From assembly GCA_036493475.1 (NCBI GenBank), contig DASXPS010000011.1, forward strand, positions 1 through 35,716: a DNA stretch of 35,716 nucleotides. The letters are read 5' to 3'. Every line of letters begins with the position of its first letter. The stretch's first letter is position 1. The DNA comes from Sporichthyaceae bacterium. GTDB taxonomy: Bacteria; Actinomycetota; Actinomycetes; Sporichthyales; Sporichthyaceae. Shown here in pieces: positions 1 to 35,716 of the stretch. A program made the position numbers and the translations under genes. The notes beneath the pieces are model-generated. The model saw only the letters and a list, made by a program, of their open reading frames with translations, did no database searches and was not told where the DNA came from.

Positions 1-779
1 TCGTCGAGGCCCAACGCGGCGAGGAATGCCGCGTAGAACTTGTCCTCGATCGCGCCGACCGCGAAGTATCCGCCGTCCGCGCACTGGTAGACACCATAGA
101 ACGGTGAGGCGCCCGAGAGCAGATGCTTGCCGCGGCCGGCCCAGATGCCCGCGTTGACTTCGGCCAGCCAGGTGCTGTTGAGCAAGGCCGCTCCGTCGAC
201 GATCGCGGAGTCGATGACCTGCCCGCGTCCGGTGACGGTTCGCTCGAACAGGGCGGCGACGATGCCGAACGCGGTCACCAGCGAGCCGCCGGCGAGGTCG
301 CCGACCATCGCGAGCGGCGGCACCGGCGTCTCGTCGCCGACGACCCCGAGCGAGCCGGCGATCGCGATGTAGTTGATGTCGTGTCCGGCGCGCTCGGCGT
401 ACGGACCGTCTTGGCCCCACCCGGTCAGGCGCGCGTAAATGAGGCGTGGGTTGCGTGCGCAGAGCACGTCGGGACCGAGGCCGCGCCGTTCGAGCGTGCC
501 GGGGCGGTTGCTCTCGAGCAGGACGTCGGCGTGGTCCGCCAGTCGCGCGATGACTTCCGGTCCCCGGGTTGTCCGGAGGTCGACGATCGCCGAGCGCTTG
601 CCGCGGGACAGGTACGCGGCGGGGTCGAGGGGCAGCGTCGTGGGTCGTTCGACGGACAGCACATCGGCGCCGAAGTCCGCCAGCAGCATCGAGCAGAACG
701 GGCCGGGACCAAGCGCGCTGAGGTCGAGCACCCGGACGCCGTGCAGCGGGCCCGCGGTGGCCCCCTCGGCCGGCTTCAT
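1..779 (-). CDS. CaiB/BaiF CoA-transferase family protein, alpha-methylacyl-CoA racemase-like (3' end outside window)
   Basis: The 259 residues seen are the N-terminal part of a class III CoA-transferase-fold protein. The N-terminus has the family pattern GVRVLDLSALGPGPFCSMLL followed by LADFGADVLSVE. Around residue 133 is GHDINYIA and around 161 is MVGDLAGGS. These match the His and Asp that do acid/base chemistry in alpha-methylacyl-CoA racemases, so epimerisation of a 2-methyl-branched acyl-CoA (sterol or terpenoid side chain) is more likely than formyl-CoA transfer. The ATG (779-777) overlaps the stop of the upstream split-barrel gene as ATGA, so the two are probably translationally coupled. 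The reading runs off the left edge of the window, so length and C-terminus are unknown. A generic CoA-transferase remains possible. Confidence 0.85.
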   Translation of the reverse strand, partial: MKPAEGATAGPLHGVRVLDLSALGPGPFCSMLLADFGADVLSVERPTTLPLDPAAYLSRGKRSAIVDLRTTRGPEVIARLADHADVLLESNRPGTLERRGLGPDVLCARNPRLIYARLTGWGQDGPYAERAGHDINYIAIAGSLGVVGDETPVPPLAMVGDLAGGSLVTAFGIVAALFERTVTGRGQVIDSAIVDGAALLNSTWLAEVNAGIWAGRGKHLLSGASPFYGVYQCADGGYFAVGAIEDKFYAAFLAALGLD

Positions 780-1270
780 GATGTGCCCGTCCGTCGTCGC
801 GCGAGTCCGCCGTCGAAGGCGTTCGTGATCGTCTCCGGGGTGAACTTGATGACCGCCCGCCCCGGATGGTCCGCCGCGGCGATGTGGGCTTCCTGCGCCT
901 GTGGATCCTCCGGGTCGTAACGCCGGGCGATCTCGCGAAGGAACCACAGCACGGTCTCGCGGTCGTCGAGGATTTCGCTGGTCCCCTTGAACGACATCGT
1001 CCGGGACTTGCGTGCGGTGAAGACCGTGACGCAGCTGCGCGGGTCACGTTCGATGGCGCGGGCCCGGGCCCGTGAGCGCTCGGTGCACATCCAGAACACG
1101 CCGTCCCGGTAGACGAACGCCTGGGTGATGCCGATCGGGTGGCCGTCGAGGTTGGTCCATCCGAACACGCACTCGATCTCGCGCTCGAGGAGTTGGGCCT
1201 GCCGCTCCTCGCTGAGTCGGTAACCCGAGGCGTCGCGCAACGAGGAGATCTCGGTCCGGGAGTCGCTCAC
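776..1270 (-). CDS. Pyridoxamine 5'-phosphate oxidase-like split-barrel flavin protein
   Basis: This is a 164-residue protein of the FMN/F420-binding split-barrel class. The core reads FGWTNLDGHPIGITQAFVYR, then FWMCTERSRARARAIERDPR and CVTVFTARKSRTMSFKG, the usual strand-helix-strand layout of small PNPOx-like proteins. Length fits the family. The exact substrate and cofactor (FMN, F420 or heme) cannot be read. The GTG at 1270 is chosen because a minus-strand TACAGT box (1277-1282) lies six bases ahead, a leaderless layout. A longer open frame reaches 2236, but its upstream part is antisense to the cupin gene and is not protein-like. It lies upstream of, and overlaps by ATGA, the racemase-like gene, suggesting a two-gene operon divergent from the P450 operon. 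Confidence 0.8.
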   Translation of the reverse strand: MSDSRTEISSLRDASGYRLSEERQAQLLEREIECVFGWTNLDGHPIGITQAFVYRDGVFWMCTERSRARARAIERDPRSCVTVFTARKSRTMSFKGTSEILDDRETVLWFLREIARRYDPEDPQAQEAHIAAADHPGRAVIKFTPETITNAFDGGLARRRTGTS

Positions 1271-1276
1271 CGATCC

Positions 1277-1282
1277 ACTGTA
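1277..1282 (-). promoter_or_regulatory. -10-like box for the split-barrel gene (leaderless)
   Basis: The minus strand reads TACAGT, then six bases, then the GTG at 1270. A TANNNT box 6-7 bases ahead of the start codon is typical of leaderless transcripts in actinobacteria. No clear -35 element is visible. Confidence 0.45.
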
Positions 1283-1324
1283 GGGCGAAACCGAACAGCG
1301 ATGGAATACATGGGTCGACGGTGC

Positions 1325-1330
1325 TAGCGT
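1325..1330 (+). promoter_or_regulatory. -10-like box for the P450/cupin operon (leaderless)
   Basis: TAGCGT lies six bases before the ATG at 1337, and no Shine-Dalgarno sequence is present in the gap. The same TAGCGT-N6-ATG arrangement recurs at 32176. The box is about 45 bases from the divergent TACAGT box, so one regulator could control both directions. That is inference. Confidence 0.5.
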
Positions 1331-1336
1331 CCCTTC

Positions 1337-2437
1337 ATGCGGTCGCTCATCCAATTCAGCAAGGGCCGGACGAGCAAGCAGGCGCACCGCGATCTGCCCG
1401 GTCCGGCGCCGGACGGATCCCCGCTCAAGGACGACGAGCTGACCCGCGGCGGGTTCGACGGCCGCGAGGCCGTGCTCTACCGCGCCAACGATCCGACGGT
1501 GTTCCGCACCGAGGGCCGTTTCCGGTCCACCACGGCGTTGCTGAGCGACCTCAAGCCCACTGACCTCACCGATCCCCGCGGATCCGCGCAGCGCTTGCAC
1601 TACAACGCCGACGTCACCACCTGGCTGTCCCGGCGGGCCGAGCCGATGCCGTTCTTCCGGCGCAACGTGGACGGCGACGAGTGTTGGTTCGTGCACCGCG
1701 GTTCCGGCACGGTGGAGACGGAGTTCGGTCCGATCGCCTACGGGCCGGGCGATTACCTGGTCATTCCCAAGGCGATCACCCACCGGTTCGTGGTCGAGGC
1801 GGGCGAGACCTTCCTGTTCGGCATCGAGACGGTGGGGGAGTTGCGCGCCCCGACCTTCGTCGGCCTGGGCCGGCACGCCCCGTTCGACCCCGACGTGATC
1901 CGGGTACCCGAGCCGGCACCGGTCACCTCGGACGCTGCCGAGTACGAGATCCAGGTCCGCTACGACGGCGAGTACTCGGCGATCTTCGTCGACCATCACC
2001 CGTGCGATGTCGAGGGATGGAAGGGCGACTACTTCCCGTTCGCGTTCAACATCCGCGACTGGAACGTGATCATGTCCGACAGCCTGCACCTGCCGCCGTC
2101 GATGCACGTCTTCCTGGTGGCCGACGGCGTCAACATCATCAACCTGCTGCCCCGGCCGTTCGAGACCGTGGCCGGCGTCGAGCGCATCCCGTGGTTTCAC
2201 CGCAACGCCGACTACGACGAGATCGCGCTCATCCATGGTGGGAAATCATTGGGCCGACCGCTGGTGCCGGGCCTGATCAGCCACGACCCGCAGGGCATCC
2301 ACCACGGCTTCCCGGACCGGGCCCGGGTCAAGGCCCGCCGCGAGTGGGAGGAGCATCCCCGCATCGAATGGGAGATCATTATGGTCGAGGCGGCGCGGCC
2401 GCTGAAGCTCGACCCGGTGTTGCAGGGACAGGCATGA
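1337..2437 (+). CDS. Homogentisate 1,2-dioxygenase-like cupin protein
   Basis: This 366-residue protein resembles the homogentisate 1,2-dioxygenase family, non-heme iron enzymes that cleave aromatic rings. The N-terminal half has a cupin core (CWFVHRGSGTVETEFG, then YGPGDYLVIPKAITHRF). The C-terminal half has WFHRNADYDEIALIHGG (about residues 286-302) and DPQGIHHGFP (about 317-326), positions that correspond to the His/Glu/His iron ligands of the family. Ligand assignment is by eye: the acidic ligand could be Asp294 or Glu295. It is shorter than typical homogentisate dioxygenases of about 430 residues, and no tyrosine-pathway gene is nearby. A different catecholic or hydroquinone substrate produced by the neighbouring P450s is therefore likely. 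It is the first gene of the operon and overlaps the P450 as ATGA. Confidence 0.8.
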   Translation: MRSLIQFSKGRTSKQAHRDLPGPAPDGSPLKDDELTRGGFDGREAVLYRANDPTVFRTEGRFRSTTALLSDLKPTDLTDPRGSAQRLHYNADVTTWLSRRAEPMPFFRRNVDGDECWFVHRGSGTVETEFGPIAYGPGDYLVIPKAITHRFVVEAGETFLFGIETVGELRAPTFVGLGRHAPFDPDVIRVPEPAPVTSDAAEYEIQVRYDGEYSAIFVDHHPCDVEGWKGDYFPFAFNIRDWNVIMSDSLHLPPSMHVFLVADGVNIINLLPRPFETVAGVERIPWFHRNADYDEIALIHGGKSLGRPLVPGLISHDPQGIHHGFPDRARVKARREWEEHPRIEWEIIMVEAARPLKLDPVLQGQA

Positions 2438-3624
2438 CCGAACGTGACTGGGCGTCACTGCTGCCCACCTTCGACATGTTCGACGAGGCCCACGAGGAAT
2501 GGAAGTACGAGGGTTTCGCATGGGCCCGCGAGCACAGCCCGATCATCCACGGCAGCCCGCCCTCGACCGGTCCGCGCACCATCGTCACCCGCTACGCCGA
2601 CGTCCGGGCGGTCCTCGAGGACCCGGAGACCTTCTCCTCCGCCGGCGCCCCGCCGATCCCGGCCCCGCTCAAGTTGGGCGCGCTGGACGCCGACCCGCCG
2701 GAGCACACCGCCTTCCGCCGACTACTGAACCCGGTCTTCACCCGGCAGTTCGCGCTGCAGTTCGAGCCGGACATGCGCGCCCACGCCCGCGAGTTGATCG
2801 ACACCTGGATCGACAAGGGTGAGGTCGACATGCTCGGCGAGTTCGCCAGCCCGTTCGTCGCCCGGATCCTCGCGCGCATGGTGCTCGACGAGACGGACAT
2901 GGCGAAGATGGATCGGGCCACCCGGGTCGTGATGCGGGTCGCCGAGCACCCCGACGACGAGGGCTTCTTCGACCTCGCGGTGCTCTCCGCCGAGTACCTG
3001 GCCAACGCCATCGACAACCCGCCGGAGCGCGAGGGCATGCTGCGCGCGCTGGTCACCGGCGAGTTCCTCGACGACAAGCCGATGACCGAGGACCAGGCGC
3101 TGGGCGCGATCGCCTCGACCTTCCTCGGCGGCCTGGACACCTCCCGCTCGGCGATCGCCGGCATCTGCTGGCTGATGGCGCAGCAGCCCGAACTCGAGGC
3201 CCGGGTGCGGGACCCGCGCTGGATCCGCAACGACATGGACGAGTTCGTGCGCCTGCTCTCCCCGGTGGCCTCGCTCGGCCGGATCGCGACCAGGGACACC
3301 GAGGTCGGCGGGTGCCCGGTCAAGCACGGCGAGCACCTGTTGCTGCGCTTCGACTCGGCCAACCGCGACGAGGCGAAGTTCCCCAACGGCGAGGCGTTGC
3401 AGTTCGACCCGCCGCGCACCGGCACCGCCGGCTTCGGGCTGGGAATCCACCGGTGCATCGGCATGCACCTGGCCCGGGTCCAGATGGCGGTCGCCATGGA
3501 GGAACTGCTCGCCCGGATCACCAACCTGCGCCTCGCGGTACCGGCGGCGGAGATCACCTGGGCGCCGGGGATCGCGAACTGCCCGCACGCGGTGCCGCTG
3601 CTCTTCGATCGGGTCGCGTCATGA
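2434..3624 (+). CDS. Cytochrome P450 (first of pair)
   Basis: This 396-residue soluble bacterial P450 is a heme monooxygenase needing a ferredoxin and reductase, neither of which is encoded here. Visible landmarks are the I-helix FLGGLDTSRS (G-x-D-T oxygen-activation motif, about residue 230), the K-helix EFVR (the ExxR motif) and the heme loop FGLGIHRCIGMHLAR with ligand Cys near 341. The start ATG overlaps the cupin stop as ATGA, which fixes the start, and the 3' end overlaps the FAD protein start in the same way. It is strikingly similar to the second P450 at 4934: by eye about two thirds of positions match over the whole length. That suggests an old duplication followed by insertion or retention of an FAD gene between the copies. 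Substrate unknown; the context suggests a hydrophobic catabolite. Confidence 0.95.
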   Translation: MTERDWASLLPTFDMFDEAHEEWKYEGFAWAREHSPIIHGSPPSTGPRTIVTRYADVRAVLEDPETFSSAGAPPIPAPLKLGALDADPPEHTAFRRLLNPVFTRQFALQFEPDMRAHARELIDTWIDKGEVDMLGEFASPFVARILARMVLDETDMAKMDRATRVVMRVAEHPDDEGFFDLAVLSAEYLANAIDNPPEREGMLRALVTGEFLDDKPMTEDQALGAIASTFLGGLDTSRSAIAGICWLMAQQPELEARVRDPRWIRNDMDEFVRLLSPVASLGRIATRDTEVGGCPVKHGEHLLLRFDSANRDEAKFPNGEALQFDPPRTGTAGFGLGIHRCIGMHLARVQMAVAMEELLARITNLRLAVPAAEITWAPGIANCPHAVPLLFDRVAS

Positions 3625-4934
3625 CCGAGCAGTTCGACGCGCTCGTCATCGGCGCCGGCGCCGGCGGGATGGCGGCGGCCGGCCGGCTGCAGGCGGCCGG
3701 CTACCGGACCCTGCTGGTGGAGCGGTGCGACCGGGTCGGCGGGCGCGCCTCCACGATCGAGATCGACGGCTTCCGGGTGAACACCGGCGCGTTGGTCACC
3801 GAGACCGGTGGCGAGAACGGGCTGCTGTTCGCCGACCTCGGCGTCGACCCGGGACTGCGCGCGCCGAAGCGGCCGGTGGTGCTGCGGCTGCCCCGCAAGG
3901 ACGTGGCGTTGATGAGCGGCCCGACCGGGAAGCTGGTGCAGGCCCTGCTGGCCGGCGTGGGGGCGTTCTCCCGGCGGACCGGCAAGAAGCCCCGCCCCGG
4001 CCCGACGGTCGCCGACTGGCTGGACCGGCGCAAGGCCAAGCCCGCGGTGCGCAGCCTGGCCCGCAACCTGACCTCCGCGCTGTACGCCGCGGAACCCTCC
4101 GACGTCGAACTCGCGCTGTTCTTCGACTACATGACCAAGTCCGGCGGCATGTCGCCGTACGCCTGGCACCCGGAGGGCTCGATCGGTCCCTGGCGGGTGG
4201 TCGCCGCTGACTTCGTCTCGCGCGGTGGCACGCTCTGGCTCAGCAGCGGCGTCGAATCCCTCAGCGTCGGCGCCGACGGCCGGGTCGACGGGGCCCGGAT
4301 CCGGCGCTCGGGCGCCGGTGGCGGCGCCGTCGTCGACGTGCGAATCCGACTGGCCGTCAGCAACGCCGGCCCGTTGGCCACCGCCGCGATGTGCCCGCCG
4401 GAAGCGCTGCCGGAGGGATACCTCGACCGACTCAAGGCCTGGTCCCAGCCGGGCGCCCTGATCACGATCAACTTCGCCAGCCGCACCCGGCTCGGGCCGA
4501 TCGACGGGCTGTTCTTCTTCTCCACCACCCAGCGGCTGGCCTACGCCGCCGAGGTGACCGGGCCCTGCCCGGAGATGGCACCGCCGGGTTGGCACCTCTA
4601 CGCCGGCGCGTGCGCACCGAAGCCGGCCACCGGGGAGTTCGACCTCGAGGCAGAACTGGCGCTGCTGCGCGCGGACCTGCGCGAGCACTTCCCCGGCTTC
4701 GACACCGCGCGGGAACTCTCGGTCGAGGTCTGCGCCGGGCAGGACTGGCCCGCGCAGCGAGCGATCGCCGGGAAGGACGAGCCGCAGGCTACCCCGATCG
4801 CCAACCTGTGGAACGTCGGCGACGGGGCACGGACCCGGCTCGGTGCCGGGCAGAGCGGCTGCGTGGAGTCCGCGCGCCTGGCCGTCGAGGAGGTCCGGCG
4901 CACCATCCCGGTGACCGCAGGGAGTCGGGTGTGA
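3621..4934 (+). CDS. FAD-dependent amine oxidase / phytoene desaturase-type oxidoreductase
   Basis: This 437-residue flavoprotein begins with a Rossmann dinucleotide-binding motif, ALVIGAGAGGMAAAGRL, and the family's second element VERCDRVGGRAST. It ends with an FAD-contacting NLWNVGDGARTRLGAG and a C-terminal helix. This is the NAD(P)/FAD-dependent oxidoreductase group that contains phytoene desaturases, protoporphyrinogen oxidases and flavin monoamine oxidases. Members oxidise or desaturate C-C or C-N bonds; the reaction here is not determined. No membrane segment is evident. It sits between the two P450s with ATGA overlap upstream and a one-base TGATG overlap downstream, so it is almost certainly co-translated with them. 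A role as a dehydrogenase acting on a P450 product is inference from context. Confidence 0.85.
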   Translation: MTEQFDALVIGAGAGGMAAAGRLQAAGYRTLLVERCDRVGGRASTIEIDGFRVNTGALVTETGGENGLLFADLGVDPGLRAPKRPVVLRLPRKDVALMSGPTGKLVQALLAGVGAFSRRTGKKPRPGPTVADWLDRRKAKPAVRSLARNLTSALYAAEPSDVELALFFDYMTKSGGMSPYAWHPEGSIGPWRVVAADFVSRGGTLWLSSGVESLSVGADGRVDGARIRRSGAGGGAVVDVRIRLAVSNAGPLATAAMCPPEALPEGYLDRLKAWSQPGALITINFASRTRLGPIDGLFFFSTTQRLAYAAEVTGPCPEMAPPGWHLYAGACAPKPATGEFDLEAELALLRADLREHFPGFDTARELSVEVCAGQDWPAQRAIAGKDEPQATPIANLWNVGDGARTRLGAGQSGCVESARLAVEEVRRTIPVTAGSRV

Positions 4935-6112
4935 TGGCCGAGGACATCGCTGCCCTGCTGGCCGGCTACGACCCGTTCGACCCGGAGCACACCGGGTGGA
5001 AGTACGACGCGTTCGCCCACGCGCGCGCGCACTGCCCGGTGGTTCACCTCGACCCGCCGTCGACCGGACCGATGACGATGATCACTCGGTACGAGGATGT
5101 GCGCCGGGTGTTGGAGGATCCGGAGACCTTCTCCTCGGTCGGCGGTTCGCCGACGCCGGCGCCGATCCGGCTCGGTCCACTCGACCACGACCCGCCCGAG
5201 CACACCGAGTTCCGCCGGCTGCTCAACCCGGTCTTCACCCGGCAGTTCGCGCTGCGCTTCGAGCCGTTCATGCGGGCCACCGCGGTGGCGCTCATCGAGT
5301 CCTGGATCGACAACGGTTCTGTCGAGGTGCTCGGTGAGTACGCGGGCCCGTACGTGGCGCGCATCCTCGCCCGGATGGTGTTCGACGAGACCGACATGTC
5401 CGCGATGGAGCGGGCCAAGAAGGTGGTGATCCGGGTCGCCGAGGAGGCCACCGAGGAAGCCTTCTTCGACCTCGCCGTGCTCTCCGCGGAATACCTCGCC
5501 GCCGCCATCGACAACCCGCCGGCCGAGGATGGCGTGCTCCGGGCGTTGGTCACCGGCGAGCTCAACGGCGCCCCGCTGTCCGAGGACGAGGCGATGGGCG
5601 CGATCGCGGTCATCTTCCTCGGCGGTTTGGACACCTCCCGTTCCGCGATCGGCACCGTCTGCCTGCACATCGCGCAGCAGCCGGAGTTGGAGGAGCGGGT
5701 GCGCAACCCTCGTTGGGTGCGCAACGACATGGACGAGTTCATCCGGCTCACCTCCCCGGTCGGCACGTTCGGTCGCACCGCGATGAAGGACACCGAGATC
5801 GGCGGCTGTCCGATCAAGCAGGGCGAGCGGTTGCTGATCCGGTTCGATTCGGCCAACCGGGACGACGCGAAATTCTCCAACGCCGATCAGTTGCAGTTCG
5901 ACCCACCTCGGGCCGGTACCGCGGGCTTCGGGTTGGGCGTGCACCGTTGCATCGGCATGCACCTGGCCCGGGTGCAGATCGCGATCGCGATGGAGGAGTT
6001 GCTCGCCCGGATCACCAACCTGCGCCTGGACGTCGACCCGGCGCAGTTGCGCTGGGCGCCGGGCATCGCGAACTATCCCAACCGGGTCCCGCTGCTCTTC
6101 GACCAGATCTGA
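4934..6112 (+). CDS. Cytochrome P450 (second of pair)
   Basis: This 392-residue P450 is closely related to the one at 2434. It has the I-helix FLGGLDTSRS, the K-helix EFIR, and the heme loop FGLGVHRCIGMHLAR with ligand Cys near 339. The ATG shares one base with the preceding stop (TGATG). A GTG one codon upstream at 4931 is possible but less likely. The N-terminal 15 residues differ most from the first copy, while the stretch DPPEHTEFRRLLNPVFTRQF is nearly the same in both. Two similar P450s in one operon may hydroxylate two positions of one substrate or related side chains. That is inference. The redox partner is not in the window. Confidence 0.95.
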   Translation: MAEDIAALLAGYDPFDPEHTGWKYDAFAHARAHCPVVHLDPPSTGPMTMITRYEDVRRVLEDPETFSSVGGSPTPAPIRLGPLDHDPPEHTEFRRLLNPVFTRQFALRFEPFMRATAVALIESWIDNGSVEVLGEYAGPYVARILARMVFDETDMSAMERAKKVVIRVAEEATEEAFFDLAVLSAEYLAAAIDNPPAEDGVLRALVTGELNGAPLSEDEAMGAIAVIFLGGLDTSRSAIGTVCLHIAQQPELEERVRNPRWVRNDMDEFIRLTSPVGTFGRTAMKDTEIGGCPIKQGERLLIRFDSANRDDAKFSNADQLQFDPPRAGTAGFGLGVHRCIGMHLARVQIAIAMEELLARITNLRLDVDPAQLRWAPGIANYPNRVPLLFDQI

Positions 6113-6121
6113 CGTGCCATC

Positions 6122-6127
6122 AGGAGG
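6122..6127 (+). promoter_or_regulatory. Strong Shine-Dalgarno of the damaged FAD oxidoreductase
   Basis: AGGAGG lies seven bases before the GTG at 6135. It decides the start: a short in-frame extension up to 6114 lacks such a site. The intact signal shows the gene was, and may still be, translated. Confidence 0.75.
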
Positions 6128-6134
6128 ATCACCT

Positions 6135-7369
6135 GTGCCGGATGTGATCGTGGTCGGCGCCGGCCACAACGGGTTGGTCGCCGCCTGCTACCTGGCCCGG
6201 GCCGGCCGGGACGTTCTGGTCGTCGAGGCCGCCGACGCCATCGGCGGCTGCACGACCACCGCGCCGATCCCCGGCGCGCCGGGGTACTACGCCAACCCGT
6301 GCGCGTTCGACGTCATCGCGCTGCGGCTGTCCACTATCGGCCGTGACCTGGAACTCGCCCGGCACGGCTACACAGAGGTGGCGGTCGACCCCTGCTACGT
6401 CGCGCTCGGCCCGTCGGGCGAGTCGTTGGCCTACTGGCGCGACCCGCGGCGTACGGCCGCGGAGATCCGCCGGTTCTCCGCCCGCGATGAACGCGCCTTC
6501 CTGGACCTGATGCGCGAACTCGACCACGTCGCCGACGCGATGCTGCCGATGATGCTGACCAATCCCACCCGGCCGGACCGCAGCGCGCTCGCCGCCGTGT
6601 TGAAGGCGGCCGGTCGGCACCCGAAGTCCTTCGGTCCGCTGATCGGACTGCTCATCGGCTCCGCGGCGCAGGCGCTGCGCGAGCGGTTCGAGCACCCGGT
6701 GGTCCGCGGCACCTTCGCCATGCTCGCCAACTTCGGATCGCCGGTGAGCACCGACGGCTCCGGCGTGAACCTGATGGTGCTGCCGCTGATCAGTCGGGCT
6801 GGCATGAGCCGCCCGGTGGGCGGCCTGGGTGCCCTCGTCGACGCCCTGGCCGCGGACCTGCGCGAGCACGGCGGCCGCTGGAGGACATCTGCGACGCGAT
6901 CAGTAATGCGCGCAGCGGCCGGGTGCCGCACCCGTTGCCGATGGTCAACATCATCGCCTCGGCCACGGACCCGGGCTGTGCACCCGCGGGCGGCGACGTG
7001 CTGTCGGTGTGGAGCGGTTGGACACCGCACTACCCACCGGAGGGCTGGGACGGCCTGCGCGAGCCGGTCGCCGATGCTCTCGTGGAGCGTCTCGGCGAGT
7101 ACTACAGCGGCATCAAGGAGCACACCGTGACCCGGACGGCCGAGGCCTGGCCGGACATCACCGCGCGGACCAACGTGCCCGAGGGCAACGTCTACCACGT
7201 GGACATGTCCCCGTTCCGGACCGGCGGACTGCGCCCGGCCCGTGGGTTCGGCGGTTACCGCACCCCGGTGCCGGGGCTGTTCATCACTGGTGCAGGGACG
7301 CACCCGGGGCCGTCGGTGTCCGGTATTCCGGGACAGCTGGCCGCGAAGGTGATTCTGCGTCAGGCATAG
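6135..7369 (+). pseudogene. FAD-dependent oxidoreductase (phytoene dehydrogenase-like), internal deletion and frameshift
   Basis: The N-terminal piece (6135 to about 6885, roughly 250 residues) starts with VIVVGAGHNGLVAACYLARA and continues normally to GGLGALVDALAADLREHGGR. At about 6885 the reading frame changes, and homology resumes in another frame with LEDICDAISNARSGRVPHP. It runs to a normal family C-terminus (GLFITGAGTHPGPSVSGIPG) and the stop at 7367-7369. The two pieces total about 410 residues, whereas this family is usually about 500-540. Roughly 100 residues, the part after the GG-rich helix that normally forms the substrate and second FAD domain, are missing. This is a deletion that also shifts frame, so the product would be truncated near residue 338. 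An assembly or sequencing error is possible. The last 86 bases overlap the convergent membrane-protein gene. Confidence 0.8.
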
Positions 7370-8057
7370 CGGTCTGCTGGTTGATGGCCTTCAGCAGCAG
7401 CGTGGTCATCACGGCGAACCAGACGCCGAAGAAGCTCAACGGGATCCACCACGGGAAGATGCCGCGCCAGGCGAACGGACCCGAGTCGAAGAAGTACGTG
7501 ATGATGCCCGGCGTGAACAGCACGGCGATCCAGAGGTTGAAATAGCCCGCCCAGCGCGGGAAAACGGGCTCGCTACGGGTGTCGGTGAGGATCGCGATCG
7601 CGATCGCGGCGTTCTGCACCACGGCGAACACCGGGGTGCCGACGAAGAACAGCCACACGAAGTAGTACATCGTCGAGGCGACCTGGGGGGCGAGCCGGTC
7701 GGGCTGGAACGCCATCGCCTGCACGGCGATCATCGGGGTGAGGAAGAGAAAAGCCCCGAGCGCGCCGGAGGCCAGTTGGGTGGTGGCCATCGGGGCGTGC
7801 TCGCCCTCGATCCGGCGCAATTGCACGGTGATCACCGAGACCCAGGGGAACAGCAGGGCCGAGCCGAGGATCATCACGATCCCGCCCACCTGGATGCGCT
7901 GCTGATCGTGGGCGAACAGCGCGACGATCTGCTCGCCGCTCAGCCGCGGATCCGGCGGCGGCAGGAAACCCATGATGAGGAACGCGGTGAGCAGTGTCAC
8001 CGCCATCAGCGGACCGGACCACACACAGATCCGCTGGCTCAACGAGTTGGTCGGCAC
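7284..8057 (-). CDS. Putative multi-pass membrane protein of unknown function
   Basis: I do not recognise a named family. The protein (257 residues from GTG 8057) has about six hydrophobic segments, including VWSGPLMAVTLLTAFLIMGF, GGIVMILGSALLFPWVSVIT, an AFLFLTPMIAVQAMAF stretch, MYYFVWLFFVGTPVFAVV, and a C-terminal WIPLSFFGVWFAVMTTLLL. The first loop carries GEQIVALFAHDQQRIQ, facing one side of the membrane. An ATG at 8138 would add 27 residues. I prefer GTG 8057 because a GAGGTGAG ribosome-binding-like sequence precedes it and because the extra stretch is low in GC and holds a dyad (8096-8110) that looks like promoter DNA. Its 3' end overlaps the damaged FAD gene tail to tail. It is divergent from the SDR remnant, so it may share its control. 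Confidence 0.65.
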   Translation of the reverse strand: MPTNSLSQRICVWSGPLMAVTLLTAFLIMGFLPPPDPRLSGEQIVALFAHDQQRIQVGGIVMILGSALLFPWVSVITVQLRRIEGEHAPMATTQLASGALGAFLFLTPMIAVQAMAFQPDRLAPQVASTMYYFVWLFFVGTPVFAVVQNAAIAIAILTDTRSEPVFPRWAGYFNLWIAVLFTPGIITYFFDSGPFAWRGIFPWWIPLSFFGVWFAVMTTLLLKAINQQTAMPDAESPSRPAVPEYRTPTAPGASLHQ

Positions 8058-8095
8058 GGGCCTCACCTCGGGGTCGAAATCGGCTGGGGCGGCCG

Positions 8096-8110
8096 TAACA
8101 AACGATGTTA
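8096..8110. promoter_or_regulatory. Operator-like dyad TAACA-N5-TGTTA
   Basis: Perfect 5-base arms around five bases lie in an AT-richer pocket between the minus-strand membrane gene and the plus-strand SDR remnant / epimerase unit. Position and form suit a TetR-type binding site. A related TAACAATGTT is present at 11879-11888. The regulator is not identified. Confidence 0.35.
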
Positions 8111-8150
8111 GGTTATTGACCCTCACCGTCGCTATCACGAAGGAGTGGCA

Positions 8151-8231
8151 GTGACCGGAAGGCCGGCAGGCAAGGTTGCACTGATCACCGCTGCCACGCT
8201 GCCGGTCGACGGTGGGGCCGGCATCAAATGA
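8151..8231 (+). pseudogene. Vestigial short-chain dehydrogenase: N- and C-termini fused in frame
   Basis: An AAGGAG ribosome-binding site (8140-8145) precedes a GTG opening 26 codons. The first half reads like the start of a classical SDR (GKVALIT, the NAD-binding strand), and the second half reads like the usual SDR C-terminus (TLPVDGGAGIK and stop). About 230 residues that normally lie between are absent, and the junction stays in frame. Both ends of an SDR carry a similar [IV]TGA-type coding stretch, so recombination between those short repeats could have made the deletion. That is inference. The stop codon still overlaps the next gene's ATG as ATGA, so the leftover mini-frame may now act as a leader that couples translation of the epimerase. 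It cannot bind substrate as a dehydrogenase. Confidence 0.8.
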
Positions 8232-9328
8232 GGGCGTTGGTCATCGGCGGCAGCGGCGCCAGTGGGCTGCCGGTGCTGACCGGCCTGCTCGAGCGCGGCC
8301 ACGAGGTGGTGATGCTGCACCGCGGCGTGCACGAGCCGGCGGAGCTGCCCGAGGTGGAGCATCTGCACGCTGACCCCCACTTCGCCGAGTCCCTGCAGGA
8401 GGCGATCGCGGACCGCGAATTCGACGTGGTGGTCGCGATGTACGGCCGGGTGGCGACCATCGCCGAGGTGTTCGCCGGTCGCTGCGGCCAACTGGTGAGC
8501 ATCGGTGGAGTGCCCGCGTATCGCGGTTGCCTGCAACCGGAAACCGTGCGTCCGTACGGGATGGCGGTGAACGCCCGGGAGGACGGCCCGCTGTCCGACG
8601 ACGCCGAGTACGTGCCCAAGATCTCCGGGCTGATCCGGGCGGCCGAGCGAGCAGTGCTCGAGCGCGCCTCCGCCGGCGCCTACCGCGGCACCGTGGTCCG
8701 GTACCCGGCCATCTACGGGCCGCGCAACCTGGTGCCCTGGGAGTGGTCGGTGATCCGCCGGGTACTCGACGGCCGCACCCGGATGATCCTGCCCGACAAC
8801 GGCCTGTGGATCATTTCCCGCTGCGCGGCCCGCAACGCCGCCGAGGTGGTGCTGCACATCGTCGAGCAGCCCGACATCGCCAACGGGCAGGCCTACAACG
8901 TCGCCGATGACGACCAGTTCACCGTCCGTCAGTGGGCCGAGACCGTGGCCGGGATCCTGGGTGGCGACCTGGAGTTCATCGGGATCCCCGCCGAGATCGC
9001 GGGCTCCGCGCTGATCGAACTGCTGCCGCCGACCGGCCGGCCACACATGATGCTGGACAACGCCAAGGCCAAGCGCGAGCTCGGCTATCGGCAGGTGGTG
9101 CCGGCCGCGGCGGCACTCGTCGAAGCCGTCGAGTGGCTCAAGGCGAACCCGGTCACCGCGGAGGCCTACCCGCTCTATCCGGGCCGGTTCGACTATGACG
9201 CCGAGGACGCTCTGATCGACGCCTATCTTCGAGCGGTCGAACAGATTCGTGAGGCGACACCAGAGACCCGCCATCCCATGGCACACCCCAAGGCGGCCGC
9301 GAGCGGCCGGGACGAGAGCGGTCGATGA
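8228..9328 (+). CDS. NAD(P)-dependent epimerase/dehydratase-like protein (extended SDR)
   Basis: This 366-residue protein has an N-terminal Rossmann motif of the extended SDR type, RALVIGGSGASGLPVLTGLL, followed by HRGVHEP and a nucleotide-sugar-epimerase-like core (VVRYPAIYGPRN near residue 160, then NVADDDQFTVRQWAETVAG). A typical catalytic YxxxK is not clear at the expected place; YVPKISGLIRAAE (about 122-134) is the nearest. The reaction is therefore uncertain and could be an atypical ketoreductase or isomerase. The ATG overlaps the SDR remnant's stop, and the 3' end overlaps the next gene as ATGA. It is probably expressed from the promoter region at 8058-8150 together with the nitronate monooxygenase-like gene. 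Confidence 0.8.
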   Translation: MRALVIGGSGASGLPVLTGLLERGHEVVMLHRGVHEPAELPEVEHLHADPHFAESLQEAIADREFDVVVAMYGRVATIAEVFAGRCGQLVSIGGVPAYRGCLQPETVRPYGMAVNAREDGPLSDDAEYVPKISGLIRAAERAVLERASAGAYRGTVVRYPAIYGPRNLVPWEWSVIRRVLDGRTRMILPDNGLWIISRCAARNAAEVVLHIVEQPDIANGQAYNVADDDQFTVRQWAETVAGILGGDLEFIGIPAEIAGSALIELLPPTGRPHMMLDNAKAKRELGYRQVVPAAAALVEAVEWLKANPVTAEAYPLYPGRFDYDAEDALIDAYLRAVEQIREATPETRHPMAHPKAAASGRDESGR

Positions 9329-10359
9329 CAGCAGCATGGCGACGGCTGCAGGACCTGGTGGGCGTCGAGTACCCGGTGATGCAGGACGGCATGGGCCCGC
9401 AGCCGTGCACCGCGCTGGCCGCGGCGGTGTCCGAGGCCGGCGGAATGGGCACGTTGAGCAGCCCGAGCATCGTGAACACCTCCGAGACGTTCCTACGGGA
9501 GAACCTGCGCGCGGCCGCGGAGAAGGTGGCGGCGAGCACGGACAAGCCGTTCGGGGTGAACGTGCCGGTGGGCCGGATCGCCTCCGGCGAGCTGTTGCCG
9601 GTCAGTCGCCTCTGCATCGACGAGGCCATCCGGATCAAGCGCGACGGCGGCAAGGCCGGCGATCAACTGACCTGGCTGGTCACCTCGGCCGGGTTCGCCG
9701 GCGAACTCGGGGCGGGCATCCGGGACTCCGGGCTGGTGCACATGCATAAGGTCGGCTCGCTGACCCACGCCCGCAAGGCCGCGGACAGCGGCGTGGACGT
9801 GGTGATCGCTGCCGGGTACGAGATGGGCGGGCATACCCACGTACAGGGCGTGCACACGATGGTGCTCGCGCCGCAGGTGATCGCGGCGCTGGACATCCCG
9901 GTGATCGTGGCGGGCGGGATCTGCGACGGCCGGGGTCTGGCGGCGGCGCTGGCCATGGGCGGTGCCGCGGTGGCCATGGGCACCCGCTTCATCGCGACTC
10001 GCGACCACGAGTGGCACGAGAACTACAAGCAGCGCATCGTGGACGCGCCGGAGTGGGACGACGTGGTCTTCCCCGGCGTCTACGCCCCGATCCGCGGGCT
10101 GCGCAACGCGGGCCAGCGGCACATGGAAAAGCTGCGCCCGACGATGACACCGGAGGAGTTCATCGTCTGGGAGGAGGAGCAGATCCGCGTCTCCCAGCGC
10201 GAGGGCGACGTGCAGAACGGCATCCTGGTCGCCGGTCAGGTGGCCGCCGCCATCCACGACCTACCCTCGGTGGCCGAGGTGATCGACCGCGTCGTCACCG
10301 AGGCCGACGAACTGCTCGCCGCGGCGGCCGACGGGCGGATCAGCCGTAGCGCGCCCTGA
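9325..10359 (+). CDS. Nitronate monooxygenase / 2-nitropropane dioxygenase-like flavin protein
   Basis: This 344-residue FMN-dependent TIM-barrel protein begins with the family pattern LVGVEYPVMQDGMGPQPCTA. It contains AGYEMGGHTHVQGVHT (active-site His in the AGGHxG-like segment), PVIVAGGICDGRGLAAALAM and GGAAVAMGTRFIATRDHEW (phosphate-binding strands near the C-terminal side). Length is typical. Proteins of this type in catabolic clusters can oxidise nitronates or act as enoyl or diene reductases; which applies here is unknown. The start ATG overlaps the epimerase stop. The last 20 bases overlap the convergent acyl-CoA ligase gene, and no terminator hairpin lies between them. Confidence 0.85.
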   Translation: MTAAWRRLQDLVGVEYPVMQDGMGPQPCTALAAAVSEAGGMGTLSSPSIVNTSETFLRENLRAAAEKVAASTDKPFGVNVPVGRIASGELLPVSRLCIDEAIRIKRDGGKAGDQLTWLVTSAGFAGELGAGIRDSGLVHMHKVGSLTHARKAADSGVDVVIAAGYEMGGHTHVQGVHTMVLAPQVIAALDIPVIVAGGICDGRGLAAALAMGGAAVAMGTRFIATRDHEWHENYKQRIVDAPEWDDVVFPGVYAPIRGLRNAGQRHMEKLRPTMTPEEFIVWEEEQIRVSQREGDVQNGILVAGQVAAAIHDLPSVAEVIDRVVTEADELLAAAADGRISRSAP

Positions 10360-11866
10360 GCTCGGCCTTCGGGATCTTGCCGGTGACGTTGCGCGCGAAC
10401 GGGGCGATGACCAGGAACTCCGCCGGCACCTTGTAACCGGCGAGCCGCTCCCGGCAGTGCCGGGCAACCGCTTCCGGGTCGAGCGCGGCACCCGCGCGCG
10501 GCACCAGCAGGGCCCGCCCCACCTCGCCCCATCGCTGGTCGGGGATCGGGACGACGGCTGCGTCGGCGATGTCGGGATGCTCGTGCAGGATCCGCTCGAT
10601 CTCGGCGGGGAACACGCACTCCCCACCGGATTTGTACATGTCCTTGTACCGGTCGACGATGGTGAGGAAGCCCTCCTCGTCCTGCACCACGGCGTCCCCG
10701 GTGCGGAACCATTCCCCGGCAAACGCGGAGTCCTCGTCGGTGTCGCGGCGCCAGTAGCCCGGGGTGATCGCCGGGCCATGCGCCCAGACCTCGCCGGTCT
10801 CCCCGCGTGCGACGTCCTGTCCGTCCTCGCCGACGACGCGGACGTGCGTGTACTGGACGGGCGCGCCGCAGGATCCGAACTTGCGCATGGCATCGGCGGG
10901 CCTTACCACCGAGACGATCGGGCCCATCTCGGTCGAGCCGTAGCCGGGGGAGAGGCCGATGCCACGGTCGTGGAATGCCTTGGTCACCTCGTAGTTGAGG
11001 AAACCGCCGCCGACCTGACCGTGTTTCAGATGGACGAAGCGGGCGCCCTCGAACGCGGGCACCGTCGCCATCACCTGGTACATCACCGGGGCGCCGGAGA
11101 ACTGGGAGATGCCCCTGTTCTGGTCAGCCAGGAGGTCCACCACCTGAGCGGGATCGAAGCCGGGCGCGATCAGCAGCGAGCCGCCCAGCGAGAGCAGCGG
11201 GTGGGTGATGCTGTTCAGCCCGGCGGCGTGGAAGAACGGCAGCACCGCGAGGTACCGGCAGTCCGGCGTCAGCCCGTAGGGCTCGATCGAGTTCAGGGCG
11301 TTGTAGTGCATGGTCCGGTGCGTGCAGAGCGCGCCCTTGGGCCGCCCGGTCGTGCCGGAGGTGTAGAGGATCGAGACGACGTCGTCGTACCGGGCGAGTG
11401 GCTCGGCTCGTCGCGGCGTGGCCTGCTCGGCCGCCTTCCGGAGATCGTGCGCGGCGTCGGCGACGCCCCATGACGAGACGCGGGGAACCCCGGCGCCCGC
11501 CGCAACCTTGTGGGCAGTCTCGGCCCACGTCGCGTCGTGCAACAGCACCTTCGGCTCGGAGTCGATGCAGAAGAACTCGAGCTCCGGCTGCGCGAGCCGG
11601 AAGTTGAGCGGGACGAAGATCGCGCCGAGACGCATGCACGCGAATTGGAGCGCGAGCATCTCGATCGTGTTCAGCGCGAGCACCGCGACCCGGTCCCCGT
11701 GCCCGACCCCGAAGTCGTCGCCCAACACCCCGGCGTACGCCGCGACCGTGCCCTCGAAGCCTCGCCAGCTCAGCGATTCGCCGGTGGCGAGGTCCTCGAC
11801 CGCCGCCGCGTCCGGACGGCGCAGCGCGTGATGCGCGACGACATCGGTGACGAAGTGCTCGGACAC
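10340..11866 (-). CDS. Acyl-CoA synthetase (AMP-forming ligase)
   Basis: This enzyme of about 508 residues activates carboxylic acids to CoA thioesters with ATP. Adenylate-forming motifs appear in order: the P-loop ILYTSGTTGRPKG (about 165-177), GYGSTEMGP, EWFRTGDAV, DRYKDMYKSGGECVFPAEIE and, near the C-terminus, the lysine in GKIPKAELR that is used in adenylation. The acid specificity (fatty, aromatic or sterol side-chain) is not readable. The start is set at GTG 11866, since a minus-strand TAGATT box (11875-11880) lies eight bases ahead. A TTG six codons upstream (11884) is the alternative. The TAACAATGTT dyad at 11879-11888 overlaps that box and may be an operator. It lies 52 bases downstream of the TetR gene, and the two may be cotranscribed. 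Confidence 0.92.
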   Translation of the reverse strand: MSEHFVTDVVAHHALRRPDAAAVEDLATGESLSWRGFEGTVAAYAGVLGDDFGVGHGDRVAVLALNTIEMLALQFACMRLGAIFVPLNFRLAQPELEFFCIDSEPKVLLHDATWAETAHKVAAGAGVPRVSSWGVADAAHDLRKAAEQATPRRAEPLARYDDVVSILYTSGTTGRPKGALCTHRTMHYNALNSIEPYGLTPDCRYLAVLPFFHAAGLNSITHPLLSLGGSLLIAPGFDPAQVVDLLADQNRGISQFSGAPVMYQVMATVPAFEGARFVHLKHGQVGGGFLNYEVTKAFHDRGIGLSPGYGSTEMGPIVSVVRPADAMRKFGSCGAPVQYTHVRVVGEDGQDVARGETGEVWAHGPAITPGYWRRDTDEDSAFAGEWFRTGDAVVQDEEGFLTIVDRYKDMYKSGGECVFPAEIERILHEHPDIADAAVVPIPDQRWGEVGRALLVPRAGAALDPEAVARHCRERLAGYKVPAEFLVIAPFARNVTGKIPKAELRARYG

Positions 11867-11874
11867 GGTGCCTG

Positions 11875-11888
11875 AATCTAACAATGTT
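11875..11888 (-). promoter_or_regulatory. -10-like box with overlapping AACA-A-TGTT dyad before the acyl-CoA ligase
   Basis: On the minus strand TAGATT (11880-11875) lies eight bases before GTG 11866. The perfect 4-base dyad AACA-A-TGTT (11880-11888) abuts it. This layout fits repression of a nearly leaderless promoter. The arms resemble those at 8096-8110. Functional assignment is inference. Confidence 0.35.
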
Positions 11889-11918
11889 CGGTTGAACCGG
11901 GAAGTGGTCGTCCGGGCA

Positions 11919-12500
11919 TTAAGCGGGGGAGAGCACCCCGGTCGCCACGTAGCGCGTCAGCATCCGGCGGACCTGTTCGCGGTCCCCGCCCCGGGGCCGG
12001 GCGCACAGCGCGACGTGGACGAAGGTCAGCCAAAACACCGCCTCGGCGCGGTCGTGGTCGGCGGGGAGATCCCCCCGCTCGGCGATCCGGTCCAGGATCG
12101 GGTCCCAGTACTCGCGCTGTACCTCGGCCACCCGCGCCGACTCCTCGATCACCTCGGCCGCGGTACCGAAGTCGGCCGGGTTGAGCAGGATCTCGATGTA
12201 GTCGGACTTGCGGGCCGAGGCCAGCAGGGCGAGTTCCGCGGCCACCACCAGTTCCGCGGACGGAAGGTCGAGGTCCAGTCCGCGTCGGGCGCGCGCGTTG
12301 ACCCGGCGGGCCTCGTCGAAGATCACCTCGGCGATGAGCACGCTCTTGTTGGTGAAGTAGTTGTAGACCGTCTTGCGGGAGACCCCCGCGGCCGTGGCGA
12401 CGTCGTCCATGGTGGTGCGGCGCAGTCCATAGCGCGCGAAGCAGGCCACGGCGGCCTTGAAGATGCGGCCGCGTTCGGTGGCCAGTTCGACGGTGGTCAT
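11919..12500 (-). CDS. TetR family transcriptional regulator
   Basis: This 193-residue regulator has an N-terminal TetR helix-turn-helix: KAAVACFARYGLRRTTMDDV, then AAGVSRKTVYNYFTNKSVLI at about residues 38-57. The C-terminal ligand-binding region is helical and not diagnostic. The ATG at 12500 follows a minus-strand TAGGCT box (12514-12509) by eight bases, suggesting a short leader. It is divergent from the PEP mobile-domain gene across 75 bases holding nested inverted repeats (12539-12564), so control of that gene and of itself is likely. It may also act on the acyl-CoA ligase downstream. The effector is presumably a small acid or acyl-CoA, which is inference. Confidence 0.9.
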   Translation of the reverse strand: MTTVELATERGRIFKAAVACFARYGLRRTTMDDVATAAGVSRKTVYNYFTNKSVLIAEVIFDEARRVNARARRGLDLDLPSAELVVAAELALLASARKSDYIEILLNPADFGTAAEVIEESARVAEVQREYWDPILDRIAERGDLPADHDRAEAVFWLTFVHVALCARPRGGDREQVRRMLTRYVATGVLSPA

Positions 12501-12538
12501 CGCGGCGCAGCCTATCGGAACCAGACGCGTCGAGGGGC

Positions 12539-12564
12539 TTACACAATCTACAATATTTGTATAA
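12539..12564. promoter_or_regulatory. Nested inverted repeats overlapping a -10 box (TetR operator candidate)
   Basis: An outer pair, TTACACAA (12539-12546) and TTGTATAA (12557-12564), matches at 7 of 8 positions. An inner pair, TACAA (12549-12553) and TTGTA (12557-12561), is perfect with three bases between. A TATAAC -10-like box (12560-12565) for the PEP-protein gene overlaps the right arms. This sits in the 75-base gap between the divergent TetR and PEP genes, the classic place for a TetR operator. Confidence 0.55.
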
Positions 12565-12575
12565 CGTGCAGCATC

Positions 12576-14153
12576 ATGGTCGGCGACCCGATCGACACCC
12601 ATGGCGGACCCACGACGTTCTGGACGCGGGTCAATGCCGCCGAGGCGCTGCCCGGCGTCATCACCCCACTGACCTGGACGTTCTACGCGCCGACCTCCGA
12701 GCGCAGCGTGCGTACCGCGTTCGCCGAACTCGGTGTGCTGCGCCGCTCGGAGATCACCTGGCCCGCAGACCCGGACCAGCGATTCATCGGCGTCTTCTAC
12801 GGTCGAGCGGCCATCAACCTCGACCAGTTCCGGGCGATGGCCGACCGCAGCCCCGGTCAATCCGGGGATGCGCTGGAACGCGAGTTCTTCGGCACCGTCC
12901 GACCCGGCGTCAGTTCCGCGCCCATGCGCAGCCGCTACCCGTTCGTCGCGACGAAGACCCCGCGGGCCGCGTTCAGCGTGAAGCGTCGCCTGCTCGCGCT
13001 GGAGGCCGAGGCCGACACCTGGTGGCGGCGGGTCGTGACGGACCCCCAGCTGAGCGACCCGGACCGAGCCCGTGCCGTGCTGCGCGAGGCCGCCGACCTG
13101 TACACCCGGGTGATGGTGCCGCACACCATCGGCACGATGCTGACCCCCGCCTTCTTCACCCAACTCGCGGCGTTGGCGACCAAGGCCGGCCAACCCGGCC
13201 TCGAGCTGCGCCTGGTCACCGGGCAGTCGGTGCACGAGACGGCGTGGCTGAACCAGCTGTGGGAGATCGCGCACGGCGGCGGCGACCTCGCTGCGTTCGT
13301 CGCGCAGCACGGCTACCACGGACCCGACGAGGGCGAGCTGTCCGCGCATCCCTGGCGGGAGGACGACCGGCCGCTGCGCGCGATGACAGAACGGTTCCGG
13401 GGCATGCCTGCCGACGCCGCGCCCGCCGCGGTGCAGCGCCGGCGCGCTGTCGAAGCGGGCGAGGCCGAGCGCATCCTGATGGCCGCACTGCCCGCCGCCC
13501 GCCGCCCCGGGGCGCGGCTGCTGCTGGGCATCGTTCGGCACTTCGTGCCGCTGCGGGAAACCGGCCGCTCCACCTTCCTGCACGCCATCGACGGTGCCCG
13601 GCTCGCCGCGCGCAACCTCGGCGCGAGCCTGCAGCACCACGGGGTGCTCAAGGACCCCGCCGACGTGTTCTTCCTGACCATGGACGAGCTGACCGAGGCA
13701 CTGCCGCCAGACGCGGCGGAGTTGGTGGCGGAACGACGAGCCCGGTACGAGGAGTACCGGACGTGCCGGCTGCCCGACGCCTGGACCGGACGCCCCCAGC
13801 CGCTGCCGAGCACTGATGAGCCGTCAGATGCTGCGGCCGCGCTCTCCGGGTTTGCGGTGAGCCCCGGCATTGTCGAGGGCCCGGTGCGCGTGATCTGCGC
13901 AGCGGACGAGCTGGATGCCCTGGAGCCCGGGGAGATCTTGGTCTGCCCACTGACCGACCCCAGTTGGTCGGTGGCTTTCGTGGTCGCCGCCGGCCTGGCG
14001 ATCGACGTGGGCGGTCCGCTGTCCCACGGCGCGATCGTCGCTCGCGAAATGGGCCTTCCCTGTGTCATCAACACCCGGGTCGGCAGCCGGGTCCTGCGCA
14101 CCGGCGACCGGGTGCGCCTGGACGGCGCCGCCGGCACCGTCACCCGGATCTGA
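12576..14153 (+). CDS. PEP-utilising enzyme mobile (phosphohistidine) domain protein lacking an ATP-binding domain, copy 1
   Basis: This 525-residue protein has a C-terminal PEP-utiliser swivelling domain: EILVCPLTDPSWSVAFVVA, then GGPLSHGAIVAREMGLPC with the phosphorylatable His near residue 484. The N-terminal about 430 residues (FWTRVNAAEALPGVITPL onward) resemble the substrate-binding central part of rifampicin phosphotransferase-type proteins. The N-terminal ATP-grasp domain found in PEP synthase and rifampicin phosphotransferase is absent, and no such gene lies in the window. By analogy with phenylphosphate synthase, whose His and ATP domains are on separate subunits, it could phosphorylate a hydroxylated substrate. 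That is inference. ATG 12576 is the first good start after the operator and TATAAC box. The next gene begins nine bases after the stop. Confidence 0.8.
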   Translation: MVGDPIDTHGGPTTFWTRVNAAEALPGVITPLTWTFYAPTSERSVRTAFAELGVLRRSEITWPADPDQRFIGVFYGRAAINLDQFRAMADRSPGQSGDALEREFFGTVRPGVSSAPMRSRYPFVATKTPRAAFSVKRRLLALEAEADTWWRRVVTDPQLSDPDRARAVLREAADLYTRVMVPHTIGTMLTPAFFTQLAALATKAGQPGLELRLVTGQSVHETAWLNQLWEIAHGGGDLAAFVAQHGYHGPDEGELSAHPWREDDRPLRAMTERFRGMPADAAPAAVQRRRAVEAGEAERILMAALPAARRPGARLLLGIVRHFVPLRETGRSTFLHAIDGARLAARNLGASLQHHGVLKDPADVFFLTMDELTEALPPDAAELVAERRARYEEYRTCRLPDAWTGRPQPLPSTDEPSDAAAALSGFAVSPGIVEGPVRVICAADELDALEPGEILVCPLTDPSWSVAFVVAAGLAIDVGGPLSHGAIVAREMGLPCVINTRVGSRVLRTGDRVRLDGAAGTVTRI

Positions 14154-14162
14154 GGAGCAGCG

Positions 14163-15170
14163 ATGGACAACCCGTACGACGTCGACCCGGTCGAGGACTA
14201 CACCCACGTCATCCCCGGCGACGTCGAGCTGTGGAGCGAGAACTATTTCTTCCAGTGCTACGACCCGCGGCACGAGGTCGGCATCTGGACCCACCTGGGT
14301 CGCACCCCGCATGACCCGACGATGTGGCGCGCGCTGCTCACCGTGTTCCTCCGCGACCGCAGCCTGCTGGTCAGCAAGACCTACGGCCGCGGTCCGCAGT
14401 TGCCGGGTGTGTCCGGGCCGAGCAACGGGACGTTGAGTTTCCGCTGCGAAGACCCGCTGCTCACTTGGACGATCAGCGCGGACGCAATGGCCCGTCCGAC
14501 GAACCTCGCTTCGCTGGCCGCCGGCCTGGTTCCCGACGGCGAGGTCGTGCCGGTCTCCTTCGAGTACCGCTTTGACGCGATGACGCCCATGTGGGACCTC
14601 GGCGCCACCGACATGTCCGGGCAGTCCTGGGCGCTCACCCACTACGAACAGGCCGGGCGCATCGCCGGACGGCTGCGCTGCGGGGAGGAGACATGGGAGA
14701 TCACCGGCACCGGCATGCGTGACCACAGCCACGGCCCGCGCAACTTCGCTCACTTCCGTCGCGGGTCGTGGGTGCACGCCGAATTCGGCAGCGGCCGGGC
14801 CTTCGCCGCCCTGCGGATGTGGACCAACGACGACAACGTCGCCCTCAATCGCGCCTTCATCTCCGAGGACGGCAAGCTGCGCGAGGTCACGCCGATCGAC
14901 ATGCCGACACTGGAGACAGCGCTGTCGGACCCGCGCTCGATGACCGTCCGCATCGACGACGGCGGCCGCGAGACCACGATCGAGGTCGAGGTCATCAACG
15001 CCAAGACCATGACGCTGGTCGAACCCAACGAGATCGTGTTCGGCGTCGACCGCAGCGACCCGCGGATCAAGGTCATCAACGAGGCGATCGTGCGCTGCCG
15101 CTGGGACGGCGAGGAGGGCTACGGCCTGTGCGAGCGCAGCCGCCGGATCGAGGATCTGAGCGGGAACTGA
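14163..15170 (+). CDS. DUF7064/DUF7065-like protein (AttH/CrtC-like fold), function unknown
   Basis: This 335-residue soluble protein has no signal peptide and follows a GAGGAG ribosome-binding site at 14154-14158. It resembles the two-barrel AttH/CrtC-like proteins (hydroxyneurosporene synthase relatives, annotated as DUF7064/7065). Diagnostic is GTGMRDHSHGPRNFAHFRRG (about residues 181-200), matching the family GMRDHS-GPR signature, preceded by the aromatic-rich SENYFFQCYDPRHEVGIWTH. CrtC relatives hydrate isoprenoid double bonds, so a lipid or terpenoid ligand is plausible, but no catalytic proof can be read. It sits between the PEP mobile-domain protein and a substrate-binding lipoprotein with spacings of only a few bases. 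The three probably form one operon. Confidence 0.7.
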   Translation: MDNPYDVDPVEDYTHVIPGDVELWSENYFFQCYDPRHEVGIWTHLGRTPHDPTMWRALLTVFLRDRSLLVSKTYGRGPQLPGVSGPSNGTLSFRCEDPLLTWTISADAMARPTNLASLAAGLVPDGEVVPVSFEYRFDAMTPMWDLGATDMSGQSWALTHYEQAGRIAGRLRCGEETWEITGTGMRDHSHGPRNFAHFRRGSWVHAEFGSGRAFAALRMWTNDDNVALNRAFISEDGKLREVTPIDMPTLETALSDPRSMTVRIDDGGRETTIEVEVINAKTMTLVEPNEIVFGVDRSDPRIKVINEAIVRCRWDGEEGYGLCERSRRIEDLSGN

Positions 15171-15171
15171 C

Positions 15172-16674
15172 GTGGCGCCTCGCAGCATGTCCGCCGGCCG
15201 GGTGCTGATCGCTGCCGTGCTGTCCGTGGCGCTGCTCGCCGGGTGCGGCGGCTCACGCGCCGATCACGCGGCCATCGTGGCGGTCGGCAACGGGTATGCG
15301 GCACCGGACGTGCAGCGGGAGATCCAGGCTGCGGCCGACCTCGCGGCAGCGAAGGTCGCGGCCGAGGCGGTCACACCCGTGTCGGGTGCGGTGGTCCCGC
15401 CGGTCGCCGGCGCACCGGCAATCACCGCGCCGCTCAGTGCTGCCTCTGTGGCCGACAAAGGCGGCGACGCGCCGACCCCGGGCACAATCACCGCGCCGAG
15501 CACCGGGACAACAGCCGGTGCCACGGCATGCCCGCAGCAGTTGTCCCCGGTGGTGCTCGGGCAGACGCTGGCCACCTCCGGCCTCGTGGGCGCCACCATC
15601 GGCGGGCTGCGCGGCGGGTTGGCGGTCTGGGCGAAGGACATCAACGCCCGCGGCGGCCTGCAGTGCCACCCGGTGCAGCTCATTCAACTTGACGATGCGT
15701 CAGATCCGGCCCGGGTCACCGCGAACTGGAACTCGATGATCCATGACCGCGGCGCGGTCGCGATGGTCGGTGCCGGTGTGCCGATCGCGATCGCCGCGCT
15801 GCGCACCGCGGCCGAGCGGGACAAGGTGCCGGTGGTCGGCGGCGACGTCACCGCCGAGGACTGGGTGCACAGCCCCTACCTGTTCCCGACCGGTGGCGCC
15901 CCGCTCACCTCCTACGACGGGGGCGTGATCGAGGCCGCCAAGCAGGCTCGGGGCCCGCGCAAGGCCGGGCTGTTCTACTGCGTCGAGGCGTCGATCTGCA
16001 CCGGGTTGAAGAACAACTACCCGCACAGCGCGCAGCGGGCGGGCGCCGCGCTCGGTCCGATCCAGGCGGTGTCGCTGACCCAGCCGGACTACACCTCCGA
16101 GTGTCAGCTGATGAAGGCCGCCGGGGTCAACACGCTGTTCCTCGGCCTGGACGGATCGGCCAGCATCCGGGCCGTCCGCTCCTGCGCGTCGCTGAACTAC
16201 TTCCCGACGATCTCCATGGGCGCCATCGGCCTGTCCGCGGCCGCCTCCGCCGACGCCGGCCTGCGGCGCAATCAGACCTTCCTGGGCAGCGGCGTGGTGC
16301 CGTACACCACCACGGACACGCCCGGCATCCAGTCCTTCCATGTCGCCACGGCGCGCTACGCCCCGTCCGCCCCGGAGGATCAGCAGACGCTGCTCGGCTG
16401 GGCGGCGGGCAAGCTGCTCGAGGCCGCGCTGGCCAAGGTCTCCGCCCGGGCCCGGGGCGGCGCCATCACCACCCAACTGGTCCTCGACGGCCTGTGGCAG
16501 CTGAAGAACGAGACGTTGGACGGGCTGAGCCCCGGCGCCACCTTCACCAGGGGCGCCCCGGCCAAGGCGATCGACTGCTACTACGGGTTGCGGCTGGACG
16601 AGCACGGCTTCGGTGCGGTCAACGGCAGCAAACCGGTCTGCTTCGACGCCGACGGTCACTTCCAGCGGAAGTGA
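15172..16674 (+). CDS. Substrate-binding lipoprotein, branched-chain amino-acid ABC transporter type
   Basis: This 500-residue precursor has a lipoprotein signal ending LLAGCGG, with the lipidated Cys near residue 25. A low-complexity Ala/Pro/Thr linker (about 45-120) is followed by a type I periplasmic-binding fold (VVLGQTLATSGLVGATIGGL, then VAMVGAGVPIAIAALRTAAE and VPVVGGDVTAEDW). Such proteins capture small acids, amino acids or aromatic or sterol-derived compounds at the outer face of the membrane. No permease or ATPase genes are beside it, so it must work with a transporter encoded elsewhere or act as a sensor. GTG 15172 follows the previous stop by one base; ATG 15187 would still leave an intact signal. 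Its end overlaps the convergent Smr-like gene by 19 bases. Confidence 0.85.
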   Translation: MAPRSMSAGRVLIAAVLSVALLAGCGGSRADHAAIVAVGNGYAAPDVQREIQAAADLAAAKVAAEAVTPVSGAVVPPVAGAPAITAPLSAASVADKGGDAPTPGTITAPSTGTTAGATACPQQLSPVVLGQTLATSGLVGATIGGLRGGLAVWAKDINARGGLQCHPVQLIQLDDASDPARVTANWNSMIHDRGAVAMVGAGVPIAIAALRTAAERDKVPVVGGDVTAEDWVHSPYLFPTGGAPLTSYDGGVIEAAKQARGPRKAGLFYCVEASICTGLKNNYPHSAQRAGAALGPIQAVSLTQPDYTSECQLMKAAGVNTLFLGLDGSASIRAVRSCASLNYFPTISMGAIGLSAAASADAGLRRNQTFLGSGVVPYTTTDTPGIQSFHVATARYAPSAPEDQQTLLGWAAGKLLEAALAKVSARARGGAITTQLVLDGLWQLKNETLDGLSPGATFTRGAPAKAIDCYYGLRLDEHGFGAVNGSKPVCFDADGHFQRK

Positions 16675-16910
16675 ACGAAAACCCGGCCGAAGTTGTCGGA
16701 GTCCTTCTCCACCCGGTGATACAGCGCCTTGATCTCTTTCTGATCCAGGAACCGCAGCACCCGCTTCTTCAGCGCACCGCTGCCCTTGCCGGGGATGATC
16801 TCGACCAGCGGCGCCTTCTTGGCCACGGCCTCGTCGATGATCGCGCGCAGCGCGCGGTCGATGTCCACGCCGCGGTTGTAGATGTCGTGCAGGTCGAGCT
16901 TGAGCTTCAT
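16656..16910 (-). CDS. Small Smr-domain protein
   Basis: This 84-residue protein is essentially one Smr (small MutS-related) domain. It has the N-terminal LDLHD signature, corresponding to the LDLHG motif of the family, and the central IPGKGSGALKKRVLRFL, matching the GKG-G-L loop. Smr domains bind or nick nucleic acids, and stand-alone bacterial versions are implicated in RNA cleavage. The first motif has Asp where Gly is common. The ATG at 16910 is clear and no other start fits. It is convergent and overlapping with the lipoprotein gene and starts a lone minus-strand unit. The upstream gap 16911-17098 is shared with the next plus-strand gene. Confidence 0.8.
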   Translation of the reverse strand: MKLKLDLHDIYNRGVDIDRALRAIIDEAVAKKAPLVEIIPGKGSGALKKRVLRFLDQKEIKALYHRVEKDSDNFGRVFVHFRWK

Positions 16911-17098
16911 GCCCCCAGCCTGGTCCCTGAACGGGCCGGCGAGGGACTATGTGACTGAAGTGATTTAAATAAACCTGTGTGACACACGTGTTGCAACGTG
17001 AGTTGACCGCCGATAGGGGTCAGGATTGTTGGTGGGCCGCGGCCAAGGGAGTGCGCCGCCGTCCATGAACACGTTCGCAACGAAGACGGGGGTCAGGG
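16911..17098. promoter_or_regulatory. Divergent promoter region between Smr gene and secreted LPATGG protein
   Basis: This 188-base gap has an AT-rich tract (GATTTAAATAAACC, about 16961-16974). It also holds the palindromic octamer GTTGCAAC (16990-16997) embedded in CACGTGTTGCAACGTG, and a TTGACC hexamer at 17003-17008 that could serve as a -35 element. No convincing -10 follows at the usual distance. GTTGCAAC recurs at 23907-23914. Confidence 0.35.
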
Positions 17099-17920
17099 AT
17101 GAGATGTCACGCTCGCCGAGCGGCCATGGTTGCTGCGGCTTCTGCGGTCGCCACGATGATGCTGATCGCAGGTGGGGCGCAGCGCGCCCAGGCGGCCACC
17201 AGTAGCCCCACCGCGGGGACCGGATGCCTGCGGCAGGGCCCGATGCTCGACGCCAACTGCGGACCGATCCCAGAGGCGGCCGCACCGGTTCATCGCGCTG
17301 ACGCCCCGCGCGCTGCGCACCGGCCCGCGGCCTCGGTGGAGAAGCCCGCGGCGCGTCCGGCGGCGGACCCGGTGCGCGCAGCCGGCCACCCGGCAGTCAA
17401 CGACCATTCGTCCACCGCGCCCGCGTCGACGCGCGCTGCCGCGCCCGAAGCCCGCCCGGTGACCGCGGAGCACGACAGCAAGGTCGCGGCGGCGTCGGCA
17501 CATTCGCGCGCCCCCGCCTCGACGACCCATCGGCCCGCGCAGCCGGCTGCCGCGCCGGCCGCGCCCGCGCAGGCGCAGGCCGGCCCCGCGGTCGCGAAAC
17601 CCGACCAACCTGTCCGCGCCATGGGACAGCCGCAGGCGCCGGCTCACCCGCAGGCGCCGGTCCATCCGCAGGCGCCGGTCCATCCGCGGGCTGCGGCCGC
17701 CCCGCAGGCTCCCGCTCACCCGCAAGCTCCAGCTCGTCCGCAACCCGCGGCGGCCCCGCAGGAGCCAGTGCATACGCAAGCCGTCGCTCGTCCGCAAGCT
17801 CCGGCTCAACCGCAGCACGCGGCGCATCCGCGGGCGGCCGCGCATCCGAGAGCCTCGGCACAGCACGCGGCGCCATCCCGAGCCGAGGGCAGTAAGCGGC
17901 TCCCCGCCACCGGCGGCTGA
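17099..17920 (+). CDS. Secreted Ala/Pro/His-rich protein ending in LPATGG
   Basis: This 273-residue protein has a Sec-type signal peptide (MRCHARRAAMVAAASAVATM then a hydrophobic run; likely cleavage after AQA near residue 33). The mature part is low-complexity, rich in Ala, Pro and His, with PQAPVH/PQAPAH units. At DNA level three 18-base repeats run 17631-17684. Two Cys near residues 43 and 54 may pair. It ends SKRLPATGG immediately before the stop. LPATG is a sortase recognition motif, but the hydrophobic segment and basic tail that normally follow are absent. Covalent anchoring by the usual route is therefore doubtful. The protein could be released, bound by its basic/His-rich region, or be a degenerate sorting substrate. 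The ATG is preceded by a GGGGGTCAGGG purine-rich site. I recognise no named family. Confidence 0.7.
   Translation: MRCHARRAAMVAAASAVATMMLIAGGAQRAQAATSSPTAGTGCLRQGPMLDANCGPIPEAAAPVHRADAPRAAHRPAASVEKPAARPAADPVRAAGHPAVNDHSSTAPASTRAAAPEARPVTAEHDSKVAAASAHSRAPASTTHRPAQPAAAPAAPAQAQAGPAVAKPDQPVRAMGQPQAPAHPQAPVHPQAPVHPRAAAAPQAPAHPQAPARPQPAAAPQEPVHTQAVARPQAPAQPQHAAHPRAAAHPRASAQHAAPSRAEGSKRLPATGG
17631..17684 (+). repeat. Three 18-base tandem repeats within the secreted protein gene
   Basis: Units at 17631-17648, 17649-17666 and 17667-17684 begin CGCAGGCGCCGG. The second and third are identical and the first differs at a few bases. Each encodes PQAP plus two residues including His. It is an expanded coding repeat, not a CRISPR: there are no unique spacers. 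Confidence 0.85.
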
Positions 17921-17931
17921 TCGGAACCGAG

Positions 17932-17967
17932 AAAGCGGTGGGGTGCGGTTGCGCACCCCACCGCTTT
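17932..17967 (+). terminator. Intrinsic terminator, perfect 16-base-pair hairpin
   Basis: The left arm AAAGCGGTGGGGTGCG (17932-17947), a GTTG loop and the exactly complementary right arm (17952-17967) end in TTTT, and the hairpin begins 12 bases after the LPATGG gene's stop. It is the clearest terminator in the window and works symmetrically in sequence. It insulates the second PEP-protein promoter just downstream. Confidence 0.9.
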
Positions 17968-17984
17968 TCGTTGCGGCAGAACGG

Positions 17985-18012
17985 TTGTCGCCTGATGTAC
18001 ACACCGTATACA
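17985..18012 (+). promoter_or_regulatory. Promoter with overlapping dyad before PEP-protein copy 2
   Basis: TTGTCG (17985-17990), 16 bases, and TATACA (18007-18012) form a good -35/-10 pair. The dyad TGTACAC-ACC-GTATACA (17996-18012, 6 of 7 arm positions matching) covers the -10 box, as expected for a repressor site. The TetR gene at 19651 is the local candidate regulator. Confidence 0.55.
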
Positions 18013-18032
18013 TTGTGCCGCGGGAGGTCGCC

Positions 18033-19631
18033 GTGACCGAGTTGGACCTGCACACCCCGAACCCCATGCACTGCGCCTCCGGGCCGGACGATGTCTGGTC
18101 GACGGTGAACACCCGGGAAAACTACCCGGGGGTGATGAGCCCGCTGGCGGCCAGCCTGTGGCTGCCGCTGTGCGACCGCGCGGTGGCCGGGTCGTTTGCC
18201 GACATCGGGGTGGTGGCCACCAACCGCATCGACGCGGAGGCCGCACGCAAGCCGCCGTGCTCGGCGGTGTTCTACGGCCGCTACACCGCGGGCATCAGCT
18301 ACTTCCGGCGGATGAGTGAGCTCATCCCCGGCAACTCCGGCGCCTCGTTCGAGGAGCAGTACTTCGCCTCCGCGCGGGTGCGGGACGCCCCGCGCTCCCG
18401 CCGCCGCCACCCGGTGATCGCCGTCAAGGCAGCGGTGACCACAGCCCGACTGCGCCGCCGCTTTCACGCCACCGCCGAACGCACCGATCACTGGTGGCGG
18501 TTCGCCACCTCACCGCCCGGTGCCGCCCGGCCCGGCGCGGTACAACTGCGCGACGCGCTGGAGCACCTCGAGGAGGTGATGCGGGTCCACATGGTGGTCT
18601 GCTTCGTGGCACAGGGCGTGTTCGACGCGTTGGGCAAGCTCGCCGCGAGCGTCGAGCGGCCGGGCCTGCATCTGCAGCTGGCCACCGGCTATGGGCGAAT
18701 GGCCGAACTGCAACTGGTCGCCACCCTGGACAAGGTCGCGCATGGCGAGGCCACGATGGCGGAATTCCTTGCCGAGTATGGCTTTCGCTGCGCCGGCGAG
18801 ATCGAACTTTCCCGGCCCAGCTGGCGCGAGGCCCCGGAACTCATCGAACGGCTGGTCGCCAAATACCGCGGCGCGCAACGGCCCGACCCCGTCGCGCAGG
18901 CCCGGCAACGGGCCGCGGTGCGTGAGGCCGCGGAGGCTGAATTGCTGGCCGCGTTGCCCCGCGCGAAACGGCCGGTCGCGCACCTGCTGCTGCGCCTGGC
19001 GCGCACCTTCATCCCGATGCGGGAAGAGGGGAAGGCCGCGCTGGCCAGAGGATTCGACGGCAGCCGGGTGGCGGCACGCGCCCGAGGACGCGAGCTGGTG
19101 GCCGCCGGGGTCATCGACGCCGAGGACGACGTGTTCTACCTGTCCATCGACGAACTGCGCGGCGACGTGCCTGCCGACGTTCGCGATGTGGTGGCCGCCC
19201 GACGGGCGCTGCGTAGCGCCTATGAAAAATTTGACCTGCCCGATCATTGGGCCGGGCAACCCGAGCCGATCCCGGTGGTGACCGACACCGACGCCCGCGC
19301 CGACTCGGTCACCGGCACCGCCGCCGCGCACGGTGTGATCGAGGGCAGGGCCCGGGTGCTGTCCAACGCCGAGCAATGCGACGAACTGGAACCCGACGAG
19401 ATCCTGGTCTGCCACACCACCGACCCGTCCTGGGCCTCGGCCTTCCACCTCGCCGCCGGCGTGGTCATCGACGTGGGGTCGATCTCCTCGCACGGCGCGA
19501 TCGTGGCCAGGGAGATGGGCCTGCCCTGCGTGATCGGCACCGGCAACGGCACCGCGGTGCTGCGCACCGGCGACCTGCTCCGGGTCGACGGGGGCGCGGG
19601 CAGGGTCACCGTGCTGGAACCCGCGTTGTGA
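18033..19631 (+). CDS. PEP-utilising enzyme mobile (phosphohistidine) domain protein lacking an ATP-binding domain, copy 2
   Basis: This 532-residue paralogue of the protein at 12576 has the same design. The N-terminal region begins VWSTVNTRENYPGVMSPL, followed by the helical substrate-binding-like part with VFYGRYTAGISYFRRMSEL. The C-terminal swivelling domain reads EILVCHTTDPSWASAFHLAA and SSHGAIVAREMGLPCVIGTG with the active His near residue 487. No ATP-grasp domain is present. Overall similarity to copy 1 is clear but moderate, so this is not a recent duplication. GTG 18033 is chosen because GGGAGG (18022-18027) lies five bases ahead; the open frame extends upstream to 17943 through promoter and terminator DNA and should not be used. 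The stop codon lies inside a 13-base palindrome (19629-19641), and the TetR gene follows 19 bases later. Confidence 0.8.
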   Translation: MTELDLHTPNPMHCASGPDDVWSTVNTRENYPGVMSPLAASLWLPLCDRAVAGSFADIGVVATNRIDAEAARKPPCSAVFYGRYTAGISYFRRMSELIPGNSGASFEEQYFASARVRDAPRSRRRHPVIAVKAAVTTARLRRRFHATAERTDHWWRFATSPPGAARPGAVQLRDALEHLEEVMRVHMVVCFVAQGVFDALGKLAASVERPGLHLQLATGYGRMAELQLVATLDKVAHGEATMAEFLAEYGFRCAGEIELSRPSWREAPELIERLVAKYRGAQRPDPVAQARQRAAVREAAEAELLAALPRAKRPVAHLLLRLARTFIPMREEGKAALARGFDGSRVAARARGRELVAAGVIDAEDDVFYLSIDELRGDVPADVRDVVAARRALRSAYEKFDLPDHWAGQPEPIPVVTDTDARADSVTGTAAAHGVIEGRARVLSNAEQCDELEPDEILVCHTTDPSWASAFHLAAGVVIDVGSISSHGAIVAREMGLPCVIGTGNGTAVLRTGDLLRVDGGAGRVTVLEPAL

Positions 19632-19641
19632 CGCTGCGTCA
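19629..19641. repeat. Palindrome TGACGC-T-GCGTCA, first copy
   Basis: This perfect 13-base palindrome includes the stop codon of the preceding PEP-protein gene. An identical copy lies at 23846-23858, directly after the stop of the second phosphatase gene. No T-tract follows, so simple termination is unlikely. Confidence 0.6.
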
Positions 19642-19650
19642 GGACATCGG

Positions 19651-20277
19651 GTGACCGCCGAGGCCCGCGGCTATCGCAGCTTCCTGCGGCTGGACGCGAT
19701 CGTCGCCGAGGCTCGGCGCATCGCCGACGCCGACGGCCTGGCCGCGGTCTCCATGCGCAGTCTGGCCCGGGCGCTGGACTGCACGCCGCGGGCGCTGTAT
19801 CGCCACGTGGCGGGCAAGGAGGAGGTGCTGGAACTGCTCGCCGACGCGGCGTTGGGGGAGATCCCGCTGCCCCTGATGGACGGCGACCCGCACGCGGCGA
19901 TCGTCGAGTTCTACCTCGCCATGCGCGAGCTGCTGGTCGCCTCGCCCGCAATCGCCGAGATCATCGCGCAGCTCCCGGTGGCCGGGCCCAACTTCCGCGC
20001 GCACGGCGAGGCCGTGGTGGCGCGGCTGCTGTCCGCCGGCCTCGCCCCGCAGGACGCCGTCGAGGCGATGATCGCGCTGGGCCAGTTCACCATCGGCGCG
20101 TCCATGCCCGGTACCGGACAACGCCTGCACGAGGCCTACCGGGCGTTGGAGGAGATCGACGCCGGTACCCCGCTCGGCCGGGTGCGGGAGCACTTCGTCC
20201 GGGACTCCGCCGCGGGGCATTTCTCCTCCGCGTTGCGCCGTCTGCTCGGGGGCTATCGACCGAGGAATCCGAGCTGA
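19651..20277 (+). CDS. TetR family transcriptional regulator (TetR/AcrR, C-terminal domain typical of TetR_C)
   Basis: The 208-residue regulator has an N-terminal HTH around residues 15-60 (AIVAEARRIADADGLAAVSM, then SLARALDCTPRALYRHVAGK) and a mostly helical ligand-binding region (AIVEFYLAMRELLVASPAIA, IALGQFTIGASMPGTG). The recognition helix TPRALYRHVAGKEEVL is like that of TetR itself. The start is GTG 19651, 19 bases after the PEP-protein stop, with only a weak AGGA site, so it may depend on translation of the upstream gene. Cotranscription with copy 2 and a dyad over that gene's promoter point to autoregulation. It could also control the phosphatase genes downstream, which is inference. 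Confidence 0.88.
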   Translation: MTAEARGYRSFLRLDAIVAEARRIADADGLAAVSMRSLARALDCTPRALYRHVAGKEEVLELLADAALGEIPLPLMDGDPHAAIVEFYLAMRELLVASPAIAEIIAQLPVAGPNFRAHGEAVVARLLSAGLAPQDAVEAMIALGQFTIGASMPGTGQRLHEAYRALEEIDAGTPLGRVREHFVRDSAAGHFSSALRRLLGGYRPRNPS

Positions 20278-20370
20278 GTTCGGGTCAAGGGAGACAATTC
20301 GCCGGCTGCCGGGGACCAACCGGGATGTTGTGCACACATCGCTCACCAATGCGGACTTAGATGGAGCCCG

Positions 20371-22071
20371 ATGAGCGACGGGGGGCCGATCAATCCGCCG
20401 GGGGAGACCCCGGATGTCGGGGTCCCGGCGGAGCTCGCCGCGCACATGACGGTGCCCGAGCAGCACGAGTGGGTTACCCGGTTCCTGCGGGAGCGACCGG
20501 TCAGCCGACGCAGCGCGCTGACGCTCGCGGCCGGGGCGCTGACCGCGCTCGGCGCCGGGGCGGTGCTCGCCGAATGGGGCGGCCGGGCGGTCGGGTCCAC
20601 GCCGCCGCCGTTCGTCGGGCGCCGGCTGTCCTTCGGCAACGACCCGCGTACCCAGATGGCACTCGCCGTCGAGTTGACCCAACCCCCGCGGGACGGGCTG
20701 GTGCTCGACCTCGGCGTCGACCACACCTACGGCCGCGCGCTGCCGGTGGAGATCCGGCACCTCCTCAGCTCGGTGCCACAGAACGACGGCACGATTCGCG
20801 CGGCCGAGCAGTGGTACGTGCACGCCCTGGCCGAAGGCCTGGAACCCGGTCGGGCATACCACTACCGCTTCCGGATGCCCGGCGGCGCGGTTACCCCCAA
20901 CGCGGTGTTCCACACCGCCCCGGCCGGCCGGGAACAGTTCAGCTTCACCGCGTTCGGCGACCAGGGCGTGGACGAGATCGAGGGCGTACCCCATTGGTTC
21001 AGCAACCGCTACAAGTACGCGGACACCCGCCGGGCCGCGAACCCGGCGCTCACCCTGACCCGGATGGTCGCCGCGCGCAAACCCGCGTTCCACCTGTTGG
21101 CCGGGGACATTTGTTACCCCGGCTCGGACGGCCGCCCGGTGCGCAACAACGCCCCGACGAACCCGCTGCGCGGTTTCGACAACTACGACCCCACGATCTG
21201 GACCCGGTACTTCGCGACCATCGGTCGCAGCGCCGCGACCACCCCGTGGATGTTCGCCACCGGCAACCACGAGGTGGAAGCGCTCTACGACGACAACACG
21301 TCGGGCGGCGCCACGCACGGCTACGGCGGACATGCGGCGCGGTTGGACCTGCCGACCAACGGCCCGCGTGGGTGCCCGTCGGTCTACTCCTTCCGTTACG
21401 GCAACGTGGGTTTCGTCAGCATGGACACCAACGACCTGACCCACGAGAGCCGGGCCACCGTCGGGTACAGCCAGGGCGCGCAGCCCGCGTGGTTGCGCGG
21501 CACGCTGTATCAGCTACGGGCGGATCCGCAGATCGACTTCATCGTGGTGTTCTTCCACCACTGCGCGTACTCCACCGCCATCGGGCACGGCTCGGACGAC
21601 GGGGTGCGCTCGCAGGTGGCCCCGATGTTCGACGAGTTCTCCGTCGATCTGGCCGTGCAGGCGCACAACCACTGCTGGGAACGGACCGATCCGATCCGGG
21701 GCGGGCATCCTACGGTGACCGCGCCGAACGGCTCCACCGTGCGGCCGGCGACCGACGGGACCACGTACATCTGCGCGGGCTCCGGCGGTCGGGGTCGGTC
21801 GGCCTGGCCGATGGGCATCACCGACCGCTATCCCGGCTTGGTCGGGGTCGACAGCGGAACCGAGGTGACGTCCACCCTGCGCCTGGTCGGCGCGGCGACC
21901 GTGCCGGAGACGGTGGGCTGGTCCCGGGCCCGGTACTCCGGGTACGCGATGCTCGCGGTTGATGTGGTGCCCGGTGCGCCCGGTTTCGAGTCGACCATGA
22001 CGGTCCGCACCATCAGCGACCGCGGTGAGCGGTTGGACACGGTGACGCTTGTTCGCCGCGCATCCTCCTGA
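20371..22071 (+). CDS. Tat-exported purple acid phosphatase-like metallophosphoesterase, copy 1
   Basis: This 566-residue precursor has a twin-arginine signal, SRRSALTLAAGALTALGAGA (about residues 45-64). It continues with a fibronectin-III-like purple acid phosphatase N-domain (LSFGNDPRTQMALAVEL on) and a calcineurin-type phosphoesterase core. The five metal-binding blocks of purple acid phosphatases are visible: GDQG, GDICY, GNHE, VFFHH and AHNH (Gly to Ala in the last). The Tyr of GDxxY supports a purple-type Fe-M centre. It would be secreted folded and hydrolyse phosphate esters outside the membrane. ATG 20371 is preceded by GGAG with a short spacer. The 93-base gap after the TetR gene probably carries a promoter, but none stands out; I see no clear PHO box. 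A tandem paralogue follows 33 bases after the stop. Confidence 0.88.
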   Translation: MSDGGPINPPGETPDVGVPAELAAHMTVPEQHEWVTRFLRERPVSRRSALTLAAGALTALGAGAVLAEWGGRAVGSTPPPFVGRRLSFGNDPRTQMALAVELTQPPRDGLVLDLGVDHTYGRALPVEIRHLLSSVPQNDGTIRAAEQWYVHALAEGLEPGRAYHYRFRMPGGAVTPNAVFHTAPAGREQFSFTAFGDQGVDEIEGVPHWFSNRYKYADTRRAANPALTLTRMVAARKPAFHLLAGDICYPGSDGRPVRNNAPTNPLRGFDNYDPTIWTRYFATIGRSAATTPWMFATGNHEVEALYDDNTSGGATHGYGGHAARLDLPTNGPRGCPSVYSFRYGNVGFVSMDTNDLTHESRATVGYSQGAQPAWLRGTLYQLRADPQIDFIVVFFHHCAYSTAIGHGSDDGVRSQVAPMFDEFSVDLAVQAHNHCWERTDPIRGGHPTVTAPNGSTVRPATDGTTYICAGSGGRGRSAWPMGITDRYPGLVGVDSGTEVTSTLRLVGAATVPETVGWSRARYSGYAMLAVDVVPGAPGFESTMTVRTISDRGERLDTVTLVRRASS

Positions 22072-22104
22072 ATTTTCCCACGTAAACGGGTCCTCGGTCG
22101 CAAG

Positions 22105-23844
22105 ATGGACTCGATGAAGAGGAGCCAGGGGCGGCACGCGAGGAACCCGCGCGGACAGACGCCCGACGTCGGCGTCCCGCCGGAGCTCGCCGATAACCTG
22201 ACGGTTGCCGAACAGCACGACTGGATTCGGCGGTTCCTTTCCGAACGACCGGTCAGCCGGCGCGCCGCGCTGCGCGGCGCCGGGGTGGTGACCGCATTGG
22301 GTATGGCGCCCTGGCTCGCCGCGAACCGTGATTCGTTCGGCGGCCACGGGTTGCCGCCGTTTCTCGGGCGACGACTCTCCTTCGGGTCGGACCCGCGCAC
22401 GCAGATGGCCATGGCCGCCGAGTTGACCGCTCCGCCCCGGGCGGCGGTGCTGGTCGACCTCGGCACCGACACCGGCTACGGCCACACCCTGACCGCCGAG
22501 GTGCGGCACTTGGTCAGCGCGGTGCCGCAACGGGACGGGTCCATCCGGACCGCGGAACAGTTCTTCGTGCACGCCCTCGCCGATGACCTGGAACCCAGCG
22601 TGGCCTACCACTACCGGTTCCGGCTGCCCGGCGGGGGCGTCACGCCGGATGCCGTGTTCAGCACCGCGCCGGCCACTGCGGGGCGGTTCAGCTTCACCGC
22701 CTTTGGTGACCAGGGCGTGGACGACAACGGCGGCGTGCCGGCGATTTTCGCCAACAGATACGCGATCCAGGACACCCGACGGACCGCGCACCCGGCCGCG
22801 TCACTGATTCGACTGGTCGCGGCCCGCCGGCCCACATTCCATGTGCTGGCCGGCGACATCTGTTACCCCGGCGCGGACGGGGAGCCGGTCCGGAACAACG
22901 CGCCCGGAAAAGCCGGCGCGGGCTTCGACAACTACGACCCGACGGTGTGGACCCGCTATTTCGCCGGCATCGAGATCAGTTCCGCCACCACGCCCTGGAT
23001 GTTCGGGACCGGCAACCACGATGTGGAAGCGCTCTACGACGACAACCGGGCCGGTGGGGCCACCCACGGTTACGGCGGGCACGCCGCCCGCCTGGACCTG
23101 CCGACGAACGGGCCGCGTGGCTGCCCGTCGGTGTATTCGTTCCGGTACGGCAATGTCGGATTTCTCAGCCTGGACAGCAACGACCTGACCTTCGAGACCC
23201 GGGCCAATGCCGGCTACAGCCGGGGCACCCAGGTCGCCTGGGCGCGCCACACCCTCGCCGCCTTCCGCAAGGACCCGTTGGTGGATTTCATCGTGGTCTT
23301 CTTTCACCACTGCGCCTACGCCACCGCCAGAGGCCACGGTTCGGATGACGGGGTGCGCACCCGATTGGCCCCGCTGTTCGACGAGTTCTCCGTCGACCTC
23401 GCGGTGCAGGCCCACAACCACAGTTGGGAACGGACCGACCCGATCCGGGCCGGCCGATGCACAGTGGCCGCGCCGAACGGGGCGACCGTGCGGCCGTTGA
23501 CGGACGGGACCACCTACATCTGCGCGGGTTCTGGAGGTCGGGGGAGGTCCTCCTGGCCCGACGGCACGGCCGATCGTTATCCCGGCCAGGTCAGTGCCGA
23601 CAGCGCGGCACCGGTGAAAGCGAGCCTGCGGATGAAGGGCGGCGAGGCCGTTCCGGAGACGGTGCCCTGGTCCCGGGCTCGCTACGGGGACTACGCGATG
23701 CTCGCCGTCGACGTGGTGCCCGCAGTGCCCGGCTTCGAGTCCACCATGACGATCCGCACCATCAGCGACCGCGGCGAACTGCTCGACACCATCACCCTCG
23801 CCCGGACCGCCCGGCTTCTGGGCATCGGGGTCCCGCTGCTGTAG
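22105..23844 (+). CDS. Tat-exported purple acid phosphatase-like metallophosphoesterase, copy 2
   Basis: This 579-residue precursor is a tandem duplicate of the preceding gene. Long blocks such as GGHAARLDLPTNGPRGCPSV are identical at protein level, and by eye about three quarters of positions match. It has a twin-arginine signal, SRRAALRGAGVVTALG, and the same metal blocks GDQG, GDICY, GNHD, VFFHH and AHNH. The second residue after GNH differs between copies (Glu/Asp), and the N-terminus and C-terminus differ most (here ending ARLLGIGVPLL). ATG 22105 and ATG 22114 are both possible; the second has GAAGAGG-like purines too close to help. The hairpin at 23977-24001 may terminate the transcript. 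Copies may differ in substrate or regulation; the sequence does not say. Confidence 0.88.
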   Translation: MDSMKRSQGRHARNPRGQTPDVGVPPELADNLTVAEQHDWIRRFLSERPVSRRAALRGAGVVTALGMAPWLAANRDSFGGHGLPPFLGRRLSFGSDPRTQMAMAAELTAPPRAAVLVDLGTDTGYGHTLTAEVRHLVSAVPQRDGSIRTAEQFFVHALADDLEPSVAYHYRFRLPGGGVTPDAVFSTAPATAGRFSFTAFGDQGVDDNGGVPAIFANRYAIQDTRRTAHPAASLIRLVAARRPTFHVLAGDICYPGADGEPVRNNAPGKAGAGFDNYDPTVWTRYFAGIEISSATTPWMFGTGNHDVEALYDDNRAGGATHGYGGHAARLDLPTNGPRGCPSVYSFRYGNVGFLSLDSNDLTFETRANAGYSRGTQVAWARHTLAAFRKDPLVDFIVVFFHHCAYATARGHGSDDGVRTRLAPLFDEFSVDLAVQAHNHSWERTDPIRAGRCTVAAPNGATVRPLTDGTTYICAGSGGRGRSSWPDGTADRYPGQVSADSAAPVKASLRMKGGEAVPETVPWSRARYGDYAMLAVDVVPAVPGFESTMTIRTISDRGELLDTITLARTARLLGIGVPLL

Positions 23845-23845
23845 C

Positions 23846-23858
23846 TGACGCTGCGTCA
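23846..23858. repeat. Palindrome TGACGC-T-GCGTCA, second copy
   Basis: It is identical to 19629-19641 and lies one base after the stop of phosphatase copy 2. The two copies bracket the TetR gene and both phosphatase genes. Confidence 0.6.
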
Positions 23859-23902
23859 ACCAGACGAAAGACCACCCATCCCAGAACCACGCCACCCACG
23901 AA

Positions 23903-23975
23903 CACAGTTGCAACGGGTGTTGCGACGACCCCCTGAAGCCAAGCCCGGAATGTCGTCACTCTGATTGCAACTGTG
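23903..23975. repeat. 11-base inverted repeat CACAGTTGCAA / TTGCAACTGTG
   Basis: The arms 23903-23913 and 23965-23975 are perfect with 51 bases between. A smaller GCAAC-gggt-GTTGC hairpin is nested at the left arm. It could be paired operators or a cruciform. No transposase or target duplication is seen. Confidence 0.6.
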
Positions 23976-23976
23976 C

Positions 23977-24001
23977 CCCCGGGTGGTGCGCTCCACCGGG
24001 G
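23977..24001 (+). terminator. Probable terminator hairpin after the phosphatase genes
   Basis: CCCCGGGTGG (23977-23986), the loop TGCGCT and CCACCGGGG (23993-24001) pair over nine bases with one bulged G. No U-tract follows, which is common for GC-rich actinobacterial terminators. Confidence 0.5.
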
Positions 24002-24240
24002 CGGGCCCTATTCGATCTTGTTCGGCCGAATTGGATCATGAATTGAAGATCTTCTGACTGATCCTCAGCGTCCTAATTCGCCGTATTTGGCTTTACCGCG
24101 TGCGCGCCGGCTCCCATCGGCTGAGAAGAAACTTAACGACGCGCGCGAACGCGTAATGTCAGCGACCGATCACGAACGGTATTTCCGCAGGTCAGGCGGT
24201 GTGATCGGGCCACGAAATTGGTCCCGGTCGGCGTGAGAAA

Positions 24241-24315
24241 TGCACAACTCGGACGTGCGAAATGTCCTATCGCAAAGCCGCGGGAAAGCCCGTCCGATGT
24301 GCCTGTGCAAAGGCA
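24241..24315 (+). ncRNA. Possible structured leader RNA before the STAS gene
   Basis: TGCACA (24241-24246) can close with TGTGCA (24304-24309) around two hairpins: GGACGT-gcgaa-ATGTCC (24251-24267, one G-U) and CGGG-aaag-CCCG (24281-24292). TGCC (24300-24303) can instead pair with GGCA (24312-24315), placing TGTGCA in its loop. The unpaired CGCAAAGCC (24271-24279) resembles the box of class I cyclic-di-GMP riboswitches, but their GGCAAACC partner strand is not present. I therefore do not assign the class. The leader ends about 60 bases before ATG 24377. Confidence 0.3.
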
Positions 24316-24376
24316 GTGAACACACGCAGAATCAACGCACACGTCCGCTCCGAAACCCGCCAAGAATCGAGGAGCC

Positions 24377-24829
24377 ATGGACGCAGACATCAACGTCCGC
24401 CGTGCCGGCGGTGTGGCCGTTGCGGTGTTACACGGGGACTACGACCTCGATAACTCCGCGGCGCTGCATACGGAACTGCTCGACGTCCTGCGCTCCCGAC
24501 CGTCGGGCATCGTCCTGGACCTCTCCGAGGTCGCCTTCTGTGACCTGACCTGCTTGCGCACCATGGCGGGCATCGGTCATCGGGCCGCCGCCGTCGGTGC
24601 CTGGGTGCGGGTGGCCGGGGCATCGGCGATGGTGCGTCGCATGCTCGAGGTCACCGGCATGTCCGCCTCGCTGCCTGCATTCCCGGACGTCGAACTGGCG
24701 CTGCGCGGTTCCCGGATCCGTCCGATGTTGCCCGGTGGACGTGTGGTGAGCGTCCCGGCGGGCTCGGACACCCGCGTCACCGGCCGCGCGAATTCCCTCT
24801 CTGCCGCTCCGACCCCGACCGAGGTGTGA
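24377..24829 (+). CDS. STAS-domain protein, anti-sigma-factor antagonist-like
   Basis: This 150-residue protein has one STAS domain over roughly the first 105 residues (VAVAVLHGDYDLDNSAALHT, then GIVLDLSEVAFCDLTCLRTM and VRVAGASAMVRRMLEVTGM) and a disordered Pro/Ser-rich tail. STAS antagonists bind anti-sigma kinases and free sigma factors in stress and sporulation switches, with control by phosphorylation of a Ser after the conserved Asp. Here the Asp56-Ser-Ser-Gly pattern is Asp-Leu-Thr-Cys. The usual phospho-Ser is therefore Leu and only Thr58 remains nearby, and switching may be altered. A GAGGAG ribosome-binding site (24368-24373) supports ATG 24377. No anti-sigma kinase gene is adjacent. 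A small membrane protein starts four bases after the stop. Confidence 0.85.
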   Translation: MDADINVRRAGGVAVAVLHGDYDLDNSAALHTELLDVLRSRPSGIVLDLSEVAFCDLTCLRTMAGIGHRAAAVGAWVRVAGASAMVRRMLEVTGMSASLPAFPDVELALRGSRIRPMLPGGRVVSVPAGSDTRVTGRANSLSAAPTPTEV

Positions 24830-24833
24830 CGAC

Positions 24834-24995
24834 GTGAGCCTGGCTGTCGCCTGCTGCATGCCGCTGGTGATGATGGCGTTGATGTTCTTCTTGGCCGACA
24901 TCGAGGACAAGCACTTGACGGCACGATCGCCGGTGGCCGCACCGACGCCGGCTCCGGTCGAGGCCGAGGCGCCGCAGCCCACCGAATACGCGTAA
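24834..24995 (+). CDS. Small single-pass membrane protein, unknown
   Basis: GTG 24834 opens 53 codons to the stop at 24993-24995. The product has one hydrophobic segment (LAVACCMPLVMMALMFFLA, about residues 3-21) with two adjacent Cys, a short acidic-basic hinge (DIEDKH) and a Pro/Ala/Glu-rich tail ending TEYA. It begins four bases after the STAS stop and is likely cotranscribed with it. It may tether or sense at the membrane, which is inference. It is too short for family assignment. The coding signal is modest, but the composition (hydrophobic start, PA-rich tail) looks like real protein. It ends just before the convergent MTA phosphorylase gene. Confidence 0.5.
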   Translation: MSLAVACCMPLVMMALMFFLADIEDKHLTARSPVAAPTPAPVEAEAPQPTEYA

Positions 24996-25000
24996 CGCGT

Positions 25001-25816
25001 CTAGGGCAGCTCGATGCCCAGCCGCAGGCCGTCCAGCGTGGCGGGGCACGGGCACTTCCGTTCGACGGGCATCGCCGCGATCACCGCGAACAGCAGGTCG
25101 CGTAGCCGTCCGACGTTCTCCGCGAAGATCGCGAACACCTCGGCCATGGTCACCCCGGCACCGGTCTCGATGCCCGCGTCCAGGTCGGTGACCAGCGCCA
25201 GTTGGGTGTAGCACAGCGCCAGTTCCCGGGCCAGCGCCGCCTCGGGCTGCCCGGTCATGCCGATGATCGAGGCCCCGGAGGCGGCGTACCACTGCGACTC
25301 CGCGCGGCTGGAGAACCGCGGTCCCTCGATGACGACCAGCGTGCCGTCGTCGAAGGGCTCCCAGCCCGCCGTGCGCGCACAGTGCGCGGCCACCGCACGG
25401 CCGTCCGGGCAGTACGGGTCGGCGAACGAGACGTGGATGACCCCGGCCGGTGGACCGTCGTAATAGGTGCCCGCCCGTCCCGAGGTGCGGTCCATCACCT
25501 GATCGGGGATCACCAGCGCGCCGATCGGCCGATCGTGGCGTAGCGACCCCACCGCGCATGGCGCCAGCACCTGGCCCACCCCGAGCATGCGCAGCGCCCA
25601 CAGGTTCGCCCGGTACGGAATGCGGTGCGGCGGCCAGCGGTGGTCGCGGCCGTGGCGGGGCAGAAAGGCCACCCGGCGCCCGGCCACCTCGCCGAGCACG
25701 ATCGGGTCCGACGGCGCCCCGAAGGGGGTGTCCACCTCGACGGTCTCGGCGTCGGGCAAGAACTCGTAGAGCCCCGAACCGCCGATGACGCCGATCTCGG
25801 CGCGCGGAAGTGCCAC
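25001..25816 (-). CDS. mtnP: S-methyl-5'-thioadenosine phosphorylase (MTAP/PNP family)
   Basis: This 271-residue family 2 purine nucleoside phosphorylase splits methylthioadenosine, the by-product of polyamine synthesis and other S-adenosylmethionine-using reactions, into adenine and methylthioribose-1-phosphate. Visible motifs are the N-terminal phosphate loop GVIGGSGLYEF, FLPRHGRDH (about 52-60), RTSGRAGTYYDG, the substrate segment SIIGMTGQPEAALARELALC and TDLDAGIE with two Asp (the Asp-x-Asp pair that favours 6-aminopurines such as adenine). The GTG at 25816 begins VALPRAEIGVIGGSG, the usual N-terminus. It is 32 bases downstream of the FmdB gene on the same strand. Some actinobacterial members accept other purines, so substrate range is not fully fixed. 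Confidence 0.88.
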   Translation of the reverse strand: MALPRAEIGVIGGSGLYEFLPDAETVEVDTPFGAPSDPIVLGEVAGRRVAFLPRHGRDHRWPPHRIPYRANLWALRMLGVGQVLAPCAVGSLRHDRPIGALVIPDQVMDRTSGRAGTYYDGPPAGVIHVSFADPYCPDGRAVAAHCARTAGWEPFDDGTLVVIEGPRFSSRAESQWYAASGASIIGMTGQPEAALARELALCYTQLALVTDLDAGIETGAGVTMAEVFAIFAENVGRLRDLLFAVIAAMPVERKCPCPATLDGLRLGIELP

Positions 25817-25848
25817 GGCGTGACCCTAGCGGCGGGCTGTCGCGGAAA

Positions 25849-26130
25849 TCAGGCCGCCGGCTCCGCGGCGCTCTTCTTGGCGGGTTCGGTCGACGGCTTC
25901 GATTCACTCGACGACGACTCGGATTTGGCCGATGCGTCGGGGGAGGAACTCTTGGACCGGCTGTCATTGCGGTAGAACCCGGAGCCCTTGAACACCACGC
26001 CCACCGCGGAGAAGACCTTGCGCAGCTTGCCGGCGCAGGCCGGGCACTCGGTCAGCGCATTGTCGGTGAACTTCTGCACGGCCTCGAACGCGTGATCACA
26101 TGCCGTGCAGGCGTATTGGTAGGTGGGCAA
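25849..26130 (-). CDS. FmdB family zinc-ribbon protein (TTG start)
   Basis: This 93-residue protein begins LPTYQYACTACDHAFEAVQK and continues FTDNALTECPACAGKLRKVF, the CxxC...CxxC zinc ribbon of the FmdB regulatory-protein family. The characteristic GVVFKGSGFYRND follows. The tail is a low-complexity Ser/Lys/Ala/Pro/Glu region of about 35 residues. The start is TTG 26130, decided by a perfect AGGAGG (26135-26140 on the minus strand) four bases ahead and by the family N-terminus M-P-T-Y-x-Y. No ATG or GTG fits. The function of this family in actinobacteria is unclear (the name comes from formamidase gene regulation). It lies between the antiporter and MTAP genes; a minus-strand TACTAT box at 26173-26168 could give it its own promoter. 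Confidence 0.88.
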   Translation of the reverse strand: MPTYQYACTACDHAFEAVQKFTDNALTECPACAGKLRKVFSAVGVVFKGSGFYRNDSRSKSSSPDASAKSESSSSESKPSTEPAKKSAAEPAA

Positions 26131-26201
26131 CTGTCCTCCTGTTGGCACTCGCCCCGGGCGACTGCTAATAGTAACGTCCCAACGGGCCCATTTCCTCCTT
26201 C

Positions 26202-27710
26202 TCAGTGCCCGGGATTCCATCCGGCCAGCCGACCCTGAGCAGCGACGGCCCGCAATCGAGCCTCGGTGGCCGCCCGCACCGCGGACGGACAGACGACCAG
26301 CAGGTCATCGCCGTGGCGCAGCACGGTGTTCGCTGCCGGCACCAGGCTGGCCCCGTCGCGCACGATCAGCGAGACCCCGGCACCACGGGGCAGGCGCAGT
26401 TCGAACACCTCCACGCCGTGCATCCGGGAGTCGGCCGGAACAGTCACGGTGAGCACGTCCGCACCCAACCGGTCCAGCGGGGCCACCTCCAGGTCCAAAC
26501 CCTGAATCCGATCGGTGGTGGTCACCCGCAACCGCCCGGCCAGCCACGGCAGCGTCGCGCCCTGGACCACCGTGTAGACCACGACCAGCACGAACACGAT
26601 GTCGAACAGCTGGTCGCTGTGTGGCACCTGGCGCACCACCGGGATGGTGGCCACCACGATCGGCACCGCGCCGCGCAATCCCGCCCAGGACAGGAATGCC
26701 TGCTCGCGCCAGGGCAGCCCGAACCATGACGTGGTCGAGGCCACTGAGATCGGCCGGGCCAACAGCAACAACACCAGGCCCACGCCGATCGCGGGCAGCA
26801 ATTCCTCGCCCAGGTCCGACGGGGTGACCAGCAAGCCGAGCAGAACGAACAACCCGATCTGGGCCAGCCAGGCCAGTCCCTCGGCGAACCCGCGGGTCGC
26901 CGGCCCGTGCGGCAGGCCCGCGTTACCCAACACCAGCGCGGCCAGATACACCGCGAGGAAGCCACTGCAGTGCGCCAGCGACGCACCGGAGTAGGCCAGC
27001 GTGGCCATGGCCAGCACGGCGATCGGGTACAGGCCCGACGCCGGGAACGCCACGCGGCGGATCGCCATCGCGCCCAGCGCCCCGACGGCCAGTCCGATCG
27101 CGGCGCCACCGGCCAGCTCGCCGACCAGCTCCGCGCCGATGCGCGCGATATTGCCGCCGTCCAGCCGCCGGGGGTCGCACAGCGCGACCACCAGGATCAC
27201 CACGGGGGCATCGTTGAATCCCGACTCGGCCTCCAGGATGCCGACCAGCCGCGCTCGCACCGGCAAGCGGCGCAGCACGGAAAACACCGCCGCGGCGTCT
27301 GTGCTGGACACGATCGCGCCGAGCAGCAACGAGGTGCGCCAGGGCAGGTCCAGCAGTTCGTGAGCGGCCCACCCGGTGATCGCGACCGAGATCCCGACCC
27401 CGACGGTGGCCAGCAGTGCGGCCGCGGGCAGTGCCGGGCGCACCGTGCGCCACGAGGTGGTCAGCCCACCCTCGGCCAGGATCACCACCAGCGCGGCGTA
27501 ACCCAGGGTGCGGGTCAGTTCGTTGTCGTCGAAGGAGAAGCCGAGGCCGTCCTCGCCGAGCAGCACGCCGAGCCCGAGGTAGATCAGCAGGGTGGGCAGC
27601 CCGGTGCGGGTGGCCAGCCGCACCGCCGCGATGGCGACCAACAGCACGGCCGAGCACACCAGCAGCCAGGTGTTGAGCTGATGTACCGTCAGCGAGCTCG
27701 CGGAGATCAT
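26202..27710 (-). CDS. Sodium or potassium/proton antiporter, CPA1/NhaP type with TrkA-C domain
   Basis: This 502-residue membrane protein has about 12 hydrophobic segments and a C-terminal cytosolic TrkA-C (RCK) domain (DVLTVTVPADSRMHGVEVFE to DDLLVVCPSAVR, about 405-480). Ion-exchange motifs are typical: GAIVSSTDAAAVFSVLRRLP (helix with the buried Asp) and LEAESGFNDAPVVI, whose Asn-Asp pair is the transport site. AGLRGAVPIVVATIP (Arg in a late helix) also matches. Such proteins exchange monovalent cations for protons to hold pH and turgor, and the TrkA-C domain binds a regulatory ligand, often a nucleotide. The ATG 27710 overlaps the stop of the cyclo-ligase gene as ATGA. Na+ versus K+ cannot be told from sequence. 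Confidence 0.88.
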   Translation of the reverse strand: MISASSLTVHQLNTWLLVCSAVLLVAIAAVRLATRTGLPTLLIYLGLGVLLGEDGLGFSFDDNELTRTLGYAALVVILAEGGLTTSWRTVRPALPAAALLATVGVGISVAITGWAAHELLDLPWRTSLLLGAIVSSTDAAAVFSVLRRLPVRARLVGILEAESGFNDAPVVILVVALCDPRRLDGGNIARIGAELVGELAGGAAIGLAVGALGAMAIRRVAFPASGLYPIAVLAMATLAYSGASLAHCSGFLAVYLAALVLGNAGLPHGPATRGFAEGLAWLAQIGLFVLLGLLVTPSDLGEELLPAIGVGLVLLLLARPISVASTTSWFGLPWREQAFLSWAGLRGAVPIVVATIPVVRQVPHSDQLFDIVFVLVVVYTVVQGATLPWLAGRLRVTTTDRIQGLDLEVAPLDRLGADVLTVTVPADSRMHGVEVFELRLPRGAGVSLIVRDGASLVPAANTVLRHGDDLLVVCPSAVRAATEARLRAVAAQGRLAGWNPGH

Positions 27711-28306
27711 CGCCGGCCCAACGGCACGAATCCGTCCGGGGTCAGCGCAAGGTCGAACGGGGCGTCGTGCGCCAGATGCGGCACGGAGTCCACGATCTCA
27801 TCGCCGAACACCACCACGGCCAGCAGACCGCCGGGCCGACGCAGCGCCAGCGACCGGTCGAAGTAGCCGGCACCGCGGCCCAGTCGGTTGCCGTCCCGGC
27901 CGGCCAGCAGTCCCGGCACCAACGCCACGTCGGCCTCCGACCACGCGTCTGGGCCCAATCGGGGCCCGTGCGGTTCGGTGATGCCGTGTGGTCCGCGGGT
28001 CAGCGCGTCCGCTCCGGTCCAGGCCACCCAGTCCAGGCAGCGATCGGTGCGTTGCACGGGCAGCAGGGTTTCGATGCCCGCGGCATGCAGGGCGCCCAGC
28101 AGTGGCCCGGTGCCCGGCTCGCTACGCAACGACAGGTAGAGCGCCACCCGACGAGCGGTGCGCAGCCGGGGATCGGCCATCGCCGCCGCGCACAGCGCGT
28201 CGCCGGCCGCAATCCGCTCGGCGTCCGAGCGCGCGGCGCGCCGGGTCAGCACCTCGGCACGCAACCGCGCCTTCGCCGCCTCAACCCTGTCCTCCGCCCC
28301 GGCCAC
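27707..28306 (-). CDS. 5-formyltetrahydrofolate cyclo-ligase
   Basis: This 199-residue enzyme converts 5-formyl-THF to 5,10-methenyl-THF with ATP, returning stored folate to one-carbon metabolism. The N-terminus is the family helix (AKARLRAEVLTRRAARSDAE). It is followed by VALYLSLRSEPGTGPLLGAL and the substrate/ATP site near the C-terminus, NRLGRGAGYFDRSL (family GRGGGYYDR), then VVFGDEIVDSVPHLAHDAPFD. The GTG 28306 is preceded by GAAGGA about eight bases upstream; that site sits in the loop of a 9-base-pair hairpin (28308-28331). The frame is open further upstream but reads through promoter DNA. Divergent galU is the usual neighbour in actinobacteria. Confidence 0.9.
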   Translation of the reverse strand: MAGAEDRVEAAKARLRAEVLTRRAARSDAERIAAGDALCAAAMADPRLRTARRVALYLSLRSEPGTGPLLGALHAAGIETLLPVQRTDRCLDWVAWTGADALTRGPHGITEPHGPRLGPDAWSEADVALVPGLLAGRDGNRLGRGAGYFDRSLALRRPGGLLAVVVFGDEIVDSVPHLAHDAPFDLALTPDGFVPLGRR

Positions 28307-28307
28307 A

Positions 28308-28331
28308 GCACCGATCCTTCCTGATCGGTGC
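28308..28331. promoter_or_regulatory. 9-base inverted repeat holding the cyclo-ligase Shine-Dalgarno in its loop
   Basis: GCACCGATC (28308-28316) and GATCGGTGC (28323-28331) are perfect arms around CTTCCT, which is AGGAAG on the minus strand. The right edge of the minus-strand hairpin is one base from GTG 28306. It may be an operator in the divergent galU / cyclo-ligase gap or an RNA hairpin that exposes or hides the ribosome-binding site. Confidence 0.5.
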
Positions 28332-28358
28332 GCTCGGGTGATGCACCCGCGCGCCGAG

Positions 28359-28364
28359 TAACCT
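28359..28364 (+). promoter_or_regulatory. -10-like box for galU (leaderless)
   Basis: TAACCT is followed by six bases and ATG 28371, with no Shine-Dalgarno sequence between. It fits a leaderless transcript of the galU operon. Confidence 0.5.
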
Positions 28365-28370
28365 GCCGCA

Positions 28371-29273
28371 ATGAGCTCCGCGATGACCAAGGCGGTGATC
28401 CCAGCCGCCGGTCTGGGCACCAGGTTCCTGCCCGCCACCAAGGCCACGCCGAAGGAGATGCTCCCGGTCGTCGACAAGCCCGCGATCGAATACGTCGTCG
28501 AGGAGGCCGTTGCCGCCGGACTGACCGACGTCTTGATGATCACCGGGCGGAACAAGCGGCCGTTGGAGGATCACTTCGACCGCGCCTACGAACTCGAGGA
28601 GAAGCTGGCCGCGAAGGGCGACGAGCAGACGCTCTCCCGGGTGCGCGCCTCCAGCGATTTGGCCACCATGCATTACGTCCGGCAGGGCGACCCGCGGGGC
28701 CTGGGCCACGCCGTGCTCTGCGCGGCGCAGCACGTGGGCAACCAACCGTTCGCGGTGCTGCTCGGCGACGACATGATCGATCCGCGCGACCCGCTGCTGA
28801 GTCCGATGATGCAGGCTCAGCAACGGCTGGGCGGCAGCGTCATCGCGCTGATGGAGGTGCCGCCGGAGTCCATCGGGCTCTACGGCTGCGCTGCGGTCGT
28901 CCCGATCGACGATGCCGGCGACGTCGTCCGGGTCACCGATCTGGTGGAGAAGCCGGACCCGTCGGTGGCGCCGAGCAACCTGGCCATCATCGGCCGCTAC
29001 GTCCTGGAACCAGCGGTATTCGAGGTGTTGCGGTGCACCCAACCCGGCCGCGGCGGGGAGATCCAACTGACCGACGCGCTGCGTTCGTTGGCGATCGGTG
29101 AAGGCGGCGGTCCGGTGCACGCGGTGATCTTCCGCGGTCGCCGGTACGACACCGGGGACCGCGGCGAGTACCTGCGCACGATCGTGCGGCTGGCCTGCGA
29201 GCGCCCCGACCTCGGCCCGGAGTTCCGCGCCTGGCTGATGGAGTTCGTCAAGAACGACATGAGCGCCTCATGA
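28371..29273 (+). CDS. galU: UTP-glucose-1-phosphate uridylyltransferase
   Basis: This 300-residue nucleotidyltransferase makes UDP-glucose, the donor for cell-wall and storage glycans. The start has the signature KAVIPAAGLGTRFLPATKAT followed by PKEMLPVVDKPAIEYVVEEA. Later motifs are the sugar-nucleotide site LGDDMIDPRDPLL, then TDLVEKPDPSVAPSNLAIIGRY reduced here to key residues VEKP, IIGRY and GGEIQLTDAL, all typical of GalU. Length and layout are standard. It is the first gene of a plus-strand operon with glp/moeA, moaC, mog, rimJ and overlaps the next gene by ATGA. The same order recurs in many actinobacteria (established knowledge). Confidence 0.94.
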   Translation: MSSAMTKAVIPAAGLGTRFLPATKATPKEMLPVVDKPAIEYVVEEAVAAGLTDVLMITGRNKRPLEDHFDRAYELEEKLAAKGDEQTLSRVRASSDLATMHYVRQGDPRGLGHAVLCAAQHVGNQPFAVLLGDDMIDPRDPLLSPMMQAQQRLGGSVIALMEVPPESIGLYGCAAVVPIDDAGDVVRVTDLVEKPDPSVAPSNLAIIGRYVLEPAVFEVLRCTQPGRGGEIQLTDALRSLAIGEGGGPVHAVIFRGRRYDTGDRGEYLRTIVRLACERPDLGPEFRAWLMEFVKNDMSAS

Positions 29274-30493
29274 GGTCGGTCGACGAGCAGCTCGAGCGCA
29301 TCCTGGCCACCCTCGAGCCGGCCGCGCCGTTGGACCTACCGCTGCTGGAGGCGCAGGGCTGCCGGTTGGCCGAGGACGTGGTTTCCACCCTCGACCTGCC
29401 GCCCTGGGACAACTCCGGAATGGACGGCTACGCGGTGCGACTGGCCGATGTGCTGGGCGCCTGCGACGAGTTCCCCGCCGAGCTCGACGTCATCGACGAC
29501 ATCCCGGCCGGTTCGGTGCCGGCCCGGCCGATCACCGCGGGCACCTGCGCCCGGATCATGACCGGTGCCCCGGTGCCGGACGGCGCGGAAGCGATCATCC
29601 CTGTCGAGTTCACCGACGCCGACACCCGACGGGTGATGGTGCGGTTGCAGCCCGGCGACGGCCAGCACATCCGGCGCCGGGGGAGCGACGTGCGCACCGG
29701 TGAGGTGGTGCTCCAGGCCGGCACGGAACTGGGCCCGGCCCAACTCGGGTTGCTGGCCGCGATCGGTCGGGCGGGGGCGTTGGTGCTGCCGCGTCCGCGC
29801 GCGGTGATTCTGTCCACGGGCAGCGAATTGGTGGAGCCGGGGCAGCCATTGCGAGCCGGCAGCATCCACGAGTCGAACAGCTTCCTGTTGGCTGCCGCGG
29901 CGCGCAACGCCGGCGCGGTGCCGTACCGGGTCGGACTGGTACATGACGACGAGGCCACCGTGCTGGCCACCATCGAGGAGCAATTGGTGCGCGCCGATCT
30001 GGTGATCACCTCCGGTGGGGTCAGTGCCGGCGCCTATGACGTGGTGAAGGGCGTGCTGTCCAAGCTCGGCACGGTGGAGTTCGTGGGGGTGGCCATGAAT
30101 CCCGGCAAGCCGCAGGGCTTCGGGCGGATCGGCGACGTGCCGATCTTCACGCTGCCCGGAAACCCGGTCAGCACATATGTGTCGTTCGAGGTTTTCGTGC
30201 GCCCGGCGATCCGGCGACTGCGTGGCATCACGCCGGAGCGTCGACCCCTGCAGCGCGCGGTGCTCACCGAGGCGATGACCTCGCCGGCCGACAAACGTCA
30301 GTACGCCCGTGGCTGGGTGACGCCCGACGAGGACGGTGGGCTGCCCCGGGTTCGGCCGGCCGGCGGCGCCGGGTCGCACCTGCTCGGCGGGTTGGCCGGG
30401 GCGAACTGCTTCATTGTGTTCGGCGAGGACGTGACCGCGACCCCGGCCGGAGCCACCGTGACGGTCATGTTGTTGGACGGCGGGTTGGCATGA
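29270..30493 (+). CDS. Gephyrin-like molybdopterin molybdenumtransferase (MoeA family; Glp candidate)
   Basis: This 407-residue MoeA-type protein inserts molybdate into adenylated molybdopterin, forming molybdenum cofactor. The N-terminal region has DNSGMDGYAVR and MTGAPVPDGAEAIIPVEF (MoeA domains I-II). The centre holds the MoCF fold (VILSTGSELVEPG, then TSGGVSAGAYDVVKGVL), followed by NPGKPQGFG and TLPGNPVSTYVSFEVFVRP. The C-terminal beta domain ends the protein. In Corynebacteriales a member of this family at this locus (Glp) has been reported as a cell-division factor that binds FtsZ and a membrane receptor GlpR. The sepX/glpR-like gene four genes on suggests the same partnership here. 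Whether this copy keeps catalytic activity, moonlights or both cannot be told. ATGA overlaps at both ends. Confidence 0.9.
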   Translation: MRSVDEQLERILATLEPAAPLDLPLLEAQGCRLAEDVVSTLDLPPWDNSGMDGYAVRLADVLGACDEFPAELDVIDDIPAGSVPARPITAGTCARIMTGAPVPDGAEAIIPVEFTDADTRRVMVRLQPGDGQHIRRRGSDVRTGEVVLQAGTELGPAQLGLLAAIGRAGALVLPRPRAVILSTGSELVEPGQPLRAGSIHESNSFLLAAAARNAGAVPYRVGLVHDDEATVLATIEEQLVRADLVITSGGVSAGAYDVVKGVLSKLGTVEFVGVAMNPGKPQGFGRIGDVPIFTLPGNPVSTYVSFEVFVRPAIRRLRGITPERRPLQRAVLTEAMTSPADKRQYARGWVTPDEDGGLPRVRPAGGAGSHLLGGLAGANCFIVFGEDVTATPAGATVTVMLLDGGLA

Positions 30494-31017
30494 GCGAGAA
30501 GGCGTTCACGCATCTGGATGCGTCCGGCGCGGCCCGCATGGTGGATGTCTCCGCCAAGGAGGTAACGGTCCGTCAGGCCTCGGCGAGCGGTCGCGTGCTG
30601 GTCTCGTCCGAAGTGATCGCCCTGCTGCGCGGCGAGGGCGTACCCAAGGGCGACGCCCTCGCGGTAGCCCGTATCGCGGGCATCCAGGGCGTCAAGCGCA
30701 CCCCGGACCTGATCCCGTTATGCCATCCGCTGGCCATCCATGGGGTTGAGGTGAATCTCGCGGTGACCGATAACGCGGTGGAGATCACCGCGACGGTACG
30801 CACCGCGGACCGCACCGGGGTGGAGATGGAGGCACTCACCGCCGTGGCGGTCGCGGGCCTCACCGTCATCGACATGGTCAAGGCCGTGGACAAGGGCGCG
30901 GTGATCACCGACGTCCGCATTGAGCAGAAGTCCGGCGGCAAGTCCGGCCACTACACCCGACCGATTGAGCGTGTCGAAGACGACGCAGTCGGCGAACACA
31001 CCAGGGATGAGCGGTGA
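30490..31017 (+). CDS. moaC: Cyclic pyranopterin monophosphate synthase
   Basis: This 175-residue enzyme carries out the second part of the first molybdenum cofactor step, rearranging 3',8-cyclo-dihydro-GTP to cyclic pyranopterin. The full MoaC fold is present: ARMVDVSAKEVTVRQASASG at the N-terminus, PLCHPLAIHGVEVNL, the active-site stretch RTGVEMEALTAVAVAGLTV, then IDMVKAVDKGAVITDVRIEQ and KSGGKSGHY near 157. About 18 residues beyond GHY form a charged tail longer than in many homologues. ATG 30490 overlaps the moeA stop, and the stop overlaps the GTG of the next gene. The radical-SAM partner MoaA is not in the window. Confidence 0.94.
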   Translation: MSEKAFTHLDASGAARMVDVSAKEVTVRQASASGRVLVSSEVIALLRGEGVPKGDALAVARIAGIQGVKRTPDLIPLCHPLAIHGVEVNLAVTDNAVEITATVRTADRTGVEMEALTAVAVAGLTVIDMVKAVDKGAVITDVRIEQKSGGKSGHYTRPIERVEDDAVGEHTRDER

Positions 31018-31523
31018 CCGAACTGCCCGAGGCACCGGCGGGGGTCGGGCTGCCGCCGCGGGCCCTGGTGGTCACCGTCTCGAACCGGGCGGCGGCCGGG
31101 GTGTACGCCGATCGGGGCGGCCCCATCCTGTACGAGGGGCTGGCCGAATTGGGCTTCAGAGTGGACGGTCCCCAGGTGGTCCCGGACGGCGAACCGGTCG
31201 TGGAGGCGCTGAGCGCGGCGGTTGCGAAAGGCTACGACGTGGTACTGACCACCGGCGGCACCGGGCTGACCCCGATGGATCTGACCCCGGAGATGACCGC
31301 GCGGGTGATCGAACGCCGGGTGCCCGGCATCGCGGAGGCGATCCGGTTGAATTCGTTCACCCGGGTGCCCGCTTCGGTGTTGTCCCGCGGTCTGGCCGGA
31401 ATGGCCGGGCGCACGCTGATCGTGAACCTGCCCGGTTCACCCGGCGGCTGTCGGGACGGGCTGGCCGTGCTCAGCCCGGTGCTGCGGCACGCCGTGGATC
31501 AGATCAACGGAGGCGACCACTGA
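31014..31523 (+). CDS. mog: Molybdopterin adenylyltransferase / MogA-MoaB family protein
   Basis: This 169-residue MoCF-fold protein activates molybdopterin with ATP before metal insertion. Motifs in order are ALVVTVSNRAAAGVYADRGG, then DVVLTTGGTGLTPMDLTPEM (the GGTG nucleotide/MPT site), RVPGIAEAIRLNS and LIVNLPGSPGGCRDGL, all typical. Length is that of a stand-alone MogA/MoaB, complementing the larger MoeA upstream. The start is GTG 31014, overlapping the moaC stop as GTGA. Its own stop shares two bases with the next start (CTGA), continuing the translational chain. MogA and MoaB cannot be separated from sequence alone. Confidence 0.9.
   Translation: MTELPEAPAGVGLPPRALVVTVSNRAAAGVYADRGGPILYEGLAELGFRVDGPQVVPDGEPVVEALSAAVAKGYDVVLTTGGTGLTPMDLTPEMTARVIERRVPGIAEAIRLNSFTRVPASVLSRGLAGMAGRTLIVNLPGSPGGCRDGLAVLSPVLRHAVDQINGGDH
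31509..31522 (+). promoter_or_regulatory. Shine-Dalgarno and CTG start of the rimJ-like gene
   Basis: GGAGG (31509-31513), six bases and CTG (31520-31522) overlap the mog stop as CTGA. This exactly mirrors the ATGA/GTGA junctions of the operon. It decides the start: the first downstream GTG (31559) would remove the conserved GWPxxLxxGPVxLRP stretch. Confidence 0.6.
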
Positions 31524-32122
31524 ATCGCGGATGGCCTGCCCGGCTTTCCGACGGGCCGGTGGTGCTGCGGCCGTTGCGGGTGCGTGACGGCGACGACTGG
31601 CGTGCACTGCGTCGCGCGAACCAGGCCTGGCTGCAGCCGTGGGAGGCGACCCGGCCGGGGGAGCTGGGCTCGGAGATGGGCTTCGCACCGATGGTGCGCC
31701 GACTGCGCGCCGAGGCCCGGGCCGGCCGCACGTTGCCGTTCGCGCTGGAGTACCAGGGCGGCTTCGTCGGCCAGCTGACGATCGCCGGGGTGACCTGGGG
31801 TTCGTTGTGCGCGGCGCACATCGGTTACTGGATCGACCAGGGCCACGCCGGCCGCGGCATCATGCCGGCCTCGGTGGCCCTGGCCACCGACCACTGTTTG
31901 CTGACCATGGGCCTGCACCGGGTGGAGATCAATATCCGGCCGGAGAACCGCAACAGCCGACGCGTGGTGGAGAAGCTCGGCTTCCGCGAAGAGGGCCTGC
32001 GGCAGCGCTTCCTGCACATCGACGGTGATTGGCGCGATCACTTGGTGTATGTGCTCACCTCCGAAGAGGCCCCCCGCGGGGTCGGCGAGCGGTGGCGGGC
32101 CACCCGCTCCTTCAACACCTGA
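31520..32122 (+). CDS. GNAT acetyltransferase, RimJ/RimL-like (probable CTG start)
   Basis: This protein of about 200 residues is of the RimJ/RimL subgroup, which acetylates N-terminal amines of proteins or other small amines. The N-terminal segment GWPARLSDGPVVLRPLRVRD is conserved in this subgroup. Next are QGGFVGQLTIAGVTWGSLCA and IGYWIDQGHAGRGIMPASVA, the acetyl-CoA pyrophosphate-binding block with Q/R-x-x-G-x-G/A written here as GHAGRGI. HRVEINIRPENRNSRRVVEK and LGFREEGLRQRF complete the fold. There is no ATG or GTG ahead of the conserved start. A CTG at 31520 with a well placed GGAGG is the best candidate. It would be a rare initiation codon, or ATG was lost. A GTG at 31559 is the fallback. 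It is the last tightly packed gene of the galU-moeA operon. Confidence 0.85.
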   Translation: MNRGWPARLSDGPVVLRPLRVRDGDDWRALRRANQAWLQPWEATRPGELGSEMGFAPMVRRLRAEARAGRTLPFALEYQGGFVGQLTIAGVTWGSLCAAHIGYWIDQGHAGRGIMPASVALATDHCLLTMGLHRVEINIRPENRNSRRVVEKLGFREEGLRQRFLHIDGDWRDHLVYVLTSEEAPRGVGERWRATRSFNT

Positions 32123-32175
32123 CGTTCCCCGGGGCGACACGCGCGCCAATCCGCGGAGCGGATCTTCTCCCGGCC

Positions 32176-32181
32176 TAGCGT
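32176..32181 (+). promoter_or_regulatory. -10-like box for sepX/glpR-like gene (leaderless)
   Basis: TAGCGT is followed by GGCCCC and ATG 32188. The same box and distance occur at 1325. There is no Shine-Dalgarno sequence. Confidence 0.5.
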
Positions 32182-32187
32182 GGCCCC

Positions 32188-33027
32188 ATGAGTGGGAGTG
32201 GTCTGGTCTACGCCGCCGTGCTGGCCGCGTGGGGTGCGTATTTCGTCTCGCGATCGGTGCGTTCGGGTACGCGTGAGGTGGCCACCGCCCCGGAGGGCAC
32301 CGTGCTCCGCCGCCGCGGCGCGGCCGAGTTGGCGCGGGGTGCCTACTCCGTGCTGCGCCCGCCGGTCGAGGAGCCGGCGCTGCCGCAGGTGAAGCCCCGT
32401 CAGATTGCCGGATCGGCCGGCCCGGCGCCGGCTCCCCACCGGGTCAGCCGCGCGACGGCCCGGCGCCGCCGGCGCACGGTGTCCCTGCTGCTGTTGACGC
32501 TGCTCGTCCTGGGTGCGCCGGCGATGTTCGGCGTGCTGCCGACCTGGGTGCCCGGCATTCCGGCGCTGTTGTTGCTCACCTATGTGGTCGAACTGCGGGT
32601 GCAGGCCCGCCGGGCCGCGGCCCCGCTGCTTGCCGCGCCGGTCGAGGACGGGCCCCCGGCGCGCCGCCGTGGGCGGCTGCGGAAGTCCGGCCCGGAGTTC
32701 TGGGACCCCTGGCCCTCGTTCGACCCGATCGAGCGGCCCAAGGGCGCAGCGGCCGAGCTGGCCAAGGGGTGGGAACCGCGCCCGGTCCCGCTGCCCACCT
32801 ACGTGACCGCGGCCAAGGCGGACGAGGCGCCCGGCACCCGGCGCATCGACATCGCCGCCGGCCGCCCCTGGACGCCGGGCACCGAGCCGGCGGCGCAGAG
32901 CGAGCCGGATGCCGAGACCCGGCCGATGCCGTTCAAGCCCGGCGAGGTGGTCCGGGAGGCGCCGGCGGCCGAGACCGAGACCGAGACCGAGCGGGAGTTC
33001 GAACTGAAGCCCGCGGTGGGCGACTGA
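32188..33027 (+). CDS. SepX/GlpR-like membrane protein (cell division)
   Basis: This 279-residue protein has an N-terminal hydrophobic segment (GLVYAAVLAAWGAYFVS, about 5-21), a basic cytosolic loop, and two closely spaced membrane spans at about 96-137 (VSLLLLTLLVLGAPAMFGVL and VPGIPALLLLTYVV). A long Pro/Ala/Glu-rich tail contains an ETETETE run. This topology, the basic stretch ATARRRRRTVSLLLL and its place just after the galU-moeA-moaC-mog-rimJ set match the conserved actinobacterial protein known as SepX in Streptomyces and GlpR in corynebacteria. That protein works with the gephyrin-like MoeA (Glp) at the division septum. Sequence identity cannot be checked here, so the name rests on topology and synteny. 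It is probably transcribed alone from the leaderless box at 32176. Confidence 0.7.
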   Translation: MSGSGLVYAAVLAAWGAYFVSRSVRSGTREVATAPEGTVLRRRGAAELARGAYSVLRPPVEEPALPQVKPRQIAGSAGPAPAPHRVSRATARRRRRTVSLLLLTLLVLGAPAMFGVLPTWVPGIPALLLLTYVVELRVQARRAAAPLLAAPVEDGPPARRRGRLRKSGPEFWDPWPSFDPIERPKGAAAELAKGWEPRPVPLPTYVTAAKADEAPGTRRIDIAAGRPWTPGTEPAAQSEPDAETRPMPFKPGEVVREAPAAETETETEREFELKPAVGD

Positions 33028-33092
33028 GGCCGCGAGCCGCTCCGGTAGCGCGGCGTCGATGACCGAGACATGGGCAGTCATCCAGCCGGCGG

Positions 33093-33935
33093 CTACGGCA
33101 GCAGGCCCGCGCGGCGGGCGTTGGCCACGGCCTCCATCCGGTTCTGCGCGCCCAGCTTGCGGGTGGCCGTCTTCAGGTACCCCTTGCCGGTCGCCAGCGA
33201 CAACCCGAGCCGCTCCGCGACCTCCAGGTTGGTCGCCCCCGAGGCAACCTGAACGAGGACGTCCAGCTCACGCCGCGTCAGATGGACGCCGGTGTCCGCC
33301 GGCCGCTGCGGCGACCCCATGGTCGCGCCGATCTGACCGATCAGGCGGTCGATGCGGCCGGCGAGGCCGGGCTCCACGTCGTCGCGCAACAGCGCGAGTT
33401 CCGCGTGGACGTCCCGCAGGCATTGGTCACGGCGGGCGGGCTCGTAGTGGGCCGACAACAGTTCCGCGAGCCGTCGTTCCACCTCGCTGTCGATCGCGGC
33501 GCTTCGCTCCAGTTGGCGAACAGCGTCCACAGCACGGTCGAGCACTCGGTCACCCATGGCCATGGGGCGACGCAACGCGCAGTACAGGACCCCGCGGCTG
33601 CCGTCGGGCAGCTGGAAGGGCGTCCCGATCATCGCGCGTAGACCTTCCTGGCGGACCGGGCCGTCGTAGTGGTGGGTGATGCCCTTGGCGGCCGCGTAAT
33701 CGGCGACCCAGACCGGCCGACCCAGCGCCAGGGCCTTGCCACCCACCCCGCGACCGGGCACGACCTCCAGGTGGCGAAGGCTGTTGGATCGTTCGCCCGC
33801 CAAGGAGGTCAGCACCATCTGGGTGCCGCCGTCATAGAGACCACCGGCGGCGAACTCCGTGCCGGTGGCCGCCAGTAGCCCGGCCACATGCGGGCGGAGA
33901 TCCGGGACTCCAACCGGCCGCTGGTCGTTCGCCAT
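33093..33935 (-). CDS. GAF-domain LuxR-family transcriptional regulator
   Basis: This 280-residue cytosolic regulator has an N-terminal GAF-like sensor (about 15-150: FAAGGLYDGGTQMVLTSLAG, then GRGVGGKALALGRPVWVADY and GLRAMIGTPFQLPDGSRGVL). A helical linker (about 155-205) and a C-terminal LuxR HTH (LTRRELDVLVQVASGATNLE, then VAERLGLSLATGKGYLKTAT, about 222-262) follow. The GAF region probably binds a small molecule; no Asp phospho-acceptor domain is seen, so it is not a response regulator. ATG 33935 is preferred over upstream in-frame starts reaching 34337, which run antisense to the hydrolase. It stands alone on the minus strand, and the target is unknown. The hydrolase upstream on the same strand is separated by a terminator hairpin, so separate transcription is likely. 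Confidence 0.85.
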   Translation of the reverse strand: MANDQRPVGVPDLRPHVAGLLAATGTEFAAGGLYDGGTQMVLTSLAGERSNSLRHLEVVPGRGVGGKALALGRPVWVADYAAAKGITHHYDGPVRQEGLRAMIGTPFQLPDGSRGVLYCALRRPMAMGDRVLDRAVDAVRQLERSAAIDSEVERRLAELLSAHYEPARRDQCLRDVHAELALLRDDVEPGLAGRIDRLIGQIGATMGSPQRPADTGVHLTRRELDVLVQVASGATNLEVAERLGLSLATGKGYLKTATRKLGAQNRMEAVANARRAGLLP

Positions 33936-34015
33936 TGCTGAATTCTGCCCTGATGCCTGCCGGTGTGGCTCCGTTTTGTCCGGAATTGTTCGACCGGTGC
34001 TCAGCGCACCCACCC

Positions 34016-34045
34016 ACGGCGCCCGGTCGCAGATCCGGGCGCCGT
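34016..34045 (-). terminator. Hairpin terminator downstream of secreted hydrolase
   Basis: ACGGCGCCCGG (34016-34026), an eight-base loop and CCGGGCGCCGT (34035-34045) give a perfect 11-base-pair stem. It lies 25 bases past the hydrolase stop on the minus strand. There is no U-tract, as is common in this GC range. Confidence 0.65.
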
Positions 34046-34069
34046 CAGCTGTGCCGAGGGGCGGCTCGA

Positions 34070-35125
34070 TCAGCCGCCGTTCTGCGCCAGCCACGTGTGC
34101 GCCGCGTTGACCATGACCGGGAAGTTCGCCTCGAGGATCGGGTAGTGAGAGGCACCCGGGATGGTGACGTTGGTGACCTTGGGGCTGCCGATGTACCGGT
34201 CCTGCATCTGCTGGGCCGACGGCGGCGGGAAGACCGGGTCGGCATCGCCGAAGGTGATCAGCACCGGGACGGTGATGTCGCCCAGGCGCTGCATGTCGGC
34301 GCCGATGGCGAACGGCAGGTTCATGAGCTGCCCACACGGGTCCGGCTGCATCTTCGGCGTCTTGGCGCGCACGGCCGGGGTCGCGCTCGCGAAGTAGAAC
34401 TTGTCACGCGAGTCCGCGGCGAAGGTCGCATAGTCCGCACGACCGGTCAGGTCGCCACCCGCGTAGCAGCGCCTGTTCGCGTCGAACGCCTCCTGGAGCG
34501 CGTAGGGACCTGCCGAGAAGTCGCCCCAGGACTGGTTGAACACCCCGGCCGTGTCGTGGAACATGTACGCCTCGATGTTCGCGATCAGGCCGCCGACCGA
34601 GGAGCCGGAGGTGAAGACCTTCGCAAACTTGGTGGCCTTGCCGGTGCCGAGCGTGTAGTTGCCGGACTTCAGGTCCTGCACCATCTGGTGGGTCACGTCG
34701 GCCTCGGAGCCGAAGCAGGTCGACAGGCCGGGGACCGCGTCGCTCTTGCCGTAGCCCAGCCGGTCGACCGCGATGGAGACGTGTCCGCGCTTGGCCATCT
34801 CCTCGGCGTAGTTATGGCCGGCGATCGGCAGGTTGAAGTAGTCACCGGTCCAGGTGACCGCGTGCAGGTAAAGCGTCGCGGCCTTGCCGGCGGAGACGGC
34901 CTTCTTCGGCCCGATGACCAGGCCGCGGACCGTGTAGGACTTACCGTCGGCCGGGTATTCGCAGTACACGTCGGTGTGGTTGGTGTTCTTCACCGTGAAC
35001 GAGATCGGAATCTTGACGACGTTGGACGTCGCCGGCGCAGCGGCGGCGGCGGACGCCGGGCCGCTGAGCAGGCCGGCCGCCGTGACAGCGGCCACCGTGG
35101 CGGCGAGCAGGGAAGGAATACGCAT
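34070..35125 (-). CDS. Secreted alpha/beta hydrolase
   Basis: This 351-residue precursor has a Sec signal peptide (MRIPSLLAATVAAVTAAGLL, probable cleavage after ASA near residue 26). The mature enzyme shows an alpha/beta hydrolase fold: strand-turn VSIAVDRLGYGKSDAVPGL, nucleophile elbow FTSGSSVGGLIAN (GxSxG, with the catalytic Ser near residue 172), an acid candidate in ITFGDADPVFPP and the His in GASHYPILE near 329. Four or more Cys suggest disulfides outside the cell. It may be an esterase or lipase; the substrate is not readable. ATG 35125 is preceded by GAGAGG (about nine bases). The upstream AT-rich palindrome TTTTCT-T-AGAAAA (35164-35176) could be an operator or part of the promoter. 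Overlapping minus-strand reading beyond 35125 to 35206 is not needed. Confidence 0.85.
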   Translation of the reverse strand: MRIPSLLAATVAAVTAAGLLSGPASAAAAAPATSNVVKIPISFTVKNTNHTDVYCEYPADGKSYTVRGLVIGPKKAVSAGKAATLYLHAVTWTGDYFNLPIAGHNYAEEMAKRGHVSIAVDRLGYGKSDAVPGLSTCFGSEADVTHQMVQDLKSGNYTLGTGKATKFAKVFTSGSSVGGLIANIEAYMFHDTAGVFNQSWGDFSAGPYALQEAFDANRRCYAGGDLTGRADYATFAADSRDKFYFASATPAVRAKTPKMQPDPCGQLMNLPFAIGADMQRLGDITVPVLITFGDADPVFPPPSAQQMQDRYIGSPKVTNVTIPGASHYPILEANFPVMVNAAHTWLAQNGG

Positions 35126-35163
35126 AGAGAGCCTCTCGGATCGATGTTCTCCGAACCTCAGCT

Positions 35164-35176
35164 TTTTCTTAGAAAA
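35164..35176. promoter_or_regulatory. AT-rich palindrome TTTTCT-T-AGAAAA upstream of the hydrolase
   Basis: The arms of six bases are perfect around one T, and this AT content is unusual here. It lies 39 bases before the hydrolase ATG on its 5' side, a reasonable operator position. Confidence 0.4.
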
Positions 35177-35264
35177 CAGCAAGAGGTGGCGCTTTTGCAA
35201 CCCCACTAAAGAGGGGAACTAGCGCAAAATCGATGTAATCCTGAGAGAAGAGCATGCTCTGCGC

Positions 35265-35288
35265 GCGGAGGCGGGGATTTGAACCCCT
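35265..35288 (-). other. tRNA 3'-end-like fragment (T arm plus acceptor strand), no full tRNA
   Basis: The minus strand reads AGGGGTTCAAATCCCC, a T stem-loop with the TTCAAAT loop, followed by GCCTCCGC like a 3' acceptor strand of a GGAGGCG-type (serine) tRNA. No matching 5' GCGGAGG, D arm or U33-containing anticodon loop lies upstream on that strand, and no CCA follows. It looks like a displaced tRNA end, as left by integration at a tRNA gene, or a decayed tRNA. It lies in the 212-base gap between the hydrolase and the acyl-CoA dehydrogenase. Confidence 0.4.
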
Positions 35289-35337
35289 GGCCCCCTCGAT
35301 GCGAAGGATCACGTCCGGGAGCTCGGACCTGTGAAGA

Positions 35338-35716
35338 TCAGCCCGCCGCGGCGCCCGCCCGCCCGGCCCGGCCCTGGCCGTGCGGGTGCAGGAGCTGGCG
35401 GGCGATGACCACGCGTTGCACCTGGTTGGTGCCCTCGTAGATCTGGGTGATCTTGGCGTCGCGCATCATCCGCTCGACGGGGTAGTCCTTCACGTAGCCG
35501 TAGCCGCCGAGGAGCTGGACGGCGTCGGTGGTGACCTTCATGGCGACGTCGGAGGCGTAGGCCTTGGCCGCGGCACCGAAGTAGGTCAGGTCCTTGTCCT
35601 CGCGCTCGGACTTGGCCGCGGCCGCGTAGACCAGCTGGCGGGCCGCCTCGACGCCCATCGCCATGTCGGCGACCATGAACTGCAGGCCCTGGAACTCGGC
35701 GATCGCCTTGCCGAAC
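35338..35716 (-). CDS. Acyl-CoA dehydrogenase, C-terminal part (5' end outside window)
   Basis: The 125 residues visible are the last helical domain of an acyl-CoA dehydrogenase, which forms the alpha-beta double bond of acyl-CoA with FAD. Diagnostic are [40 protein letters not shown] and the catalytic-Glu region [20 protein letters not shown] (Glu of IYEGT is the base in short- and branched-chain types). The terminal [13 protein letters not shown] extension is low complexity. The start lies beyond 35716. Chain-length preference cannot be read from this piece, but the IYEGT placement argues against long-chain and isovaleryl types. Its link with the catabolic region at the left is only functional, not positional. 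Confidence 0.92.

Follow-up and report, generated by a model that had tools for sequence, protein, structure and literature searches.

Two-component small-molecule dikinases, HpeHI, CreHI and PpsAB, have already been characterised (PMC12167813). For the rifampicin phosphotransferase RPH, the roles of the catalytic His825 and of the acceptor-site residues R666, E667 and K670 are known (PMC4844700). A third group of relevance is the truncated pyruvate phosphate dikinases (tPPDKs) of the VadK/Rv1127c family, which consist of an ATP-grasp domain and a swivel domain of their own. VadK autophosphorylates on its own histidine; its description gives it a regulatory role in the methylcitrate cycle and names no small-molecule acceptor. 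Its pull-down yielded methylcitrate-cycle enzymes, and Rv2047c is missing from the five partners in the main-text Table 1 (PMC13400623). VadK (Rv1127c), Rv2047c and pks12 share a mycobactin-dependent requirement in a transposon screen (PMC7058343).

Here we analyse two proteins, H1 and H2, encoded by a Sporichthyaceae bacterium. The window is the whole stretch of 35,716 nucleotides that was analysed, and corresponds to one whole contig (G000:C11).

H1 and H2 fold like the substrate-binding and swivel half of RPH

An earlier note on this DNA, made from the sequence alone, had described two PEP mobile-domain proteins lacking an ATP-grasp domain, and both open reading frames were verified: H1 at 12576-14153 and H2 at 18033-19631, the latter with a GTG start codon, both on the + strand. 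A Pfam search of the two proteins returned the C-terminal PEP-utilizers mobile domain as the sole domain (PF00391, E = 2.4e-20 for H1 and 3e-23 for H2), with neither PPDK_N/ATP-grasp (PF01326) nor the PEP/pyruvate-binding barrel of PEP synthase and PPDK present. The proteins are 40% identical to each other over 522 residues (E = 1e-115). The proposed rifampicin-phosphotransferase-like region was confirmed by phmmer, which matched Listeria RPH across the C-terminus of the RIF domain and the swivel (E = 1e-28), and by an AlphaFold2 model of H1 (pLDDT 95.1), which superposed onto residues 318-866 of RPH (5fbu) with a Z score of 29.8 and 3.2 Å over 462 residues. The RIF-binding domain and the C-terminal swivel fold of RPH are thus present in H1, the swivel being encoded at about 13923-14135.

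Both proteins contain the SHGAIVARE motif, and the catalytic histidine, whose possible loss the earlier note had considered, is invariant (His484 in H1, His825 in RPH; 50/50 clade homologues lacking ATP-grasp). The equivalents of RPH R666, E667 and K670 are R327, E328 and R331 in H1; H2 has the same residues except for a lysine at the K670 position. Across the same 50 homologues the K670 equivalent is always Lys or Arg, the R666 equivalent is kept in 38 and lost in 12, and the E667 equivalent is Gly in 21. At 131.5 bits against a cut-off of 999, H1 and H2 miss the NCBIfam equivalog model of RPH. H1 and H2 thus correspond to the half of RPH made up of the substrate-binding domain and the phosphohistidine swivel, and lack its ATP-grasp domain.

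Layout and putative regulation of the locus

Divergent from H1 lies a gene for a TetR-family regulator (11922-12500, - strand; PF00440, E = 3.9e-15), with orthologues of 81-83% identity in the same position in genomes G001, of the same genus, and G003. The dyad TTACACA-N12-TGTATAA between the two genes (12539-12564) has arms that are kept and a spacer that varies in relatives, and forms a perfect inverted repeat in the two orthologous loci (9-nt arms in G001, 10-nt arms in G003); it is probably a TetR operator overlapping the H1 promoter. A second TetR-family gene (19651-20277, + strand; PF00440/PF02909) directly follows H2, in the same order as in G001. Upstream of H2 is a weak, imperfect dyad, ATGTACAC-ACC-GTATACAT (17995-18013), in part kept in G001, which is a possible operator. 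As to the suggestion that each protein gene has its own TetR and promoter dyad, the dyad of H1 is real and its regulator divergent; the regulator of H2 is downstream, and its dyad is imperfect and only partly kept.

As had been described, H1 is followed by a DUF7065/DUF7064 protein gene (14163-15170, + strand) and by a gene for a substrate-binding lipoprotein (15172-16674, + strand; Peripla_BP_6, PF13458, E = 2.2e-36) belonging to an ABC importer of the branched-chain type; the lipoprotein gene also follows the H1-DUF7064 pair in G001 and G003. Genes for a homogentisate-dioxygenase-like cupin, two P450s, FAD oxidoreductases, an SDR/epimerase and a nitronate monooxygenase-like protein (1337-10359, + strand) are given as context only, and we do not claim their membership in the system. 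The metallophosphoesterases at 20371-23844 have Tat-like signals and were discarded as CreD analogues. In agreement with the earlier note, no ATP-grasp gene was seen across the window, and no tPPDK gene was found in it.

A truncated PPDK is the likely ATP-side partner

The earlier note had placed an ATP-domain partner elsewhere in the genome. We searched 60 genomes with the ATP-grasp domain of C7:8928-11480, a fused RPH-like enzyme of the same genome, and within the host family recovered long fused frames or nothing, with the exception of one weaker match in a 417-aa frame in G001. Apart from that match, the search found a lone partner of the HpeI/PpsB type neither in this genome nor in the family. 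PTS enzyme I was likewise rejected as the donor: by ORF architecture there is no PtsI among the genome's 15 PF00391 places.

The gene that does accompany H genes encodes a tPPDK. In an H-only locus scan, a tPPDK gene lay within about 10 kb of 10 of 18 orphan loci (those lacking ATP-grasp), compared with none of 37 fused loci (p = 1.5e-6); loci L171, L172, L198 and L199 were left out of this unbiased test, having been fetched for their hits, and the remaining 8 of the 18 showed no tPPDK in view, some of them on short contigs. A broader test gave 13/40 'noATP' versus 0/36 fused loci (p = 9e-5), and is conservative because some 'noATP' loci are really fused. In G001 a tPPDK gene and the H2 orthologue (82% identity) are 2.6 kb apart, and in G034 a tPPDK gene lies immediately upstream of H. 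Co-occurrence statistics, which ignore kinship between genomes, agree: in a class sample of 346 genomes H is found in 13 and a tPPDK of the C32 type (see below) in 16, with 7 containing both where 0.6 are expected (p = 1.5e-7), and in Mycobacterium the tPPDK family NF004531 is also present in 51 of the 53 genomes carrying an Rv2047c-like SDR-H (odds ratio 125). The mycobacterial tPPDK and SDR-H genes are physically linked, within 5-20 kb, in at least seven genomes.

The genome under study encodes such a protein at C32:70569-71996, unlinked to H1 and H2. It matches NF004531 at 697 bits (cut-off 456), has PF01326 and PF00391 as its only domains, without the barrel, and retains the active-site equivalents K22, R92, E323, Q335 and R337 as well as the histidine. 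Another tPPDK, on C17, was discarded as an unlikely donor because it has Gly in place of the ATP-site Gln and Arg in place of the Lys. On the strength of this gene pairing, a tPPDK is the likely ATP partner of the H proteins, and not a stand-alone ATP-grasp subunit like those of phenylphosphate synthase and HpeHI.

The strongest competing possibility, which we nevertheless consider unlikely, is that the fused C7 enzyme phosphorylates the H1 and H2 swivels in trans and that tPPDK is unrelated. C7 is 39% identical to H1 over their common part and is the only RPH-type ATP-grasp protein of the genome. Moreover, G002 and G003 lack a C32-type tPPDK and have one fused RPH-like gene each; across G002-G004 there are 12-22 H-type matches per genome, yet only a more distant, C184-type tPPDK. 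However, G004 (94% complete) lacks any RPH-type ATP-grasp match at 1e-10 in spite of its 12 H-type matches, and in the loci examined tPPDK genes do occur beside orphan H genes and fused genes do not. The earlier note had raised the matter of close homologues fused to ATP-grasp within the same neighbourhood. Fused members do exist, nested in the H clade at several places (C7/G001, L079, G047/G339) and in the case of C7 in the very same genome, but their neighbourhoods are not of the H1/H2 type.

It is more improbable still that H1 and H2 are ATP-independent phosphotransferases between small molecules. HpeH alone does move phosphate from 4-phosphoacetophenone to acetovanillone (PMC12167813), and the catalytic residues are all kept even though the ATP domain is missing; the rate of HpeH alone is, however, very low, and the repeated pairing with an ATP-grasp protein, together with the repeated fused forms, points to ATP input.

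The protein beside H1 is a phosphosteroid lyase homologue

The top Foldseek match of the DUF7064 protein model is 25-phosphosteroid lyase (25-PSL; 9g4c, E = 7.5e-13). Superposition gave Z 25.3 with 25-PSL (9fzn), tied with AttH (2ich, Z 26.1), and a profile search matched 9fzn (E = 3.6e-11), with the motif RDxSxGxR common to both proteins. R186 of the DUF7064 protein is invariant and D187, G191 and R193 nearly so. By both fold and profile the protein is a 25-PSL homologue, and it is our candidate for the phosphate-eliminating partner of H1. Its gene adjoins H in many loci and fused RPH-like enzymes too (19/34 loci); since this adjacency does not set orphan loci apart from fused ones, it bears on the chemistry and not on the identity of the ATP partner.

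The DUF7064 neighbour also speaks to the possibility that H-type phosphorylation activates the substrate for a condensing or ligating step, as PigC and RedH, the prodigiosin ligases, are proposed to do, instead of leading to dehydration. The RedH and PigC NCBIfam models do match the shared domains of H-type proteins (E ~1e-33 to 1e-44), but the neighbour of H1 is a phospholyase homologue and the surroundings of H1 and H2 show no second pathway for an amine or a pyrrole, which leaves ligation improbable.

Proposed mechanism

From what the computation shows, namely the fold, the missing domain, the catalytic residues, the pairing of genes and the homology to the lyase, we infer the phosphate donor and its contact with the acceptor, the substrate class and the elimination step, with phosphate transfer running either from histidine to histidine or directly. 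H1 and H2 would each be the acceptor subunit, specific for its substrate, of a split phosphotransferase of the RPH type that acts on small molecules. A tPPDK encoded elsewhere, here most likely C32:70569-71996, would load its swivel histidine from ATP and hand the phosphate to the H protein, whose swivel His484 and acceptor-site Arg/Lys would phosphorylate the hydroxyl of a hydrophobic compound. This substrate probably enters through the branched-chain-type ABC importer, is hydroxylated by a P450, or both. In the case of H1, the adjacent DUF7064 protein would then eliminate the phosphate to yield an alkene, the net reaction being an ATP-dependent dehydration. We consider this combination of H acceptor, tPPDK donor and, for H1, DUF7064 elimination somewhat more probable than its alternatives together.

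The earlier proposal of a phosphotransferase acting on hydroxylated hydrophobic compounds with an ATP partner elsewhere fits the invariant histidine, the largely kept R666 and K670 equivalents and the co-occurring, often linked partner gene, but the partner itself is of another kind, a tPPDK with its own swivel. Its alternative, that H1 and H2 bind or sense without catalysis, could draw on the TetR gene that each has and on a window without an ATP partner, but is improbable in view of the invariant histidine, the SHGAIVARE motif, the acceptor-site residues, the lyase and transporter neighbours and the fused catalytic sisters.

A broader and more tentative idea, which we regard as possible but somewhat doubtful, is that Actinobacteria have a hub that resembles the PTS but does not serve sugar transport: one VadK-type tPPDK would charge its swivel histidine with ATP and feed many interchangeable H and SDR-H acceptor kinases, each with its own hydrophobic alcohol, and often a phospholyase would follow and complete the ATP-dependent dehydration. 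If so, Rv2047c would be the missing acceptor of VadK in M. tuberculosis. Our proposals thus supply a candidate acceptor for the VadK phosphohistidine and a candidate function for Rv2047c, and give an orphan half-enzyme family, with 10-22 matches per genome in the host bacterial family, a specific candidate for the ATP donor and another for the enzyme that acts next, both testable. They also suggest that the use of a kinase plus a phospholyase for dehydration, familiar from the anaerobic degradation of sterols, occurs widely and draws on two kinase types that are not related to each other.

Comparison with known systems

Our analysis suggests that the H1/H2 system is a further form of two-component small-molecule dikinase, one with tPPDK as the donor. 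The earlier description of the system as unstudied holds only in part, given HpeHI, CreHI and PpsAB; our literature search, with subscription papers outside its reach, found no described tPPDK-H pair. As in H1 and H2, the acceptor subunit of these dikinases has an RPH-like substrate-binding domain and a swivel, the ATP domain being on another protein, and they phosphorylate small hydrophobic hydroxyl compounds (PMC12167813), the same chemistry that we propose here. Unlike the candidate tPPDK, which has its own swivel and would serve many H proteins, their partner is ATP-grasp-only and encoded beside the H subunit. The H proteins of HpeHI-type pairs found in G030, G032 and G053, the sequences that served for this comparison, match the H profile only at 253-524, its second half. 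RPH itself shares with H1 and H2 the fold and active-site residues of its positions 318-866, but has the ATP-grasp domain that is gone from the two proteins, which fall far under its family cut-off.

On the donor side, VadK/Rv1127c resembles C32 and the linked partners in belonging to NF004531 and in having ATP-grasp and swivel without a PEP barrel. The Rv2047c-type SDR-H proteins are, like H1 and H2, a substrate-binding and swivel half without ATP-grasp that co-occurs with tPPDK, but they carry an N-terminal epimerase/SDR domain and form a separate clade. Finally, the 25-hydroxysteroid kinase (25-HSK) and 25-PSL of Sterolibacterium denitrificans, the latter the fold and profile homologue of the DUF7064 protein, follow the same logic of kinase and then lyase in an ATP-dependent dehydration. 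25-HSK, in contrast, yields ADP via a ternary complex and does not act through a swivel histidine; in the system proposed here the H protein would take its place.

Results

H1 (12576-14153, 525 aa) and H2 (18033-19631, 532 aa) are full-length paralogues whose sole Pfam match is a C-terminal PEP-utilizers mobile domain. By sequence (phmmer, E 1e-28) and by structure, the whole H1 protein maps to residues 318-866 of rifampin phosphotransferase (RPH): its AlphaFold2 model (pLDDT 95) had RPH as all six of its top Foldseek matches and aligned with RPH over 462 residues at 3.2 A in VIA-align (Z 29.8). The ATP-grasp domain (RPH 1-314) is missing from both proteins. An earlier note had stated that no ATP-grasp gene lies near them, and this was borne out within the window, a single entire contig of a 4.27-Mb draft genome; the contig ends bound the reach of this result. 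Close sequences derive from Sporichthya MAGs, which makes Sporichthyaceae the likely family of the host.

H1 R327, E328, R331 and H484 are the equivalents of RPH R666, E667, K670 and H825. Among 50 ATP-grasp-less homologues from the same clade as H1 and H2, all 50 keep the catalytic His and have Lys or Arg at the K670 position; the R666 equivalent is Arg in 38 and the E667 equivalent Glu in 22. Loss of the active His, which the same note had named as refuting its idea of a phosphorylating system with an ATP-domain partner, did not occur.

Querying 84,980 genomes with H alone returned 80 loci. A second gene within ~10 kb, encoding PPDK_N and PEP-utilizers domains without the barrel (truncated pyruvate phosphate dikinase, tPPDK), was present in 10/18 stand-alone-clade loci versus 0/37 fused loci (p=1.5e-6, phylogeny ignored). 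The genome-wide counts agree, with H and tPPDK together in 7/346 genomes of the class against 0.6 expected, phylogeny again ignored. The window itself contains no tPPDK gene. The linked partners and C32:70569-71996 of the host genome fall in NF004531 (NCBIfam), and almost all partners of this type retain the His and the residues of the ATP site. M. tuberculosis Rv1127c/VadK, which autophosphorylates on His422 (PMC13400623), was assigned to NF004531 by domain make-up and length, not by its own sequence. G001, of the same genus as the host, keeps the TetR1-H1-DUF7064-SBP and H2-TetR2 blocks at 67-83% identity and has a tPPDK 2.6 kb from H2; in G034, H is immediately preceded by tPPDK.

In most pairs a ~200-aa winged-helix-like protein, with no family name assigned, adjoins tPPDK or is fused to its C-terminus (L198 5613-6212, L075 7550-8179, L080 10215-10829, L104 14722-16896, L039 8523-10931), a putative third component of the pairs. 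G002-G004 encode many H proteins, yet their sole tPPDK is the C184 type, which in G002 is adjoined by the same small protein. PF13350 (tyrosine-phosphatase-family) genes lie near H in Gordonia and Nocardioides (L075 2748-3440, L080 17864-18553), and their products may remove the phosphate.

In a separate set of 118 mycobacterial genomes, NF004531 was found in 62, SDR-fused Rv2047c-like proteins in 53 and both in 51 (Fisher p=7e-20, phylogeny ignored), counting four NF004531 matches in 921-992 aa frames (G373, G374, G382, G431) that may be full PPDK. The two genes are linked within 5-20 kb in G360, G361, G376, G394, G403, G425 (twice) and G443. Of two 3.3-Mb genomes, G411 has both genes broken (stops or fragmentation), and G446 has a broken Rv2047c-like gene and an intact tPPDK. 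The requirement in high mycobactin common to rv1127c, rv2047c and pks12 (PMC7058343) is no more than suggestive, since many genes share it.

PF00391 occurs at 15 places in the host genome. H1, H2 and five others are H proteins that stand alone, and two are H proteins fused to an SDR as in Rv2047c; C7:8928-11480 encodes the one fully fused enzyme (ATP-grasp-RD-swivel), and the rest are PPDK-type proteins plus one divergent protein. At E 1e-15 each of the related genomes G001-G004, which belong to the host's family, gives 11 to 22 H matches; most other families give 0-5. In a quickly built 104-row tree, with SH-aLRT as its only support, the fused members C7/G001:C78, L079 and G047/G339 nest inside the stand-alone clade; the two forms have therefore taken each other's place, consistent with a single chemistry whose ATP domain is carried on the same chain or provided in trans.

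The top Foldseek matches of the DUF7064 protein immediately after H1 (model pLDDT 91) were 25-phosphosteroid lyase (25-PSL) structures, AttH tied with 25-PSL in VIA-align, and a profile search reached 9fzn at E 3.6e-11 with an RDxSxGxR motif in common. This family adjoins H in many loci and fused RPH-like enzymes in 19/34, mostly in Bacteroidota. A 25-PSL-like DUF7065/7064 gene lies ~1.7-2.9 kb from fused RPH-like kinases in Bacteroidota and others (L093, L096, L098, L106, L107, L109, L111, L113-L116, L136, L143, L149), forming a wide kinase-lyase pair of which we found no description. No lyase gene lies directly beside H2. In Sterolibacterium, 25-hydroxysteroid kinase and 25-PSL carry out ATP-dependent dehydration (PMC8449060, PMC11061730); APH/ecdysteroid-kinase-like genes occur near H in some loci, and we read these as the type of that kinase from its description as a phosphotransferase. 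The L075 3443-4408 product, adjoining an H gene, weakly matches both the DUF7064 family and the PEP-utilizers swivel and is possibly an odd fusion or remnant.

Importer genes recur around H and tPPDK: a substrate-binding lipoprotein gene follows in the H1 block, C83 has the order permease-ABC-SBP-DUF7064-H, and two ABC ATPase genes flank the C32 tPPDK.

Elsewhere in the window, a second FAD oxidoreductase (6114-7370) runs in one frame to ~6880 and in another to ~7366; the gene is either frameshifted or has lost part of its sequence, or the assembly is wrong here. Two tandem metallophosphoesterase-like proteins with twin-Arg-like N-termini follow TetR2 (20371-23844), PF00149 matching the first only.

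Discussion

We propose that the substrate would be taken up, phosphorylated and then subjected to elimination. H1 and H2 are not an RPH. Although the ATP-grasp-only partner that defines the HpeHI/CreHI/PpsAB two-component dikinases is absent from the H1/H2 system, H1 and H2 are proposed to work in like manner.
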